Source of the DNA: Nitrospira sp.
Lineage (GTDB): Bacteria > Nitrospirota > Nitrospiria > Nitrospirales > Nitrospiraceae
DNA: 64,000 bases
Direction of reading: 5' to 3'
NCBI GenBank assembly: GCA_024998625.1
Contig: JACOEL010000004.1
Location: 186,001-250,000, forward strand
Under the pieces are notes generated by a model. The model had not been told where the DNA came from. It was given only the letters and a program-made list of their open reading frames with translations, and ran no database searches. The translations under genes were made by a program, and so were the position numbers. Numbering within the stretch: the first letter of the stretch is position 1; every line of letters begins with the position of its first letter. Shown here in pieces: positions 1-64,000 of the stretch.

Positions 1-879
1 TTCCTGTTAAAGGTAATGGCTCATCCCCAGGCCCTCTATGGAGAGCAGGATGTTGCCGAGCGGCTCGAGGTCGTGGGGCAGGCGGTGTGTGAGCTCCGTC
101 GTGCAGGCCTCCCGGTTGAAGAGATCGTTCGGGGTGACGATGGCCGTTTCGTGCATCGTTACCAAGGGCACCTCCTGCGTCTCTATGTGTTCAACAGCGG
201 CAGGACATACGCCGACCCCGATCAGGACAATCGACGCAGTGCCTGTTCTCTGCGCAGGCTTCATACCGAAGGACTCCTATGCCTCAGCGATGCCACGCGG
301 AAGGCCATGACAGGATTTGAAAAGGCCTATCCGATCCGCCTCACCGCGAGCGAACTTCCCACGCTGCATGGGTTTCTCAAGGACCAGGCCGGCTCACGCC
401 AGGGTTATGCGCAAATTCTCGAGCAGTGGGACACTGTCGAATGGGCTGTGGAACGAACCCTCAGCCATCGTCCCGTTTCGCCGGACCGCGAGTGCCTGGC
501 CCATACCGATTTTCACCCTCGGAATGCGTTATTCAGCCAAGACCAAGACCAAGCGACCATGATCGATCTCGACAATATGATTATCGACCGGCGGCTGCCA
601 TGTCTGGGGTTTAGCATTTTGCGGTTTGCTTTTTTACAGCGCGAGCGGACGCTCGAAGCCTTGCAGGAATCGATCGCAATATTTGCGGAGGATGAGCATC
701 GGAAGCCGGAATTTCTCGATGCGCTGCACCATGCAATGATTGGCATCGAGATCGAGAAGGTGTTACGGATCCTTCATCGCGTGAGAACAACCGGGCATTA
801 TACCGGGTTCATCGACAACATCTGCCCGCTCCATCTGGCCAATATTCGATTTCTGAGTGCGAGTGTGGTTTGTGCGTGA
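1..879 (+). CDS. APH/choline-kinase-like phosphotransferase (5' end outside window)
   Basis: The C-terminal half shows the aminoglycoside-phosphotransferase fold signature: HTDFHPRNALF is the HxDxxxxN catalytic loop, and IDLDNM sits where the metal-binding Asp of the family lies. An ATG exists at 16, but the frame is open to base 1 and the usual N-lobe with its glycine-rich loop is missing, so the gene very likely starts upstream of the window. It overlaps the next gene by 23 bases, suggesting co-transcription. The substrate cannot be told; small sugars, amino alcohols or antibiotics are all known for the family. In this glycan operon a sugar or choline-like substrate is the more likely guess. 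Confidence 0.7.
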   Translation, partial: FLLKVMAHPQALYGEQDVAERLEVVGQAVCELRRAGLPVEEIVRGDDGRFVHRYQGHLLRLYVFNSGRTYADPDQDNRRSACSLRRLHTEGLLCLSDATRKAMTGFEKAYPIRLTASELPTLHGFLKDQAGSRQGYAQILEQWDTVEWAVERTLSHRPVSPDRECLAHTDFHPRNALFSQDQDQATMIDLDNMIIDRRLPCLGFSILRFAFLQRERTLEALQESIAIFAEDEHRKPEFLDALHHAMIGIEIEKVLRILHRVRTTGHYTGFIDNICPLHLANIRFLSASVVCA

Positions 880-1663
880 GGATCGGCTCGCTCGAATCAG
901 TTGGGAGGGAAAGGTCTGGTACGCCCGGCCGGATGGAACCGATCTGGCGCTCTTGTCCGGATCTCCGCTCGACGGGTTGATTGCAACGAACAGGCGTATC
1001 GCCATGACAGATGTTCAGTTTCTGCCGCCTGTCCCGGCGACGAAACTGATCGGAATCGGCGCCAACTTTCCCGGCGAGGAGCCGCTGGGCCCTGATCCGT
1101 ACCCCTCTTTCTTTATTAAGCCGCCGTCGTCGTTCACAGGTCACCTGACGACCGTCGAACTCCCGCATGTCTTTCGGTCGGTCGTCGCAGAAGGAGAGCT
1201 TGGGGTGGTCGTGCGGCGGCGATGTCGGAACCTGACTCCGGATGAGGTCCCGGGTGCCATCCTGGGGTGGACAGTGATCAATGACCTCTCGGGTCGTGAC
1301 AGCACTCTTCGTGTGGTTCCGCCTGCCGTGAAGAAATCTGCGGATGGATTCGCACCGATGGGGCCCTATATGAACCTCGACGCCTCGATCCGCACGTTCA
1401 CGCTCACCACCCGGCGTAATGGAGAGGTTGTCCAACGAGGAACAACCGCATCCCTTCGATTCGATGTGGTGGAGTGCCTGGTCTATGTGTCGAGCATCAT
1501 GACGTTGGAGCCCTATGATGTGCTGGCGCTCGGCACCCCGCCGCCCAAGCCGGCATTAGTCCCGGGTGACGAGGTTGCCGTCGAGATCGAAGGAATCGGA
1601 CGGCTGGTGAATCGCATCGCAGCCCGCGGCGCATACGGGCACTTCACGGCAGAGATCGTGTGA
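857..1663 (+). CDS. Fumarylacetoacetate hydrolase (FAH) family protein
   Basis: About 268 residues from a GTG start inside the end of the previous gene. The family core is clear: EGELGVVV provides an acidic metal ligand, GWTVINDLSGRD is the classic FAH motif and KSADGFAPMGPY follows with the conserved Lys and Asp. Family members hydrolyse or isomerise beta-keto or enol acids using a divalent metal. It lies between a kinase-like gene and a Gfo/Idh oxidoreductase at the head of a surface-glycan operon, which is not the usual catabolic setting, so the substrate is unknown. No signal peptide, so it is probably cytoplasmic. Confidence 0.8.
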   Translation: MRVWFVREDRLARISWEGKVWYARPDGTDLALLSGSPLDGLIATNRRIAMTDVQFLPPVPATKLIGIGANFPGEEPLGPDPYPSFFIKPPSSFTGHLTTVELPHVFRSVVAEGELGVVVRRRCRNLTPDEVPGAILGWTVINDLSGRDSTLRVVPPAVKKSADGFAPMGPYMNLDASIRTFTLTTRRNGEVVQRGTTASLRFDVVECLVYVSSIMTLEPYDVLALGTPPPKPALVPGDEVAVEIEGIGRLVNRIAARGAYGHFTAEIV

Positions 1664-1673
1664 AGGGGAGACG

Positions 1674-2744
1674 ATGAAAGTATTGTTCGCAGGACTCGGT
1701 TCAATCGGCCAACGACATGTCCGGAATCTTCGTGCGCTGATGGGCGAGCACGTCGAGATCCTTGCTTATCGGGCCAACGGCGACAGTCCTGTCCTCAACG
1801 CGGACATGACCGTGAAACACGGCGTGACCTTGGAGTCGACGTATAACATCCGATCTTTTTCGAACCTCGATGACGCGCTGGGGCAGAAACCTGACGCGGT
1901 GTTTGTGACGAACCCCAATAGTGTGCATCTACCCGTCGCCCTGGCGGCAGCCAAGGCAGGATGTCACCTGTTTATCGAGAAACCTTTGGCCGATTCCCTG
2001 GACGGTGTCGAGGAACTCATCGACATCGTCGAACACAAAAGCCTGGTGGCCTTTGTTGCCTATCAATTTCGTTTCCACCCGGGATTACGCTGGATCAAGA
2101 ATCTGCTCGAAGAACGCCGCCTCGGGACTCTCGCTGCCGCCCACATCGTGAACGGGGAGTATCTTCCGGATTGGCATCCCTATGAGGACTACCGGCAAAG
2201 CCATGCTGCCAGGCGGGCACTCGGTGGCGGGGCACTCCGCATTCAAACGCACGAGTTCGATTATGCCCTCTGGCTGTTCGGAATGCCTCGCCGCCTGTAT
2301 GCCGTCGGGGGGCACCTCAGCGGGCTCGAACTAGATGTCGAAGATTCCGTCAGTGTCCTGCTGTCCTGCGAGGATCGCAGGGGAGTCTTTCCGGTGCACA
2401 TTCACTTGGACTACCTGCAACGGCCTCCGCAGCGGGTGTGTGAAGTGATCGGCGATGCCGGAAAGGTTCACTATGACTTCTATAGCAATCAGGTAGTCTT
2501 TCATGACGTGAAGTCACGAACGACCCAGCAGGTCCAATTCCGCGGGTTTGAGCGTAATCAGATGTTTGTGGATGAACTGCGTCATTTTCTTGCCTGCTTG
2601 CGGGGTGAGGCTCAGCCGCTGGTCGACCTACGGGAATCAGTCCGCAGCCTCCAGTTTTCCCTTCTAGCCGACGAGTCGCTTCGTGCGGGTACTGCCGTGG
2701 CCTTCGCACCCGATCAACGGACCACGCTCACCGACAGTCATTGA
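1674..2744 (+). CDS. Gfo/Idh/MocA family NAD(P)-dependent oxidoreductase
   Basis: 356 residues. The N-terminus KVLFAGLGSIGQRHVRNL is a Rossmann dinucleotide-binding motif (GxGxxG) followed by the RH pair typical of this family, and HLFIEKPLADS is the conserved EKP catalytic motif near residue 100. The C-terminal alpha/beta domain is full length. Such enzymes oxidise or reduce sugar or sugar-nucleotide hydroxyls. The start is preceded by GGGGAGACG. Gfo/Idh enzymes are frequent in nonulosonate and O-antigen operons, and the synthase and cytidylyltransferase genes follow within 4 kb, so a role in sugar precursor synthesis is likely but the exact step is inferred. Confidence 0.85.
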   Translation: MKVLFAGLGSIGQRHVRNLRALMGEHVEILAYRANGDSPVLNADMTVKHGVTLESTYNIRSFSNLDDALGQKPDAVFVTNPNSVHLPVALAAAKAGCHLFIEKPLADSLDGVEELIDIVEHKSLVAFVAYQFRFHPGLRWIKNLLEERRLGTLAAAHIVNGEYLPDWHPYEDYRQSHAARRALGGGALRIQTHEFDYALWLFGMPRRLYAVGGHLSGLELDVEDSVSVLLSCEDRRGVFPVHIHLDYLQRPPQRVCEVIGDAGKVHYDFYSNQVVFHDVKSRTTQQVQFRGFERNQMFVDELRHFLACLRGEAQPLVDLRESVRSLQFSLLADESLRAGTAVAFAPDQRTTLTDSH

Positions 2745-2822
2745 ATCAATGGCGGCATTAGCTCGACGCTGATACGCCTCCTGTCGGACGTTTCCACGAA
2801 ACCTGAGAAATCATTCAACGAC

Positions 2823-3728
2823 ATGATGCCGACGATGCTCCAAGAAGCAACCGCGTTCCGTTGTCCCGTATGCTTGGCCCAGGAAACGGCCGTGGTCCGA
2901 CCGTACCGGAGTGGAACGGCGCCGTCGCAGGGCCCTTTTTCGGGACTCTCCATCCGATCGTGTGAACAGTGCCACGCCGCCTTTGCCTGCCCGTTGCCTC
3001 AGGAGAACGAACTTGAAGTGTTTTACGCGGAAAGTTATCGGGAGGAACGAGGACAGAGCGGCGGCGACAGTCGCCCCAATGCCTGGGATGGCGGTTCCGT
3101 GAGGGCCCGCGCGCAGGTCGAATTTGTCCTGGAACCTCTGCGATTCGTGGGAAGTTGGCTGGACATCGGGGCCGGTCATGGACTGCTGCTTGACGAAGCC
3201 CGCCGGCAACAGGTTGCCAGAACAGGAGCGATCGAACCCGACGTACACTGCGGCAGGCAGATACAGGACGCAGGGCATCATCTGTACGCAAGCCTCTTCG
3301 AGACGAAGACTTCCTGGGACGTGGTGAGTTTTTCCCATGTTCTGGAACATTTGACGAGACCCCGTCAATTTCTGAAGGACATTCAGCGCCTCCTGACGGA
3401 ACAGGGACACGTGTTCTGCGAAGTGCCGAATGAGACGCACCTATCCGAATCGCCGCGGGACCTTCCTCATCTGCTTTTCTTTACGCAGGCATCCTTGATT
3501 CGGCTCTTTCAGGAGAGCGGCATGACGATCGTGGCCGTGTCAAGTTGTGGGCGGAGGGCGCCCGAAACCGGATGGCGCAATATCATGAGAGAAGGCGCCC
3601 GACGCGCCTCACAGAAACTGTTCAAGCAGCCTCCGCGCTGGATTGATCGGAGGGTGCATCCCCATTTTCACTATCATGAAGACCGGTCAGCAGGCGCCTG
3701 GCTTCGCCTGTTGGCGAGAAAGGCCTGA
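2823..3728 (+). CDS. Class I SAM-dependent methyltransferase with N-terminal zinc ribbon
   Basis: 301 residues. CPVCLAQ near the N-terminus and CEQCHAAF about 35 residues later form a four-Cys zinc ribbon. The SAM-binding motif I is WLDIGAGHG near residue 115, and FSHVLEHLTRP is the acidic-loop/motif II region of the Methyltransf_23 type. This architecture is common among sugar O- or C-methyltransferases in polysaccharide loci. The stop overlaps the start of the next gene by one base. Acceptor unknown. Two ATG codons in tandem open the frame and no strong ribosome binding site is visible, so the start may shift slightly. Confidence 0.8.
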   Translation: MMPTMLQEATAFRCPVCLAQETAVVRPYRSGTAPSQGPFSGLSIRSCEQCHAAFACPLPQENELEVFYAESYREERGQSGGDSRPNAWDGGSVRARAQVEFVLEPLRFVGSWLDIGAGHGLLLDEARRQQVARTGAIEPDVHCGRQIQDAGHHLYASLFETKTSWDVVSFSHVLEHLTRPRQFLKDIQRLLTEQGHVFCEVPNETHLSESPRDLPHLLFFTQASLIRLFQESGMTIVAVSSCGRRAPETGWRNIMREGARRASQKLFKQPPRWIDRRVHPHFHYHEDRSAGAWLRLLARKA

Positions 3729-4483
3729 TGGATCCGACGATATTGGCGCTGATACCGGCTCGGGGCGGCTCTAAAGGCGTACCTCGCAAGAACATCCTCC
3801 CGATCGCGGGAAAGCCGCTGATCGCCTACTCGATTCTGCAGGCGCTGGCGTCCAAATGGATCAAGCGAGTCGTGGTGTCGACGGACGATCAGGAAATTGC
3901 TCAGGTTGCGCGGGAATGGGGAGCCGAAGTCCCATTCATCCGTCCGGAGTGGTGCGCGGGAGATGCGTCACCGGACATCGATGTGTTTCGCCATGCGCTG
4001 AGCTGGTTCTCAGAACAGGAAGGGTACTCACCCGAGCTGGTGGTTCACCTTCGCCCGCCGGGGCCCGTGCGTCGCGTAGAGCACATTGACGAAGCCATCG
4101 AACTCTTGCTGTCGCACCCCGAAGCGGATGCGATCCGGTCGGTGAGTATTGCCCGTCAGACACCGTACAAGATGTGGCATGTGAACCAGGCCGGTCAGTT
4201 GCAGCCGGTGCTTCGGATGGAAAACGTGCCGGACTGCCAATCGCTTCCGCGTCAACAGTTGCCGGTTGTGTATTGGCAGAATGGCTACGTAGATGTCATC
4301 CGGCCCCGCGCCATTCTTGAGAAGCAGTCCATGTGGGGAACCTGTGTCCTTCCGTATATCCACAATGAGCACCTGTTGGAGGTCGACTACCCGGAAGATA
4401 TCCCGGCGGTTGAAGAGGCCCTCCGGCGGATTGAGCAGAATGAGGAGCGCACCACAGGACAAGCGGTGCGCCACCCGGTCTGA
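3728..4483 (+). CDS. Acylneuraminate cytidylyltransferase family (CMP-nonulosonate synthetase-like)
   Basis: 251 residues. The N-terminal LIPARGGSKGVPRKN is the nucleotide-binding signature of NeuA/KdsB-like cytidylyltransferases, followed by GKPLIAYSI and STDDQEIA as in the PtmB/NeuA branch. It should activate a nonulosonic acid (sialic, legionaminic or related) with CTP to give the CMP-sugar donor. The partner synthase gene is at 5302, supporting the assignment. Length fits a single-domain enzyme without the C-terminal hydrolase seen in some NeuA proteins. The actual sugar cannot be read from sequence. Confidence 0.85.
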   Translation: MDPTILALIPARGGSKGVPRKNILPIAGKPLIAYSILQALASKWIKRVVVSTDDQEIAQVAREWGAEVPFIRPEWCAGDASPDIDVFRHALSWFSEQEGYSPELVVHLRPPGPVRRVEHIDEAIELLLSHPEADAIRSVSIARQTPYKMWHVNQAGQLQPVLRMENVPDCQSLPRQQLPVVYWQNGYVDVIRPRAILEKQSMWGTCVLPYIHNEHLLEVDYPEDIPAVEEALRRIEQNEERTTGQAVRHPV

Positions 4484-4561
4484 CATGATCACGACCGCTT
4501 TCCGTGCACGCCGGCGGGCCGTGCGACTCGCCCTCCTTGTATCCGATTTTGCGGAATAACC

Positions 4562-5146
4562 ATGAGCCTCACTCGTTTACTGTACCTCGTGGCGTACTAC
4601 GGCTTCGCGAGGCATTTGCCCGCATCGGATAACCACTATGGTAAATGGGCACGCGTCATCCGCCGGGCGACTTGTCGCGGGTTGTTCGCACAGATGGGGC
4701 GTGGTGTCAATGTGGAGCAGAAAGCCTTTTTCGGAGACGGACGCAATATCCGTATCGGGGATTTTTCCGGCCTCGGTATCAACTGTCGACTGTACGGTCC
4801 GGTCTCCCTGGGTACGCACGTCATGATGGGGCCGGATGTCATCATCATGACTTCGAATCACAAGTCAGACAGAGTGGACATTCCGATGACGGAACAGGGC
4901 GGCACAGGCCCTGATCCTGTCGCCATAGGCGATGATGTCTGGATCGGCACGCGGGTGATTATTCTGCCCGGCGTCAGAATCGGCCACGGGGCTGTGGTCG
5001 GTGCGGGGTCTGTTGTCACCAAAGACGTCCAGCCGTATGCCGTTGTGGCCGGCAATCCGGCAAGACTCATTCGTTATCGCAATGCTCACCGAAATTCTGC
5101 CTACAGTGAAAGTTCGCAGGCAGAAGCCTTGTACAAGGATACATAA
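4562..5146 (+). CDS. Left-handed beta-helix acyltransferase (WbbJ/Maa-like)
   Basis: 194 residues. Hexapeptide repeats run from about residue 60 to 170 ([60 protein letters not shown]), ending with [11 protein letters not shown], the usual tail of O-acetyltransferases of the NodL/WbbJ group. SNHKSD supplies the loop His that is catalytic in relatives. It likely O-acetylates a sugar of the glycan made by this operon using acetyl-CoA in the cytoplasm. The 78-base gap before it has no recognisable gene. Confidence 0.85.
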
Positions 5147-5301
5147 GACCGAGGGCGAGGCCTCGCAATCTCCGCATCCCTGGATGAAGTCGCCGTTGAA
5201 GTTGATGGACCATCAGTTCAGCGGCGATTCATGTGGGCGCCAGGTATTCTTCGGGTCACAAGCAGAGCCGATACACTTATTTTTTACAAAGGAGGGGTCC
5301 G

Positions 5302-6174
5302 ATGAGCCGCACTGTCCAGATAGGGAAGTTTTCCGTGGGAGAGGGACAACCATGCTTCATGGTTGCCGAGATCGGGATTAATCACAATGGAAATGTCGAA
5401 ATTGCAAAGAAACTCATCGACACAGCGGCGCTTGCAGGCTGCGACGCCGTCAAGTTCCAAAAGCGGACGCTTGAGATTGTCTATACGCCTGAGGAACTGA
5501 GCAAACCTCGCGAGAATCCTTTTGGGAAGACCAACGGTGATCTCAAACGCGGGTTGGAGTTCGGGCGCGAACAGTATGGAGAGATCGATCGCTACTGCAG
5601 AGAGAAAGATATTCTCTGGTATGGGTCCTGTTGGGATGAGCCCTCCGTCGACTTCATGGAGCAGTTCAATCCGCCCTGCTACAAGATCGCTTCAGCAAGT
5701 CTGACCGACGACAACCTATTACGACATCACCGGAGTTGCGGCAGGCCGCTCATTATCTCGACTGGAATGAGCACCATCGAGCAGATCGACCATGCGGTGG
5801 ATGTGTTGGGGACCAATGATCTCATTATTCTTCATTGCACGAGCACCTATCCTTCGTCGGTGGAGGAGTTAAATCTGGCGGCTCTGCAGACCTTGCGCGA
5901 GCGTTACGATGTCCCGATCGGTTATTCCGGCCACGAAGTCGGATTGGCCACATCGGTTGCCGCGGCGGCGCTGGGTGCCTGCATGATCGAGCGCCATATC
6001 ACGTTGGATCGGGCTATGTGGGGGAGCGATCAAGCGGCTTCGATTGAGCCACAGGGTGTCTGGCGTTTAGTAAAGGATGTTCGGGCCATCCAGAAAGCCA
6101 TGGGCGACGGCAAGAAGTGCCTCTATCCGAGCGAGGTGCCGGTGATGAACAAGTTGCGTCGAGTGGGCCTCTGA
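5302..6174 (+). CDS. NeuB/SpsE-family nonulosonate synthase lacking the SAF domain
   Basis: 290 residues from the ATG at 5302, chosen because AGGAGGGG precedes it; an upstream in-frame start has no such site. It should condense PEP with an aldose to form a nine-carbon acid. Visible motifs: MVAEIGINHNG, VKFQKR, YKIASASL, ISTGMS, HCTSTYP, GYSGHEVG and IERHITLDR, which cover the PEP and metal sites of the TIM barrel. The protein stops about where classical NeuB would enter its C-terminal antifreeze-like SAF domain. Barrel-only members of the family exist, so it may still be active. Located between the acetyltransferase and an SDR gene. Confidence 0.85.
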   Translation: MSRTVQIGKFSVGEGQPCFMVAEIGINHNGNVEIAKKLIDTAALAGCDAVKFQKRTLEIVYTPEELSKPRENPFGKTNGDLKRGLEFGREQYGEIDRYCREKDILWYGSCWDEPSVDFMEQFNPPCYKIASASLTDDNLLRHHRSCGRPLIISTGMSTIEQIDHAVDVLGTNDLIILHCTSTYPSSVEELNLAALQTLRERYDVPIGYSGHEVGLATSVAAAALGACMIERHITLDRAMWGSDQAASIEPQGVWRLVKDVRAIQKAMGDGKKCLYPSEVPVMNKLRRVGL

Positions 6175-6204
6175 TCCGTCTCGGCATAGGGGAGAAGACA
6201 TCCG

Positions 6205-7059
6205 ATGATCTCAGGCAATCTCGTGGATGCCGGCGTCCGCGCTCGGTTCGACCTTTCAGACCGAGTCGCGGTCATCACCGGAGGCGGAGGCCTCTTGGGT
6301 GCGCAACATGCGGACGCAATCGCGGAGATGGGCGGGACTCCGGTCCTGCTCGATATCGACACGCGCCATGCGCAGGACACTGCTGAGCGCGTGTCGAAGA
6401 AATACGGAGTTCCGGCCGTCGCATTCTCGGCTGATATCACGCAAGCGGAGTCGATCCTTGGAACCGTCCGAAAGGTAACAGAGCGGTTCGGGCAGATCGA
6501 TATTCTGATCAATAATGCCGCCCGCAATCCGAAACAAGAGCAACTCAAGGGCGCGAATGAGGGTTCCAGACTCGAAGGATTTTCGGTGGCGAGCTGGAAT
6601 GACGATCTTGCTGTGGGGCTCACAGGCGCATTTCTCTGCAGTCAGTTGATCGGTCCGGACATGGCGAAGCGCGGCAGGGGCGTGATTCTGAATATCGCGT
6701 CCGATCTCGGAGTCATCGCCCCTGATCAGCGTATCTATCGACGCGCGGATCTGCCGGATCATCAACAACCAGTAAAGCCCGTCAGCTATTCTGTCGTCAA
6801 ACACGGGTTGATCGGATTGACCCGATACCTCGCCACCTATTGGGCGGAACAAGGAGTTCGGGTCAATGCCCTGTCCCCGGGAGGTGTTTATACCGGGCAG
6901 GACAAGGAGTTCGTGGCTCGTCTGACTCACCTGATTCCCCTTGGACGGATGGCCAGGCAGGATGAGTACAAGGCGGCAGTCGTGTTTCTCGTGTCGGACG
7001 CGTCGTCCTATATGACGGGCATGAATATGGTTATGGATGGAGGACGTACTGTATGGTGA
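6205..7059 (+). CDS. SDR-family oxidoreductase (PtmA-like)
   Basis: 284 residues. VAVITGGGGLLG is the SDR cofactor motif, INNAARNP is the NNAG equivalent, and YSVVKHGLIG gives the YxxxK catalytic pair with an upstream Ser (NIASDLG). The C-terminus MVMDGGRTVW is typical of classical SDRs. Its neighbours (CMP-sugar synthetase and NeuB-like synthase) resemble Campylobacter ptm loci, where PtmA is an SDR feeding amino-sugar precursor to legionaminic acid; that parallel is an inference. A GGGGAG ribosome binding site precedes the ATG. The end overlaps the next gene by 7 bases. Confidence 0.85.
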   Translation: MISGNLVDAGVRARFDLSDRVAVITGGGGLLGAQHADAIAEMGGTPVLLDIDTRHAQDTAERVSKKYGVPAVAFSADITQAESILGTVRKVTERFGQIDILINNAARNPKQEQLKGANEGSRLEGFSVASWNDDLAVGLTGAFLCSQLIGPDMAKRGRGVILNIASDLGVIAPDQRIYRRADLPDHQQPVKPVSYSVVKHGLIGLTRYLATYWAEQGVRVNALSPGGVYTGQDKEFVARLTHLIPLGRMARQDEYKAAVVFLVSDASSYMTGMNMVMDGGRTVW

Positions 7060-8126
7060 CCACAATTCGAGTGCTTGCATTGGACATCGATGGGGTACTA
7101 ACGGATGGCACGGCGTCCCTATCCGAGTCCGGTGATGAGGACAAACGGTTTTGCTTTCAGGATCTTGACGCGGTGACGCAAGCCGCACGTGCCGGTCTGA
7201 CGGTCGCCTTCGTGACCGGCGAAGATACGCCATCCGTCGATCGATTGATGCGTCGTTTCAATTGCGATCTGGTGAGGCGGGGAGTGAAAGAGAAATTGCT
7301 CGCGTTGGAGGGGCTCGCGCGCGAGTTGAACGTCCGGCTTGATGAGTTCTGTTATGTCGGCGACGGGGACCGTGATGCCTCAGCGCTGCGGCACGTCGGG
7401 TTGGGGCTCGCCCCCCTGAACGCAACACGTTCGGCCAAAGCCGCCGCCCATCGCATCCTGTCGAAATCCGGCGGCGCGGGGGCCGTCGCGGAAGCGTTTG
7501 GCCTGATACGCCAGATCCACATGTTCGAGGAAAACGCGAGTGTCCTGGAAAAGGACATGTACGCGATCGTCAAGAATAGCCTCGAAGCACATCAGCGTCT
7601 CCTGGAGTTGTCGTTGCCGACGCTCGTGAAAATCATGCAGGCCTTCGTGCGGACCATCCGTTCGGGCAACAAGATTCTTCTGTTCGGAAACGGCGGCAGC
7701 GCCGCCGATGCCCAGCATGTGGCCGGTGAATTGGTCGGCCGATTCCTACGTGAGAGCGAGCCCTGGCCGGTCATCGCTCTTACCACTGATACCTCGATTC
7801 TCACCGCGGTCGGCAACGATTGGGAGTTCGCCGATGTGTTTGCCAGGCAGGTCCGTGCCTTGGCCAAACCGGGAGATCTCGTGGCAGGCATCAGCACAAG
7901 CGGCCGATCGCCCAATGTTATACGTGGTTTGCAAGCGGGGCGGGCGAAAGGGGCCGCAACGATCGGATTTACCGGGGCCAGTGGGGGGAGCCTTGCAGAG
8001 CATGCCGACCTCTGTTTCCGTGCACCGGCTGATTCGACGCCGCGCATACAAGAATTGCATCTGCTCGCCTGGCATACGATCTGCGAGATGGTCGAGCGGG
8101 AACTCCTGCGAACGACCGAAATTTGA
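7053..8126 (+). CDS. Fusion: KdsC-like HAD phosphatase + GmhA-like SIS sugar-phosphate isomerase
   Basis: 357 residues in two modules. Residues about 1-160 match KdsC-type HAD phosphatases: LALDIDGVLTDG (nucleophile Asp), FVTGEDTPSV, GVKEKLLALE and CYVGDGDRDASAL. After a short linker, residues about 170-355 are a SIS domain of the phosphoheptose-isomerase type: LLFGNGGSAADAQH, ELVGRF, GISTSGRSPNV and IQELHLLAWHTIC. KdsC and GmhA are normally separate proteins. Here one chain could isomerise a sugar phosphate and remove a phosphate from a nonulosonate 9-phosphate or heptose bisphosphate; which one is not shown by sequence. It overlaps the SDR gene. Confidence 0.85.
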   Translation: MVTTIRVLALDIDGVLTDGTASLSESGDEDKRFCFQDLDAVTQAARAGLTVAFVTGEDTPSVDRLMRRFNCDLVRRGVKEKLLALEGLARELNVRLDEFCYVGDGDRDASALRHVGLGLAPLNATRSAKAAAHRILSKSGGAGAVAEAFGLIRQIHMFEENASVLEKDMYAIVKNSLEAHQRLLELSLPTLVKIMQAFVRTIRSGNKILLFGNGGSAADAQHVAGELVGRFLRESEPWPVIALTTDTSILTAVGNDWEFADVFARQVRALAKPGDLVAGISTSGRSPNVIRGLQAGRAKGAATIGFTGASGGSLAEHADLCFRAPADSTPRIQELHLLAWHTICEMVERELLRTTEI

Positions 8127-8151
8127 CGATTTACCCAATAAGTCTGTTCTC

Positions 8152-9633
8152 ATGAGCATCATTATCGGTTGCGACAGTTTCTTGGCCTTACGTAACGTAC
8201 GGACCGGCGAGCTCGGACGCTGGCTGGCCGGAACGAAGATACAGGTCTGGGTGGATCCGAACAAGCTGCCTGGTTCCCTGGCCGCCCAGCCGGAAGGGAC
8301 AGTCATAGAGGCTCTTGAGGAATTCGAAGTTCGGCATGACCCCGCACTGGACCGGCTGCACTCCTCCGTGGGTTTTGTGCGGAAGTGTTATCAGGATCCG
8401 TCCACGATGTGGGCCGACTTCCTGTTCAGTTGTTATCGTCACAACGACACAAAGCCGTTGCGCCGGGCCGCCAGCATCAGCCGGGCGGCCGGTAGGTTCG
8501 GGCGGTTCTGGCTTGCAGGACGATGTGGCCTAGCCGAACGCGGGCGTGCGGAATTCTCCCAGGCCCTGCGCCAACATCCCATTACCGAGGTCTATCGGCA
8601 ACGGCTACGGAAGGCAGGAGCCACCGTCGTCGCGAGTTTTTCCCCCGAGGGGATGCGGGAGATGGCCCTGATCGAGGCTGCCAATTCTCTCGGTCTTCCC
8701 ACTCTCGTCATGATCCGCTCCCGCGACAATCTGCAACACAAGATTCCCTATCTCCCGTTTGCCGATCTCTATCTGGTGTGGTCGCAAGTGGCGCGAGAAT
8801 GTCTGTTGACCATGTATCCGGAAACATCCCCTGGTCAGGTTCATGTCACAGGCGCACCGCAATTCGACCATCATCTCGATCCATCGCTTCGTCTGACAAG
8901 GGAGGAGCTATTCTCTCTGATCGGACTCGATCCAAACCGCCCCCTCATTCTCTATACCATGGCCACGCCCACAGTGATCCCTCATGAGGTTGCGATTGCG
9001 CAGCACCTGGCTGATGCCGCGCATGCAGGCCGGTTTGCACAGGGAGCGCAGTTGCTCGTCCGCGGCCATCCCAGAATGTTCGGGTCAAACCTCAGACTCC
9101 TGGAGAGGGAGTACCCGGAGGCTCGCAGCTATCCACGCCCTACCGAGGTGGAATATGGAGGGGTGGAACATGAAGCCCATCTCGTGCGGCATATTCTCGA
9201 CGAGGAACGAATGCATCTCTCTCTTCTGGCGAATCAGGACGTGCAAGTGAACGTCTGTGGAACCATGACGATCGATTCGGCCATTTTCGACAAGCCGACG
9301 GTCAATGTGTACTACGATCAGCTTCCTGGCATCCCGGAGGCGCTGTCGGTACGACGCTTCTACAAACGCTCTGATACAAAACAGATGATGTCCTATGGCA
9401 GCTCACAATTGGCCGATGATGGAGAGCACTGTATCGACCTGATCAATCGTTACCTGGAGCATCCATCGTTGGAGTCCGAGGGGCGCCGTCGCGCCCGGGT
9501 CGAAGATTGCGGCCCGCTGGACGGTCAGGCTGGTAGGCGCACGGCCGAATTTCTGAAACAGCTGAGCAAGCACCAAGCACCCTCCACGCGAGCGTATGAC
9601 TACACAACAGAATCTCGATCAACGGTATCTTGA
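8152..9633 (+). CDS. Large GT-B-like protein of surface glycan locus, function unknown
   Basis: 493 residues from the ATG at 8152 (MSIIIGCDSFL), which follows the previous stop by 25 bases; the frame is open further upstream but only as a shadow of the preceding gene. No exact family is recognised. Features resemble capsule/CDP-glycerol-type or epimerase-like GT-B proteins: LVRGHPRMF in the C-terminal half and GTMTIDSAIFDKPTVNVYY, a typical nucleotide-sugar-binding-site pattern where a Ser/Asp precedes the conserved Pro. No signal peptide or membrane segment, so it probably works in the cytoplasm. It overlaps the following gene, which has the same general plan, by 38 bases. Confidence 0.6.
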   Translation: MSIIIGCDSFLALRNVRTGELGRWLAGTKIQVWVDPNKLPGSLAAQPEGTVIEALEEFEVRHDPALDRLHSSVGFVRKCYQDPSTMWADFLFSCYRHNDTKPLRRAASISRAAGRFGRFWLAGRCGLAERGRAEFSQALRQHPITEVYRQRLRKAGATVVASFSPEGMREMALIEAANSLGLPTLVMIRSRDNLQHKIPYLPFADLYLVWSQVARECLLTMYPETSPGQVHVTGAPQFDHHLDPSLRLTREELFSLIGLDPNRPLILYTMATPTVIPHEVAIAQHLADAAHAGRFAQGAQLLVRGHPRMFGSNLRLLEREYPEARSYPRPTEVEYGGVEHEAHLVRHILDEERMHLSLLANQDVQVNVCGTMTIDSAIFDKPTVNVYYDQLPGIPEALSVRRFYKRSDTKQMMSYGSSQLADDGEHCIDLINRYLEHPSLESEGRRRARVEDCGPLDGQAGRRTAEFLKQLSKHQAPSTRAYDYTTESRSTVS

Positions 9634-10954
9634 GTTTGCGGCGAACACGCGTCGGGTCTTCGAGCGGTTTCCCCAACTCGAGCCCTTGCGCTACTTTATC
9701 TTCCGGGAGTTACTGGTTCAGCCCAGACCCTTTGGCTGGCGGGAGTCCGCGAAGCAGTGGCTCCGGCCTCTCATTCGTCGTGGGTGTACAACGGGCGTCC
9801 TCCGGCCGTGCGACATTTTGATCTGGATTGAGGGAACTCGTGAAGTGATTCGCGAATCGTTATTGCCCGTGTTTCATGAGCTCACCTCACGCGGCGAGAA
9901 CGTCCGGCTTGTCTCGATGAACGGTCCCGCTGATCTGCCTTCTTCTTCCGTGACCCTTCGGTTCCCGAGTGTGTTCTTCCTTCCCGATTGGACGAAACAG
10001 GCCTGGGAGGCGCTCTGTCAGGCAGAGAAGTATCTGGCGAAACCGACGCTGACCCGCTCGTTCTTCAGCGCATGTGCCGATGTACAGGGCCTCTTGAACG
10101 AAGTGGGTCAGATTCTTGACGCCACCAAACCTCGGGTGGTCGTCACGGCCTCCACGCAACTGATTGGCGGAGCCGCGCTGTTGGTCTCCGCACAGGCCAA
10201 ACAGATGCGTACAGTTTTGTTACAACATGGTGTGCTGCAGCCTTTCTATATTCCGATGCTGGCCGATCGGATGTGCACCTGGGGACGGTCCTCTAGTGAA
10301 ACGCTTACCAGTTTGGGTACGGATCGCCGACGGTTGGAGGCACTCGGGAGCCCGAGACACGATGCTATGCGACCGGCCCCCGGCGGCCAGGCAAAGCGGG
10401 AGCTGCTCAAGAGTCTGTCGCTTGAAGACAGGCCAACCATTACCTTCTTCTCCAACGGCAACGATTTGTCTCGAAACGGATCGGCTCCGGGCGAATGCGT
10501 GCGATGGCTCGAGGCTGCAGCGGAACGATATCGGGATCGGATCAACATCATCGTACGCCTTCATCCCAACGAGGACGGATCGCTCTATCGTCCAAACTCG
10601 TGTCTGGTGGTTACCAAAGATTGTCCTGAATTCGCGCTTCTCTTGGACGGCAGCGATTGTGTGGCGTCTCTGTGTTCTACCGCCATGCTGGATGCCTTGC
10701 TGTATCACAAGCCGGTCTGGCACTTTCACGCCGATGGTTGGCCGGAGTTGGCCACGAATTGGCAAGAGGGCCTGGCGCAACGAATCGGTTCAGCAAATCA
10801 GCTTTGTGCCATGATCGAGCAGGCGCTCCAGGGGAAGGTCCTGCCGGACCGCTCACACCATCTGGCCGAAACGGTGTTTGTGAATCACGGCCGTGCGACA
10901 CAGGCGGTCGCCGATTTTCTCGTGGCCCAGGCTGATACCTGCGCCGCCATGTGA
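9596..10954 (+). CDS. GT-B-like glycan biosynthesis protein, second of an overlapping pair
   Basis: 452 residues. LLQHGVLQPFY followed by MCTWGRSSSETL and ALGSPRHDAM is the pattern seen in polysaccharide GT-B proteins related to UDP-GlcNAc 2-epimerase and CDP-glycerol transferases (conserved QHG, W/G and G-P-R-D). IVRLHPNE is the HP motif and SLCSTAMLDALLYHKPVW is the donor-site motif with the Ser-Thr turn and KPV. It starts inside the end of the previous gene, so the two are translationally linked and may act together, for example as transferases adding consecutive residues. The exact sugar is unknown. Confidence 0.65.
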   Translation: MTTQQNLDQRYLEFAANTRRVFERFPQLEPLRYFIFRELLVQPRPFGWRESAKQWLRPLIRRGCTTGVLRPCDILIWIEGTREVIRESLLPVFHELTSRGENVRLVSMNGPADLPSSSVTLRFPSVFFLPDWTKQAWEALCQAEKYLAKPTLTRSFFSACADVQGLLNEVGQILDATKPRVVVTASTQLIGGAALLVSAQAKQMRTVLLQHGVLQPFYIPMLADRMCTWGRSSSETLTSLGTDRRRLEALGSPRHDAMRPAPGGQAKRELLKSLSLEDRPTITFFSNGNDLSRNGSAPGECVRWLEAAAERYRDRINIIVRLHPNEDGSLYRPNSCLVVTKDCPEFALLLDGSDCVASLCSTAMLDALLYHKPVWHFHADGWPELATNWQEGLAQRIGSANQLCAMIEQALQGKVLPDRSHHLAETVFVNHGRATQAVADFLVAQADTCAAM

Positions 10955-10989
10955 TCGAGTGACTCCGTGACTCCTGGAAAAGACTTCCG

Positions 10990-11631
10990 ATGAATCAGGG
11001 ATTGATCAGAGTCCTGCGGGGTCCGTACACGACATTCCGGCTGTTCCTGGACCGCATCTGTATTCCCGTCTGGCTTCGCTGGCTTGGGGTGACCTGTGGC
11101 CAGGGGTGCTCCTTCATTGGGCGGCCTATTATCACCTTGGCCCCGGGTGGAGCCATTGCGCTGGGAGAGGGGGTGCGTGTCTTCAGCCGCGCGAATAGCA
11201 ATCCTGCCGGACTGCCTCATCCGACGATTCTTGCCGCACTGACGCCGGAAAGCGCCATTACCATCGGAAAAAACACTGCCATTTCTGGCGCATCGATCGC
11301 CGCGCGGGTGAAGATCACGATCGGCCGTCACGTCATGATCGGGGCGGGCGCCTGTATTTGGGATACCGATTTCCATCCCGTCGATCCCTACCAGCGGCAT
11401 CAACACCCGACGCATGCGGCACGGTGCGCTCCGGTCATGATCCACGATGACGTGTTTATCGGCGCGCGTGCGATGATTTTAAAGGGTGTGACCGTGGGGT
11501 GGGGGGCGGTCATCGGCGCAGGCGCAGTGGTCACCAGGGACGTCGGGGCCTGTCAGATTGTGGCCGGCAATCCGGCCGTGGTCGTAGGGTCATCGCTTTC
11601 TAAGAATGAACGGGTAAGGGAAGATTCATGA
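10990..11631 (+). CDS. Left-handed beta-helix O-acyltransferase (WbbJ-like)
   Basis: 213 residues. N-terminal helix region, then hexapeptide repeats (ITIGRHVMIGAGACI, VMIHDDVFIGARAMIL, GVTVGWGAVIGAGAVVTRDV) ending with IVAGNPAVVVG. WDTDFHPVDP carries the acceptor-site His common to WbbJ/NodL enzymes. Second predicted acetyltransferase of this operon, distinct in sequence from the one at 4562, so the glycan may be acetylated at two positions. The stop overlaps the start of a degenerate epimerase gene (ATGA). Confidence 0.82.
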   Translation: MNQGLIRVLRGPYTTFRLFLDRICIPVWLRWLGVTCGQGCSFIGRPIITLAPGGAIALGEGVRVFSRANSNPAGLPHPTILAALTPESAITIGKNTAISGASIAARVKITIGRHVMIGAGACIWDTDFHPVDPYQRHQHPTHAARCAPVMIHDDVFIGARAMILKGVTVGWGAVIGAGAVVTRDVGACQIVAGNPAVVVGSSLSKNERVREDS

Positions 11632-12004
11632 AGATCGTTGTAACCGGCTCAAGCGGGCTCATTGTTCATTCGTCCGATGTGGCGCGGTTCATCCATCACT
11701 TCATAGAGAAGCCCGGTGCGGCGAGGTGTACAACCTCGGTGGCGGGCGGAACAACTCTTGTTCGATCCTAGAGGCGTTCGAGATGGTCGAACAGATCACG
11801 GGGAAATCCATGACCCATGAGTACATCGACAGGAACCGGGAAGCAGACCACATCTGCTACATCTCGGACCTCTCCAAGATTCAAACGCATTACCCATCGT
11901 GGGCCCTCACGATGACAGTACCGACGATCCTGAAAGAAATCTGTTCCTCCTGGGAACAACGACTGGATACCGGCCTTTCCGTGCCCTTACTTTCCGAGAG
12001 ATGA
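11628..12004 (+). pseudogene. Remnant of NAD-dependent epimerase/dehydratase (internal deletion plus frameshift)
   Basis: The ATG at 11628 begins with MKIVVTGSSGLI, the first residues of an extended SDR epimerase, then jumps directly to a C-terminal piece (VARFIHHFIEKP). One base is then missing: the following YNLGGGRNNSCSILEAFE continues in another frame from about 11726 to the stop at 12004. That tail (TGKSMTHEYIDRNREADH) is typical of CDP-paratose-2-epimerase-like proteins. Roughly two thirds of a ~330-residue gene is gone. It cannot make a working enzyme. It marks the loss of one sugar precursor step from the operon. Sequencing error could explain the single base but not the deletion. Confidence 0.8.
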
Positions 12005-12059
12005 CCGTATCCTGTCTGTATGGGACGGTTTGACTCTCTTTCTGGATAAGGGGAGCCAT

Positions 12060-12917
12060 ATGGAGGCCCAGGACACCACGTACGTTAACAACGAGGCCGC
12101 ATCGAGAAGCGGTGAGCAGATCGACTTCTCGTTCGGGAAAAATTGGCTGGCTTACGTCTCGGGGCTCGAGGAACGACACATTACAGCCGCCCAACGTTCG
12201 TTTGTCGAATCCACCGGACTGACAAGCCTCTCCGGGTACAGCTTTCTCGATGCCGGGTGCGGCAGCGGACTCTCCAGTCTCGTGGCTTCCCGTCTCAACG
12301 CGGAGAAGGTCGTCTCGTTCGATATTGACCCCAATTCCGTGGCATGCACCGAACAACTGCGATCGCGATTCGCGCGGGATGCCGGCAGATGGGAAGTTCA
12401 TACGCACTCCCTGCTTGACCGTGACCTATCATTGAAAATCGCGCCGGCGAATATTGTCTGTTGTTGGGGAGTCGCGCATCACACGGGAAGTATGTGGGAA
12501 GCTATTGATCATGTCGCGGGATGCGTCGCAGAAGACGGCAGGTTGATTCTGGCGATTTATAATTGCACAAACCATTCCGGCACATGGCTGACCATCAAAC
12601 GCATCTATAACTGGGCGCCGACGCCGATTAAGAAATTGTTGCTCCTTGGATTTCATGCCAAGACCTTTACCAGTCTGATGTTGCACGGCCAGAATCCGCG
12701 TCGTTTTCTCCGGCACTATGTCAAAAAGCGGGGCATGAGTTATTTTCGTGATGTTGAAGATTGGCTGGGCGGCCTGCCGTATGAGTATGCTTCGGTCGAT
12801 GAGGTATGCTCGTTCTTGGCTCCAAAGGGCTTCGATGTGATACGGGTCAACCATGCCGCCTCACACGGCTGCAATGAGTTTGTGTTTCAAAAGCCAAGCG
12901 CACAGGGCTGGAGGTGA
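12060..12917 (+). CDS. Class I SAM-dependent methyltransferase
   Basis: 285 residues from the ATG at 12060, preceded by GGGGAGCC; an earlier in-frame start at 12030 lacks a binding site. FLDAGCGSGLSSL is SAM motif I near residue 64, VVSFDIDPNSVACTEQL is motif II with the acidic residue for the ribose, and ANIVCCWGVAHHTGS is the post-motif region. The C-terminal third is rich in aromatic and basic residues, as in Methyltransf_11/25 enzymes from glycan loci. The acceptor is probably a sugar or a lipid-linked glycan. Its stop overlaps the GTG of the following glycosyltransferase. Confidence 0.8.
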   Translation: MEAQDTTYVNNEAASRSGEQIDFSFGKNWLAYVSGLEERHITAAQRSFVESTGLTSLSGYSFLDAGCGSGLSSLVASRLNAEKVVSFDIDPNSVACTEQLRSRFARDAGRWEVHTHSLLDRDLSLKIAPANIVCCWGVAHHTGSMWEAIDHVAGCVAEDGRLILAIYNCTNHSGTWLTIKRIYNWAPTPIKKLLLLGFHAKTFTSLMLHGQNPRRFLRHYVKKRGMSYFRDVEDWLGGLPYEYASVDEVCSFLAPKGFDVIRVNHAASHGCNEFVFQKPSAQGWR

Positions 12918-14083
12918 GCGGGATGGGCAAGGTGCTGCTGATCTCGTGGGGTGTCCCTCCGGAGACAACAGGGTCGGCGATCATCGTCGGAAATTTGGCG
13001 AAACAGTTCACCCATGAGGAGATGGTCGTCGTCGGGGAAAAACCTTCCGAACGGCCTTCGGTGTGCTGGAAGGAAGACTGGCCTGAAATCGTCTACGTCG
13101 CCCAAGGGTGGCCGCCCGCGAGACGAGGGGCAAGGTGGTGGCGGCGATGTCAGCTCCCGGTGTTATTGTTCCGGAGTCTGTATCTCGCCAGGAAACACCG
13201 GTGTACCAACATCCTGGTTGTGTTTCCAAACGAAGAGTTTCTGCTGGTCGGGTATCTCACGGCAAAACTGATCAAAGCGCATCTCTATCCTTATTTCCAT
13301 AATACCTTGGTGGAGCAATGCGCCTTACACAGTGTCCATCATCGAATCGCGCAATGGCTGCAATCACGCGTTTTCGACGAAGCGGCTCACATTTTCTTGA
13401 TGAGTGAAGGCATGGTCGAGCTCTATCGTGAACGGTATCCGAAGGTGCGTTGCTCAGCGTTGCTTCATTCTTTTAATGAAGACATTCCCGAGTTTGTTCC
13501 GCCGCCTGAGCCGGGGTCACCGGTTCGATTCGTGATGTCCGGCAACATTAACGCCTCCTGCACGGATGCGGCGACTCGCGTTTCGTCCGCCATCGCGCGG
13601 ATCGATAGTCGGCTGACCATACTGTCCGGATCTCCGAAACAGTATCTGGATGGGCTCGGGATACTTCGCGAGGGGGTTCACTACGAAACGGTGTCGCGAG
13701 ATCTTGTTCTCAGTCGTCTCAGTGAGGCAGATATCGTAATCCTCGCTCACGGCTTTAAGGGAAGCTTGTCCGAAGAAGAGTACCGCACGATTTTCCCGAC
13801 GAAGACGATCGAGTACCTCATCTGTGGACGTCCGATATTGGCCCATACTCCCCCCGATTGTTACTTGACGCGATTTCTGCGCAGGCATCAATGCGCGCTG
13901 GTCGTCGATACTGCCGACGAAGAGGCCATTCTCACTGCCGTTCGACGCCTGCGCGAAGAGGCCGACCTGCGGGCCTCGCTCGTCCGGAACGCCCTGCAGA
14001 CCGCAAGCCTATTCCATGCACCGGTTGTGGCGGCGAGTCTGCGCACTATTCTCGAGAAAAACGACAGAGGGTTGTTCCATTGA
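12914..14083 (+). CDS. GT4-like glycosyltransferase
   Basis: 389 residues starting with GTG in a GTGA overlap; an ATG lies nine bases downstream. VLLISWGVPPETTGSA is the typical donor/acceptor loop at the N-terminus of GT-B enzymes, and the C-terminal part has IFPTKTIEYLICGRPILAH with a following LVVDTADEEAILTAV, the usual K/E-rich nucleotide-sugar pocket and its helix. No signal peptide; presumably acts on the cytoplasmic side of the inner membrane. Donor and acceptor are unknown. Overlaps the polymerase gene that follows, so both belong to the same transcript. Confidence 0.72.
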   Translation: MSGMGKVLLISWGVPPETTGSAIIVGNLAKQFTHEEMVVVGEKPSERPSVCWKEDWPEIVYVAQGWPPARRGARWWRRCQLPVLLFRSLYLARKHRCTNILVVFPNEEFLLVGYLTAKLIKAHLYPYFHNTLVEQCALHSVHHRIAQWLQSRVFDEAAHIFLMSEGMVELYRERYPKVRCSALLHSFNEDIPEFVPPPEPGSPVRFVMSGNINASCTDAATRVSSAIARIDSRLTILSGSPKQYLDGLGILREGVHYETVSRDLVLSRLSEADIVILAHGFKGSLSEEEYRTIFPTKTIEYLICGRPILAHTPPDCYLTRFLRRHQCALVVDTADEEAILTAVRRLREEADLRASLVRNALQTASLFHAPVVAASLRTILEKNDRGLFH

Positions 14084-15378
14084 CGACTACGTCAACCACC
14101 GCAGTGCAGAGCAACGTCTGGAGCGGCGCTCCCACCTCAGGTCTTGAACAAGGTCTGATTTTTCTCGCCATTGTCGCGTTGCCCACGGAGAACCATTTCC
14201 TCTTCATTCCCGGCTTCAGCCTTCAATTTATACTGTTCGGAATCATTGCCGTCTATGTGGCGTGGAATCGATTTCCTGAACTGCTGAGGACAGTCGGACA
14301 TCCGGCATTGATAGCCGCGTACCTCTTTTTGACGGTCGGTTTCCTGCTGGAATGGACGCACGCTCATCACAGTTACGATGAGTTGCTTCGTGTGGCTCAA
14401 ATGGTCATCGGGGCGATTTTGCTGGCCACTCTTTGCAGGGACATCCCGGCCCTCAGGATGGCCTGTTTTGGATATCTGGCGGCTGGATTGTGGTTATCGA
14501 TCCTGTTGTTCCTGACCTCCTACGGCGCGCTCAACGCGGCGACGGCGACCGATTTTCAGCAAGCTTCACAGCTTCGTGCTGCGGCCTTCGAAGATAACCC
14601 ATTACAAGCCAATTTAAATAACATGGCGTTCGGCGCAGCGCAGGCCTCCGTTATCGCACTGTCCTGGGGACTGGTCACGCGCGCGACGCTCCCTCGTGGT
14701 TTCTTTACCGCCAGCGGACTAATTTGCCTGGTGGGCGCCTTCCTGCCTCTCTCACGGAGCGGCGTCGCAATTGCCATCGCTTCCTGCGCGACGGTGATGT
14801 ATGCCTTCGGCCTCAGGCATGGGAAGGGGATACTCATCGCAGTCCTCCTCGTAGGGGCTGTGCTGATGTGGGTTCCCCAGGCGGTCTGGTCTCGCATGTC
14901 CTTCACGTTTGAGAAGCACGAAGGAAAGACGGAAGGGCGAGCCCTTGTATACGGGGCGGCCATCGATCATTTCCCGGAATATTTTCTGACAGGTGTCGGC
15001 GCAGGAAACTTTTGGACACATTGGGGCCGGCGCACTGAATTTGCCAGCGATAGCGGACGGGTCAGCGGGGCTCATAACTGTTTCATGCAGGTGACCCTGT
15101 ACTGGGGTATCTTGGGGCTCATGACGTTCCTATTGATATTCTGGCAGACCTATCGTTGCCTGCCCCGCCATTCCAATCGAGAAGCGGCTGCGTTAGCCCT
15201 CGTTGGGATCGGCGTCTCCATCATGCTGTTTTCCATGGTGAGCCATAACATTTATGCGAAAGAATTTACGCTGGCCTTGGGCTTGCTGGTTGGTGCTCAC
15301 CGCTGGATATGGCCGCAAGGCATTGTCTATCCGTCATTCGGCATAGTGCACCGAACTCCTCACTACAGAATCTCCTAG
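14080..15378 (+). CDS. O-antigen ligase/polymerase family membrane protein (Wzy/WaaL-like)
   Basis: 432 residues from a TTG at 14080 in an overlap with the previous stop; the open frame upstream is a shadow. About ten hydrophobic segments are visible (for example LIFLAIVALP, FILFGIIAVYVAW, GILIAVLLVGAVLMWV). The Wzy_C pattern is present: GRALVYGAAIDHF, then FLTGVGAGNFW and SGAHNCFMQVTLYWGILG, with the large periplasmic loop that carries catalytic Arg and His in ligases. It would polymerise repeat units or ligate the glycan on the periplasmic face. No flippase gene accompanies it in this window. Confidence 0.8.
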   Translation: MTTTSTTAVQSNVWSGAPTSGLEQGLIFLAIVALPTENHFLFIPGFSLQFILFGIIAVYVAWNRFPELLRTVGHPALIAAYLFLTVGFLLEWTHAHHSYDELLRVAQMVIGAILLATLCRDIPALRMACFGYLAAGLWLSILLFLTSYGALNAATATDFQQASQLRAAAFEDNPLQANLNNMAFGAAQASVIALSWGLVTRATLPRGFFTASGLICLVGAFLPLSRSGVAIAIASCATVMYAFGLRHGKGILIAVLLVGAVLMWVPQAVWSRMSFTFEKHEGKTEGRALVYGAAIDHFPEYFLTGVGAGNFWTHWGRRTEFASDSGRVSGAHNCFMQVTLYWGILGLMTFLLIFWQTYRCLPRHSNREAAALALVGIGVSIMLFSMVSHNIYAKEFTLALGLLVGAHRWIWPQGIVYPSFGIVHRTPHYRIS

Positions 15379-15587
15379 GGTTTCAACCACCACCGCGCCT
15401 TACCGATAGGGGCACGGGTGATTTCTTCCGTGCCGCCGTGGACATGTCACATGGCCCGGCGCGTGCACGCAGCGACGGGAAGAACTGCGTGGGACGCTCA
15501 GTCTAGTACCTGTGTGCGGGGATCGCATTCGATACTTCCGATCTGACCCAGGGTCATGGTTGTCCTGAAAACACGGAGTTCCTCATC

Positions 15588-18500
15588 ATGATGTTGCTGC
15601 GCCAATCGACCCACCGAATGACGGTCCAATACCACCCTCGTGTCGGGTTCCTGTACGTGCCCAATTTGAAGGCCCGTATTCCGAACGAATTGGGAGGATA
15701 CTTCGTCAGGACGAATTCGCTCGGCTTCCGGTCGGAGATCGAGTTCTCCAAACCACGCAATGGTCGCCGCCGCATCCTGTTCTTCGGCGATTCCTATACG
15801 GCCGGGGACGGGTGTGACAATCATCAACGTTTCCCGGAACGCCTCGGCGACGAACTGGATGTCGAGGTATATAACTATGGAATGTCGGGATCCGGCACGG
15901 ATCAGCAACTGTTGATTTTTGAAGAGTTTGCCCGTGGAGTTGAAGCGGATCTGATCGTGCTCGGCATTACCGTGGAAAATATCCAACGGATCACGGTCGC
16001 CCACCGAGAGTCCATCGACCGTGTGACGGGGAAACGCGTACTCGTGCCGAAGCCCTACTTCATGCTGGACGGAAATCACCTGCGACTGAACCAGGTACCA
16101 GTCCCATTGGACCGACCGGACGTCGACAGCGCTCAGGCGACCGCCGTTGATCGAAACGGCCGCGCCAGATGGATTGATCAGTCTATTGAGCTCTATCGCA
16201 GTTTGCCATGGTTGAAACGCGCCGGAGAGTCTGTCCAGGCTCGGCTTCAAAAAGTGCGGGGGCATTTTCTCAGACAGATCGGATTTCAGCCGTACCAAGG
16301 ATACACATCGGCAAGGCACGATGGATGGAAGTTGATGCGGGCCATCATCGAGCGTTTTCACGCGAACACGTCTTCCATCCCTCTCCTGGTCGTCCCCATT
16401 CCAACGTATTTCTTCTACCTCCACGGCTTGAAGCCGCTGTATCAAGATCTGTTCAACAGTCTGGAGGCGCCGGATCGAGGGCTGCACGTGACCGATGTGA
16501 CTACACGGCTGGTTTCATTGCCTGAGGAAACACGAGCGCGTCTCAGCTTTCGTCACGACAGCCATTTTTCACCATTCGGCCATGAGCAGGTTGCACACCT
16601 GCTGAAGGAAGACATTCTGGCGCGCGGACTCCTGCCTCAACCGGCCAAGCACAATCCTGTGAGCCGGCCTCTCCACACGGCGCCGGTCAGAAAGCCGACA
16701 TACATTCTGGGACTGTCTTGCTTCTACCACAACTCCGCCGCTGCGCTGATCAAGGACGGCGAGATCATCGCCGCCGCGGACGAAGAACGCTTCAGCCGCA
16801 TTAAGAACGATCGTGGTTTTCCGCATCTCGCGGCCAACTATTGTTTGGAGGAAGGCGGAATCCATCAGAGCGACCTTTCGGCGGTCGTGTATTACGACAA
16901 TGCCTCCCTCACGTTCGAGCGCATACTGCATACATTGCTGGCCGTCGCACCGAAAGGGGAAGAAGCCTGGTTACGCGCAATCCCCTCCTGGGCTCGATAC
17001 AAGCTTCATCTGCCGCAACTGATCCGCCGCTATCTCCGCTACGAGGGACTGATTCTGAATGAGATGCACCACCGTTCTCACGCAGCCAGCGCCTTCTATC
17101 CTTCGCCCTTCAAGCGCGCGGCGCTCCTGGTGGTGGATGGGGTTGGGGAGTGGGCGACTGCCTCGATCGGTGTCGGGACGGAGACCGGCCTTCAGATCCT
17201 GAAGCAGATGTGTTTCCCCCATTCCCTGGGCCTCTTGTATTCCGCGTTCACGCAGTTTACCGGTTTCAAGGTCAACGAGGGTGAATACAAAATGATGGGG
17301 CTCGCCCCCTATGGTGAACCCAAGTACGTCGCGACGATCCTCAAACACTTGGTGGATTTGAAGGAAGATGGCTCACTGGAGTTGAACCTGGAATACTTCG
17401 CTTTCCTATCAGAACCGACCATGACGCGGCCACGGTTCGGCGATCTGTTCGGTGGCCCCGGGCGGAAGCCGGAGTCAGTGATTACTCAGCGGGAGATGGA
17501 CATAGCCCGTTCGATTCAGGTGGTCACCGAGGAAGCAATCCTCCGCATGGCCAGGCATGCCCATACACTCACAGGTGAAAAGTACCTCTGTATGGCCGGA
17601 GGGGTTGCACTGAATTGTGTTGCCAACGGTCGCCTTATACGAGAAGGACCGTTTGAGGATATCTGGATCCAACCGGCAGCCGGTGATGCCGGCGCGGCAT
17701 TAGGGGCCGCTCTTGACGCCTATCATAATTATTTCGACCGGCGGCCTTCGTCCATCGGCAAAACGCGTTCACCGCAAGCCGGCTCTTACTGGGGGCCAGA
17801 ATTTTCCGACCAGGAGATTCAAGGGTTTCTGGATACGCACGGGTTTCCGTACCGCACCCTGTCCTGCAGCGAGCGCGCGGACACGGTAGCTGGTCTCTTG
17901 GAAGCGGGAAAAGTGGTCGGGCACTTCTCGGGCAGAATGGAGTTTGGTCCCCGTTCCCTGGGTGCCCGCTCTATTTTGGGCGACGCCCGCAATCAAGACA
18001 TGCAGGTGACCCTGAATCTCAAGATCAAATACCGGGAGTCCTTCCGTCCCTTTGCCCCGACGGTTCTGGCCGAAAAAGCCGGGGAGTATTTTGACCTGGA
18101 CGGGGAGAGCCCCTACATGTTGTTGGTAGCCCCCGTGAAGGAAGGTCGACGTAGGCCATTTCAGCGCGAGGCCGGAAATAACAACCTGCTCTCGATCGTC
18201 AGGCAAACCAGAAGCGACATTCCTGCCGTCACGCACGTGGACTACTCGGCCCGTGTTCAGACGATCCGACGGGAGGATCATCCGCTCTATTACGAAGTGA
18301 TCGAAAGCTTCGAGCGACGGACCGGTTATGCGGTCATTGTGAATACCTCCTTCAACGTGCGTGGCGAACCTGTCGTGTGCACACCCTATGACGCCTACCG
18401 CTGCTTCATGCGAACCGAAATGGACGTATTGGTTCTCGGCAACTGTTTGCTCATGAAGTGCGAGCAACCCGGATGGCCGGAAACGAAGGGGCATTTGGAA

Positions 18501-18893
18501 AAGGAGGAGAGTCCCTTGCATCAAACCAGTCCTGATGGGTTCATGAAAGGGCTTCGGCAGATCTACCAACGACAGTTTTCACCGATCGCTCTCGCATCGT
18601 CGGGGAAGCGTTTTATCCGGATTTCGACGGTGTGGACGCGAGGGGCCACCAATTGGTCTGAGGTCGCCGCAGACCAGTCGCCGAAGGCGATCTTCTCCAT
18701 TCCTGCGGGGATGGACTCGCCCAATCCCAACGCTGAAATCATGGCTCGAGCAATCACCGAATCCTGGACACCGGGGCCGCTCACCGATGCCCTGCAGCCG
18801 GTTCTTGTCAGCCTGCTCAAGCTCGGGCAGGAGTTCGCGACGACGGACACTCTCGAAGAGGACGTATCGGATTCCGTGTATGTGATGTTCTGA
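15588..18893 (+). CDS. Fusion: SGNH hydrolase domain + NodU-type carbamoyltransferase
   Basis: 1101 residues. Residues about 30-355 form an SGNH/GDSL esterase-like domain: LFFGDSYTAG (Ser), LGITVENIQ (Asn block) and DSHFSPFGHEQ (Asp-His). From about 367 on the protein is a complete carbamoyltransferase: ILGLSCFYHNSAAALI, DEERFSRIKND, MHHRSHAASAFY, VNEGEYKMMGLAPYGE and GDAGAALGAALDA, then the C-terminal half with RMEFGPRSLGARSIL and NTSFNVRGEPVV. About 140 extra residues close the protein. It likely carbamoylates a sugar of the exopolysaccharide from carbamoyl phosphate, with an esterase or acyltransferase activity in the same chain. It has no clear signal peptide. Confidence 0.87.
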   Translation: MMLLRQSTHRMTVQYHPRVGFLYVPNLKARIPNELGGYFVRTNSLGFRSEIEFSKPRNGRRRILFFGDSYTAGDGCDNHQRFPERLGDELDVEVYNYGMSGSGTDQQLLIFEEFARGVEADLIVLGITVENIQRITVAHRESIDRVTGKRVLVPKPYFMLDGNHLRLNQVPVPLDRPDVDSAQATAVDRNGRARWIDQSIELYRSLPWLKRAGESVQARLQKVRGHFLRQIGFQPYQGYTSARHDGWKLMRAIIERFHANTSSIPLLVVPIPTYFFYLHGLKPLYQDLFNSLEAPDRGLHVTDVTTRLVSLPEETRARLSFRHDSHFSPFGHEQVAHLLKEDILARGLLPQPAKHNPVSRPLHTAPVRKPTYILGLSCFYHNSAAALIKDGEIIAAADEERFSRIKNDRGFPHLAANYCLEEGGIHQSDLSAVVYYDNASLTFERILHTLLAVAPKGEEAWLRAIPSWARYKLHLPQLIRRYLRYEGLILNEMHHRSHAASAFYPSPFKRAALLVVDGVGEWATASIGVGTETGLQILKQMCFPHSLGLLYSAFTQFTGFKVNEGEYKMMGLAPYGEPKYVATILKHLVDLKEDGSLELNLEYFAFLSEPTMTRPRFGDLFGGPGRKPESVITQREMDIARSIQVVTEEAILRMARHAHTLTGEKYLCMAGGVALNCVANGRLIREGPFEDIWIQPAAGDAGAALGAALDAYHNYFDRRPSSIGKTRSPQAGSYWGPEFSDQEIQGFLDTHGFPYRTLSCSERADTVAGLLEAGKVVGHFSGRMEFGPRSLGARSILGDARNQDMQVTLNLKIKYRESFRPFAPTVLAEKAGEYFDLDGESPYMLLVAPVKEGRRRPFQREAGNNNLLSIVRQTRSDIPAVTHVDYSARVQTIRREDHPLYYEVIESFERRTGYAVIVNTSFNVRGEPVVCTPYDAYRCFMRTEMDVLVLGNCLLMKCEQPGWPETKGHLEKEESPLHQTSPDGFMKGLRQIYQRQFSPIALASSGKRFIRISTVWTRGATNWSEVAADQSPKAIFSIPAGMDSPNPNAEIMARAITESWTPGPLTDALQPVLVSLLKLGQEFATTDTLEEDVSDSVYVMF

Positions 18894-19003
18894 TCGGATG
18901 TTTTGCTCGCCGGCATGCCGGTTCGTGAAGGATACGTAGCGGATTTCACATTCTCGCTTCGCACTCAGGCCATTTTCAATCACATGTTTACCAAGACGAT
19001 CTT

Positions 19004-20092
19004 ATGCATCCACGAATCCTCTACCTCATAGGCCAGCTACGGCTGGGCGGATACGAGCGGCAGCTCTATTATCTACTCCAGGCCATTGATCGTCATCGGT
19101 ACAGGCCTGCCGTGGCGGTGTGGAATGCCGCGCAGGGCACTGCCTTTGCCGAAAAAATCAAGGCCCTGGGGGTTCCCCTCTATACATTTTCTGAGCACCT
19201 TGCCGTCCATGAAAAAATGATGGCGCTGCGCCGGTTGGTGAAGGCGCTCGCTCCGGAAGTCGTGCATTCGTACAGTTTCTATACGAATTTTCCAGCCTGG
19301 TGGTGCACTCTCGGCACCGATATGATTTCCATTGGTTCCATCCGGAATAATTTCCTGAGTGATCGCCAGCAAGCCGGCAATATCTTGGGACGTTTAAGCG
19401 CGCGCTGGCCATCAATTCAGATCTGTAACAGTCTTGCGGCGAAGCAAGCGGTGGCTGAGGCGGCGGGGCCGTTCAAACCTTCGCGATTGAGTGTGGTGCC
19501 TAATGGTCTGGATATTCAACATTTCAAGGCGACGTCAGACCTTCCTCGAACGCCGCAGTTACTTGCTGTGGGCAGGCTCTATCCTCAAAAGCGTTGGGAC
19601 CGGCTCGTGGATGCCGTTGCCGAGGTTCATAAAAGAGGTCTCTCCTTCCGCGTCCGGCACGCCGGTGAAGGGCCGTTGCGCCAGGCGTTGGAAGATCAAG
19701 CCAAGCGCTTGGGGGTGCATCACTTGATCGAATTTTTGGGCGTCCGTCAAGACATTCCGACCCTGCTGGCGCAGTCGACCTTCCTGGTCCACACGGCTGA
19801 CGAAGAGGGGTGTCCAAATGTCGTCATGGAAGCGATGGCCTGCGCTCGCGCCGTCGTCGCCACTGATGCAGGCCATTGCCCGGCTCTCGTGGAACATGGA
19901 AAGACCGGATTCGTCGTCAAGAGGGGAGACGATCACAATCTGGCGGACTGCATTGCGACGTTGATCGAGCATCCTGATTTGGCCCTCAGCATGGGGCAGA
20001 CCGGACGCGTGAAGATTGAGCAAGAGTTTGGGCTCAACCAACTGGTCGATCGTACGGTCCGCACGTACGCAGAGGCCGGCTGGAAAGGTTAG
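19004..20092 (+). CDS. GT4 family glycosyltransferase
   Basis: 362 residues. ILYLIGQLRLGGYERQL is the N-terminal GT4 loop (GG followed by acidic/aromatic residues), VVPNGLDIQHF closes the N-domain, LLAVGRLYPQKRWDRLV opens the C-domain and DEEGCPNVVMEAMACARAVV is the E-x7-E donor motif. A retaining transferase using a nucleotide sugar is expected, acting in the cytoplasm on a lipid-linked chain. It lies between the carbamoyltransferase and an asparagine-synthase-like gene, both common in exosortase-linked exopolysaccharide clusters. Confidence 0.87.
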   Translation: MHPRILYLIGQLRLGGYERQLYYLLQAIDRHRYRPAVAVWNAAQGTAFAEKIKALGVPLYTFSEHLAVHEKMMALRRLVKALAPEVVHSYSFYTNFPAWWCTLGTDMISIGSIRNNFLSDRQQAGNILGRLSARWPSIQICNSLAAKQAVAEAAGPFKPSRLSVVPNGLDIQHFKATSDLPRTPQLLAVGRLYPQKRWDRLVDAVAEVHKRGLSFRVRHAGEGPLRQALEDQAKRLGVHHLIEFLGVRQDIPTLLAQSTFLVHTADEEGCPNVVMEAMACARAVVATDAGHCPALVEHGKTGFVVKRGDDHNLADCIATLIEHPDLALSMGQTGRVKIEQEFGLNQLVDRTVRTYAEAGWKG

Positions 20093-20168
20093 GTGTAGCC
20101 TCATCCAGGTTGGCTGCAGACCCCCCATTGGATAACTCCGAAGCGATCAAGGTAGAGAGCGAGCGAAG

Positions 20169-22097
20169 ATGTGTGGAATTGCCGGATGGTTAGGGTCCGT
20201 TACCGATGGGCAGCAGTCCGCCACGCGGATGGCGCGGGCGCTGAGGCACCGCGGACCGGACAGCCAGGGGATTCGATCCTGGCCGGACGCGACGCTCGTC
20301 CATACGCGACTCAGTATCATCGATCTGTCTTCGACCGGCGCTCAGCCGATTGCGAATCAAGACGAAACGGTGTGGGCTGTCTTCAACGGTGAAATCTACA
20401 ATCATCGTGAGCTTCGCCGTGAACTCGAGTCCCGAGGACATGTCTTCAGAGGGCGATCGGATTCTGAAGTTCTGCCGCATCTGTTCCAGGAAGAAGGTCC
20501 GGGGTTCGTCTCCCGGCTGCGCGGGATGTTCTCTCTGGCGATTTTCGATACGCGGGCAAAAACATTGCTCCTGGCGCGGGATCGATTCGGCATCAAACCA
20601 CTCTTTTATGCGCAGGCTCCGCACCGGCTGGCCTTCGCCAGCGAGATCAATGCACTCCTCACCTTGCCGGGGGTCGATGACCGGCCTGACCAGCAAGCCC
20701 TGTACGATTTCGCCGCCCTCCTGTACATTCCCGCGCCGGAGACCTTCTACAGGGGCATTCGTGCTCTCCAGCCCGGTGAGGTGTTGGAGGGCCGGCTGAA
20801 CCCCGACGGCGTATCATGGAAAACGCGCACCTTTCATCAGTGGGCCATCAATCCCGATCCGGCCATCACTGCGACGCAAGCCGTTGATCGCACAGATGCC
20901 TTGCTGACGGCCGCCGTTCAGCGGCAGATGGAAAGCGACGTGCCGCTCGGCGCGCTGCTCAGCGGCGGAATCGACTCGTCCCTCGTCAGCGCCGCCGCTC
21001 AAGAAGCGGCAAACAGGTCCCTGCACACCTTCAACGTACGCTTCTCCGAACAGGAGTACGACGAGACCTGGGCCGCCGTGGCGGTCGCGCAACATATCGG
21101 CAGTGACCATACCACCCTGGACATGGATGAGGTGCGAGGAACCTGGGATCATGTCACCGGCCTTCTGCAGCACGCCGGCCAGCCCTTTGCGGACACCTCG
21201 CTGTTTGCGGCTCATGCCGTGTGCCGGCTGATGCGACAACATGTGACGGTGGCGCTGTCCGGAGACGGAGGGGATGAAGCATTCGGGGGCTATAACACGT
21301 TTTGGCAGATCGCCAGAATCGCGCGATTGCAACTGTTGCCGGCGCCCCTGTTGCATGCGGCATCCCTTCTATTCACGCCCGCGGCCGGATTGGGGCTGGT
21401 TCCGCACAGGTTGCTGCACCGGCTGCGCGAGTTCGAGAATGCCGATGATATCTCCGTGATGCAGAATCTCTTTTCCTGGATCCGTGAAGACGAGCACCGC
21501 CGTCTCTGTCTCGATGAGGGGAAACTGCTTCCCATCCGGCGATTTTTCGAACCGAAGCTGGACATCCGCTTTCCCCGAGGTGCGTCTCGCCTCGAGCGAT
21601 TGTCCGCCGCCGCCACAGAAACAAATCTCCGGCTGGTGCTCCCCAACGATTTCCTCTTCAAGGTCGATACGGCCAGTATGAAGGAAAGTTTGGAAGTTCG
21701 AGTGCCGATGTTGGACGAGGACCTCTTCGCGTTCGGGCTCACCCTTCCGCATCGCCTCAAGGTGAGCGGCAGGACATGCAAGCTGGTCTTGCGCGGCGTG
21801 GCCGACCGGCGCCTCCCGCCGGCTGTGGCTCGGAAACCAAAGTGGGGCTTCTCCATTCCCATCGACACCTGGGTCGATGCGTCCTTCAAGGTGCGCGTGA
21901 GGGAGACACTTCTCGGCCGGACGAGTCGGCTGCCTGACGTGTTTCGTCCAGAGGCCTATCGCCCCATCATCGAAGCATTCTGCAGCGGACAGCTCCATCC
22001 CGACATCTCACGGCAGGGTCTGTACCAAAGGGTCGTCATGCTCCTATCCGTCCACCTTGCGTTAAGCAGCAAGTCTCATCCAACAGTGCTCGACTAA
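20169..22097 (+). CDS. asnB: Glutamine-hydrolysing asparagine synthase family amidotransferase
   Basis: 642 residues. MCGIAGWLG gives the N-terminal nucleophile Cys2 after Met removal, NGEIYNHRELR and GRSDSEVL are glutaminase-domain motifs, and LLSGGIDSSLVSAAA near residue 264 is the ATP-pyrophosphatase loop. LSGDGGDEAFGGY and RVPMLDED complete the synthetase domain. The full length matches AsnB and the exosortase-A-associated amidotransferase family, in which it is thought to amidate uronic acids of an extracellular polysaccharide. Given neighbours that all decorate glycans, that role is more likely here than free asparagine synthesis, but this is inference. Confidence 0.85.
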   Translation: MCGIAGWLGSVTDGQQSATRMARALRHRGPDSQGIRSWPDATLVHTRLSIIDLSSTGAQPIANQDETVWAVFNGEIYNHRELRRELESRGHVFRGRSDSEVLPHLFQEEGPGFVSRLRGMFSLAIFDTRAKTLLLARDRFGIKPLFYAQAPHRLAFASEINALLTLPGVDDRPDQQALYDFAALLYIPAPETFYRGIRALQPGEVLEGRLNPDGVSWKTRTFHQWAINPDPAITATQAVDRTDALLTAAVQRQMESDVPLGALLSGGIDSSLVSAAAQEAANRSLHTFNVRFSEQEYDETWAAVAVAQHIGSDHTTLDMDEVRGTWDHVTGLLQHAGQPFADTSLFAAHAVCRLMRQHVTVALSGDGGDEAFGGYNTFWQIARIARLQLLPAPLLHAASLLFTPAAGLGLVPHRLLHRLREFENADDISVMQNLFSWIREDEHRRLCLDEGKLLPIRRFFEPKLDIRFPRGASRLERLSAAATETNLRLVLPNDFLFKVDTASMKESLEVRVPMLDEDLFAFGLTLPHRLKVSGRTCKLVLRGVADRRLPPAVARKPKWGFSIPIDTWVDASFKVRVRETLLGRTSRLPDVFRPEAYRPIIEAFCSGQLHPDISRQGLYQRVVMLLSVHLALSSKSHPTVLD

Positions 22098-22265
22098 CGC
22101 GGTGCCGGGCGGGCTCGGCACAGGGTGTGTTTGCTCAGAATTGTTACGGATGCGGCCTAAGACGAGTGCGGCAATTAATCCAGACTGAGTAGGCTGTGCC
22201 TGGCCCCAGTCCTTTCCCTATTAATGCGGGCGTGCTCGAACGCATCCCGCCGAACCGATAGAGCT

Positions 22266-22286
22266 TTTCCCTTAGAACAAGGGAAA
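22266..22286 (+). promoter_or_regulatory. Hairpin covering part of the Shine-Dalgarno of the deacetylase gene
   Basis: TTTCCCTT (22266-22273) can pair with AAGGGAAA (22279-22286) across a five-base loop. The right arm overlaps the purine-rich ribosome binding region AAGGGAAAGGGA (22279-22290) just before the ATG at 22299. Translation may therefore be damped until the hairpin opens. The pairing is seen directly; the regulation is inferred. Confidence 0.4.
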
Positions 22287-22298
22287 GGGATACGTGCG

Positions 22299-23096
22299 AT
22301 GCGTGCTGTTTGCTTGATGTATCACGACATCATTGATTCCAATGCGTTTGAGGGAAGCGGATTTTCCGACAATTTCGCCAATCGATACACTGTTGAACGA
22401 GCGGAGTTCCAAGCTCACATGGCTGCCTTGAGCAAGCAGTTGCCGGGAGGACCTTCGCTGGTTCCAGATGTCCTTCGCGCCTGGCCCGGAACTCCTTCCG
22501 TGATGTTGACCTTCGACGATGGAGGGCTGAGCGCCTATACTACGGTCATGGATATATTGGAGCAATACGGATGGAAAGCTCATTTCTTTGTCGCGACGGA
22601 CTTGATCGGAAAACCACAGTTCATGGCGCGGGAGCACATTCGGACATTGAGAAAGAGAGGGCATGTGATCGGTAGCCATTCCTGCTCCCATCCGTCGATG
22701 ATGTCCGCGCAAGGTCACGACAGGATACTCAGAGAGTGGACCGACAGCGTGAAATGCCTCTCGGATATTCTCGGCGAGGAGGTGACCACGGCGTCCATTC
22801 CAGGCGGCTATTATTCTCAAGAAGTCGCGGAAGCGGCTTCCTCTGCCGGCATTGACGCCATTTTTACCAGCGAACCTACCGGCCGTAGCCATATGGTCGG
22901 AAGCGCCAGGGTCTTCGGACGTTATGTGATCCGGCGTGGAACGACCCCTGAACGACAGGCCCGACTTATCCAAGGCCGTTACCTGATTCGAACAAGCGAA
23001 CATGTATCCTGGATGATGAGGAAACTCGCCAAGATAGTCGGCGGAAAAAAATACCTCAAGCTGAGAGCACTGGCCGTACAACGTTTACAGCGGTAG
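22299..23096 (+). CDS. Polysaccharide deacetylase (NodB homology domain)
   Basis: 265 residues from the ATG at 22299, which follows GGGAAAGGGA; the longer frame from 22224 lacks support. MYHDI near the N-terminus, LTFDDGG (catalytic base and metal Asp), HFFVATDLIG, and SHSCSHPSM (metal His pair) are the NodB motifs, with PGGYY as the later pocket motif. No signal peptide is visible, so it may deacetylate a lipid-linked or nucleotide-linked N-acetyl sugar in the cytoplasm, or be exported another way. Exosortase-linked exopolysaccharide loci often contain such a gene. Confidence 0.85.
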   Translation: MRAVCLMYHDIIDSNAFEGSGFSDNFANRYTVERAEFQAHMAALSKQLPGGPSLVPDVLRAWPGTPSVMLTFDDGGLSAYTTVMDILEQYGWKAHFFVATDLIGKPQFMAREHIRTLRKRGHVIGSHSCSHPSMMSAQGHDRILREWTDSVKCLSDILGEEVTTASIPGGYYSQEVAEAASSAGIDAIFTSEPTGRSHMVGSARVFGRYVIRRGTTPERQARLIQGRYLIRTSEHVSWMMRKLAKIVGGKKYLKLRALAVQRLQR

Positions 23097-23103
23097 CGGG
23101 TAT

Positions 23104-24171
23104 TTGCTGGGTAATGTTTCCTTGAGCGACACCGACAAGGCTCCGTCTCACCCCATGCGTGTGTTAATGGTCATCGCGCCCACGCCCGGCACCGATTTGC
23201 CGACCGTCTGGGCCAAGCGCCAGATCGATTCGCTGAACGCTCTCGGCGTCATCGTCGATACCTATGTCTTTCACAACCGACGTTCCTTCTTGGGACTGAT
23301 CAGAGGCGGGCTGGAGCTTCGGCGAAAGGCTCGCGATTTTGATGCCGATCTTGTGCATGTCCATTTTGGAGCGGCCCAAGCGGTTGCAGGAGTGCTCTGC
23401 GCGGGGAAGCCTGTGATTCTTTCGTTCTGTGGAAGTGATCTCCTTGGCAACTACGATGAGAAGGGACGTAGAACCTGGTCGGGCATCCTGTCCGGTGTTC
23501 TTTCTCGCCTGGGAGCACTCGGCTGTCGTCGGGCGATCGCAAAGAGCGAGGAACTCAAACAGGCCCTTTGGCTGACGCTATTGCGGCAGAAGTGCGCAGT
23601 GATTCCAAACGGAGTCGATCTCGATGTATTTCGGCCCATCCCCCAGGGAGAGGCACGTTCGCTGCTGGGATGGGATCATGCGGATCCGGTGGTCCTGTTC
23701 ATGGATCGAAAGGGCGCGTGGGTCAAGGATCCGGAGCTTGCGCATGCCGCCTATAGGGAGGCACAAAAGACGGTGCCTACGCTAAGGATGTACGTCTTGG
23801 AACATGAGCCTGCTGAACGCATGCCGCTATTTTTCTGCGCGGCTGATGCGCTGTTACTGACATCCCGGCATGAAGGATCCAACAACACAGTCAAAGAGGC
23901 CCTCGCATGTAATCTCCCGGTCGTCGCCACCGCCTGCGGCGATACGTCGGAGAGACTACAGGGTGTGCATTTGTCCTACGTCTGCTCACGCGACGCATGC
24001 GAGCTCGGCGAACGACTCGCCACCATCGTGACCGCGCGCGAGAGAAGTAACGGCCGCCAGAATGTTCACGACCTGGCAATCGATCGCATCGCTCTTCGGA
24101 TAAAAATGCTGTATGAAGCGGCCTTAGTTGGCCGTCAAGACCGGGGAACGCTGAAGGTACACTGCGAGTGA
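23104..24171 (+). CDS. GT4 family glycosyltransferase
   Basis: 355 residues from a TTG at 23104; an ATG at 23155 (MRVLMVIAPTPGTD) is an equally plausible start because it begins exactly at the conserved first strand. VIPNGVDLDVFRPI, VLFMDRKGAWVKDPEL and LLTSRHEGSNNTVKEALACNLPVV are the GT4 hinge and E-x7-E donor motifs. A retaining glycosyltransferase acting on the cytoplasmic side is expected. Follows the deacetylase by only 7 bases (using the TTG), suggesting one transcript. Confidence 0.82.
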   Translation: MLGNVSLSDTDKAPSHPMRVLMVIAPTPGTDLPTVWAKRQIDSLNALGVIVDTYVFHNRRSFLGLIRGGLELRRKARDFDADLVHVHFGAAQAVAGVLCAGKPVILSFCGSDLLGNYDEKGRRTWSGILSGVLSRLGALGCRRAIAKSEELKQALWLTLLRQKCAVIPNGVDLDVFRPIPQGEARSLLGWDHADPVVLFMDRKGAWVKDPELAHAAYREAQKTVPTLRMYVLEHEPAERMPLFFCAADALLLTSRHEGSNNTVKEALACNLPVVATACGDTSERLQGVHLSYVCSRDACELGERLATIVTARERSNGRQNVHDLAIDRIALRIKMLYEAALVGRQDRGTLKVHCE

Positions 24172-24291
24172 TTTTCCGCCTCGTCTCCCTCATCCGAGGT
24201 CCGTTGAGAGGCTGCTGAGCCGTAGACGGCTTCTGTGCTGTGGGAGAGGAACGGTTGAGTAGCCGGCGTACTTTTGGAATGTGCTGCACCC

Positions 24292-25233
24292 ATGAACAAC
24301 GTATCACCAATCGGTATTGCATCGACGAGTTGTACGCTGGACGGGTATGCTTCGGCGCTGGCGAGGAGCGGAAGCCGGCTGCTGCCTGGATTGCCTGGCA
24401 CTTTCTGGATCAGGTACGAGTCGTACGCCATAGTACGAGTTCCAACTTTTGCGCTGATGCCACCTTCCCGGGATGAGCTACACCAGGTCCTACAAGACAG
24501 TCGGTCTGCCGTGGCAAGTTATCTGCTTGAACCGGACGAGTCCCATCCGGCAAATGCCCACCTGTACATTTGCAATAACAAATCCTACTGTCTTGAAAAT
24601 CTCAGCGCCGCGGGCCGGCGGGATGCAAGACGGGCCGGCAGGAGCCTTCGGATAGAATTTATGGATTGGCCGACGGTGATGGCTCACGGCTTCACGGCCT
24701 TCAGCGAGACCCGCACTCGCGTGGGACTATCAGATGGTACGGTCGAGCAATTCCAGAACCGGTTTCACCAGTTCTCGCTCAATCCCTTTCACTGTGCCGT
24801 CGGGGCCTGGCAAGACGATTCCCTGGTGGCATTTATGACTCTGGTCGTCGTTGACGATTGGGTCGAGATCGAAGGCAGCTTCTCGGCCGATAACTCTCGA
24901 GCCTCGTGCCCGAACGATGGTTTGGCCCACTTCGTTCTCAGTCATTTTCTGATCAAGCGTCGCTTCAATACGGTCAGTTACGGCCTCAGCTCCATTCAGG
25001 ACGCACATCAAGCAATAGGGCTGCACAGCTATAAAAAGAAAGTCGGCTTCGATGCCAAGCCGGTGCACAGAGCATTTGTCCTGCATCCACTCCTGCGTCC
25101 ATTCGGCAATCCGCTGATGTTACGTGGGGCGAGAATGGTCACTAAAATGTTGCCGCAGAATCGAATGATAAAAAAAGCCAGTGGCATGTTGCTGACGCTG
25201 CTGGAGAATAGTCCCACTTCCTTAATGTCGTAA
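24292..25233 (+). CDS. FemAB/GNAT-fold acyltransferase-like protein
   Basis: 313 residues from the ATG at 24292; another in-frame ATG at 24274 is possible. The chain shows the FemAB-like layout: ENLSAAGRRDARRAGRSL resembles the lys/arg-rich helix seen before the second GNAT lobe, CAVGAWQDDSLVAFMTLV is the central strand pair, and VSYGLSSIQDAHQAIGLHSYKKKVGF matches the acyl-CoA or aminoacyl-binding end of GNAT folds (residues quoted in two parts of one motif: VSYGLSSIQD and HSYKKKVGF). Exosortase-associated clusters often carry FemAB-related proteins of unknown role. Substrate unknown; amino-acylation or acetylation of a sugar amine is possible. Confidence 0.6.
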   Translation: MNNVSPIGIASTSCTLDGYASALARSGSRLLPGLPGTFWIRYESYAIVRVPTFALMPPSRDELHQVLQDSRSAVASYLLEPDESHPANAHLYICNNKSYCLENLSAAGRRDARRAGRSLRIEFMDWPTVMAHGFTAFSETRTRVGLSDGTVEQFQNRFHQFSLNPFHCAVGAWQDDSLVAFMTLVVVDDWVEIEGSFSADNSRASCPNDGLAHFVLSHFLIKRRFNTVSYGLSSIQDAHQAIGLHSYKKKVGFDAKPVHRAFVLHPLLRPFGNPLMLRGARMVTKMLPQNRMIKKASGMLLTLLENSPTSLMS

Positions 25234-25253
25234 ATGTCGTAGGAAACGGCGCC

Positions 25254-26144
25254 ATGAATGTCTCGACACCTGATCGTTGTCTTTTATGTCACAAGACCAA
25301 ACAGATACGGCCCGCCGGGTTTCGGCAGGGCTACAAGCAAGTCGGACGGGATCCGCTCTCCCTCTCCTGGTGGGAATGTGGCGCCTGCTCGGGTTGGTTT
25401 GTGAGCCCGGTCCCGACGCCGGAGGAGATCGAAGGGCACTGCAATCGCGCCAACTACAACGATCCCTCTCAGGCCAGGGCGATTGCACAAGGGAAAGACC
25501 TGCTCCAGCGGAGAGTCTTGTCTCAATTGGCCAGTTGGGTCAGGCCAGGCCCGCTGCTGGACGTCGGCTGTAGTTTCGGAGAGTTTTTGTTGGCGGCTCG
25601 GGCAGAGGGCTGGGCGCCGAGCGGCTTCGAGCCCTACGGACCGGCGGCCAGGGAGGCCGCGCAGAAGGGATTTGACGTTCGTTGCGAATGGGTTCTTGAA
25701 AAAGCAGGCTTCCCTGATAAATATTTCTCGGCTGTGACCGCCATAGACAGCTTCTGTTTTGCCTGGGACCCCTATCGAACGCTTCAGCTATTCCATAGCC
25801 TTCTTCAACCAGGTGGAGTCCTTGCCATGCGGGTCACCAACAAGCATGCCATACTCAACCTGGCTCGCTTCCTCTCTTTGTCGGGGGAGAGGAGGGATGC
25901 ACGGTTGACCGCTATCCTCAAGGGTCAGTTTCACTCCATCGGCGCCAACTCTCTAGGGGAGATCTTGCGAGGGATCGGGTTCGACCAACTTGAGATCGAG
26001 CCGTTTGCCACGACGGCTCAGTGGAACACGCTCAGCCTGGGAACCCGGACTGCCTATTCCGTGGCGCAGGGGTTGTACAAGGGGACGTTCGGGAGAGTCA
26101 ATTTGTCACCGGGAGTCCTCATCTTTGCTCAAAAAGAATCCTAA
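25254..26144 (+). CDS. Class I SAM-dependent methyltransferase with N-terminal CxxC
   Basis: 296 residues. CLLCHK near residue 9 and WWECGACSGWF about 35 residues later form a zinc-ribbon-like head as in the enzyme at 2823. LLDVGCSFGEFLLAA is SAM motif I near residue 100; the acidic ribose-contact region follows as SGFEPYGPA. The last third is the acceptor-binding part. It is probably a sugar methyltransferase for the exopolysaccharide. Its end lies about 40 bases before the next start. Confidence 0.8.
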   Translation: MNVSTPDRCLLCHKTKQIRPAGFRQGYKQVGRDPLSLSWWECGACSGWFVSPVPTPEEIEGHCNRANYNDPSQARAIAQGKDLLQRRVLSQLASWVRPGPLLDVGCSFGEFLLAARAEGWAPSGFEPYGPAAREAAQKGFDVRCEWVLEKAGFPDKYFSAVTAIDSFCFAWDPYRTLQLFHSLLQPGGVLAMRVTNKHAILNLARFLSLSGERRDARLTAILKGQFHSIGANSLGEILRGIGFDQLEIEPFATTAQWNTLSLGTRTAYSVAQGLYKGTFGRVNLSPGVLIFAQKES

Positions 26145-26181
26145 GGTCTCACGCAGTCTGGCGCCCTTCACCCGTCCCATC

Positions 26182-27255
26182 ATGATTCGAAACATTCTTG
26201 TCCTAACGATACCGTCTTGCGTCGTGGCTATCCTATTTTTGGAACTCACGGCGACCTTTTTTGTGCCGGCAGCGCAGTTTCCGTCCTATTACTACGATCC
26301 GGCCGATCACATCCTCAGATTTTCGACGACAGACCTTCGTGACGGTATCTTCACCATGGGAACGATGGCCCAACAGCGTGCCCGATGGCATATCAACAAT
26401 ATGGGATGGAACAGCGCGATCGACTTTGAAGAAATTAAGCGTAAGCCACGCATCGCCATCATCGGCGATTCTTATGTCGAAGCGCTACAGGTCAACGTAG
26501 AGACTTCTCTTGCCGGTCGCTTGAGGGAGCTTGTCTCTCCGCAAATGGAGGTCTATGCCTTCGGCATCTCCGGCGCGGCCCTCAGCCAGTATCTTCAGAT
26601 GGCACGTTATGCTCGCAAGCATTTTGACCCCGATATACTGGTGATCAATGTGGTTCATAACGATTTCGACGAATCGCTCTGTTCGATTAAACGCCAGTCT
26701 GGCATGCTGTGCTTGGCAGACGAAGGGCAGGAAGTGAGAGAAGCTGCAATTGAACCGTATCAGCCGAACCAGGTCTTTCGTACGGCACGATGGAGTAGCG
26801 TGGTTCGTTATGCCGTTACAAATTTGAAAATCATCAGTCGAGTGCAAGGGTTGTTTTCAGGCAGACGAAACAAGCCAACATATAATGCCAACATTGACGT
26901 CGAACAGGTGAATGCCCGCAAGGCCCATATCCAGAAGGCGACGGAGTATGTGCTCGGGGCCTTGCAACGTGAGAACGGTGAAAAACCGGTCATCTTCATG
27001 ATGGATGCGCCACGCCGGGACATTTATGCAGGCACATTGGAAGACAGCGACGTGTTCTGGCTTAACCGCCTTCTCAAAACCACGTGCGAGACGGTCGGGT
27101 TCCACTTCATTGACTTGACGCATGAGTTTTCGAGAGAGTTCGCAGCGAATCGCGTCCATTTCGAATCGGAGTTTGATTGGCATTGGAACGAGACCGGTCA
27201 CTTCGCTGCCGCGCATGAGCTTCACAGGGCCTTAGTCGCACTTAGGCTGATATAG
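26182..27255 (+). CDS. Membrane-anchored SGNH/GDSL-type hydrolase
   Basis: 357 residues from the ATG at 26182. An N-terminal hydrophobic segment (ILVLTIPSCVVAILFLEL) should anchor or export it. IAIIGDSYVEALQV contains the GDS nucleophile near residue 96, ILVINVVHNDFDE carries the block III Asn, and DWHWNETGHFAAAHEL near the C-terminus supplies the Asp-x-x-His pair. These are the catalytic features of SGNH esterases/acyltransferases such as AlgX/AlgJ-like proteins of exopolysaccharide export. It likely adds or removes acetyl groups on the glycan in the periplasm. The next genes are on the other strand. Confidence 0.8.
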   Translation: MIRNILVLTIPSCVVAILFLELTATFFVPAAQFPSYYYDPADHILRFSTTDLRDGIFTMGTMAQQRARWHINNMGWNSAIDFEEIKRKPRIAIIGDSYVEALQVNVETSLAGRLRELVSPQMEVYAFGISGAALSQYLQMARYARKHFDPDILVINVVHNDFDESLCSIKRQSGMLCLADEGQEVREAAIEPYQPNQVFRTARWSSVVRYAVTNLKIISRVQGLFSGRRNKPTYNANIDVEQVNARKAHIQKATEYVLGALQRENGEKPVIFMMDAPRRDIYAGTLEDSDVFWLNRLLKTTCETVGFHFIDLTHEFSREFAANRVHFESEFDWHWNETGHFAAAHELHRALVALRLI

Positions 27256-27307
27256 GCCATTTGTAATGATGACATGATGTTGAGCGGCAGTTGTCTCGAA
27301 TGTTGAG

Positions 27308-27344
27308 AGCTCCGGAGTCGACCGTACTGGTCGGCTCCGGAGCT
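27308..27344. terminator. Hairpin between convergent genes
   Basis: A 16-pair stem (27308-27323 with 27329-27344, one G-U pair) and a five-base loop lie between the stop codons of two convergent genes (27255 plus, 27392 minus). No run of T follows on either strand, so it is either a U-tract-poor terminator or an mRNA 3' end stabiliser. The symmetry and position are seen directly. Confidence 0.55.
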
Positions 27345-27391
27345 GAAGTTCCCGATAGGAGTTCTCCCGACCACGCGTGGTCGGCATCCAG

Positions 27392-29470
27392 CTACGGCGT
27401 GCTCGATGAGAGCAGAGGCCAGCCGCCCACGGTGTTCGGATCGCTGATCCAGCGACCAGTGCCGTTGCGAACGTCGGCGACGATGCGGGTATCGACCATA
27501 TCCCGTGGCTGTGCGCCAGATCGGCTGAGAACATCTTCGTAGGCTTGCAAGGCACTCGTTGTGGTCATCTGCGGATGGGAATAGCGCACCGATTGCACTG
27601 GCACCCCGCCATTGTCGCTCCAAATGATATCTGTTTCAGGTGCTGTCCCTGTCCGCCTGGAGCGCCCCACGTTATCCTTGACGTAGATGCCAGACTGCGG
27701 ACTGTATGGCATCTGGCCGATCGTGCGGATGACGTGATAGCCTAGGTTGAAGCCACCGTTGTACTCCGCGCTACTCAGTCCGTCCTTCCAATAGTTACCT
27801 ACGAAATTAATGTGGACCGGCCAGTAATACGGTGCAATCTGTGCGCTCGACCCGCTGGAGTTGTAGTCGACGTTATTCACGAAGTCGATCTCGCCCCCGG
27901 TAGCGTTTGGAAACCGTAGAAAGTTATGGGCATTGAGCACGCGCAGGACGGAGAGCGTTTCCTTATTGCCGGTGCCGACTAGGATGCCTTTCGAGGAGCA
28001 GTTCGAGCACCCCGGCCCACTGATGAGCCCTTCGCTGATGATCGAATCCTGAATCGTGACATCTTTGGTGCCGTTAATGACGGCGATGCTGTCGTCTGTG
28101 GTCCAAGAAACAGAGATGTGGTCTGCGATGTGGTCATGCGTCCCTGTCCCGTCCTCGCGGCTCATGTAGGTGATGCCGTTGGCGTTGACCCCGCGCTGCG
28201 TATAGGGAGCGGCGCCGGGACGGATACGGAGGTGCCGAATGATTGTGTGGTTGGCCCGTACCGTGATACCGCCGTCTTTGATGGCCAGCGGGTACGCCGA
28301 GCCGTCAATCGTGAGGGAGTCGTTGCGCACCAGGATGTCGTAGGTGCCCAGGCTGACGGTTCCCGCCACCATGATTCGACAGGTCCGCGGTCCACTCATC
28401 ACTTGTGCGCATTCCCGCAGACTGCCAGGGCCGGAGTCGTTCAGGTTCGTGACATCAATGACGACACCGCTGCGGCCACCTTGGCTGCATCGTCCAAAAC
28501 CTTCGGCACCGTCGAAGGCAAGCGGAAGGCCATTCGGACAAGGACCGGTATTGGTTGACGGCGTGGGGGGGACGGATGCTGTGCTTGATGGAGCAGCGTT
28601 GGTTGGGGCAGCCGTCACGGTCGCAGCAGCCGTCGGTGAGGTTGATGGAGAGCTTGTCCCAGAGGAGACCGTCATCGGATTGCTTTTTGCTGCCATGGAA
28701 TAGGCGTTGTCGAGCAGATAGCGAAATTCATACAGCTGCGGCGCAGTGCTACTCGGCACGGTAAAGGTCAAGACACCGCTGGTCCCGCTCGGAACGTAAC
28801 GCCAGGTCACAAAGGTATTGCCGGCCGAAGGCTTGCTGACCAAAAAGAGCCCAATCCAGTCCTTGGCCGAATGCGTGCCAGGGGCTTTCCAGGAAACGAC
28901 CGCAGTGCCACCGGGGGCAACGGTTACGGGGGTGGCGAGGACTGCATAGACTGCGGATGAGGGCGCAGGGGCTGACTGGGTGGGACTCGAAGCTTCCGCC
29001 GTGGGGGAAATAGCCGGGGCTGGCGGCGGCGGAGGAGGTGGTGTCGCGGTAGAGGAGGAAGGAGTTACTGTGCCTGCCTGTGAAACCGTGATGGCATTGC
29101 TGGTGGCCGATTTAGTGAAACCGTTATTGAGGAGATACCGAAATTCGTAGGTGTGCGGAGTCATGACGTTTGGTAGATTGAACGTCATCAGGCCGTTGGG
29201 CCCACCTGGAACATACTTATACGTCACGATCGTGTTCCCGGCACTCGGTTGACCAACAAGAAAAAGACCAATCCAATCCTGCGAAGAGTGGGTGCTTGGA
29301 GCCGTCCAGGCAACCGTCACGGATCCTCCGGAGACTGCGCTTGCTGGAGACGCGATGACGGTGAATCCATTTGGCGAGATGTTTTGCGCCCGACTGTGCG
29401 CCGGAGAATACAGGGCAAAGAGGAACGGAGTGAGAATCGCAGCGGTGGATATTTTGAACAGCTTCACCAT
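27392..29470 (-). CDS. Secreted beta-helix (pectate-lyase-like) protein with two DWIGLF domains, copy 1
   Basis: 692 residues; AGGAGG precedes the start. Signal peptide MVKLFKISTAAILTPFLFAL, ending near SRAQ. Two beta-sandwich domains (about 32-130 and 175-270), each with WTAP/WKAP-THS-DWIGLFLV and VPxGxxGxxTF-YEFRYLL patterns, are joined by a PPPPPPP and Ser/Thr/Pro-rich linkers. From about 305 a right-handed beta-helix starts with GAEGFGRCSQGG, VTNLNDSGPGSLREC, HTIIRHLRIRPG, DHISVSWTTDDSIAV and IISEGL, the pattern of PL1-like pectate lyases. It probably cuts or binds an acidic polysaccharide outside the cell. A paralogue lies upstream on the same strand. Confidence 0.85.
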   Translation of the reverse strand: MVKLFKISTAAILTPFLFALYSPAHSRAQNISPNGFTVIASPASAVSGGSVTVAWTAPSTHSSQDWIGLFLVGQPSAGNTIVTYKYVPGGPNGLMTFNLPNVMTPHTYEFRYLLNNGFTKSATSNAITVSQAGTVTPSSSTATPPPPPPPAPAISPTAEASSPTQSAPAPSSAVYAVLATPVTVAPGGTAVVSWKAPGTHSAKDWIGLFLVSKPSAGNTFVTWRYVPSGTSGVLTFTVPSSTAPQLYEFRYLLDNAYSMAAKSNPMTVSSGTSSPSTSPTAAATVTAAPTNAAPSSTASVPPTPSTNTGPCPNGLPLAFDGAEGFGRCSQGGRSGVVIDVTNLNDSGPGSLRECAQVMSGPRTCRIMVAGTVSLGTYDILVRNDSLTIDGSAYPLAIKDGGITVRANHTIIRHLRIRPGAAPYTQRGVNANGITYMSREDGTGTHDHIADHISVSWTTDDSIAVINGTKDVTIQDSIISEGLISGPGCSNCSSKGILVGTGNKETLSVLRVLNAHNFLRFPNATGGEIDFVNNVDYNSSGSSAQIAPYYWPVHINFVGNYWKDGLSSAEYNGGFNLGYHVIRTIGQMPYSPQSGIYVKDNVGRSRRTGTAPETDIIWSDNGGVPVQSVRYSHPQMTTTSALQAYEDVLSRSGAQPRDMVDTRIVADVRNGTGRWISDPNTVGGWPLLSSSTP

Positions 29471-29622
29471 CGGGTTCCTCCTGGGGAAATCGAGTTTCGT
29501 GGATTCCCCAAGGGTGACGTCGCACCCTCGGACAACATCTGGGATGCAGACCTGGACACTGCCAGTTATATGCCAATTCCACCATCAATGATTTCAATGA
29601 GTTAGTAGGAATCATCTGAGAC

Positions 29623-29654
29623 TGGACTGTATGGATTTGCTCACAAGGAACAGC
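29623..29654 (-). repeat. Upstream module shared by the two lyase genes, copy 1
   Basis: TGGACTGTATGGA (29623-29635, plus-strand reading) and AAGGAACAGC (29645-29654) are separated by nine bases. The same two blocks with the same nine-base spacing occur at 32053-32084. Both modules sit about 150 bases upstream of their lyase start codons, so they are likely part of a duplicated promoter or regulator site. No sigma-factor boxes are certain. Confidence 0.6.
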
Positions 29655-29828
29655 ATGGCAGGGCTAAGCTATTGTCATTGTAGGCTTTCTGTCGCTCCCC
29701 AATGTGTACACACAAAGTGTGTGTCCATACAGTGGTGGTGAGTCCCGGGTGGGGAGGGGCCTGCAGGTTCATCTGTCAACTTATGAGAACCAGGGCGTGG
29801 GCTTTGTAACTGTGGGGAACTACCAAGG

Positions 29829-29864
29829 GCTGCGATCAGCAACCCTTAGGTTGCTGATCGCAGC
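29829..29864. terminator. Perfect 16-bp inverted repeat downstream of lyase copy 2
   Basis: GCTGCGATCAGCAACC and its exact reverse complement flank a four-base loop (29845-29848). It lies 60 bases beyond the stop of the copy 2 lyase on the minus strand and upstream of copy 1. It could end the copy 2 transcript, although no T tract follows. Confidence 0.6.
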
Positions 29865-29924
29865 AGAGGGGATCACTTTTCCGTCCCCTCGACAAAAACG
29901 GCTCAGGACTGAGTCAGTCTTTGG

Positions 29925-31895
29925 TTACGGGGTGCCTCCCGAAAGGCTTGGCCAACCACCTACTTGCAATGGGCTGGAGATGATTGCGCCCGTTCCGTTC
30001 CGGACATCGGCTACGACGCGGGCGTCGACCGAGTCCCGTGGCTGCGCTCCAGACCGGCTGAGCACATCTTCGTAGGCTTGCAAGGCGCTCGTCGTCGTCA
30101 TCTGTGGGTAGGGGTAGCGCACCGCTTGCACTGCCACCCCGCCATTGTCGCTCCAGATAATATCTGTTTCCGGCGCAGTCCCTGTCCACCTTGAGCGCCC
30201 TACGTTGTCCTTGACATAGATGCCGGACTGAGGACTATAGGCAAAGCTGCCCACCGTGCGGATAACCTTGTAGCCGAGGTTGAACGGCACGGCCGATGGG
30301 CCGTCTTTCCAGTAGTTGCCGACGAAATTGATATGGACGGGGCTGTGGAATGGCACCACCTGCGCGCTGGAGCCATTGCCGTTGTAGTCCACGTTATTGA
30401 CGAAGTCGATGTCTCCGGAGCTGGCATTCGGGAAGCGGATGAAGTTGTGCGCGTTCAGCGTTCGCAGGACTGATACCCGCTTCGCGTTGTTGCCGATGAG
30501 AAGTCCCCGGCTGCCGCATCCCTCGCAACTCAGTCCTTCGGACATGATGCTGTCTTGAATCGTGACATTGTCAGTTCCGTAGAATACCGCCATGAGATCG
30601 TCCGTGCCCCAAGACACCGAGCAGTGGTCGACGATGATATCCGTCGTCCCCGTACCGTTTTCACGAGACATTAATGTGATACCGTTCGCATTCGAGCCGC
30701 GCTGCTGTAAGGATGCCGGGCCCGGACGTACCCGCAGATGGCGAATAATCACATGACTGGCCCGCACGGTGATCCCGCCATCCTTCAGCGTCACCGGCGC
30801 GGCGCTTCCGTCAATGGTCAGGTAATCGTTGCGAACGAGGATGTCCCAGGTTCCTAGACTAATGATCCCTGGCACTGTGGTTCGGCAGATGCGCGGGCCG
30901 GTTTCAACCTCGGCACATTGTCTGAGACTGCCGGGCCCATTGTTGTTCAGGTTCGTCACATCGATGGTGCGCCCCCCACGGCCGCCTTGCGCACAGCGGC
31001 CGAAGCCTTCGGCGCCTTCGAAGGCGAGCGGAGCCCCATTGGCACAGGAGCCGCCTGTCGAGGTGGCCGGCGGCGGGGGTGGTGGCGGTGGCGGCGTTGT
31101 TGAAGGCGGCGGGGGGGGCGGTGAGGTTGCCGAGGAAGTGGCGCTGGATGTGACGGTAACTGCATTGCTCCTGGCTGCTTCAGTAAAGCCATCATTGAGC
31201 AGGTAGCGAAATTCGTATGTCTGCGAAACAGTGGTGTTAGGAGCCGTGAAGGTTAGGACACCGCTGGTGCCGCTCGGAACGTAGCGATACGTCACTATGT
31301 TGTTACCGGCCGTCGGTTTTCCTACCAGGAATAATCCCACCCAATCTTTCGCCGTATGCGTGCTCGGCGCTCGCCAGACCACGGACGTAAGCCCACCTGG
31401 CGGAATGGTGACGGGGGAGGCAAGAATGGAATAACTGGTGCTCGTGCCGCTCGTTGATGAAGACGGAGGCGGGGGTGGTGTCGTGGACGGCGGTGGCGTT
31501 GCGGTACCGGTCTTTGAGACAGTGATAACATTACTCGTCGCCGTGGTGGTAAAGGTGTTGCTGAGAAAGTATCGAAATTCGTAGTTCTGCGCAGTTGTAA
31601 CGTTTGGAACAGTGAATGACAGAATACCGCTAGTTCCGCTGGGAACATATTTATACGCCACGACAGTGTTCCCGGCACTCGGATAACCCGCAAGAAACAG
31701 ACCGATCCAGTCCTGCGAGGAGTGGGTGCTTGGAGCCGTCCAGGTCACTGCCACGGCTCCTCCTGAGATCGATGCCGTCGGTGTTGCCATGATCGAAAAT
31801 CCTGCTGTCGAGACAGTCTGTGCCGAAGTCAGTAACGGAGAATTCAGTGTGAAGAAGAGGGGAATGAGAATCGCTGAGGTCAATAATTTGATCAT
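29925..31895 (-). CDS. Secreted beta-helix (pectate-lyase-like) protein with two DWIGLF domains, copy 2
   Basis: 656 residues from the ATG at 31895, chosen because GGAAAGGAAC precedes it and MIKLLTSAILIPLFFTLN is a clean signal peptide; the frame is open 15 codons further up. Same layout as copy 1: two DWIGLFL domains (about 28-120 and 150-245), linkers with long proline runs, then a beta-helix starting GAEGFGRCAQGGRGG with VTNLNNNGPGSLRQC, IIRHLRVRPG and DHCSVSWGTDDLMAV. The C-terminal 100 residues are nearly identical to copy 1, pointing to tandem duplication. Likely exported glycan lyase or adhesin; catalysis not proven by sequence. Confidence 0.85.
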   Translation of the reverse strand: MIKLLTSAILIPLFFTLNSPLLTSAQTVSTAGFSIMATPTASISGGAVAVTWTAPSTHSSQDWIGLFLAGYPSAGNTVVAYKYVPSGTSGILSFTVPNVTTAQNYEFRYFLSNTFTTTATSNVITVSKTGTATPPPSTTPPPPPSSSTSGTSTSYSILASPVTIPPGGLTSVVWRAPSTHTAKDWVGLFLVGKPTAGNNIVTYRYVPSGTSGVLTFTAPNTTVSQTYEFRYLLNDGFTEAARSNAVTVTSSATSSATSPPPPPPSTTPPPPPPPPPATSTGGSCANGAPLAFEGAEGFGRCAQGGRGGRTIDVTNLNNNGPGSLRQCAEVETGPRICRTTVPGIISLGTWDILVRNDYLTIDGSAAPVTLKDGGITVRASHVIIRHLRVRPGPASLQQRGSNANGITLMSRENGTGTTDIIVDHCSVSWGTDDLMAVFYGTDNVTIQDSIMSEGLSCEGCGSRGLLIGNNAKRVSVLRTLNAHNFIRFPNASSGDIDFVNNVDYNGNGSSAQVVPFHSPVHINFVGNYWKDGPSAVPFNLGYKVIRTVGSFAYSPQSGIYVKDNVGRSRWTGTAPETDIIWSDNGGVAVQAVRYPYPQMTTTSALQAYEDVLSRSGAQPRDSVDARVVADVRNGTGAIISSPLQVGGWPSLSGGTP

Positions 31896-32269
31896 TTTGT
31901 TCCTTTCCGAGAGGGCATCGGAATTTCCCTGATCCCTCAAGGGCGGCGTGGCACCCTCTCACAACATTGACACGCAGGTTCTGGAAAGCGCCGATCACCT
32001 GCCAGTCGCATCATCGATTTTTTTCAATTGGGCAGCACGGCTCAGGCAAGTCTGGACTGTATGGACGTCCTACTAAGGAACAGCGTGCCGCGGGTAAGTC
32101 TTCGTCACTCTGAAGTCTCCTTACCGTCTTCAATATGCTATGAGGGGCTGGGTTACCATTCTTCGATGTTGCGTTCAAACGAAATCACCAGTCGTCGGCA
32201 GGCACAACATGAACGACTGGAAAGTTGTCGAAGTGGGTACGTGTCCGGATAGCAAGTACGTTTATTCAC
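31896..32269. other. Divergent intergenic region upstream of lyase copy 2 and the GT2 gene
   Basis: 374 bases between divergent genes. It must hold promoters for both directions. The only element that can be supported is the two-block module at 32053-32084. No RNA gene or small ORF with coding character was recognised. Confidence 0.5.
32053..32084 (-). repeat. Upstream module shared by the two lyase genes, copy 2
   Basis: TGGACTGTATGGA (32053-32065) and AAGGAACAGC (32075-32084), spaced by nine bases exactly as at 29623-29654, and about 160 bases before the copy 2 start. The preservation of both blocks and spacing, while surrounding bases differ, suggests a functional site kept after duplication. 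Confidence 0.6.
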
Positions 32270-33331
32270 ATGCCACCTGAGAAGTCAACAGAAAATTGTC
32301 CGATCGAGGTCTCGGTGATCGTCCCTTGCCGAAACGAGGAGGACACGATCGCCGATTGCGTGAACTCGATCCTTCGGCAAGAACCGGTGGCCGGTGGAAT
32401 GGAGTTGATCGTTGCAGACGGACTCTCGACAGACAAAACTCGCGAGGTCCTCACGCAAATGACCCAGGCCGACGCCCGCGTCAGGCTCATAGACAATCCA
32501 GGGCGTATAGTGTCGAGTGGACTGAACGCCGCTTTGGAGGCCGCACGAGGCGCCATCATCATACGTATGGACGCACACACGCTCTATGCTCCCGACTATA
32601 TCCGGCAATGCATCATTGCGCTGCGGGAAACGGGCGCAGAGAACGTCGGAGGTCCGGCGTTGACGAGCGGAGAAGGTTATTTCCAGACGGCCATTTCGGC
32701 CGCGTATCACTCACCGTTCGCCGTGGGTGGAGCACGATTTCACAATCCGGATTACGAAGGTTTTGTCGATACCGTTCCCTACGGCTGTTGGCCACGCAGG
32801 GTTTTCTCGGAGATCGGTCTCTTTGATGAAGAGTTGGTCCGCAACCAAGACGACGAGTTCAACCTTCGGCTCATTCGCTCAGGCGGGAAGATTTGGCAAT
32901 CGCCGCGCATCAAGAGTTGGTACCGTCCACGAGGGTCACTTCGGGACCTGTTCCGGCAGTACTGCCAGTATGGATACTGGAAAGTTCGTGTCATCCAAAA
33001 GCATCGACTTCCGGCCTCGATCCGGCACGTGATTCCTGGTGTGTTTCTGTTATCCCTAGCGGGATTGCTGCTTCTCTCCTGGTGGTGGCGTCCCGCGATC
33101 TGGGTGTTGGCCACGGTGGCCGCTCTTTATGCAGCCGGCACTCTCGGAGCGTCCTTCGTTACGGCTGCGAAGCGCGGGTGGACACTCCTTCCCATTCTCC
33201 CCGTGGTGTTTGCCACCTACCATGTCAGCTACGGGCTAGGTTTCCTGCGCGGCCTGTGGGATTTTCTGGTCATCCGCAAGCGACCGCAACAATCATGGGC
33301 CACACTCTCGCGGGGATCTGCGGCACGATAA
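32270..33331 (+). CDS. GT2 family glycosyltransferase (ExoA-like)
   Basis: 353 residues from the ATG at 32270; a TTG 45 bases upstream is also in frame. EVSVIVPCRNEEDTI is the GT-A N-terminal strand, IVADGLSTDKT the first Asp, IIRMDAHTLY the DxD-like metal site, and NQDDEFNLRLIRSGG the ED motif. PRGSLRDLFRQYCQYGYWK corresponds to the Q/RxxRW-type region. Two or three hydrophobic segments near the C-terminus (VFLLSLAGLLLLSWWW, WVLATVAALYAAG) place it in the inner membrane, as in succinoglycan ExoA-type enzymes. It likely extends the lipid-linked exopolysaccharide repeat unit. Confidence 0.87.
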   Translation: MPPEKSTENCPIEVSVIVPCRNEEDTIADCVNSILRQEPVAGGMELIVADGLSTDKTREVLTQMTQADARVRLIDNPGRIVSSGLNAALEAARGAIIIRMDAHTLYAPDYIRQCIIALRETGAENVGGPALTSGEGYFQTAISAAYHSPFAVGGARFHNPDYEGFVDTVPYGCWPRRVFSEIGLFDEELVRNQDDEFNLRLIRSGGKIWQSPRIKSWYRPRGSLRDLFRQYCQYGYWKVRVIQKHRLPASIRHVIPGVFLLSLAGLLLLSWWWRPAIWVLATVAALYAAGTLGASFVTAAKRGWTLLPILPVVFATYHVSYGLGFLRGLWDFLVIRKRPQQSWATLSRGSAAR

Positions 33332-33362
33332 GCGGATTCCGGCGACGAAAGGATGTGGACAG

Positions 33363-34430
33363 ATGACGCACACTTTTGAAAAAGTCGACCTGCCCTTTCC
33401 CTCCTGGGGAAAAATCCTGAGCACGTTCGAAGATCGGACGATCTTCCAGTCGCCGGCCTGGCTCGCATTCGTCACCAAGACGCAGCGGGCTGAGCCTATT
33501 TTTGCCTGCCTCCGTGACGGAACCCGGCCGTTGGGCTATTTCAGCGGACTGATCGTGAAACGGTTCGGCCTCAAGATTCTCGGCAGCCCGCTGCCCGGTT
33601 GGACGACTTCATACATGGGCATGAATCTCTTGCCGGGCGTCTCGCGGCGTTCCGCGCTGGAAGCCCTCCAGCGATTGGCGTTCGAGCGTTTGGGGTGCGT
33701 CCACATCGAAATGATGGATCGCAATCTGAGGATCGAGGATGCCGACGGACTCGGCTTTGAGTATCGAGCGTTCGGAGGGTTTGAAGTCGATCTGACTCAG
33801 AACCTCGAACAGCTGTTTTCCAACATGGCGAGTGCCTGCCGGCGCTGTATCCGGCGAGCGGAAAAGAGCGGGGTCACCATTGAGGAGGCGCACGATGCTG
33901 CCTTTGCCGGGGAGTATTATGCGCAGCTTCAAGAGGTCTTTCAAAAACGATTGTTAGTGCCGACATATGGTGTGGAACGGGTGCGGGAATTGATCACCTG
34001 TTTGTCGGACACGGGCCAGTTGCTCCTCTTACGCGCGCGTGATCCTCAGGGTAAATGCATCGCCACGGGGATTTTCCCGGCAATGAACACCACCATGTTC
34101 TTCTGGGGAGGGGCTAGTTGGAGGGAATCGTTGGGTTATCGACCGAATGAAGCGATTCAATGGTACGCCATGCAGTATTGGAAGGCGAGAGGCATCCGAC
34201 GGTATGACATGGGAGGAGGTGGTGAATACAAACGGAAGTTTGGAGGCTGTGAGATCATGGTGCCCTGGTTGCGTAAGTCAAAGTATCCGGCATTGGCGTC
34301 TCTCCGCAACCTGACAAAACAGGTGGTCGGTTGGCGCCAACGGATTGCCGGTCGAGTAGAGGGCACTGCGAGTTGGTCTCGGTCACCTATCAAACTCTCT
34401 CGATCTGCACACAATCAGGGAAATCGGTGA
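33363..34430 (+). CDS. FemAB-like GNAT-fold protein, exosortase-cluster type
   Basis: 355 residues. TIFQSPAWLAFV near the N-terminus, PLGYFSGLIVKRFGL, the basic helix ACRRCIRRAEKSGVTI near residue 160, and PNEAIQWYAMQYWKARGIRRYDMGG toward the end (a motif cited here as YAMQYWKARGIRRYDMGG) follow the two-lobe FemAB/peptidoglycan-bridge plan. GGGGEYKRKFGG is the final conserved segment. Such proteins occur in exosortase loci with unknown acceptors; amino-acyl or acyl transfer to a sugar is the working guess. Lies between GT2 and the putative sorted protein. Confidence 0.7.
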   Translation: MTHTFEKVDLPFPSWGKILSTFEDRTIFQSPAWLAFVTKTQRAEPIFACLRDGTRPLGYFSGLIVKRFGLKILGSPLPGWTTSYMGMNLLPGVSRRSALEALQRLAFERLGCVHIEMMDRNLRIEDADGLGFEYRAFGGFEVDLTQNLEQLFSNMASACRRCIRRAEKSGVTIEEAHDAAFAGEYYAQLQEVFQKRLLVPTYGVERVRELITCLSDTGQLLLLRARDPQGKCIATGIFPAMNTTMFFWGGASWRESLGYRPNEAIQWYAMQYWKARGIRRYDMGGGGEYKRKFGGCEIMVPWLRKSKYPALASLRNLTKQVVGWRQRIAGRVEGTASWSRSPIKLSRSAHNQGNR

Positions 34431-34528
34431 TTGTGACCCGTCCGACCGAAGGATCGATTTTGTGGGTCGCGTTTGCTTACATTCATTCAGTTCGCCAACT
34501 TCATCCACCTCTGAATATGGAGCACAGT

Positions 34529-34858
34529 ATGAAACTGGCTAGTATTTTCCCTGTCATTGTGATGTGCGCGTTTTTGGCGGCCTTCCAGACATCGGATGCA
34601 CAAGCTACTCCAACCCATCTCTCTGCCAGTAAGTTGGTGGTTTCGAAGATAGCCATGTCTACCTGGCCAGCCACGCACCAGGCAACCTGGGATTTCTGGT
34701 CCATCCTGAGGCAATATCTCCACAAGAATTCCTATGGGACCTACGGGACCAAGAGTGTTCCTGTGCCGGGTACGATCCTGCCCTTCGGAATCGGCTTCGC
34801 CGGACTCATGGCGTGGGGAAGCATCAGAGCGTATGTCCGCAAGCAGCGTAAGCGTTGA
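34529..34858 (+). CDS. Short secreted protein with PEP-CTERM-like (VPVPGT) sorting tail
   Basis: 109 residues from the ATG at 34529. Signal peptide MKLASIFPVIVMCAFLAAF, likely cleaved after TSDAQA. The last 33 residues have the three-part exosortase signal: VPVPGTILPFG (in place of VPEPAT), a hydrophobic helix GIGFAGLMAWGSI and a basic end RAYVRKQRKR. The region between, about 50 residues, is featureless. The exosortase gene starts 169 bases downstream, so this is its probable substrate. Too short for an enzyme; it could be a surface anchor, a carrier or a matrix protein. Confidence 0.75.
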   Translation: MKLASIFPVIVMCAFLAAFQTSDAQATPTHLSASKLVVSKIAMSTWPATHQATWDFWSILRQYLHKNSYGTYGTKSVPVPGTILPFGIGFAGLMAWGSIRAYVRKQRKR

Positions 34859-34867
34859 CAATAACGC

Positions 34868-34901
34868 CACCCGGAACCACAGGCATTTGTGGCTCCGGGT
34901 G
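34868..34901. terminator. Hairpin after the sorted-protein gene
   Basis: CACCCGGAACCACA (34868-34881) pairs with TGTGGCTCCGGGTG (34888-34901) with a single mismatch and a six-base loop, ten bases after the stop codon. It lacks a T tract. It may end or attenuate transcription so that the small protein is made in larger amount than the exosortase downstream. Confidence 0.55.
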
Positions 34902-35026
34902 ACCAGTGAATGCCCCGTCCGAAGACTCTGGAGTGCGCCTTCGTTCAGGCACGTTCATGGATCGCCTCCTGTCGATATGGGAGTGTTGATCCTGTCGAGC
35001 TAAATTAGAACGGGGTGACCCTGTGC

Positions 35027-36007
35027 ATGAAAATTATTTGCCAAGACATGATGTTTGGCGAGATGGATCGATGGATCGTTGTACGCATGTTGACACAAAT
35101 GGCTAAAGGCATCTTTACCTCTGTTCCTACGTCGGCAGGACAGAGCGACAAGAGATGTCTGCTCAGATGGTCGACGGTGGCGACGATCACCATACTTGCC
35201 TGGGGGGCGATGTTCTGGTTGTTCTGGCCTACCGTTCGAACTCTGATCGCGTCGTGGATGGTATCCAGGACGTTCACTCATGGTTTCTTGGTTTTGCCTG
35301 CAACGGTGTATCTCCTCTGGTTCTATCGCCAACATCTGACAGGGATTGTGCCGACTCCGAATTTAAGCGGCCTAGCGGTATTTTCTCTGCTGGTCTGCGG
35401 GTGGTTCATCAGTCATCAGGCGGGTAGCAGCCTGTGGGAGCAAGTTTCATTAGTTGGTATGTTGCCGGCTCTGGTTTGGGTCATTGCTGGTACATGCGCC
35501 TTGCGGGTTCTCTCGTTCCCGTTAGGACTGCTGACGTTCGCCTTACCAATCGGTACCGCCATTGAAGTGTGGCTGCAAGACTTCACGACCACGTTTCTGG
35601 AGGTGACGTTGAACGCCGTTGGAGTTCCCTTACTCCGCGAGGGGTACTTTCTTCACATCCCTTCGGGCCGGTGGGAGGTGGCCACGGACTGCGCAGGTCT
35701 TCGATATGTTCTTCCAGGACTTGCGCTGGGCTACATGTATGCGGCGATGATGTATCGCCAGGCGTTGCGGCGTGTGGCGTTTCTCATTCTGTGCGGCCTG
35801 TTCTTGATTCTGGCCAACGGAGTGAGGGCCTTCGGTATCATTTTCTTCGACTTTGTGGGATTGGCTGAAGGCACGGATCATCGGGTGTTCAGCTATCTCG
35901 TATACGGGATCACGATCGTGTTTCTGGCGTGGGTGGGGACGACGTGGGGTGACGACACAACGGAAGATGCGACTCACGGAGAATCGCCTCAGGTTGATTC
36001 AGCGTGA
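35027..36007 (+). CDS. Exosortase (XrtA-like transpeptidase/protease)
   Basis: 326 residues from the ATG at 35027 (a GTG at 35015 is also possible). About eight hydrophobic segments. The catalytic triad of exosortases is visible: Cys222 in ATDCAGLRYVLPG, Arg267 in LANGVRAFGIIF and His285 in GTDHRVFSYLVYG. FTHGFLVLP near residue 80 is the SHG-type loop of the family. It should cleave the PEP-CTERM-like tail of a secreted protein in the periplasmic face and pass the product to an anchor. No EpsI-type extension follows. The candidate substrate gene lies just upstream. Confidence 0.9.
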   Translation: MKIICQDMMFGEMDRWIVVRMLTQMAKGIFTSVPTSAGQSDKRCLLRWSTVATITILAWGAMFWLFWPTVRTLIASWMVSRTFTHGFLVLPATVYLLWFYRQHLTGIVPTPNLSGLAVFSLLVCGWFISHQAGSSLWEQVSLVGMLPALVWVIAGTCALRVLSFPLGLLTFALPIGTAIEVWLQDFTTTFLEVTLNAVGVPLLREGYFLHIPSGRWEVATDCAGLRYVLPGLALGYMYAAMMYRQALRRVAFLILCGLFLILANGVRAFGIIFFDFVGLAEGTDHRVFSYLVYGITIVFLAWVGTTWGDDTTEDATHGESPQVDSA

Positions 36008-36145
36008 CCTGCTCGCAGGGATGGAACACAAGTGGTTTCTCTACGCAGCATGGGAGGTTCGGCGTTGAGCCTGGCGTGATGCAGAGCCTTGTCCCGGTCG
36101 AGCCGCTGGGTGATTGATCTCGGAGTATGACAGGGCGGAGGGGGA

Positions 36146-37648
36146 GTGCTGTTTGGAGTCTATCTCACATACTTGCTGTTCTTTGCGTTGACGCCGTTTA
36201 CGTTTCATATTCATTCGTCGGAGTCACTTCTCACTCAGGTCCGGAACACATTCGGGGGACTCGATGATTTATCGAGTGTGATGCCGTGGGATGTGTGGAC
36301 CAACCTCTTTCTGTTCGTGCCATTCGGTTTCTTGTTTCCGTCGCTGCCCGTCGTCGTCACGCGGCCGTTGGCGACGAGGTTGGTGCTAGGCACCTTGTCG
36401 GCCTGCTCGATGAGCGCGGGGATTGAATGCTTGCAGGCGCTGCTTCCCCGCCATCCCTCGGTCAGCGACATTGTATTGAATACCCTGGGGGCGTTCGCCG
36501 GAGGGGTGGGTTACGCCGTTCACCGTTTGCGTCGCAGGCCTCGGCAAACCGATCATCACGTTTTCAGATCTGGAACGTCGTCGGTGCTTCCGCTTGTCAG
36601 TTACGCCTTGGCTTTGGGCCTTCTCTTTGGCGTCCCGTTTCCCCTCGCCGAGGATTTTTCCGAGTGGACCTCTGAATTCGATCTCTACCTCGGAGGCCAA
36701 GATGTTATAGAGAGGTCCTGGAGCGGAGAGATCTACCGCATCTCTCTCTACAACCACGTGCTTCACCAAGCGGAGGTCAGAACGAACTTCTCTGCCGGTC
36801 CACATCGGGGATCGGGCTTGCCGCAGGTCGAGGAGGGACAGCGCTTCAGCTATGATTTTTCTCGCACCGTTCGCGCCTCGGGAACCGGCATCGACGGTCC
36901 CGCAGTGCCGATCCACCTTGGGATCAAGGATTCGTCGAGGATCGAGTGGCTGATTCCGAACGGCCTGGCGGTTCGAGACACTCGGGTAAGTCTCTTCTCG
37001 CGGCCGGTCGCCAGCCCTTCCGCAGGCCGGTTTTTCGCACACCGTCGCTTTTCCGTAGAGGCCTGGGTTGTGCCTTTCGATCCGCAGGACTGGGGGGCTG
37101 TACGTCTTGTCTCTTATTCGACCAAACCTGAGCGTGGGGCCTTCTCGCTCACCGAGTGGAAACAGGAGGTTACGCTGTCCTTGGGACCTTTTCATGAAGG
37201 AAGGGGCTGGACCGTCCCGGTGGCAGGCTCCATGGACCAGGTATCGGGAACAGTCCCGCGGCACGTTGTGGTCAGCTACGATGATGGCTTGGAAACGTCG
37301 TACGTGAATGGGATCGAAGTGGAACGTAGGTGGCGACGCTTCAAGAATGCCTCGATTGACAGGCTCATCGGCCTGTTAGGACAGCAGTTCGCCTGGCCTT
37401 TGTTTTCTGCTTTCACATTCCCGCTCGGATACTTCGCGTCTAGAGCAAGCGCAAGGCCGCTCATCCCGATCCACCCAAGATGGGTGTCATGGGCCGTTCT
37501 CACAGGAAGTCTTGTGTTTTTTCAAATCGTTCGCAGTCTGGCCCTCAATGCTCCGATTGAAACCTCCCTTCTGCTCGTCGGAGCAGGTACCGTATCGGTT
37601 GCAATGGTGATCGCGCCCCATCTGGGCGATCACCTCAATCCTCGCTGA
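36146..37648 (+). CDS. VanZ-like membrane protein with a LamG (concanavalin-like) domain
   Basis: 500 residues from a GTG at 36146, preceded by GGCGGAGGGGG. Residues about 1-135 match VanZ: YLLFFALTPFTF, WDVWTNLFLFVPFGFLFP, ECLQALLPRHPSVSDIVLN. After a segment LVSYALALGLLFGVPFPLA comes a periplasmic region of about 220 residues containing a LamG-like fold (RFSVEAWVVPFDPQDWGAVRL... cited as FSVEAWVVPF, with VVSYDDGLETSYVNGIEV). Three more hydrophobic segments close the chain. VanZ-like proteins recur in exosortase loci. A role in sensing or binding the polymer at the inner membrane is a guess. Confidence 0.8.
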   Translation: MLFGVYLTYLLFFALTPFTFHIHSSESLLTQVRNTFGGLDDLSSVMPWDVWTNLFLFVPFGFLFPSLPVVVTRPLATRLVLGTLSACSMSAGIECLQALLPRHPSVSDIVLNTLGAFAGGVGYAVHRLRRRPRQTDHHVFRSGTSSVLPLVSYALALGLLFGVPFPLAEDFSEWTSEFDLYLGGQDVIERSWSGEIYRISLYNHVLHQAEVRTNFSAGPHRGSGLPQVEEGQRFSYDFSRTVRASGTGIDGPAVPIHLGIKDSSRIEWLIPNGLAVRDTRVSLFSRPVASPSAGRFFAHRRFSVEAWVVPFDPQDWGAVRLVSYSTKPERGAFSLTEWKQEVTLSLGPFHEGRGWTVPVAGSMDQVSGTVPRHVVVSYDDGLETSYVNGIEVERRWRRFKNASIDRLIGLLGQQFAWPLFSAFTFPLGYFASRASARPLIPIHPRWVSWAVLTGSLVFFQIVRSLALNAPIETSLLLVGAGTVSVAMVIAPHLGDHLNPR

Positions 37649-37730
37649 CAGCGTATCTTGTGCCGGCCGCACCTCGGTGCATCACTCGCTCCGGGTGATC
37701 ATCATGCCCACACATTCGGAAGGATCCACC

Positions 37731-38888
37731 ATGACACAATTCTTACCGTTTCACCTCCCTGATATCGGGGAGGAGGAAATCGATGCCGTCGTCTCGGTTC
37801 TGCGGTCCGGTTGGTTGACCACGGGAGCAAGGGCCAAGCAGTTCGAGCAGGATTTTGCGGCCATGCTGGGGGCCCGTTATGCTGTTGCGGTCAATTCCTG
37901 CACCGCTGCGCTCCACCTTGCCCTTGAAGCCATCGGAATCGAGGAGGGCGATGAGGTTATTCTTCCCACGATGACCTTTACGGCAACAGCCGAGGTCGTG
38001 ACCTATTTCAAAGCCAAGCCTGTCTTGGTGGACTGCCTTCCGGATACGTTGAATATCGATCCCGACCAGATCGAGCGAGCCATCACGTCGAAAACGAAAG
38101 CCATTATCCCGGTGCATTTCGCGGGACATCCCTGTGACATGGACCGTATCTCTGATATTGCGAACCGATACGGGCTCCGTGTCATCGAAGATGCCGCCCA
38201 TGCGCTCCCGGCCCGCTACCGAGGAAGACTCATCGGCACCATCAGCGACTGTACCTGCTTTTCCTTCTATGCCACGAAGAACATCACCACCGGTGAAGGC
38301 GGCATGATTACGACCGACAATCCCGAGTGGGCGGAACGAATCCGGACCATGAGCCTCCATGGGCTCAGTCGTGATGCGTGGAAGCGCTACGACGGTCACG
38401 GTTCATGGTTTTATGAAGTCCTCTCACCGGGCTTCAAATACAATCTCACCGATATTGCCGCAGCCCTGGGCATCGCACAGCTCCACAAATCCGATCGTCT
38501 CTGGAAGACACGGGAACGGTATGCGGGTCTCTACGACGAAGGATTTCGGGATCTGCCTGAAATCGTGCTCCCCACCGCGGCGGCTCATGTCCAACACGCG
38601 TGGCACTTGTATGTCATTCGGCTGGACTCCGAGCGGTCGGGGATCGGACGAGACCGGTTGATTGAGCATCTGGGGAAGGAGCACATCGGTTGTAGCGTCC
38701 ATTTTATCCCGCTGCATCTTCACCCGTACTACCGCGACACCTGGGGGTATACCTCCGAGCAATTCCCGGTCGCCACAGCGGCCTACCAGCAGATCGTGTC
38801 GCTGCCGCTCTATCCCAAGATGACCGAAACCGATATCCAACGTGTCATTTCAGTCGTTCGCACACTTATTCAAGGTTCCCGACGATGA
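37731..38888 (+). CDS. DegT/DnrJ/EryC1/StrS family sugar aminotransferase (PglE-like)
   Basis: 385 residues from the ATG at 37731 after AAGGATCCACC. FHLPDIGEEEIDAV and SGWLTTGARAKQFE are the N-terminal family motifs, NSCTAALHLAL contacts the phosphate of PLP, EDAAHALPARY binds the pyridine N, and ATKNITTGEGG contains the Schiff-base Lys183. It transfers an amino group to a UDP- or dTDP-4-keto sugar. The next gene encodes a PglF-like 4,6-dehydratase that would make exactly such a substrate, so UDP-4-amino-4,6-dideoxy-GlcNAc is the likely product. Overlaps the next gene by four bases. Confidence 0.88.
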   Translation: MTQFLPFHLPDIGEEEIDAVVSVLRSGWLTTGARAKQFEQDFAAMLGARYAVAVNSCTAALHLALEAIGIEEGDEVILPTMTFTATAEVVTYFKAKPVLVDCLPDTLNIDPDQIERAITSKTKAIIPVHFAGHPCDMDRISDIANRYGLRVIEDAAHALPARYRGRLIGTISDCTCFSFYATKNITTGEGGMITTDNPEWAERIRTMSLHGLSRDAWKRYDGHGSWFYEVLSPGFKYNLTDIAAALGIAQLHKSDRLWKTRERYAGLYDEGFRDLPEIVLPTAAAHVQHAWHLYVIRLDSERSGIGRDRLIEHLGKEHIGCSVHFIPLHLHPYYRDTWGYTSEQFPVATAAYQQIVSLPLYPKMTETDIQRVISVVRTLIQGSRR

Positions 38889-41485
38889 TGAAACGAGCCA
38901 TTGATCTCTTCGTTGCCGCGATCGGCCTTTTGGCGCTATCGCCGCTGTTCCTGCTGATTGCCCTTCTGGTCAAGCTGGACTCTTCCGGGCCGGTCTTCTT
39001 TGGGCAGGTTCGGATCGGTAGGCGGTTTCGTCCGTTTCGAATCTATAAGTTTCGTACGATGACCAGAGACGCCTCGTCGAATGGAGGCCAGCTGACGATT
39101 GGAGAGGATGCTCGCATCACTCGTGTCGGTCGGGTGTTACGTCGGCACAAGATCGATGAGTTGCCTCAGCTGCTGAACATCCTGCTGGGCGACATGAGCC
39201 TGGTGGGTCCTAGGCCGGAAGTTCCGCAGTATGTCGAATTGTTTAAGACCGACTACAGTGAAATTTTATCTGTGCGTCCTGGGCTCACCGATCTGGCCTC
39301 GGTTAAGTATGTCGACGAAGCGACGATTCTGGCCGGGGCACGTGATCCGGAAGAGGAGTATCGAACCGTCATTCTTCCTGAGAAAATCCGCCTGGCTAAG
39401 CTGTATGTCCGCCATGCCTCATTACGATTTGATGTGGCTATTATCGCGCAAACCATCTTCCGACTGACTGGCCTGCCTCTCGTCCTGTGCGAGATACCTG
39501 AACTTCAATCCTCGCATGAACACTCATTTGGAGAGGCCGGATCCAGAGCGATCGCCTGGTTGCTTCGATGGCGGCGACCCCTGATCGTCGTGGTGGACCT
39601 TGCCCTCATCGTCTGCGCCAACTATCTGGCGTTTTTGTTACGCTTCGACGGAAGCCTCTCGGAGTCTGAGGCACAACTATTTGTTCAGGTCCTTCCCTGG
39701 CTGGTAGCCATAAGGGGAGGCGCGTTTATGTTGTTTAGTCTCAACGAAGGGCTCTGGCGATACACGGGGATATGGGATTTGCAACGGATTGTCAGTGGCG
39801 TCGTCCTCAGCACCTTGGCCGTCTACGGCCTCGTCTATTGGGGGCTCGGGTTGACCGCGTACCCTCGTTCGATTCTGATCATCGACAGCGTATTGTTAAT
39901 CGGGCTTGTCACCGGGATCCGGTTGCCGTCTCGATTACTGGGGGAAAAACTCGTTTATCGCCATAAGAAGAACGTACTCATTGTCGGCGCGGGGCACTCC
40001 GGCGAGCGGATTGTGCGGGAAATGAAAACGAACAGTTCCTCTCGGTATCAACCGGTGGGCCTCATCGACGATAATGTGTCCCTCCTCAACAAGCGGATTC
40101 ATGGAGTCAAAGTGCTTGGAACCCGCAGGGACCTGCCTCGACTGCTCGCCGAGAAGCAAGTCGTGGAGGTTGTTCTGGCCTTGTCGAACGCCAAGCCGGC
40201 GCTTCTGAGAGAAATCATCTCGGCTCTTGAGCCGTTCAAAGTCTCGATCAAGACCCTGCCGAATTTGTCCGATCTTCTCGCTGATCGAAGCGCAGAGAGC
40301 CAGATGCGAAGCGTGTCTATGAGCGATCTGCTGCCACGGGCTGCTGTGAACTCACAGGCCGATGCGATGAGGCACATGATTCAGGGAAAGCGCGTGTTGA
40401 TTACGGGAGCCGGCGGCTCCATTGGATCGGAATTGTCGCGACAAGTCGCCGCCCTGAGCCCGGAAGCGCTTATCCTCTATGAGCGCCATGAAAACAGTCT
40501 CTACTTGATTGCCAAGGAGTTGGATGATCAGGGGTTTGGTTCTTTTGTCCATCCGGTCCTCGGCGATGTGACGGATGTCTCTCGACTCTCTTCCACGGTT
40601 ACCAAATACCGGCCGACCATTTTCTTCCATGCCGCCGCACACAAGCATGTCCCGCTCGTTGAACTGAATCCGGCGGAAGCCCTCAAGAATAACTGTATGG
40701 GGACACGAATGGCTGCGGAGGTGGCCGCCCGGTTCGGTGTGGAGCGATTCGTCCTTATTTCCACGGACAAAGCTGTGAACCCATCGAGTGTCATGGGCGC
40801 CACCAAGCGCGTGGCGGAACTCATCGTCCAAGGGATCGCCCGGCAGAGCAAGACGCGTTTCATCACCGTCAGGTTTGGGAACGTCCTCGGGAGTAACGGG
40901 AGCGTCCTCTTGCGATTCCAGGAACAAATTCGGACGGGCGGTCCTGTCACGGTCACCGATCCAGGAGTGCGGCGGTACTTCATGCTCATTCCCGAAGCCG
41001 TGCACCTGGTATTACAGGCCGCCTCAGTAGGGGAGCAAGGTGCGACGTATATTTTGAACATGGGAGAACAGATCAGCGTCTTAGACCTTGCAAGGAACTT
41101 GATCCGGCTGTCTGGATTCGTGCCTGGCCAGGAAATTCCGATCCAATTCATTGGGTTACGCCCGGGGGAAAAGCTCTCTGAAGAACTTGTCGGAGACGGG
41201 GAAGCCACCGAGCCGTCCCCGATCGAGAACATCCTCAGAATTCGCCGCATGGCTCCGATTGATTTCGACAATCTGCAGAATAAGGTGACGGCTTTGGAAG
41301 CAGCCGCCCGCCTGAACCACACCACGTGGGCCATCGATCGGTTACGGGAACTGGTTCCAGAGTTCCACTCTCCCGGGGAACTGGAGAGAGTGCCTATTTC
41401 GGCTATGCCCGCGGTGATGGAGGATCTCGGTGTTGCCCGGAAGACGGACTCACTGGTGGAGTCCGGTGCAACTCCTTCAGTATAA
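38885..41485 (+). CDS. Fusion: PglC-type phosphoglycosyltransferase + PglF/CapD-type 4,6-dehydratase
   Basis: 866 residues. Residues 1-205 are a small monotopic phosphoglycosyltransferase: re-entrant helix with SPLFLLIALLVKLDSSGP, then YKFRTMTRD, RVGRVLRRHKIDELPQL, GPRPEVPQYV. Residues about 225-866 are a membrane NDP-sugar 4,6-dehydratase: four hydrophobic segments, a first Rossmann-like domain (LIVGAGHSGERIV near 362), then the catalytic domain with ITGAGGSIGSEL near 503 and STDKAVNPSSVMGATK near 627. The two are separate proteins (PglC, PglF) in Campylobacter. The fusion would couple bacillosamine-type sugar synthesis with its loading onto undecaprenyl phosphate, starting the repeat unit. 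Confidence 0.9.
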   Translation: MMKRAIDLFVAAIGLLALSPLFLLIALLVKLDSSGPVFFGQVRIGRRFRPFRIYKFRTMTRDASSNGGQLTIGEDARITRVGRVLRRHKIDELPQLLNILLGDMSLVGPRPEVPQYVELFKTDYSEILSVRPGLTDLASVKYVDEATILAGARDPEEEYRTVILPEKIRLAKLYVRHASLRFDVAIIAQTIFRLTGLPLVLCEIPELQSSHEHSFGEAGSRAIAWLLRWRRPLIVVVDLALIVCANYLAFLLRFDGSLSESEAQLFVQVLPWLVAIRGGAFMLFSLNEGLWRYTGIWDLQRIVSGVVLSTLAVYGLVYWGLGLTAYPRSILIIDSVLLIGLVTGIRLPSRLLGEKLVYRHKKNVLIVGAGHSGERIVREMKTNSSSRYQPVGLIDDNVSLLNKRIHGVKVLGTRRDLPRLLAEKQVVEVVLALSNAKPALLREIISALEPFKVSIKTLPNLSDLLADRSAESQMRSVSMSDLLPRAAVNSQADAMRHMIQGKRVLITGAGGSIGSELSRQVAALSPEALILYERHENSLYLIAKELDDQGFGSFVHPVLGDVTDVSRLSSTVTKYRPTIFFHAAAHKHVPLVELNPAEALKNNCMGTRMAAEVAARFGVERFVLISTDKAVNPSSVMGATKRVAELIVQGIARQSKTRFITVRFGNVLGSNGSVLLRFQEQIRTGGPVTVTDPGVRRYFMLIPEAVHLVLQAASVGEQGATYILNMGEQISVLDLARNLIRLSGFVPGQEIPIQFIGLRPGEKLSEELVGDGEATEPSPIENILRIRRMAPIDFDNLQNKVTALEAAARLNHTTWAIDRLRELVPEFHSPGELERVPISAMPAVMEDLGVARKTDSLVESGATPSV

Positions 41486-41590
41486 TCGTTCGGTGAACGC
41501 TTGTTGATATGCGCCCGATGCTTTGATCCTGGTAGGCATGGCGAGTGACAAATTGGACAAGGCAACTGGATCAAGCCGTTGGAGTTTGAG

Positions 41591-43897
41591 ATGACCACAT
41601 TCGATGCCGAAAGACAGATCGAGCAGCCCCATTCGGGCCTTCCCCGCGATTTTTTGAGTGTCGCGAGACATCAGAAATGGGTCATCGTCGCGTGCATCCT
41701 CTTATCCGTCGTCGCCGCTGCGACATATTGTCTCATCGCCACGAAGCTATACCGCTCAGAGACCATGATTCTCGTCGAGGATCAGAAGATCCCCGAAAAT
41801 TACGTGAAGGGAGTAGACGAGGGAAATCTCGAACAGCGCATCTTCGTGATTCAAAAGCAGGTACGCAGCCGGGCGGTACTGACCGACATTGTGAACGAAT
41901 TCCACTTGTATCCGGACCTTATGGAGAAGGAAGGGCCCGAGGCGGCCGTCTCGGCGCTGGCCAACGGGATTATGGTGGAAATGGTCGGCAAGGGCCCACG
42001 CGGCAATTTTGTGGGTCGTAGCAGTCTTGACGCCTTTACGGTCTCTTTTATCCATGAGAGTCCTCGGACTGCCATGGAAGTGACCGCACGTGTGGCGACG
42101 AGGTTTATCGAGCAAAATTTGAAAACTCGCGAACAGACCGCCGAGGGCACGACGGAGTTTTTTGATGAGGAGGTTCTCAGAGCGAAGGCGGAACTTGAAC
42201 GGAAGGAGAACGAGATCAGTCAGTTCAAGTCGCTGCACGTGGGAAAGCTCCCTCAACAGATCGAGTCGAACCTGCGTGCCCTCGACCGGCTGCAAGGCGA
42301 CCTGAAGGCCAGCACTGAAAGCTCACAGCGACTGTCGGACCGGCTGGCGCTGGTCGAGAATGCGATTCGAGATTATCAACGCTCCGGCACCCCAAACCTC
42401 TCTCTCGTCCCCGGATCCGTAGAGCCGGATCCGCTCTTTCGTCGATTGAAGGAATTGCGGGAGAAGCTCGTCAAGTTACAGGCTGAATTCTGGGATACCT
42501 ACCCGGACGTCGTTTTGACAAGAGATGAGATGCAAGACGTTCAGCGAAAACTCACGGAAGTATACGGTCCTGATATCCTTAAACCCGGTGAAAAACCGAT
42601 CGATCCGTACCTGCAGGATTTGAGGAGGCAGCAGACAGAAGCCAAAAGCGAATGGGAGTTGCAGAACAGACGGCAACTGGGGCTGCAGACTGAGAAGCGG
42701 GAGCTTGAGCGACGGATCGAGAAGGCGCCGCAAATCGAACAGGACTTGTTGATCCTGGAGCGTGACTACGACAACATGAAGACCAACTACCGGTCGCTTC
42801 TGGAGAAGCGCCTCAATGCCAGGGTGGCGGAAAACCTTGAGAAGCGGCAGAAAGGCGCTCAATTTCGCATTCTTGACCCGGCGAGTTTTCCGAGAGTGCC
42901 TGAGTCTCCCAATGAACGCCGGATTATGGTTTTTGGGCTCCTCTTTGGATGTGCGCTTGGGGCAGGACTCGCCTTGATCCGGGAGCTCTCGACCCCTCAA
43001 TTCCGTCGTCCTGAGGATATTGAGCATATATTGGGACCGCAGCTACTTGCGGTAATTCCGGACTTCGCCATTGAATATAACCGCTTGAGGTGGCAGCGGT
43101 ACTTTCCGACCGCTCGTTCAGCGGCTATTGTGCCTGCAGAACAGGGTGCCGTTGTGGGAGACCTCGCGCTGATTCCCTCGGCTCACCTGAATCCGCGAAG
43201 CCCCCAGCCATGGAATGACGATTTTATTGTGAAATGGATGCCGCACTCTCTTGTGGCAGAGCAATATCGTGTCGCCGCGACGCGGCTCGCGTTGCAGAAG
43301 AGTAACGGAGATTCGACCATTGTAGCTGTCACCAGCGCCGTCAAAGGAGAGGGAAAAACAACGACAGTGATCAATCTCGGCTATACGCTTGCGCGGGATT
43401 TAGGTCTGCGCACGCTCTTGCTGGATTGCGATTTCGCCGTTCCGATGCCGGACCGCTACGTTGATACCGTTGCCAAGTGGGGGTTGGCTGATTGTCTTAC
43501 AAGGGACATTCCTCTCGAGAGTTGTTTTTCGGAGTTTGCTGATGTCCCTTGTTGGGTGATGCCGGTCGGGAATTCTGAGGTGTCTATAAACGAATTGTTG
43601 AAAACGGAACGCCTGCCGAGCATCCTTGCCCAATTGCGTGAACGGTTCGATATCATTCTTGTCAACACACCACCTATTTTCCCTTTGGCGACCATGAATG
43701 TCCTTACTAATTACATCGATCATCTGGTGCTCGTTGTGCGCGCCAATTCAACTCCTCATCAGGTCGTCAGGCGCGCGCTGAAATCCCTCGGCACGCATGT
43801 GCCGTTTCAGGTGTTGCTCAACCGGGTAGGGAGCGATGCCTTGCCTTCCTATGTCTATGGTCACTCCTACACGCGAGCGAAAGTCCAGTCGACGTAA
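41591..43897 (+). CDS. Wzc-like chain-length protein with BY-kinase domain (degenerate site)
   Basis: 768 residues from the ATG at 41591 with GGAG ten bases upstream. A Wzz domain with a TM segment (VIVACILLSVVAAATYCLIA) and a second TM near residue 450 (MVFGLLFGCALGAGLAL) flank a coiled-coil periplasmic part. The C-terminal ATPase has Walker A KGEGKTTT near 585 and A-prime LLLDCDF, but the usual RRP after it is AVP, and Walker B reads LVNTPP, with Asn in place of the Asp. The tail keeps three Tyr (YVYGHSY). It should control polymer length; kinase activity is doubtful. Confidence 0.85.
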   Translation: MTTFDAERQIEQPHSGLPRDFLSVARHQKWVIVACILLSVVAAATYCLIATKLYRSETMILVEDQKIPENYVKGVDEGNLEQRIFVIQKQVRSRAVLTDIVNEFHLYPDLMEKEGPEAAVSALANGIMVEMVGKGPRGNFVGRSSLDAFTVSFIHESPRTAMEVTARVATRFIEQNLKTREQTAEGTTEFFDEEVLRAKAELERKENEISQFKSLHVGKLPQQIESNLRALDRLQGDLKASTESSQRLSDRLALVENAIRDYQRSGTPNLSLVPGSVEPDPLFRRLKELREKLVKLQAEFWDTYPDVVLTRDEMQDVQRKLTEVYGPDILKPGEKPIDPYLQDLRRQQTEAKSEWELQNRRQLGLQTEKRELERRIEKAPQIEQDLLILERDYDNMKTNYRSLLEKRLNARVAENLEKRQKGAQFRILDPASFPRVPESPNERRIMVFGLLFGCALGAGLALIRELSTPQFRRPEDIEHILGPQLLAVIPDFAIEYNRLRWQRYFPTARSAAIVPAEQGAVVGDLALIPSAHLNPRSPQPWNDDFIVKWMPHSLVAEQYRVAATRLALQKSNGDSTIVAVTSAVKGEGKTTTVINLGYTLARDLGLRTLLLDCDFAVPMPDRYVDTVAKWGLADCLTRDIPLESCFSEFADVPCWVMPVGNSEVSINELLKTERLPSILAQLRERFDIILVNTPPIFPLATMNVLTNYIDHLVLVVRANSTPHQVVRRALKSLGTHVPFQVLLNRVGSDALPSYVYGHSYTRAKVQST

Positions 43898-44454
43898 CAG
43901 TGCCGCCAACACCCTGGCATCCGGACGAGAGAATGTGAGTATGGGATGCGGAGCGTCCGTTTTGGCCCAATCTGCAGAATTGTTCGCCCCCCAGAAGTCT
44001 GTTTGAGTAATCCAGCCTTGAGCATCTTGCTCCGGGTCGCCTCTTGTCTCCTGGCTCCACCTGGCGCGGAAGCAGTACGTCGCTGAAGACCTCTGTCCCT
44101 TCGCATCGGCTCCAATGGTTCTGCTCCCATACGCCTCGCACGACCGGCTGTCGGGAAGGCCCGGTCTCCTTAGGCTCGGATCCTGCTCGTTTACGTGAGT
44201 GCTCAGGTTGTGAGAAGAATGGCTCGGCTCAAGTGCCGACTGACACTCAGATCTAATCACGATGGGCAGGGATGATTTGACGACTACGGGAACAGTTCCT
44301 GCGATCGACCTGCGCGTTCGATTCTAAGCCAGCCCCGGATTCGCTGAGACGTCTGCACAGACTTGGCCTCTATGACCGGCATGGCGAACCAGATATCGCA
44401 TCGAGTACATATTGGTCTATGAATGTGGCCGTATTGTGGCAAGGAGGATGTACC
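43898..44454. other. Gene-poor stretch after the exopolysaccharide locus
   Basis: 557 bases with no convincing gene on either strand. Overlapping open frames on the minus strand have no family resemblance, no good ribosome binding site and run into the coding end of the Wzc-like gene. No strong repeat was seen. It may be decayed DNA next to a former mobile element. Confidence 0.5.
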
Positions 44455-44724
44455 ATGAGCACCGAAAGCTTGATCGTTAGGACGTTGGAAGGCGAGGAGT
44501 GGGGCTTTATCAAACGGTTGATCATGGATTCGGTCACCAGGCAAATCAGACATGCGGACGTTGTCCTCGCGGACACAGGAAAAATCGTCAGAGTACCTTG
44601 GGAAAGTTTTGAATTCCAAAACGAGGACATCAGGCTTAGTGCCGATTTTGGTGAGTCGCGCCCAAGCTCACTGGAATCTGAAGTGGAAATGGCCCACACG
44701 ATGGCGATGGACTTATGGCCGTGA
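44455..44724 (+). CDS. Small PRC-barrel-like protein
   Basis: 89 residues from the ATG at 44455 after AAGGAGGATGTACC. EEWGFIKRLIMDSVTRQIRH and VVLADTGKIVRVPWESF give the short beta-strand pattern of PRC-barrel domains (cited as WGFIKRLIMDSVTRQIRH and TGKIVRVPWESF). Such domains occur in photosynthetic reaction centre H subunits, RimM and many small stress-related proteins of unknown role. Cytoplasmic, no signal peptide. It stands alone, followed by a hairpin, so it is likely a monocistronic gene. Confidence 0.65.
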   Translation: MSTESLIVRTLEGEEWGFIKRLIMDSVTRQIRHADVVLADTGKIVRVPWESFEFQNEDIRLSADFGESRPSSLESEVEMAHTMAMDLWP

Positions 44725-44736
44725 GTTCGCCGCTCC

Positions 44737-44763
44737 TTCTCAGATCGGCGCGAGATCTGAGAA
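44737..44763. terminator. Perfect 10-bp hairpin after the PRC-barrel gene
   Basis: TTCTCAGATC (44737-44746) and GATCTGAGAA (44754-44763) form a perfect stem with a seven-base loop, 12 bases beyond the stop codon. It probably ends the short transcript even though no T run follows. Confidence 0.6.
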
Positions 44764-44824
44764 CTCAGCCGATTCGCCCTCCTCTGGCACATGTGGAATC
44801 TCTTCTCTTGACGTAAAGATACCC

Positions 44825-44838
44825 ATTCACATGTGAAT
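44825..44838. promoter_or_regulatory. Perfect 14-bp palindrome, operator-like
   Basis: ATTCACATGTGAAT is its own reverse complement. It lies 170 bases upstream of the orphan OrfA gene, in non-coding DNA, just after a TTGACG that could be a -35 box. The size and symmetry suit a dimeric repressor, but no regulator gene is nearby. Confidence 0.35.
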
Positions 44839-45007
44839 ATTGTGTTGCTGCAGAGGGATGCGTCCCGTTGACTCATGTGTGGCAGTGCGCATGGAGCTGA
44901 TCGACGCAGCATTGATGCACGAACCCTTCAATCACCCTTCGGCTCTGGTACACCATAATCCACGGTGCGCGCGTTCCGATAGAGTGACATGGAATAGAGG
45001 AGCAGCC

Positions 45008-45286
45008 ATGCCGCCCTCCCGTCTTAGTGTTACCGTATTGACGAGCATTGTTAAGGATCTGAACGCCGGTGTGACTGTGAAAACTGTCTGCCGCCGGTAT
45101 CATGTTTCGCCACAGACGGTCTATCGCTGGCGGAAAAAACTCAGCGCCCAAGGAACTAGTTCCCTCGAACGCCTGCACCACCTGGAGAGTGAAAATCGTA
45201 AATTGAAGCGAAAGGTCGCCGAACTGTCGCTGGACTACAATACGCTCAGGATAGCACTCATTACCCAAGCCAAAACCGAATGCTAA
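45008..45286 (+). CDS. Orphan IS3-type transposase OrfA-like HTH protein
   Basis: 92 residues from the ATG at 45008 after GAGGAGCAGCC. AGVTVKTVCRRYHVSPQTVY is the helix-turn-helix and YRWRKKL its recognition tail; LESENRKLKRKVAELSLDY is the leucine-zipper-like coiled coil found in OrfA of IS3-group elements. No OrfB with a DDE catalytic domain follows in either frame, and inverted repeats were not found, so this is a remnant or a domesticated DNA-binding protein. It sits at the border between the exopolysaccharide cluster and housekeeping genes. Confidence 0.7.
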   Translation: MPPSRLSVTVLTSIVKDLNAGVTVKTVCRRYHVSPQTVYRWRKKLSAQGTSSLERLHHLESENRKLKRKVAELSLDYNTLRIALITQAKTEC

Positions 45287-45686
45287 CCAGCATTATTCAG
45301 CACCTCCGTGATGAAGATGTGAAGACAGCAGGGGAGCCGATATGCCCGGATGCCGAAATCTCATAACCAGGCTTGTAGCGGCAGCGTGCTCGCAGTTGCC
45401 GTATGAGGGACCAGGTTGCTTGTCGGGTAATCCGACTGAATATCGAAAGGCGACCCGATCAGTTCAACATTTGGGCAAGAGACTGTGCGCGCGACATCGG
45501 CTGATGCAGTTTCGTTTGCGCTAGAACACTTCATTCGTCAGTACCCGCAGAGATCCTCCTCTCCGATTCCAGCCCCAGCGCCTCTTTCCTTCGTCACCTC
45601 TTTTTCCTCTTTCGCTCCGCTCCGCCAGAAAAACATAGAGATCAAGAAGAGAGTGTGGCTTTCACAGACCAGCTTTTGCCCGTTGT
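45287..45686. other. Non-coding stretch downstream of OrfA remnant
   Basis: 400 bases without a supported gene. A 28-codon frame beginning at the end of the OrfA gene leads nowhere recognisable. If an OrfB once followed, nothing that looks like it is left. A pyrimidine-rich block near 45550-45615 is the only compositional feature. Confidence 0.5.
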
Positions 45687-46061
45687 CTATAATTTGGGCT
45701 GCTCTGTCCCCGGAATACATTCCTGCGGCATGAGTTCGCCGCCATGGAAGTGGGATACCTGTCTCCATTTCTGAAGCACGGCCTTGTCGTCGAAGGTGAG
45801 AAGATATTGTTCACACCACATTCCGGGTGCGGTCAGACGGTTCCCGGACTGTTGCTCGCGCCATTCATAGACCCACACGGTGGCTCCGCCCTCATCCTGT
45901 CGAACAGTCTTGGGAGCGCCTAGTTTCTCCCGCACCTGGGCTTGAGTGGCCCACCCCTTGGCGGAATCCAGATAGATTGCTTCCCGGTTCTGAAAATGGC
46001 TGCATGCCGTGATCAACATGGAAATGATGACGAGGCTGAGCGACCGACTGATCTGTATCAT
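45687..46061 (-). CDS. Lipoprotein, SmpA/BamE-like domain
   Basis: 124 residues; GGGGGG lies six bases before the start. The N-terminus is a lipoprotein signal with lipobox LITAC (Cys20). The mature part, ATQAQVREKLGAPKTVRQ followed by TVWVYEWRE, fits the small BamE/OmlA-type fold (G-x-P turn after an amphipathic helix, then paired strands). BamE-type proteins help outer-membrane protein assembly, but many unrelated lipoproteins share this fold, so the function is not fixed. It is a single gene, minus strand, upstream of rpmB on the same strand side. Confidence 0.7.
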   Translation of the reverse strand: MIQISRSLSLVIISMLITACSHFQNREAIYLDSAKGWATQAQVREKLGAPKTVRQDEGGATVWVYEWREQQSGNRLTAPGMWCEQYLLTFDDKAVLQKWRQVSHFHGGELMPQECIPGTEQPKL

Positions 46062-46329
46062 GTTGCCCCCCGATTCGACTGGGATCTGTGTTTTTCCACC
46101 GGCGTGTCTGGCAGGGGATTGTACACGGATAGCGGAGGCGCGTCTCCTTCGGGGAAGATTTCCTGCATCGTCCCCGGTCTCCGCGAGCCCAGGAACTTTG
46201 AGGTGGCAGACGATTCGTGGTGGTGCGTGAAGTTACACGCTATCTGAAGAAGGCGAGCGGGGAGAAGGCGCAACTTGGGCGTGAGATCAGATCACGAGCT
46301 GATTAAATTAGGGGAGAAATGCGGAGCAA

Positions 46330-46521
46330 TCAGACGGCTTTTTTGACCAGGCCGGACCGCAGGCAACGCGTGCACACCCGAATGCGCAAGGCCGACCCGT
46401 TCACGAGCGCCTTCACGCGCTGCAGGTTGGGATTGAAGACGCGCTTCGTCTTGTTATTTGCGTGGCTGACGTTATTACCGGTTTGATGCTTTTTCCCACA
46501 GAGATCACAGGCAAATGCCAC
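46330..46521 (-). CDS. rpmB: 50S ribosomal protein bL28
   Basis: 63 residues. [20 protein letters not shown] is the N-terminus of bL28 and [15 protein letters not shown] the conserved core; [14 protein letters not shown] the C-terminus. The two CxxC pairs (CDLC, CTRC) mark the zinc-binding form. AAAGGAG precedes the start. It binds 23S rRNA in the large subunit. It is transcribed alone here, from a promoter that carries an inverted repeat. Confidence 0.97.
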
Positions 46522-46575
46522 GGCCCTACTCCTTTGTTGCGGCGTCTTTCAACGACTAGTCCTTGGATGGGAGGG

Positions 46576-46606
46576 GATGCTACCATAGCATCACAGGTCA
46601 TGACAA
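46576..46606 (-). promoter_or_regulatory. Promoter of rpmB with an inverted repeat over the -10 box
   Basis: On the minus strand TTGTCA (46601-46606) and TAGCAT (46577-46582) are spaced by 18 bases. The -10 box lies inside GATGCTA-CCA-TAGCATC (46576-46592), a perfect 7-3-7 inverted repeat. Such an overlap suits repression. L28 with zinc ribbons is a known target of zinc control in other bacteria; that link is inference here. Confidence 0.45.
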
Positions 46607-46679
46607 GCTGCTGAGGTGAATTCTCCCTACCTGGATGCCCTCTTTCGTTCGTGCCGCTCACTCCACTGAGGTTGCAGAT

Positions 46680-46937
46680 ATGGATCAGGTCACGCTCATC
46701 GGATTGCTGGCAGGGACCCTCACCACTATTGCGTTCATTCCTCAGCTTCAGCAGACCTGGCGAACCCGTTCCGCCCAGGATGTGTCGCTGGGAATGTTGC
46801 TCACCTTTGTGACCGGGGTGTTTCTCTGGTTGATCTATGGGCTCATGCTCGGCGCCTTGCCGATTATTCTGGCGAATCTCGTGACCCTGGTGTTGACCCT
46901 GGCGATTCTCATCCTGAAGCTCCGGTATCGCTCATAA
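46680..46937 (+). CDS. SemiSWEET-type sugar transporter (PQ-loop)
   Basis: 85 residues from the ATG at 46680; an earlier GTG/ATG start would add residues with no family match. Three hydrophobic segments: LIGLLAGTLTTIAFIPQL, VSLGMLLTFVTGVFLWLIYG and LPIILANLVTLVLTLAILIL. IPQLQQTWRTRSAQDVS is the PQ motif and its basic loop. SemiSWEETs work as homodimers that let sugars cross the membrane down their gradient. Monocistronic by position; direct link to neighbours unknown. Confidence 0.88.
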   Translation: MDQVTLIGLLAGTLTTIAFIPQLQQTWRTRSAQDVSLGMLLTFVTGVFLWLIYGLMLGALPIILANLVTLVLTLAILILKLRYRS

Positions 46938-47002
46938 CGCGTCACCGGATGTGCACCTGCGTCGGAGAATAGTTCGCCAAATCCGGTCGGGCAAGTTTGA
47001 AC

Positions 47003-47032
47003 TTGACAAGATCGGCCATGCGCTCCTAAAGT
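47003..47032 (+). promoter_or_regulatory. Sigma-70-type promoter for the first B12 riboswitch transcript
   Basis: A perfect TTGACA (47003-47008) and TAAAGT (47027-47032) are spaced by 18 bases. Transcription would begin near 47040, just before the start of the riboswitch aptamer at about 47050, which supports the call. Confidence 0.6.
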
Positions 47033-47049
47033 TTGTCTCTTTTCAAGAC

Positions 47050-47270
47050 ACCTCGGGTCAAGGGAAGAGGGTGAGAAACCCTCGCGGTCCCGCCGCTGTA
47101 AATGGGGACGAAACCCGCCGATGCCACTCGCGTGGCCGTGAAGCGTTGTTCGTGAAGCGTGATGCGTCTGGTTCCTGACGCAAGATACGATTCACGAGGG
47201 ACGAAACACGAGCCTGCTGGGAAGGCGCGGGGAGTAGGATGAACCATGAGCCAGAAGACCTGCCTGAGGG
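47050..47270 (+). ncRNA. Cobalamin riboswitch 1, aptamer
   Basis: Conserved B12 elements in order: GGGAAGAGGGTGAGAAACCCTC, CGGTCCCGCCGCTGTA (B12 box, about 47085-47100), and the 3' core GAGCCAGAAGACCTGCC (47248-47264). CCTC at 47051 can pair with GAGG at 47266 to close P1. Between the box and the 3' core is an expanded variable arm with repeated GTGAAGCGT-type blocks. The ATG at 47246 falls inside this conserved 3' core and is not a real start codon. Confidence 0.92.
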
Positions 47271-47305
47271 AGACCCTTTATTCCCTCGTGGGCTGGGGAA
47301 TAGGC

Positions 47306-47363
47306 GAGGATGATATTGCGGGTGCAATCCTCAGGGTTCCACGTTGGCCCTGGGGATTTTTTT
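47306..47363 (+). terminator. Riboswitch 1 antiterminator and intrinsic terminator
   Basis: AATCCTCAGGG (47326-47336) pairs with CCCTGGGGATT (47348-47358), 11 pairs with one G-U, and the stem runs into seven T (47357-47363): a classical intrinsic terminator. Its left arm can instead join an upstream hairpin, GAGG/ATTGC (47306-47319) with GCAAT/CCTC (47324-47332). The two folds exclude each other, so the riboswitch appears to stop or allow transcription of btuFCD. Confidence 0.8.
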
Positions 47364-47365
47364 AT

Positions 47366-48388
47366 TTGCGCGCCGCTCGAATCATCCCCAGTCGCCGGTT
47401 TGCAGCCGCATGCATCGGCGTTGTCGCATCTATGCTGCTGGTATGCCTTGTCTTCGCATTCGGAGAGACTCAGGAAGATCACACGGTGATGAAACGTCGT
47501 CAGCAGGGCATCCTTACGGGCATGCCGTTCATGGCCAACATTACCCCGCGCACGTTTATCGACGATGCGGGCAGAAAACTTTATGTGGCCAAGGCGCCCG
47601 CGCGAGTCGTGTCATTGGCGCCGAGTATCACGGAGATGTTGTTTGCGTTGGGGCTGGATGAACAGATCGTCGGGGTGACCGAGTTTTGTGATTTTCCGGC
47701 AGCGGCCAAGGCCAAATCCAAGGTGGGGTACGCCAACCCCAATCTCGAATCCCTCGTGGCCCTGCGGCCGGAACTGATCGTTGCGCCGAGGGAATTTCAT
47801 CGCGCAAATGTGTTGGCCAAGCTGGAGGAATTGAAGATTCCGGTGCTCCTGCTAGAAGCCACCTCGGTCGAGAACATTTTTTCGCACATTCACACGCTGG
47901 GACGCATTTTCGATCGCTCGACGGAAGCCCATGCCATGACCGCGGCCATGCGGAGCCGGATGGCCGAAATCAGCAGTCGAACTGAACACCTGCCGCGCAT
48001 CCGGGTGTTGTACGTGATCAACAGCCAGCCTCTGATCACGGTCGGCCCCGGCAGTTACATCCATCAAATGATCGGCCTCGCCGGGGGAACCAATATCGCC
48101 TCCGGAGCTGAAACCGCCTATCCGCGCCTGACCATGGAAACGGTGTTGAGAGAAGATCCCGAAGTGCTGATCTTCCCGATGGGGTCGGTTGAAACGGTGC
48201 CCCGACGCGAACAGCAGGAATGGCTGCGCTGGACGACCCTGGCCGCCGTGCAGCAGAACCGATTGCGCGAAGTGTCGGCTGACGCCTTGAATCGGCCCGG
48301 CCCGCGCGTCATGGATGGGCTCGAAGAACTCGTGAGAGTCATTCACCCCGAGGCCCGTTCTCCCCAAGCGGTGCCTGTCCAACCATGA
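47366..48388 (+). CDS. btuF: Cobalamin ABC transporter, periplasmic binding protein
   Basis: 340 residues using the TTG at 47366. The frame is open to 47246, but that part overlaps the riboswitch aptamer and terminator. From the TTG the protein begins with a basic n-region and the hydrophobic stretch FAAACIGVVASMLLVCLVFA, a good signal peptide; the GGGGA at 47352-47356 could be the ribosome binding site. RVVSLAPSITEMLFALGL, GVTEFCDFP, VGPGSYIHQMIGLAGG and VLREDPEVLIFP are BtuF/FecB-type motifs. It captures corrinoids in the periplasm for the permease and ATPase encoded next. Confidence 0.88.
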   Translation: MRAARIIPSRRFAAACIGVVASMLLVCLVFAFGETQEDHTVMKRRQQGILTGMPFMANITPRTFIDDAGRKLYVAKAPARVVSLAPSITEMLFALGLDEQIVGVTEFCDFPAAAKAKSKVGYANPNLESLVALRPELIVAPREFHRANVLAKLEELKIPVLLLEATSVENIFSHIHTLGRIFDRSTEAHAMTAAMRSRMAEISSRTEHLPRIRVLYVINSQPLITVGPGSYIHQMIGLAGGTNIASGAETAYPRLTMETVLREDPEVLIFPMGSVETVPRREQQEWLRWTTLAAVQQNRLREVSADALNRPGPRVMDGLEELVRVIHPEARSPQAVPVQP

Positions 48389-49545
48389 TGCCCTCAGCCG
48401 GCCACTCGACGTCACCTGCTCCCGCATTGGCCTCGCCCCCGTTGCCTTCCACGAGCCTCCACACTTCCCCTCCCATGACCGGACGCGAACGACCGTTTCA
48501 GGGGGCCGTCCTGACTCCGGCGCGCTGGTGCGTCATTGTGGGCAGTTTGTCGGTGCTCGCGCTGATCCTGGCTGTCGTCTGCCTGCAACTCGGGACACAG
48601 TACATCGGACTCGGCAGACTCGTCGGCGTGCTGTCGTCCGCGCTGTTCGATCAGCCGACGGAGAACGAGGCAATCAGAACGACCAGCGTCATCCTGCTGC
48701 AAGTGCGCCTGCCGCGAGTCTTTCTGGGATTTCTGGTGGGCGTCTGCCTGGCATCGGTCGGGGTGGCGCTGCAGGCCCTGCTCAGGAATCCTCTGGCCGA
48801 TCCCTACGTGCTCGGGGTGTCGAGCGGTGCCGCGCTGGGTGTGGCTGTCGCGGTGCTGTTCGGGATCGGGACCACGATCCTCGCCTATTCGCTCCTCCCG
48901 GTCTGCGGGTTTTTAGGCGGGCTGGTGGCCCTCCTGGTGGTCTATCGTATGGCGGCGACCTACGACCGGCTTCCGATTCATTCCGTGCTGCTGGCCGGGG
49001 TGATCCTGAACGCGATTTTCTCGGCGCTCATCATGTTCATCACCTCGATTATGGAACCCAACCGCTCCTTCGGCATGATGGCCTGGCTCATGGGATCGCT
49101 CACGGCACCGGCCTATCCCGCCCTGGCTGCGCTCTCAGTCTATCTGTTGGCCGGTCTCGTCCTGCTTTTCAAGCAGATGCGGGTCTTGAACATCCTGGCC
49201 TTGGGGGAAGAACCGGCACGGTCGTTGGGAATCGATACCGAACGCGCCAAACGGGTGATCTTTTTGGTATCGGCGCTGCTCACCGGCGCCGTGGTGTCCG
49301 TCAGCGGCATGATCGGATTCATCGGGATGATCATTCCTCACGCGGTGCGCCTGGTGGTCGGGGCGGATCATCGATTGCTCCTGCCGGCTTCAGCACTCGT
49401 GGGCGGCATATTTTTGATGGTGGCCGATACCATGGCCAGGACATTCTTTGTGCCGTCGGAAGTCCCGGTCGGCATCATCACGGCCCTCGCGGGCGGCCCG
49501 TTCTTTGTCTACCTGCTGGTCTGGCGAAAGGATCGGCTCGTATGA
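48385..49545 (+). CDS. btuC: Cobalamin ABC transporter permease (FecCD family)
   Basis: 386 residues, ATGA overlap with btuF. Ten hydrophobic segments typical of BtuC. GVALQALLRNPLADPYVLGV and SSGAALG are the strongest family signature, and ALGEEPARSLGIDTERAK is the cytoplasmic coupling loop that contacts the ATPase. MIGFIGMIIPHAVRLVVG is the other hallmark. About 45 residues of Pro/Ser/Thr-rich N-terminal extension precede the first helix; the start could be later, for example at the Met before TGRERPF. It forms the inner-membrane pore of the vitamin B12 importer. Confidence 0.93.
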   Translation: MMPSAGHSTSPAPALASPPLPSTSLHTSPPMTGRERPFQGAVLTPARWCVIVGSLSVLALILAVVCLQLGTQYIGLGRLVGVLSSALFDQPTENEAIRTTSVILLQVRLPRVFLGFLVGVCLASVGVALQALLRNPLADPYVLGVSSGAALGVAVAVLFGIGTTILAYSLLPVCGFLGGLVALLVVYRMAATYDRLPIHSVLLAGVILNAIFSALIMFITSIMEPNRSFGMMAWLMGSLTAPAYPALAALSVYLLAGLVLLFKQMRVLNILALGEEPARSLGIDTERAKRVIFLVSALLTGAVVSVSGMIGFIGMIIPHAVRLVVGADHRLLLPASALVGGIFLMVADTMARTFFVPSEVPVGIITALAGGPFFVYLLVWRKDRLV

Positions 49546-50438
49546 GGTTTCCTGTCGACCTGATGGCCAGGGTTGATGCAGCGGCTGGTGCCTACTCGGA
49601 CGAACGGCATGCCTACGATGTGCAGGGGGCCTCCTTCTGCTATGGCAAGTCTCCAGGGCGGGAAAGCCGGTGGGTCCTCAGCGATGTGAGCGTGCACGTC
49701 GAGGCAGGCGAAATACTCGGTATCGTCGGTCCCAACGGGTCGGGCAAGACGTCACTCGTGAAACTCCTGGCTAAGCTTGCCGTGCCTCAACGGGGGACCC
49801 TCTCGCTCTTCGGCCAAAACCTGGCTGACCTTTCACGAGAGGAGACAGCACGGACCGTGGCGTTCGTCCCGCAGGAAAGTCCGCCGGCTTTCTCTTTTAC
49901 GGTGGCGGAGACGGTGTTGATGGGGCGGTATCCGCATCGCCGACAGAGCAGGTGGAGTCTCGGGTTCGGCTGGGAAGATCGGGAGGATTGTGCGGCGGCT
50001 GCGCAGGCCATGGCCACGATGGATATCGCACAGCTGGCTTCGCGTGCGGTGACTGATCTGTCCGGCGGCGAACGTCAACGTACGATGATCGCCCGGGCCT
50101 TGGCCCAAATGCCGCGGGTCCTCTTGCTCGATGAGCCGACCGCCTTTCTCGATCTTCAGCATCAACTCGAGATCTGCTCGGTGCTGCGTCGTCTGACCGA
50201 CGAGCAGGGGCTGACCGTCGTGGTCGTGTCGCACGATTTGAACCTGGCCAGCCAGTATTGCGACCGGATCGTCATGCTGAAGGAAGGGTCGATGTATTCG
50301 ATGGGCACGCCGGCTGAGGTGTTGTCGGTGGAGGCATTGCGGGCGGTCTATGGCTGTGAGGTCTTGATCGATCCGCATCCGGAATCGGGCCTTCCGAGGA
50401 TTACGCTGCCGAGACAGGCTGTGCCGTTGAGAGTGTGA
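49542..50438 (+). CDS. btuD: Cobalamin ABC transporter ATP-binding protein
   Basis: 298 residues from the ATG at 49542 (ATGA overlap with btuC); a much longer open frame upstream is a shadow of btuC. Walker A GIVGPNGSGKTSLV near residue 67, Q-loop VAFVPQESPPAF, signature LSGGERQRTMIARAL, Walker B VLLLDEPTAFLDLQHQ and the H-loop VVSHDLNLASQYCDR are all intact. It powers corrinoid import together with the permease and binding protein. The last 30 residues are a short tail often seen in iron/B12 importers. Confidence 0.93.
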   Translation: MRFPVDLMARVDAAAGAYSDERHAYDVQGASFCYGKSPGRESRWVLSDVSVHVEAGEILGIVGPNGSGKTSLVKLLAKLAVPQRGTLSLFGQNLADLSREETARTVAFVPQESPPAFSFTVAETVLMGRYPHRRQSRWSLGFGWEDREDCAAAAQAMATMDIAQLASRAVTDLSGGERQRTMIARALAQMPRVLLLDEPTAFLDLQHQLEICSVLRRLTDEQGLTVVVVSHDLNLASQYCDRIVMLKEGSMYSMGTPAEVLSVEALRAVYGCEVLIDPHPESGLPRITLPRQAVPLRV

Positions 50439-50513
50439 TCGGTTGTTGCGGGAGGGGTTCGCGCTCGGCCCACCCGTATGAAAAGCAGGGGCGCGTCATC
50501 ATTGGAGAGCGGA

Positions 50514-50752
50514 GTGTCAGGAAGACGCCGTCAGCGTCGGGGAAGATGGTGCAAAACCATCACGGTGCCGCCACTGTAAGCGGGGAGTGTTCTTCCAGGT
50601 AAGCCACTGGTTGGACGTCAGTCGTCAACCGTCACTCGATATGCGGGAGGCTTCGAGCCTCTCTTGCATCGCACGAATGACGAATGTCGAATGACGAAGA
50701 CTGGGAAGGCGGAAGAAGGCGATGATCCGCAAGTCAGGAGACCCAACTGACG
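50514..50752 (+). ncRNA. Cobalamin riboswitch 2, aptamer
   Basis: GGGGAAGATGGTGCAAAACCATC, then CGGTGCCGCCACTGTAAGCG (B12 box GCCACTGT at 50570-50577), and the 3' core AAGTCAGGAGACCC (50731-50744). GTCAG (50516-50520) pairs with CTGAC (50747-50751) to close P1. The variable arm between carries GAATGACGAATGTCGAATGACGAA-type short repeats. It lies just upstream of the outer-membrane B12 receptor gene. Confidence 0.93.
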
Positions 50753-50785
50753 GGTTTACAACTGAACCCTTCGAGCGAAAGGGAG
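50752..50785 (+). promoter_or_regulatory. Riboswitch 2 expression platform hiding the btuB Shine-Dalgarno
   Basis: CCCTT (50767-50771) can pair with AAGGG (50779-50783), the core of the ribosome binding site of the ATG at 50793. A competing hairpin, GGGTT (50752-50756) with AACCC (50765-50769), would release it, and GGGT can also pair with the ACCC at the end of the aptamer. No T tract is present, so translation rather than transcription is probably controlled. Confidence 0.6.
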
Positions 50786-50792
50786 TGTCAGT

Positions 50793-52775
50793 ATGTCGGG
50801 TATTGTCCGGGAATGGTCTGTCTATTTCGTGTTGTTGTGTGCTGCGAGTTGCCCCCCTATGTGGACGGCCGTCGCATCTGCCGAGGAGCCTCTGGAGCCT
50901 GATCCCGTGGTGCAAGCCGAGGAGGTCGTGATCTCGGCCACCAAAACCCCATTGCCGGTCACTCAGGTCACCAGCGCGGTCGAAGTTATTACGGCGCAAG
51001 ACATGAAGCGACAGAACATCCGGAGTGTGGTGGATGCGCTTCGGTTAGCCCAAGGTGTGGCGGTGTTTTCAAACGGCGGGCCCGGCACCGAGGTCACGGC
51101 CAAGATTCGAGGTGGCGGCGCGAATCAGACCCTGGTTCTGATCGACGGCGCGATCGTCAACAGCGGCACCGTCGGCAGTTACAACTTTGCCAACCTGACG
51201 ACCGACAATATCGAGCGAGTGGAGATTCTCCGCGGCTCGCAGAGCATGTTGTGGGGATCCGACGCCATGGGCGGTGTCATCAACATTGTGACGAAGAAAG
51301 GGCAGGGACCGTTCTCCGCCACCGGCTTCATGGAATACGGGTCCTTTGCGTCGATTCGCGAAGGGGGCACCGCGTCGGGAAAACATGGCGCGGTCGACTA
51401 CAGCTTCTCGTTGTCTCGCTGGGACACCTCCAGTTTTTCAGCCGTCAATTACCGGCGCGGCGCCACGGAGCGGGACTCGTACCGCAATTGGCAGGGCTCG
51501 GGCCGGATCGGGGTCGATCTTCCAAAGGACGGTCGTCTTGATTTCATGATGCGTTGGATGAATTCCGACGTGCAGCTCGATAATATCTCGGCGACTTCTC
51601 CAAACGACGTCTATGGCTCAAAAAATCGGAGTCAGGAATATGTGTTCAGCGGCAGTTATGAACAGCCGATCACGACCTGGTGGTCCCAGAAGCTCACCCT
51701 TGCGCGGGCGCAGGAGGCCTCGCAGTTTTTGTCAGGAACGTTGCAGCGCAGTCTGATCACAGGGGCATTCAACACGCCGTTCAACTCCAACAATGAAATT
51801 CGTGTGCTCTCGAATCGGTTGGAATGGCAGCACAATTTTCACATCACGAAGCTGTTGTTGCTGAGCGCGGGGTATCAATTTCGCGAACAACAGGGCGAGA
51901 ATGATACGGGGCTTACCAACCGGATTCTGAGTTCCAACGCCGGGTTCGCGCAGGCGCAATTCAATCTGTGGGATCGCCTGTTCGCCACAGCAGGTATTCG
52001 CCATGACAGTTACAACGTGTTCGGCGATGCGACGACCTATCGACTGACCGGCGGGTATATCCATAAAGAAACGGACACCAAACTCCGCGCCGGATATTCC
52101 ACCGGCTTTCGAGCGCCCAGCATGAACGAACTGTATTTTCCCAATTTCGGGAATCCCAATCTGGGACCGGAAAAGAGTCAGGGTATGGACGTGGGGATCG
52201 ACCAGTATTTCTTTTCCAAGCAGCTGAAGTTCACGGGAGGGTTCTTCTGGAACCACTACCGGAATCTCATCACCACGACGTTTGATCCGGTGTTTTGCGC
52301 GCCGTTCAGCACGTTCGGGTTCTGCCCGCAGCAGCTCGGTGAAGCCTCCACGAAAGGGTGGGAGGCAGGACTCTCCTATACCTACTCCAGCGACAAGCCG
52401 TTCCTGAAGAGTCTCATTCTGCAGGCCCAATACACGAACACGCTCACGCGTGATCTGGAGAGCCAAAGCCGTCTGCCGCGCTGGCCGACCGATCAGTGGA
52501 GCGCCACGATCAGCTATCAGCCCATCGATCCGCTGTGGATCACGGTGACCGGCCGGTATGTGGGGTCGCGCTTCAATACCACCGGCGATCGGCAGCAGCT
52601 GCCGGCGTTCGACGTCTGGTCGTTGGCCGTGACTTATGACGTGACGAAGCGCCTGCAGGCCTATCTGAGGGCTGAAAACCTCTTCAATGAGAAGTACGAA
52701 GAAATCACCAGCGGGGGGACGCCCATCCGATCCATTTTCGGCGGTCTCCGCTTTACCTTCGGCGGGAATGCGTGA
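50793..52775 (+). CDS. btuB: TonB-dependent outer-membrane cobalamin receptor (BtuB-like)
   Basis: 660 residues, GGGAG nine bases before the ATG. Signal peptide up to about residue 30 (WTAVASA). EEVVISATKTP is a TonB-box-like segment, followed by the plug: RQNIRSVVDALRLAQGVAVF, TLVLIDGAIVNSG and ERVEILRGSQSMLWGSDAMG. The barrel strands follow with TonB-receptor C-terminal block AENLFNEKYEEI. Regulation by the riboswitch immediately upstream and the following cobalamin genes support vitamin B12 or cobinamide as ligand. It moves the corrinoid across the outer membrane for BtuFCD. Confidence 0.9.
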   Translation: MSGIVREWSVYFVLLCAASCPPMWTAVASAEEPLEPDPVVQAEEVVISATKTPLPVTQVTSAVEVITAQDMKRQNIRSVVDALRLAQGVAVFSNGGPGTEVTAKIRGGGANQTLVLIDGAIVNSGTVGSYNFANLTTDNIERVEILRGSQSMLWGSDAMGGVINIVTKKGQGPFSATGFMEYGSFASIREGGTASGKHGAVDYSFSLSRWDTSSFSAVNYRRGATERDSYRNWQGSGRIGVDLPKDGRLDFMMRWMNSDVQLDNISATSPNDVYGSKNRSQEYVFSGSYEQPITTWWSQKLTLARAQEASQFLSGTLQRSLITGAFNTPFNSNNEIRVLSNRLEWQHNFHITKLLLLSAGYQFREQQGENDTGLTNRILSSNAGFAQAQFNLWDRLFATAGIRHDSYNVFGDATTYRLTGGYIHKETDTKLRAGYSTGFRAPSMNELYFPNFGNPNLGPEKSQGMDVGIDQYFFSKQLKFTGGFFWNHYRNLITTTFDPVFCAPFSTFGFCPQQLGEASTKGWEAGLSYTYSSDKPFLKSLILQAQYTNTLTRDLESQSRLPRWPTDQWSATISYQPIDPLWITVTGRYVGSRFNTTGDRQQLPAFDVWSLAVTYDVTKRLQAYLRAENLFNEKYEEITSGGTPIRSIFGGLRFTFGGNA

Positions 52776-52794
52776 ACGGCATGAGGATCGTCTG

Positions 52795-54192
52795 ATGCAC
52801 CGTCCGCGTCTGGTCATCGCCGGCACCCACAGTGGTGCCGGCAAAACCACGGTCACCCTGGCGCTCATGGCTGCATTCAAGGCCAGAGGGCTGGTGGTCC
52901 AGCCGTTCAAGGTCGGGCCGGATTTCATCGACCCCGGCCACCATCAAGCTGTGACGGGGAGGCCCTCGCGCAACTTGGACGGCTGGATGTTGGGGGAGAC
53001 CGTAAACTGTAGCATCGTTTCACGTGCTTCCGCCGATGCGGATCTGTCCATCATCGAAGGGATGATGGGACTGTTCGACGGCAGCTCAGCGGTGCATGAG
53101 CAGGGCAGCACGGCTGAATTGGCGAAGCAGCTCAACGCACCGGTGTTGCTGGTCATCGACGGGAGCGCCATGGCGCGATCGGCAGCCGCCATAGCCTCCG
53201 GGTATGCGACATTCGACCCGGCCGTTCAGGTTCGCGGCGTCCTGTTTAATCGCGTGCGGAGTGAAGGCCACTATCAGTTATTGCGGGAGGCGGTGGAGGC
53301 GGAGACGGATCTTATGGTCGTCGGGTATCTTCAGCCCGATACCTCCGTGACGATCCAGGACCGGCACCTGGGTCTCAGGACCGCCATCGAGCAGGGGCAG
53401 GATGATCTGTATGACCGGTTGGCTCGATCCGCTGCGAACACGGTTGACTTGGGCCTGGTCGAGGCCATGGCTCGATCTGCCGGTGAATTTCCTGGAGGAG
53501 CCCTCTCGATCACGAGGCAGGTGGCAACGCAACAACCGGTTCGAGTCGGCGTGGCCTACGATGCGGCCTTTTGTTTTTACTATCAGGACAATCTGGAATT
53601 GCTCGAAGCCGCAGGGGCGGAGCTCGTGAAGTTTTCACCGTTGCGCGATGCCAAGTTGCCTGATGCGGACCTGCTGTATTTCGGGGGAGGATACCCTGAA
53701 CTGTACGGCGAGATCTTGGCCGCCAACGTCTCCATGCGCAGGGCGGTGCAGTCCTTTGCCCGGCGTGACGGAGTCGTCTATGCCGAATGCGGCGGGTTGA
53801 TGTATTTGACGGAAGCCATTCGTGACGGGGAAGGCAGGCGACATGAAATGGTGGGGTTGTTTCCGGCGGACGCGGTCATGCGGAGAAACGGGATGACGTT
53901 GGGTTATCGAACAGTGGCAGTCACTCAGCCCTGTATCCTGGGTCGCTCAGGCACGTCGATGCGTGGACATGAGTTTCATTATTCCATGCTGGAAGCAAGA
54001 GGCGACCTGCGCTATGCCTGCATGTTGTCGGATGCGGCGGGGAAACCGGTTGGGCAGGACGGGTTGACGATGGGGAATACCCTTGCGTTGTACAGCCACC
54101 TGCATTTCGGCAGTCATCCGGTTGTCGTGACTGATCTGCTGGGGACTGCCCGTCGACTGCGCGGGGCGCAGGCCTCTGCCACGAAAGGATGA
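52795..54192 (+). CDS. cbiA: Cobyrinate a,c-diamide synthase
   Basis: 465 residues from the ATG at 52795, preceded by GAGGATCG; upstream in-frame starts overlap btuB. VIAGTHSGAGKTTVTLAL is the ATP-binding P-loop, FKVGPDFIDPGHH and RNLDGWMLG are CobB/CbiA hallmarks. The C-terminal glutaminase-like domain has YAECGGLMYLTEAI with the nucleophile Cys and RGHEFHYSML with the second catalytic region. It amidates the a and c side chains of cob(II)yrinate with glutamine and ATP. As ring-building genes are absent nearby, the substrate may come from elsewhere in the genome. Confidence 0.93.
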   Translation: MHRPRLVIAGTHSGAGKTTVTLALMAAFKARGLVVQPFKVGPDFIDPGHHQAVTGRPSRNLDGWMLGETVNCSIVSRASADADLSIIEGMMGLFDGSSAVHEQGSTAELAKQLNAPVLLVIDGSAMARSAAAIASGYATFDPAVQVRGVLFNRVRSEGHYQLLREAVEAETDLMVVGYLQPDTSVTIQDRHLGLRTAIEQGQDDLYDRLARSAANTVDLGLVEAMARSAGEFPGGALSITRQVATQQPVRVGVAYDAAFCFYYQDNLELLEAAGAELVKFSPLRDAKLPDADLLYFGGGYPELYGEILAANVSMRRAVQSFARRDGVVYAECGGLMYLTEAIRDGEGRRHEMVGLFPADAVMRRNGMTLGYRTVAVTQPCILGRSGTSMRGHEFHYSMLEARGDLRYACMLSDAAGKPVGQDGLTMGNTLALYSHLHFGSHPVVVTDLLGTARRLRGAQASATKG

Positions 54193-54193
54193 G

Positions 54194-54793
54194 ATGGCGG
54201 AACAGGACGAGCATACGGCGAAGATGCAACGCTTGAAGGCCTCCGTGGATCGGCGGATCGAAGCGGCCCAGGACGAGAAGGGGCTTCTGATCGTCTACAC
54301 CGGCGCGGGAAAGGGAAAAACAACCGCCGCGCTCGGGATGGCCCTCCGTTGCCTCGGCCACGGCATGAAGGTGGCGGTCGTCCAGTTCATCAAAGGTGCC
54401 ATCGATACGGCTGAGGAGCGGGTGTTGAAGTCGTTCGGCGGCCGTGTGACGTTCCTCCGCATGGGCGAAGGGTATACCTGGGAGACGCAGGATCGGGAGC
54501 GGGATACGAGCCATGCGCAAGCGGCCTGGGCGAAGGCCTGCGAGTTCATGAGCGATCCCTCCTATGCGATGGTGATCCTGGATGAATTCAATATCGCGCT
54601 GCACCATGGCTACGTGGCGGTGACCGAAGTCGTGCCGCGTTTGCAGCAGCGGCCGGCGATGCAACATGTCGTGAGCACCGGCAGAGGGGCTCCGGAGGAA
54701 TTGATCGAGGCTGCAGATCTGGTGACGGAGATGAAGCAGGTGAAGCATCCGTTCCGCAAAGGCATCAAGGCGCAGGCGGGGGTGGAGTTTTGA
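54194..54793 (+). CDS. cobO: Cob(I)yrinic acid a,c-diamide adenosyltransferase (CobA/CobO type)
   Basis: 199 residues, start one base after the cbiA stop. LLIVYTGAGKGKTTAALGMA is the P-loop (GAGKGKTT) of CobO/BtuR/CobA enzymes, VAVVQFIKGA and MVILDEFNIALHHG are family motifs, and TGRGAPEELIEAADLVTEM the C-terminal part. It attaches the adenosyl group from ATP to the cob(I) form of the corrinoid in the cytoplasm. A second, unrelated (PduO-type) adenosyltransferase is encoded 278 bases further on in the same operon. Confidence 0.93.
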   Translation: MAEQDEHTAKMQRLKASVDRRIEAAQDEKGLLIVYTGAGKGKTTAALGMALRCLGHGMKVAVVQFIKGAIDTAEERVLKSFGGRVTFLRMGEGYTWETQDRERDTSHAQAAWAKACEFMSDPSYAMVILDEFNIALHHGYVAVTEVVPRLQQRPAMQHVVSTGRGAPEELIEAADLVTEMKQVKHPFRKGIKAQAGVEF

Positions 54794-54993
54794 AAGGGCC
54801 AGTGAGCAAGACCTGTGAGCATTGTCGGCAGTCGTTCGAATGTGGCGGGTATCAATGCTGGTGCGGGAAGATCGGCATTACCGAGGAGCAGATGGATTGG
54901 ATTGCGGCGCGGTTTAAGGATTGCCTCTGCCCCGTCTGTTTGCAGCAAGTGGCGGATGGAGTACTTGGACCGGAAGTCTCGCAGCACAAGTAA
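54790..54993 (+). CDS. Small cysteine-rich CWC-family protein
   Basis: 67 residues from a TTG overlapping the cobO stop. CEHCRQSFECGGYQCWCGK and CLCPVCLQQ contain eight Cys in CxxC and CWC settings, the pattern of the cysteine-rich CWC family. Such proteins probably bind zinc or another metal. Function unknown. Its place between two corrinoid adenosyltransferase genes is notable since both need reduced Co(I); a redox or metal-handling role is possible but not shown. Confidence 0.75.
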   Translation: MKGPVSKTCEHCRQSFECGGYQCWCGKIGITEEQMDWIAARFKDCLCPVCLQQVADGVLGPEVSQHK

Positions 54994-55070
54994 GTTGATC
55001 TGCCGGTAGCCGAAAAAGAACGTCCTGCCTTGTCAGGGAGAGGACCGTGCCGAAAGGGAAGGAATGGTCG

Positions 55071-55667
55071 ATGCGAATTACCAAGGTCTATACAAGAACG
55101 GGCGACGCGGGCCAAACGCGGTTAGCCGGCGGCCAACAGGTCTGGAAGGACTGTTTGCGGGTCGAGGCCTATGGCACGGTCGATGAGTTGAATGCCTCCG
55201 TGGGACTGGTGCGGGCGATGAATGCTGAGGCCGGGAGTGGCTCTGCCGCTTCGACGCAATTGGAGGCAGATTTGCGTTGGGTGCAAAACAAACTGTTCGA
55301 TGTGGGGAGTATTCTGGCCACGGCGCCGGGCCAGACCTTTCCCAACATGCCGGAGGTGACGGCCAAAGATGTGACGAAGCTCGAAGAGATGATCGATCGA
55401 TGCCAGGAGGAACTCGCCCCGCTGAAGGAATTTATTCTGCCCGGTGGCGGGAAGGTCTCGGCGACACTCCACCAGGCGCGAACGATCTGCCGTCGCGCGG
55501 AACGAATCTGTATCCGGTTGAGTCGCGAGGAATCGGTCGCAGCCGAGCTCAATAAGTATTTGAACCGATTGAGCGACGCGCTGTTCGTCCTCGCTCGCTG
55601 GGTGTCGAAGACCCAGGGCGAACCGGAGTTTTTATGGCAACGTGAATCCGGGGTAACCGCCGAGTAA
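55071..55667 (+). CDS. PduO-type ATP:cob(I)alamin adenosyltransferase
   Basis: 198 residues from the ATG at 55071, following GGGAAGGAATGG; an ATG-like start 24 bases upstream is less supported. VYTRTGDAGQTRLAGG is the N-terminal ATP-binding loop, VEAYGTVDELNASVGL the family hallmark, and ICRRAERICIRLSREE the helix with the Arg/Glu residues that bind the triphosphate. It makes adenosylcobalamin or adenosylates incoming corrinoids. Its presence beside cobO suggests division of labour, for example de novo or salvage flux. Confidence 0.93.
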   Translation: MRITKVYTRTGDAGQTRLAGGQQVWKDCLRVEAYGTVDELNASVGLVRAMNAEAGSGSAASTQLEADLRWVQNKLFDVGSILATAPGQTFPNMPEVTAKDVTKLEEMIDRCQEELAPLKEFILPGGGKVSATLHQARTICRRAERICIRLSREESVAAELNKYLNRLSDALFVLARWVSKTQGEPEFLWQRESGVTAE

Positions 55668-55671
55668 GCCG

Positions 55672-56208
55672 ATGAAGAAGTACCCGGCGGCAGGATCCCA
55701 TCTTATTCTGGTGCTCGGCGGTGCCGCATCGGGGAAAAGTCAGGCGGCGCTCGATCGGGCGGGCCGCCGAGGCCCGAAAGCCTTTGTCGCGACCGGGCAG
55801 GCGCTGGACGGTGAGATGAAAGCGCGTATTGCGCGGCACCGCGAGACCCGTCCCACCGACTGGATCACCGCCGAGGTGCCGCGTGATCTCGCCGGCTGGT
55901 TTCGGACGGAAGCACGGGGCTATCGCACCGTCGTGGTGGATTGTCTGACGCTTTGGCTGAGCAATGTGTGCGGACGTCGCATGGCCGGGCAGGAGATGGT
56001 CCCTCGTGTGGAGGAGTTGCTGCAGGCTATTCGAGGCACCAAGGCGCGGGTGGTACTGGTGAGCAATGAATTGGGCTTCGGGCTGGTGCCGACGAGTCGC
56101 AGTGCGCGCGCGTTTCGCGATGTCGCCGGTCGGGTCAACCAACAGATCGCGGCAGCGGCCGACGAAGTCTACTTTGTTATCAGCGGCCAGTCGCTCAAAC
56201 TCAAATGA
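55672..56208 (+). CDS. cobU: Adenosylcobinamide kinase/adenosylcobinamide-phosphate guanylyltransferase
   Basis: 178 residues. [15 protein letters not shown] is the P-loop; the canonical GGARSGKS has Arg where Ala is found here. [19 protein letters not shown] holds the His that forms the guanylyl intermediate, and [13 protein letters not shown] and [14 protein letters not shown] are further family motifs. It phosphorylates adenosylcobinamide and transfers GMP to give adenosylcobinamide-GDP, the substrate of CobS. Five bases separate it from the previous gene. See also cbiZ, which handles the same cobinamide by another route. Confidence 0.92.
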
Positions 56209-56224
56209 CAGGGGAGAAGACCCG

Positions 56225-57277
56225 ATGACGCTCCAGGAAGTGTTGACACGAATTCAACCGGTGGATCAGGCGATCGCAGCCCGCACGCAAGCCCGCCTGG
56301 ACGGGTTGACCAAACCCCTCGGCAGTCTGGGGCGGCTGGAAGAAACCGCGGTGCGTTATGCCACGATCACCGGCGAAGTGAAACCGGCAGTGCCACGCGG
56401 GGTCGTGTTTACGTTTGCGGCCGACCATGGCGTGGCGACTGAAGGGGTCAGCGCCTATCCACGTGAAGTCACGCCGCAAATGGTGTTGAACTTTCTCCGT
56501 GGCGGCGCCGGCGTCAATGTGCTCGCGCGTCACACCGGGGTGGAAGTGCGGGTGGTGGATATTGGAGTCGCCTACGACTTTGGGTCGGTCTCCGGCCTGA
56601 TTCACAAGAAGGTGATGCCGGGGACGAACAATCTCCTGGTGGAATCCGCCATGAGTCGTGACCAGGCGGTGCAAGCGTTGCAGGTCGGGATCGGGTTGGC
56701 CACGGAAGCCGCGCGCGAAGGGATCGGTCTGGTCGGAACTGGCGAGATGGGCATCGGCAACACGACGCCGAGCGCCGCGATCACAGCAGTCATGACCGGG
56801 CGGCCGGTGGCTGAGGTGACGGGGCGGGGAACCGGCATCGACGAAGCGGGTCATGCCCGCAAAGTCGCCGTCATCGAGCAGGCGCTTAACCGGCATCGTC
56901 CGAACCGGGCCGATGCCATCGATGTGCTCGTGAAGGTCGGCGGTCTGGAGATTGCCGGTTTGGCCGGACTCATTCTTGGTGCGGCGGCAGGGCGGGTCCC
57001 TGTGGTATTGGATGGCTTCATTGCCGGTGCTGCGGCGCTAATCGCGGTGGGGTTGCAGCCGATCTGCCGGGACTATCTGATCGCCTCGCACCGTTCGGTG
57101 GAACGTGGTCATCAGGCGATTCTGGAGCATCTGAACTTGAAGCCGCTGCTCGATCTCGACCTGCGGTTAGGTGAAGGAACTGGAGCCTGCCTGGGGATGA
57201 GCCTCGTGCAGGCGTCGATCAAGATTCTGACCGAGATGGCGACGTTCGAAGAAGCGGGTGTGTCGCAACGTGACTGA
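56225..57277 (+). CDS. cobT: Nicotinate-nucleotide--dimethylbenzimidazole phosphoribosyltransferase
   Basis: 350 residues from the ATG at 56225 after [69 protein letters not shown] and [13 protein letters not shown] contain the base- and nucleotide-binding residues and the catalytic Glu (LGEGTG). It makes alpha-ribazole 5'-phosphate for the lower ligand of cobalamin. Length matches the family. The longer open frame upstream runs into cobU and is a shadow. Confidence 0.95.
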
Positions 57278-57278
57278 G

Positions 57279-58043
57279 ATGGCCGCCATGACCAGACCCT
57301 TTGTCTTTGCCTGGCATTTTCTCACGGCGATTCCGATCAGCCGGAGCCACCATGCGCCGTCGTCCGCTGAACTGGCCACGTCGATGGCCTGGTACTCCAC
57401 GGTCGGACTCGTGATCGGCGGATTGCTCGCGGCGGCTGATCAGGGCCTGCGCTTGTTTTTGACGGCTGAGATGGCGAATGTCCTGCTGATTGTCCTGCTG
57501 GTGCTCCTGACACGCGGGCTGCATCAGGACGGGCTGGCGGACACTTTAGATGGGCTGGCCGGCGGGCGAACCGCGGCCGATCGGCTGCGCATCATGCGCG
57601 ATCCGAGCGTCGGGGCACTCGGTGCGACCGGTCTCTTTCTCTCGCTGCTGTTGCGGTATGCCGGATTGCTCGCCCTCCCTCAACCGGTTCGGCTTCCCGT
57701 GCTGCTCTGTATGCCGGCGCTGGGCCGTTGGGCGATGGTCTTAGTCGCCTGGGCATCTCCCTATGCCAGGAGCGAAGGCGGGCTGGCGGCGGCGTTTCTG
57801 ACTCATCTCTCCTGGCAACACGTGTTGCTCTCGAGTCTCGTATTGGCTTGTGCGTTGACGGCCGGATTAGGAGCGATTGTGGCAGCTTCGACCATCGGGT
57901 TGGGAGTCATGGTGGTGGTCGTTGTGCGGCGAGGCTGTCGGGCATGGTTCGGCGGGGTGACGGGAGATCTGCTCGGCGCCACGAATGAATTGATCGAGAT
58001 TCTCTTCCTCTTGTTGATCCCGTTGTTGGTGATGGCGCGATGA
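57279..58043 (+). CDS. cobS: Adenosylcobinamide-GDP ribazoletransferase (cobalamin synthase)
   Basis: 254 residues from the ATG at 57279; a GTG at 57258 overlapping cobT is also possible. LHQDGLADTLDGLAGG is the metal-binding signature of CobS, followed by RLRIMRDPSVGALG. Six or seven membrane segments are visible. It joins adenosylcobinamide-GDP to alpha-ribazole phosphate in the inner membrane to complete the coenzyme. Overlaps cbiB by four bases. Confidence 0.92.
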   Translation: MAAMTRPFVFAWHFLTAIPISRSHHAPSSAELATSMAWYSTVGLVIGGLLAAADQGLRLFLTAEMANVLLIVLLVLLTRGLHQDGLADTLDGLAGGRTAADRLRIMRDPSVGALGATGLFLSLLLRYAGLLALPQPVRLPVLLCMPALGRWAMVLVAWASPYARSEGGLAAAFLTHLSWQHVLLSSLVLACALTAGLGAIVAASTIGLGVMVVVVVRRGCRAWFGGVTGDLLGATNELIEILFLLLIPLLVMAR

Positions 58044-58996
58044 CCGGCGGCGAGTTGGCGTTGGCAGCGGCGCTGGATGTCGTGGCAGGAGATCCCCGCT
58101 GGTTGCCCCACCCGGTGCGGGGCATGGGTCTGTTCATTGCCTGGTACGATCACCGGGTCCGAACATTCTGCCGTGGCGACCAAGCCTTACAAATTGCCGG
58201 AGCCTGTCTTGCGCTGGGCTTACCAGCGGCGGTCTATGCGGCGGCCACCTGGCTGATTGCGCAGGCGGCCACGTTCTCTCCGCTCTTCGGACAACTGCTC
58301 GGTATCGGCTTGGCCTATACCTCTCTGGCGGGCCGTGATCTGTTCGATCATGTCCAGCCGGTCAGTCGTGCGTTGCAGGAAGGGAATCTTGCCTCGGCGC
58401 GTGAGGCTGTGGCCAGGATTGTCGGCCGGGACAGCGCCGCGCTAGAGGAACCGGAGGTCGTGCGCGCCACTGTGGAGACGATCGCCGAAAGCATCGCCGA
58501 CGGCATTATTGCACCGCTCGTCTACCTCTCCCTTGGCGGCGCGCCGCTCGCGCTGGCCTACAAGGCCGTGAATACACTCGACTCGATGGTGGGACATCAC
58601 GATGAGCGGTATGAACATTTCGGTTGGGCTTCTGCCCGATTGGACGATGTTATGAACTGGGTGCCTGCCAGACTGGCGGCCGGCTTCATCGCGCTGGCCT
58701 CGGGCTTGGCGACGGGTCAGTGGCATCGCGTCCAAGACAGTTGGTACATCCTGCATCGGGATGGCGACAAACATGCCAGCCCGAACAGCGGCAGGCCAGA
58801 AGCGGCCATGGCTGGAGGATTGGGCGTGCAACTCGGCGGACAGAACTATTATGACGGTGTGCCTTACGATGGTGAATTGATCGGTGATGCCGGCACCGCG
58901 TTGATCCCCGGGCACATCGATCAGGCCACTCGCATTATGGTTGTCGCTGCGGGACTCGGGCTCTTCTTTGCGCTGTTGTCTCTATGGGTATCATGA
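58040..58996 (+). CDS. cbiB: Adenosylcobinamide-phosphate synthase
   Basis: 318 residues, ATGA overlap with cobS. LDVVAGDPRWLPHPVRGMG is the N-terminal CbiB signature; IVGRDSAALEEPEVVRATVE (cited in 20 residues) and ESIADGIIAPLVYL the central one; YKAVNTLDSMVGHHDERYEHFG is the third, cited as NTLDSMVGHHDERY. NSGRPEAAMAGGLGVQLGG is in the C-terminal half. An integral membrane protein that attaches aminopropanol phosphate to adenosylcobyrate. The substrate phosphate comes from the CobD enzyme encoded next. Confidence 0.93.
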   Translation: MTGGELALAAALDVVAGDPRWLPHPVRGMGLFIAWYDHRVRTFCRGDQALQIAGACLALGLPAAVYAAATWLIAQAATFSPLFGQLLGIGLAYTSLAGRDLFDHVQPVSRALQEGNLASAREAVARIVGRDSAALEEPEVVRATVETIAESIADGIIAPLVYLSLGGAPLALAYKAVNTLDSMVGHHDERYEHFGWASARLDDVMNWVPARLAAGFIALASGLATGQWHRVQDSWYILHRDGDKHASPNSGRPEAAMAGGLGVQLGGQNYYDGVPYDGELIGDAGTALIPGHIDQATRIMVVAAGLGLFFALLSLWVS

Positions 58997-60102
58997 CGCG
59001 CATCGGTCATGGCGGGGATGTGTACGCGGCGGCCCGTGAGTTAGGGCGAGACCTTCATCAACTGCTGGATTTCAGTGCCAGCATCAATCCCTTGGGGCCT
59101 TCCCCGGCCGCGTTGCGGACCATGCGAGCAGCCGAAGTCTTGCTCAGTCATTATCCGGACCCGGCCTGTTGGGCACTGCGGCAGTCGCTGGCCAGGCATT
59201 GGCATCGTCCGGCTGAGGAGTTTCTGGTCGGCAACGGGTCGACCGAGTTGATCCATCTCCTTCCCAGGACATTGGCGATCAGACATCTCCTGCTGATCGG
59301 CCCGACGTTTTCTGAATATGCCGAGGCGATGACACGCGCCGGAGGACAGGTCACCATGCTGATGGCGGATCGTGCCAACGGGTATCGTCTTCGGCTGGAA
59401 CTGGTCCTCGCAGCATTGCAGAAGCGGCGGCGGCCTGCGAGCGGCGCCTCTCCCATTGATGCAGTACTCCTCTGCAATCCCAATAGCCCGACCGGTCGCG
59501 CTTGCGATGCTGGCGCCGTGAGAACGCTTGCCCGTCTGGTAGCTCGCCGGGGGCTCTGGTGTATCGTGGATGAATCCTTTGCGGAATATGCAGATCACGC
59601 GTCGATCTTGTCAGAGCCTCTTCCCCCACGGACCGTCGTGCTTCGCAGCTTTACTAAGTTTTATGGATTGCCGGGGCTGCGAGCTGGATACGCGGTGGCC
59701 AAGCCGGGCGTGATTGCACAAATTGCGACGCAGCAGCCGCCCTGGTCGGTGAATATGCTGGCGCAGCAAACCGCCCTCGCCGCCTTGCAGGATGCGCGAC
59801 ATGCCGGGCGAAGTCTTCGTTTCATGGAACGGGAGCGAGCTCGCGTTCAGAAGGCACTGACCCGGCTACCCGGTTGCACGGTCTTTCCCTCTGCCGTCAA
59901 TTTTCTGCTGATGGAGTTGCCGGTCGGGCAGAAAGCGACGGCCGTGGTGGCCGTGCTTCGCCGGCAGGGACTCTTGATAAGGGATTGTTCGCAGGTGCCT
60001 GGATTGAATGGCCGTTCGGTTCGCATCGCGGTTCGCTCAAGGGCCGACAATGATCGCCTCCTGCGAGCTCTGTCGAGTCTCCTTTGCGAGGGTGGCGCAT
60101 GA
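58984..60102 (+). CDS. cobD: Threonine-phosphate decarboxylase
   Basis: 372 residues, overlapping cbiB by 13 bases; a second ATG lies nine bases in. HGGDVYAAARELG and LLDFSASINPLGPSP are the N-terminal motifs of CobD/CobC enzymes, LVGNGSTELIHLLPR the PLP phosphate area, LLCNPNSPTGRACD and VDESFAEY the ring-binding part, and RSFTKFYGLPGLRAGY contains the PLP Lys. It decarboxylates L-threonine 3-phosphate to aminopropanol phosphate for CbiB. Confidence 0.92.
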   Translation: MGIMTRIGHGGDVYAAARELGRDLHQLLDFSASINPLGPSPAALRTMRAAEVLLSHYPDPACWALRQSLARHWHRPAEEFLVGNGSTELIHLLPRTLAIRHLLLIGPTFSEYAEAMTRAGGQVTMLMADRANGYRLRLELVLAALQKRRRPASGASPIDAVLLCNPNSPTGRACDAGAVRTLARLVARRGLWCIVDESFAEYADHASILSEPLPPRTVVLRSFTKFYGLPGLRAGYAVAKPGVIAQIATQQPPWSVNMLAQQTALAALQDARHAGRSLRFMERERARVQKALTRLPGCTVFPSAVNFLLMELPVGQKATAVVAVLRRQGLLIRDCSQVPGLNGRSVRIAVRSRADNDRLLRALSSLLCEGGA

Positions 60103-60827
60103 CGATGTGGCCGGATGGTTTCACCACTCGCTCTCGAATTGCCAAGGACACACTCATTCTCGATCTGGGAACTCGCATGCGGGTGTTGTCGTCCGCTCCA
60201 AGGGGGGGAGGGCTGCGAATCACCCGCTACATCATGAATCATCAGGTTCCTGCCAATCCTGTTCCGCAGGCAACTCACTCAAAGTGGGAACATCCTGCCC
60301 GTTACCTCAAGCGAATCGCCGTAGAGCTGGGGGTAGATCCCGATTGTGTCGGCCTGATGACGGCGGTTCCGATGAAACAGGTCGTGATGCACCGTGAGGC
60401 GCAGGATGGAACCTGGGTCGAGTGTTTTGCCACCGTGGGTGTCACCAACGCGGTGCGGGCAGGTGAGCCGCCGCCGCGAGAAGTGGGTGACAGCACTGTC
60501 CGCCGAGCCGGGACGATCAATCTGATGGTCGTCACCAATGCCTGCCTTGCCGTGCCGGCTCTGGTCTGTGCAGTGCAGGTGGCGACGGAGAGCAAGACCG
60601 GAGTGCTGCGTGACCATGCGGTGCCCAGCTGGACGGGGCATTCCGGCGCGACCGGCACGGGGACGGACGCGGTGGTTGTCGCCTGTGCCCTGCGGGGAAG
60701 CGGTCCCTGGTCGGACTATGCCGGAACCCATACCACGCTCGGGTCTTTGATCGGACGGGTCGTCGCCGAGTGCCTCACACAAGGTCTGGCACGCGCGACT
60801 GAGTGGGCGGTGACACATCGCGGCTAA
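60099..60827 (+). CDS. cbiZ: Adenosylcobinamide amidohydrolase
   Basis: 242 residues from the ATG at 60099 (ATGA overlap with cobD). GLRITRYIMNHQVPAN, VGLMTAVPMKQVVM, CFATVGVTNAVRAGEP, GTINLMVVTNACL and TGTGTDAVVVAC are CbiZ family blocks. It cuts the aminopropanol arm off adenosylcobinamide, giving adenosylcobyric acid that CbiB can use again. CbiZ is best known from archaea and some bacteria with BtuFCD; the transporter here is in the same regulon. Confidence 0.9.
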   Translation: MTMWPDGFTTRSRIAKDTLILDLGTRMRVLSSAPRGGGLRITRYIMNHQVPANPVPQATHSKWEHPARYLKRIAVELGVDPDCVGLMTAVPMKQVVMHREAQDGTWVECFATVGVTNAVRAGEPPPREVGDSTVRRAGTINLMVVTNACLAVPALVCAVQVATESKTGVLRDHAVPSWTGHSGATGTGTDAVVVACALRGSGPWSDYAGTHTTLGSLIGRVVAECLTQGLARATEWAVTHRG

Positions 60828-60843
60828 ACGGTTGTCATTTCCT

Positions 60844-62400
60844 ATGTCTCCTCCCTCTCGCGCCAAAGCCATTGCGATTCTCGGGACCGGCTCAGACGTC
60901 GGGAAAAGCATGATCACGTCCGGGCTTTGCCGGCTGTTGTATCGCGCCGGTATCCGCGTGGCACCCTTCAAGGCGCAGAATATGTCGTTGAACTCCTTTG
61001 TCACGCCGGAGGGCGGGGAGATCGGTCGCGCTCAGGCTCTGCAAGCCGAAGCCTGTGGGATTCCCCCCCATGTGGATATGAATCCCGTTCTCCTCAAGCC
61101 GGAATCTGATTCCAGGTCGCAGATCATCGTGCAGGGAAAAGTGTTTGCCACGCGCGAGGCACGGGTCTATTTCGCGCGCAGCCGGGACTCTGAATTGTTT
61201 CAGGCGGTGGAACGCAGTTACGACCGCCTCGCCTCGCAGTATGAGGTCATGGTCATCGAAGGCGCCGGCAGCGCTGCGGAGGTCAATCTGCGGGATCGCG
61301 ATCTGGTGAACTGGCCGGTCGTCGAGATGGCCGATGCCAAGGTAGTGTTGGTCGGGGATATCGATCGTGGCGGCGTGTTCGCGCAGATTATCGGCACGCT
61401 CGATCTCATCACGCCGGAGGAGCGTGGCCGGGTGTGCGGGATCGTCATCAACAAGTTCCGGGGAGACGCAGCGCTCTTTGCCGACGGCGTCCGCTTCCTG
61501 AGGGAGCGCACGGGGATTCCGGTCCTGGGTGTGCTGCCGTTTTTGCGCGACCTGGCGCTCGATCAGGAGGATAGTCTGGACGTCGATATCCGACGACAGG
61601 TCGCGTTTCAGCGTGGCTGTATCAATCTGGCGGTGATGCTCCTGCCCCACATGAGCAACTTCACCGATTTCAATGCGCTGGCCGGTGAACCGGATGTGGC
61701 GTTGCGATATGCGGCGACCCCCGAAGAAGCGGCCGGGGCCGATGCGATTCTGCTTCCCGGTTCCAAAACCACATTGGCGGACCTCGCCTATCTGCGTAGC
61801 AAGGGGTTCGAATCACTCTTGCATGCTCATATTCACCGCGGGGGAGAAGTGGTCGGCATTTGCGGCGGGTATCAAATGTTGGGACGACAGATCGCCGATC
61901 CTGATGCGGTCGAATCAGGCGGGAGCGGCGAGGGGCTTGGGCTGCTGCAGGTGACGACGGTTCTGATGCGGGAGAAAATCACCGAGCAGGTCGAAGCGCG
62001 TGCCTTGCATCTCGCTGGACCGGCGGCGCCCCCGGTGCGAGGGTACTTGATTCACATGGGGCGGACGGATCGCCATGGACATCGACCCTGCTTCGAACTG
62101 CAGAGAAAAGCACCGTCGTCTTCAGGACATCGCGACGTTGCCGAACGGGATGCTGCGTTACTCGACGGCGCGGTCAGTGACGACGGTCTGGTCTGGGGGA
62201 CCTACATCCATGGCCTGTTCGACGAGCCACTCTGTCGACGCGCATGGCTGAACCGGCTGCGTATCAGAAAAGGGCTTCCAGCCGCCGATATGGCCTTGTC
62301 GCAACAGGTGAGCCGACAGCGATCCGGTGCGATGGATCGATGGGCCGACCACGTGGAACGACATCTTGACCTCACCCCGATCCTGGCGCTCCTTCGTTAA
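60844..62400 (+). CDS. cobQ: Adenosylcobyric acid synthase
   Basis: 518 residues from the ATG at 60844; a TTG 12 bases upstream is in frame. ILGTGSDVGKSMITSGLCR is the ATP site, FKAQNMSLNSFVTPEGGEIG the CobQ hallmark (cited in 20), VIEGAGSAAEVNL and VGDIDRGGVFAQI follow. The glutaminase half has VVGICGGYQMLGR (nucleophile Cys), GYLIHMGRT and WGTYIHGLFD with the catalytic His. It amidates the b, d, e and g side chains of adenosylcobyrinate a,c-diamide. Last gene of the operon. Confidence 0.95.
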   Translation: MSPPSRAKAIAILGTGSDVGKSMITSGLCRLLYRAGIRVAPFKAQNMSLNSFVTPEGGEIGRAQALQAEACGIPPHVDMNPVLLKPESDSRSQIIVQGKVFATREARVYFARSRDSELFQAVERSYDRLASQYEVMVIEGAGSAAEVNLRDRDLVNWPVVEMADAKVVLVGDIDRGGVFAQIIGTLDLITPEERGRVCGIVINKFRGDAALFADGVRFLRERTGIPVLGVLPFLRDLALDQEDSLDVDIRRQVAFQRGCINLAVMLLPHMSNFTDFNALAGEPDVALRYAATPEEAAGADAILLPGSKTTLADLAYLRSKGFESLLHAHIHRGGEVVGICGGYQMLGRQIADPDAVESGGSGEGLGLLQVTTVLMREKITEQVEARALHLAGPAAPPVRGYLIHMGRTDRHGHRPCFELQRKAPSSSGHRDVAERDAALLDGAVSDDGLVWGTYIHGLFDEPLCRRAWLNRLRIRKGLPAADMALSQQVSRQRSGAMDRWADHVERHLDLTPILALLR

Positions 62401-62811
62401 GGCAGGATGGTTTAGGCCGTCCGCTATCCTCTCTTCGTCGAGGTTCTGAAGGGACTTTGACACTTCTCTCGAAAAGCGACCAAACTTTGGCGCTCCGACT
62501 TGCATCGTGAACAAGTACGCACCCATGTCACCCTAGCTGATCATAGTGGGTATAGTAGACCATCCACACATAATCATCCGCAAAATCGCTGACTTCATCG
62601 GTATGAATTCTTTCCGCTTCGCAATCCTAACTAATCGTCTTGTTTGGCACCGATCGTGCACAACGTCTGCCGGGGCTGCAGGGTCCTAGCGTGGCTCCAT
62701 GCGTCGATGAAATTGTCAACGAAGAATTTTGCGCTATCTTTGACAAGGGATTGGCCGACTTAGGGCGAAATGAGTTGACCGGGCGCTACCAGGCAGGCAG
62801 GAGGAGACGGC
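62401..62811. other. Intergenic region after the cobalamin operon
   Basis: 411 bases with lower GC than its flanks around 62520-62640 and no supported gene. A TTGACA occurs at 62740-62745 but no convincing -10 box is at the right distance. A small open frame from 62640 that crosses into the next gene lacks coding signs. Confidence 0.5.
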
Positions 62812-63546
62812 ATGGCGAAACATATCAGTAAGAGAATCGTGATGGCTGCACTGACCGTGATCTGCATGGGCGCGGCTGTTCCCGCGTCGGCCAATACCGA
62901 GGTGGAAACGGCCGAGTTGCTCATCAAGTTGTTGCAAGTCGGTCGTGGGGTGATTTCTGAATACCAAGCCACGATCAATGACGCCAGCAAGGGCGACAAA
63001 GGGGTTACCGGTGACTTTGTGTCCAATCAGGTGATCGAACGGTTTCGTAAAGCCACCAGGATCGATCTGAGCCGGCCCGCCACGGTTCCGCAAGCGCCGC
63101 TCTTTCTCGCCATGGTGGAATCCGAAAAAGAAGTCATCGACGAGGCGCAACCCGTCATCAATAAGCAGGGTGTCGGTTTCAAAGGGATTATCCCCGCTGT
63201 TTTCGCCCGCAAGTCCGGCGAGCGGTTCTATCGGAAGACCGGAATTCGTGTGAAGCTGACGGGTACCGACTATCGGTTTCCGGGCAACCGGCCGGATGAG
63301 TTTGAGTCGGAAGTGTTGAGGATTTTTGCCGACACGCGCCATCCGAAGGGCCAGCCGTACAGCAAGGCCACGATGTTGGATGGGAAGCCGGTATTGCGCA
63401 TGATGGATCCGGAGTACGCCGCAAGCACCTGTCTGAGCTGCCATGGCGATCCGAAAGGGGAGCGCGATATCACCGGCGCCAAGAAAGAAGGGTGGCACGA
63501 GGGCGATCTGGCCGGTGCGATCAGCATCGTGATTCCCATGCGGTAG
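62812..63546 (+). CDS. Periplasmic Tll0287-like (DUF3365) haem-binding protein
   Basis: 244 residues with AGGAGGAG before the ATG. Signal peptide KRIVMAALTVICMGAAVPASA. The family fold is seen in FKGIIPAVFARKSGERF, YRFPGNRPDEFE and LRIFADTRHPKG; ASTCLSCHGDPKGE carries a CxxCH c-type haem site near residue 206. GWHEGDLAGAISIVIPM ends the domain. Such proteins act as haem sensors or electron carriers, often as the sensor part of signalling proteins. The next gene is a response regulator, but no kinase is in the window. Confidence 0.85.
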   Translation: MAKHISKRIVMAALTVICMGAAVPASANTEVETAELLIKLLQVGRGVISEYQATINDASKGDKGVTGDFVSNQVIERFRKATRIDLSRPATVPQAPLFLAMVESEKEVIDEAQPVINKQGVGFKGIIPAVFARKSGERFYRKTGIRVKLTGTDYRFPGNRPDEFESEVLRIFADTRHPKGQPYSKATMLDGKPVLRMMDPEYAASTCLSCHGDPKGERDITGAKKEGWHEGDLAGAISIVIPMR

Positions 63547-63610
63547 CCGTCGACGAATCAAACGTCTTTATTGCGCACACATTTAGCGGGTTTGAAGGGG
63601 GGACGTACTC

Positions 63611-63973
63611 ATGAGCAAGATCGTTGTCGTCGATGATTCGTACGCCGAACTGCAGTTGATCGAAGGCTATTTGAAGTCTGCCAATCACACAGTCGTGTCG
63701 TATCCGAACACCGACAAACTCGAGGATAAACTGGCATTGGATAAGCCGGATCTGATCGTGCTGGATGTCGTGATGCCTGGGCGTAACGGGTTTCAGGCCT
63801 GCCGCGACCTGAAAAGCGATGATCGCTTCAAGGGCATCCCGATCGTGCTCTGCACGTCCAAAGGGCAGGAAAGCGACAAATTCTGGGGCCAACAGCAGGG
63901 TGCCAATGGGTATGTGGTGAAGCCGTTTAAAGCCGAAGATCTGGTCGCCGCAGTCAAGCGGGCGTTGAACTAA
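63611..63973 (+). CDS. CheY/PilH-like single-domain response regulator
   Basis: 120 residues with GGGGGG before the ATG. KIVVVDDSY has the acidic pair (Asp7-Asp8), LIVLDVVMPGRNGF the phospho-acceptor Asp near residue 53, VLCTSKGQESDKF the Ser/Thr switch and GYVVKPF the Lys. The insertion-free QESDKFWGQQQGANG helix is typical of PilH/PixH-type regulators of twitching motility. It has no output domain, so it signals by protein contact. Confidence 0.9.
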   Translation: MSKIVVVDDSYAELQLIEGYLKSANHTVVSYPNTDKLEDKLALDKPDLIVLDVVMPGRNGFQACRDLKSDDRFKGIPIVLCTSKGQESDKFWGQQQGANGYVVKPFKAEDLVAAVKRALN

Positions 63974-63976
63974 TCC

Positions 63977-64000
63977 ATGAGCGACGTGCCAACGATCCAG
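63977..64000 (+). CDS. Start of a further gene (cut by window end)
   Basis: An ATG three bases after the previous stop opens the frame MSDVPTIQ, which continues past the window. After a PilH-like regulator, a CheW-like or chemotaxis gene would be usual, but eight residues cannot show it. Confidence 0.4.

Follow-up and report, generated by a model that had tools for sequence, protein, structure and literature searches.

An XrtA-type exosortase apparently dedicated to one small adjacent protein with a variant PEP-CTERM tail in an exopolysaccharide operon of Nitrospira

I analysed a window of 64,000 nucleotides from Nitrospira sp. (assembly GCA_024998625.1, contig JACOEL010000004.1, positions 186,001 to 250,000 of the forward strand). 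Unless a relative's locus is named, coordinates are those of this whole stretch. As listed below, it was found that a small gene encoding a putative sorting substrate lies 5′ of an exosortase gene on the same strand.

34529..34858, plus strand: small substrate gene, 109 amino acids, variant PEP-CTERM protein (ATG ORF; homologues lie 5′ of the exosortase gene in relatives)
34529..34606, plus strand: predicted signal peptide MKLASIFPVIVMCAFLAAFQTSDAQA, 26 amino acids with an A-x-A end (SDAQA), by inspection
34682..34756, plus strand: Trp/Tyr-containing segment ATWDFWSILRQYLHKNSYGTYGTKS, directly ahead of VPVPGT
34757..34855, plus strand: C-terminal sorting tail VPVPGT-ILPFGIGFAGLMAWGSI-RAYVRKQRKR (weak PEP-CTERM model scores; tail alignment)
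34868..34901, plus strand: G+C-rich hairpin between the substrate gene and the exosortase gene (-24.5 kcal/mol, z -2.3)
35015..36007, plus strand: exosortase gene, XrtA type, without a fused EpsI domain (TIGR03109; start somewhere within about 35015-35100)
35690..35692, plus strand: codon of the catalytic Cys226, invariant in 16 aligned exosortases
35825..35827, plus strand: codon of the catalytic Arg271, invariant in the same 16
35879..35881, plus strand: codon of the catalytic His289, likewise invariant in the 16

The small ORF reads MKLASIFPVIVMCAFLAAFQTSDAQA, TPTH...GTYGTKS and VPVPGTILPFGIGFAGLMAWGSIRAYVRKQRKR in succession, that is, a predicted signal peptide at one end, and a motif, a hydrophobic helix and a basic cluster at the extreme C-terminus. 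The first-pass annotation had described a secreted-type protein of 109 residues carrying VPVPGT, a helix and RAYVRKQRKR, and this description is borne out by the reading of the ORF and by its conservation in relatives. The predicted signal peptide has one Lys within its first 8 residues and a best 12-residue hydropathy of 2.77. With the predicted signal peptide and the tail excluded, a mature part of about 50 residues with three Trp can be read from the sequence, and the position of the W-bearing segment is kept in most of the homologues. When the mature part was assessed as an amphipathic helix, shuffled sequences equalled it in 2-83% of trials.

Is the tail a PEP-CTERM tail? The small protein itself scores below the cut-offs of both models (12.0 bits versus 16 for TIGR02595 and 14.2 bits versus 20.7 for PF07589). 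At a lax E limit, eight of ten small homologues are recognised by PF07589 (best E 8.3e-7) and six of the ten by TIGR02595 (best E 0.0012). Since eight of the ten match the Pfam PEP-CTERM model, the tail is, by its sequence, a PEP-CTERM variant. The third motif position in the homologues is V, G, I, L, or A (VPVPGT, VALPGT, VPIPAT, VPGPET, and VSAPET), while V1, P4, T6, a GF pair and one Trp are constant in the tail alignment. Because the third residue varies freely, the change of Glu to Val is no marker of a separate system. Thus, the earlier proposal of a PEP-CTERM plan with Glu replaced by Val is right about the residue in this motif, but Val is not a fixed signature of the family. An ending of the PxP-helix-basic type occurs in 1 of the 820 open frames of the window, as compared with a mean of 0.1 in shuffled windows; a chance origin of the tail was excluded by these shuffles and by the conservation in relatives.

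A strong stem is found at the place equivalent to that of the hairpin in 10 of 12 spacers of the relatives, while the stem sequences differ. The hairpin after the substrate gene would fit a higher expression of the substrate than of the enzyme. The Rfam search gave no match at the substrate/exosortase locus.

The exosortase matches PF09721 with an E value of 4.3e-49 and the XrtA model TIGR03109 with 214.7 bits, above the cut-off of 208. Five of six relatives' exosortases also pass this cut-off, and that of G010 scores 202.8. The homology sets in at about residue 50, and the annotated start codon is uncertain. The enzyme also matches TIGR04178, a model common to exosortases and archaeosortases. 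An intact Cys/Arg/His triad had been pointed out before, and Cys226, Arg271, and His289 were indeed found to be those invariant residues. The AF2 model of the exosortase is mostly helical (pLDDT 79), and no solved exosortase structure was found by sequence or by fold (best fold E 0.26), so that the model pointed to no further function. A search of the genome for the sensor kinase PrsK gave 46 kinase matches, the best with 151.7 bits, all under the 300-bit cut-off; many XrtA systems have a PrsK, but not all of them (PMC1569441).

The exopolysaccharide gene neighbourhood that is expected of XrtA/PEP-CTERM systems is present around the pair.

32225..33331, plus strand: family 2 glycosyltransferase (PF00535, 1.1e-25)
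33363..34430, plus strand: FemAB/GNAT-like transferase, a conserved neighbour 5′ of the substrate gene (PF13480, 2e-14; TIGR03019 below cut-off)
36146..37648, plus strand: fusion protein of VanZ and laminin-G-like parts (PF04892, 5.1e-14; PF13385, 8.9e-9)
37677..38888, plus strand: DegT/PseC-like sugar aminotransferase (PF01041, 5e-139)
38885..41485, plus strand: fusion of an initiating sugar-phosphate transferase and a nucleotide-sugar dehydratase (PF02397, 4.1e-58; PF02719, 7.8e-106)
41579..43897, plus strand: Wzc-like chain-length protein with tyrosine kinase (TIGR03007, 236.2 bits, cut-off 278.85)

The best match of the Wzc-like protein is the chain-length determinant of XrtA systems, TIGR03007, and its score, like those for the XrtA-system models of FemAB and sugar transferase, is below cut-off. 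The FemAB/GNAT-like gene is present in nearly all of the relatives' loci. The VanZ/laminin-G-like fusion adjoins the exosortase in several relatives too.

How many targets does the exosortase have? The genome carries two exosortases, the XrtA-type enzyme of the window and an XrtD. A profile of the window tail type has a single strong site in the genome, which is the window tail itself (E 1.9e-14), and a broader profile that covers both PEP and VPLPA tails adds only one at C9 (E 2.8e-12). The C9 tail belongs to a protein of 240 residues which ends with VPLPAAVWLFG and adjoins the second exosortase (L067:8198-10636), an XrtD with a fused EpsI (523.7 bits, cut-off 400). Weaker matches of the tail models, among them those at C17 and C25, are without the motif and were rejected as tails. 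A codon pattern for standard VPEP proteins gave three matches elsewhere in the genome versus four in a reversed control, and none of them is a tail. Scored apart from the genome search, the tail profiles give at least 10 bits on 28 of 29 relatives' tails, some of which are in the training set, and six-frame tail searches of this kind could overlook a very divergent second substrate. Since one detectable tail lies beside each exosortase, each of the two enzymes appears to be dedicated to its adjacent tail protein. The first-pass annotation had asked for a genome-wide search for one or many substrates, and the answer is one detectable substrate per exosortase; the standard VPEP proteins that it had named as counter-evidence were not found in this genome, whose second exosortase is the XrtD with its single VPLPA protein.

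The pair is conserved in relatives. Among 175 genomes of the family, 15 have a close exosortase. Fourteen of these enzymes are of the short type, while that of G037 is a relative with a fused EpsI and has another kind of tail close by. A small tail gene lies upstream, within about 2.7 kb, of 13 of the 14 short-type exosortases; in the fourteenth genome (G017), the contig stops at the exosortase and the upstream DNA is absent. Conversely, all 13 of the 175 genomes that have a strong tail of this type also encode this exosortase, although the tail model was built from eleven rows and those genomes are circular evidence for the pairing. G313, G340, and G386 were detected independently by the tail model, and their loci afterwards bore the pairing out. 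On every contig of sufficient length, the gene order is FemAB, small protein, exosortase, VanZ (in some cases), DegT, sugar transferase, and Wzc. No homologue without the tail, which had also been named as counter-evidence, was found among the loci with intact upstream DNA, the homologues themselves having been found via the tail. The earlier idea of one exosortase dedicated to one small protein inside an exopolysaccharide operon is thus upheld by the single adjacent tail and by the pairing in 13 genomes.

Some relatives have variant arrangements. G010 and G313 have tandem tail genes before a single exosortase (L071:3214-3444 and 3851-4117; L144:8312-9037 and 9117-9428), and in G010 the spacer hairpins are duplicated along with the tail genes. 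In G012 (L068:7025-8596), a FemAB-like frame continues into the small substrate gene with no intervening stop codon, so that the product would be a fusion of the two.

The small proteins of seven relatives (G025, G018, G028, G027, G024, G008, and G340) are smaller still. Their open frames are only about 56-65 codons long and their proteins have 53-60 residues, lack Lys and Arg among the first eight, and show no strongly hydrophobic core ahead of the tail. By inspection, a signal peptide was predicted for the window protein, for five small proteins related to it, and for none of these seven. A purine stretch resembling a ribosome-binding site lies immediately 5′ of the start codon of the mini substrate genes. 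PEP-CTERM proteins nearly always carry a signal peptide (PMC1569441; PMC3237569), and the signal-less substrates, as read from their ORFs, are a departure from this rule. In the simplest reading, they would insert as short single-span proteins with the N-terminus outside. If so, they would show a PEP-CTERM protein entering the membrane without a signal peptide. A promoter-like element, CTTGACG-N17-GACAAT, is common to the same seven (L069, L070, L072, L073, L074, L075, and L141), and the palindrome AACTAAGTAGTT stands directly above it; this is possibly an operator for a regulator. Both the element and the palindrome are absent from the window.

When the operon was compared with those of G012 and G010, a divergent tract was found that links the substrate to the enzyme.

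34330..35570, no strand assigned: divergent tract comprising the 3′ part of the gene before the substrate gene, the substrate gene in full, and the N-terminal 180 or so residues of the exosortase (identity; dS 2.3 in the exosortase N-half versus 0.25-0.35 next to it)

The operon DNA is mostly 84-98% identical to that of G012 and G010, slightly lower in places for G010. In about 34.33-35.57 kb, the identity falls to 18-71% (G012) and 36-70% (G010), and it recovers beyond. The dS values for exosortase residues 50-185 are 2.28 (G012) and 1.80 (G010), versus 0.35 and 0.75 for residues 186-313 and 0.13-0.67 for the flanking genes. The dN/dS row of the SGNH gene, which contains a frame error, was left out of the comparison. 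Between G012 and G010, a shorter tract was found, consisting of the substrate gene and the exosortase up to about residue 90. The high synonymous divergence, which is saturated, and the sharp edges favour recombination over selection on the protein sequence alone, and it seems that the substrate gene and the N-terminal part of the exosortase were exchanged together. An exchange of the substrate along with the non-catalytic half would suggest, without proving it, that recognition of the substrate is in part the task of the N-terminal half, which lies apart from the catalytic residues. The exchanged tract thus gives a guess at the tail-reading half of the enzyme. Over eleven loci, the tail distance tracks the exosortase distance when the sugar-transferase gene is allowed for (partial r 0.54, p 0.014), and this correlation gives the N-half no precedence over the C-half. 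Within the G025-like group, the N-half evolves about twice as fast, and therefore low constraint may account for part of the divergence of the tract.

Is this a new kind of sorting system? It shares with the XrtA (EpsH)/PEP-CTERM system (TIGR03109, TIGR02595, PF07589) an exosortase of XrtA level, a tripartite tail, the predicted signal peptide of the window protein, and an exopolysaccharide operon with genes for a chain-length protein, a FemAB-like protein, and a sugar transferase. It differs in having one substrate rather than several or dozens, in having V, G, I, L, or A rather than E as the third motif residue, in the very small size of its substrates, some of them without a predicted signal peptide, and in the lack of a PrsK above cut-off in the genome. 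The XrtD/VPLPA-CTERM pair at C9 of the same genome (TIGR04152, TIGR03370) has the same one-to-one layout of enzyme and adjacent tail, but it is a separate subfamily with a fused EpsI, the VPLPAAVWLFG tail and a substrate of ordinary size. PepA of floc formers (NF033554) is likewise an XrtA-type PEP-CTERM protein, tied to the retention of exopolysaccharide on cells, with a stem-loop after its gene; it differs in its length (a model of about 260 residues) and in its dependence on RpoN, and the window protein matches only the tail end of the model, with 12.1 bits versus 80. A sorting enzyme and its sole target are also encoded side by side in the TIGR03784 sortase pairs and in single-target rhombosortase genomes, and dedicated single-target pairs have been defined as such (PMC3237569). 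Those enzymes belong to different families, while here the enzyme is an XrtA and the target a mini protein. The pairing of one enzyme with one mini substrate is conserved in relatives, and the pair is therefore a variant of the known PEP-CTERM sorting system and no new kind of system. The distinct system that had been suggested for the locus gained no support, as the enzyme scores above the XrtA cut-off and the tails of the homologues grade into ordinary PEP-CTERM tails.

What does the pair do? In the model for PEP-CTERM proteins, export is followed by anchoring through the tail, a cut at the motif by the Cys enzyme, and release (PMC1569441). On this model, the small protein would be exported by Sec and lose its signal peptide, and would then stay in the inner membrane through its C-terminal helix, the basic tail facing the cytoplasm and VPVPGT lying on the outer side of the membrane. 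Through Cys226, together with Arg271 and His289, the exosortase would cleave at VPVPGT or close to it, and the peptide set free would have about 50 residues and be rich in Trp, Tyr, Ser, and Thr. By analogy with PepA, the peptide may exit with, or be bound into, the polysaccharide that this operon produces, and so help to keep the polymer on the cell. In Aquincola, PepA turns soluble exopolysaccharide into cell-bound exopolysaccharide (PMC9850573), and in Nostoc, the loss of cyanoexosortase B (CrtB deletion) leads to poorer adhesion to polysaccharide and poorer biofilm formation (PMC12188702). For the mini peptide, the best guess is therefore a role in the matrix or in anchoring. I give a probability of roughly 0.6 to this reading, in which a dedicated one-target XrtA/PEP-CTERM system would supply a cut peptide to the exopolysaccharide matrix.

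It was also considered whether the exosortase acts as a transferase that joins the peptide to the exopolysaccharide or to a lipid-linked precursor, in which case the mini protein would give the polymer its peptide anchor. The single substrate per enzyme, the tiny mature part, the operon setting, and the synteny with the initiating sugar transferase and Wzc would suit such a role, and a transfer step to an unidentified acceptor has been proposed (PMC12188702; PMC1569441). However, the peptides vary greatly among relatives whose sugar enzymes are 92-98% identical, and therefore no common attachment residue is evident, which leaves this reading unlikely. A bolder form of it is improbable: the enzyme would covalently join a purpose-built peptide to the growing or finished exopolysaccharide, and the substrate and the N-half would be an exchangeable specificity cassette, so that polymers differing in their peptide ends would be made by close strains whose sugar enzymes are the same. 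The match to TIGR04178 raises the prospect that the C-terminal helix is exchanged for a membrane lipid, as by archaeosortase A, whose substrates are lipid-anchored in haloarchaea (PMC7157517), and that the product is a surface lipopeptide. This is improbable for the present operon, since no phosphatidylserine-type enzyme was found among the operon genes scanned and lipid transfer was demonstrated in archaea, another group than this bacterium.

The small protein might also be no substrate at all; as a permanent single-span subunit, it would then serve in the regulation or assembly of the exosortase or of the polymer machinery. The signal-less proteins of the seven relatives, half of which is tail and helix, would look like such a partner, and the gene adjoining xrtF is likewise required for colonisation by Flavobacterium (PMC10936215). 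A match of the tail to the Pfam PEP-CTERM model in most members, an invariant catalytic triad, and a fast-changing pre-tail part, which is unusual for a subunit, make this quite improbable. The chance seems slimmest for an ordinary multi-target XrtA system whose other substrates were overlooked. In many PEP-CTERM genomes, the targets number from several to dozens (PMC1569441), and arrays of tail proteins do occur in other family members (L145, L147), but the profiles that reach 10 bits or more on 28 of 29 tails detect only two tails here, each beside its own exosortase.

The preferred reading, a cut peptide that would join the matrix, bears on a wider question. The product and the acceptor of bacterial exosortases have, to my knowledge and as far as the literature was searched, not been reported. 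The many targets in PEP-CTERM genomes make this question hard, and a conserved single target of 53-109 residues is a minimal test case with one enzyme, one peptide, and one polymer.

Other observations were made in the relatives and elsewhere in the window. Other long exosortases are each beside a larger protein with an APEP tail (L079, L080, L081, L082, L085, and L086), which suggests that, in the lineage, each type of enzyme is paired locally with a type of tail. On the minus strand of the window, two adjacent genes (27392-29470 and 29925-31940) encode secreted proteins resembling the pectate lyase PelZ, with scores below cut-off. Both carry Pro-rich linkers, and the aligned stretch of G012 has one such protein. 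Cobalamin riboswitches are found at 47038-47281 and 50515-50765, before apparent B12 uptake and biosynthesis genes.
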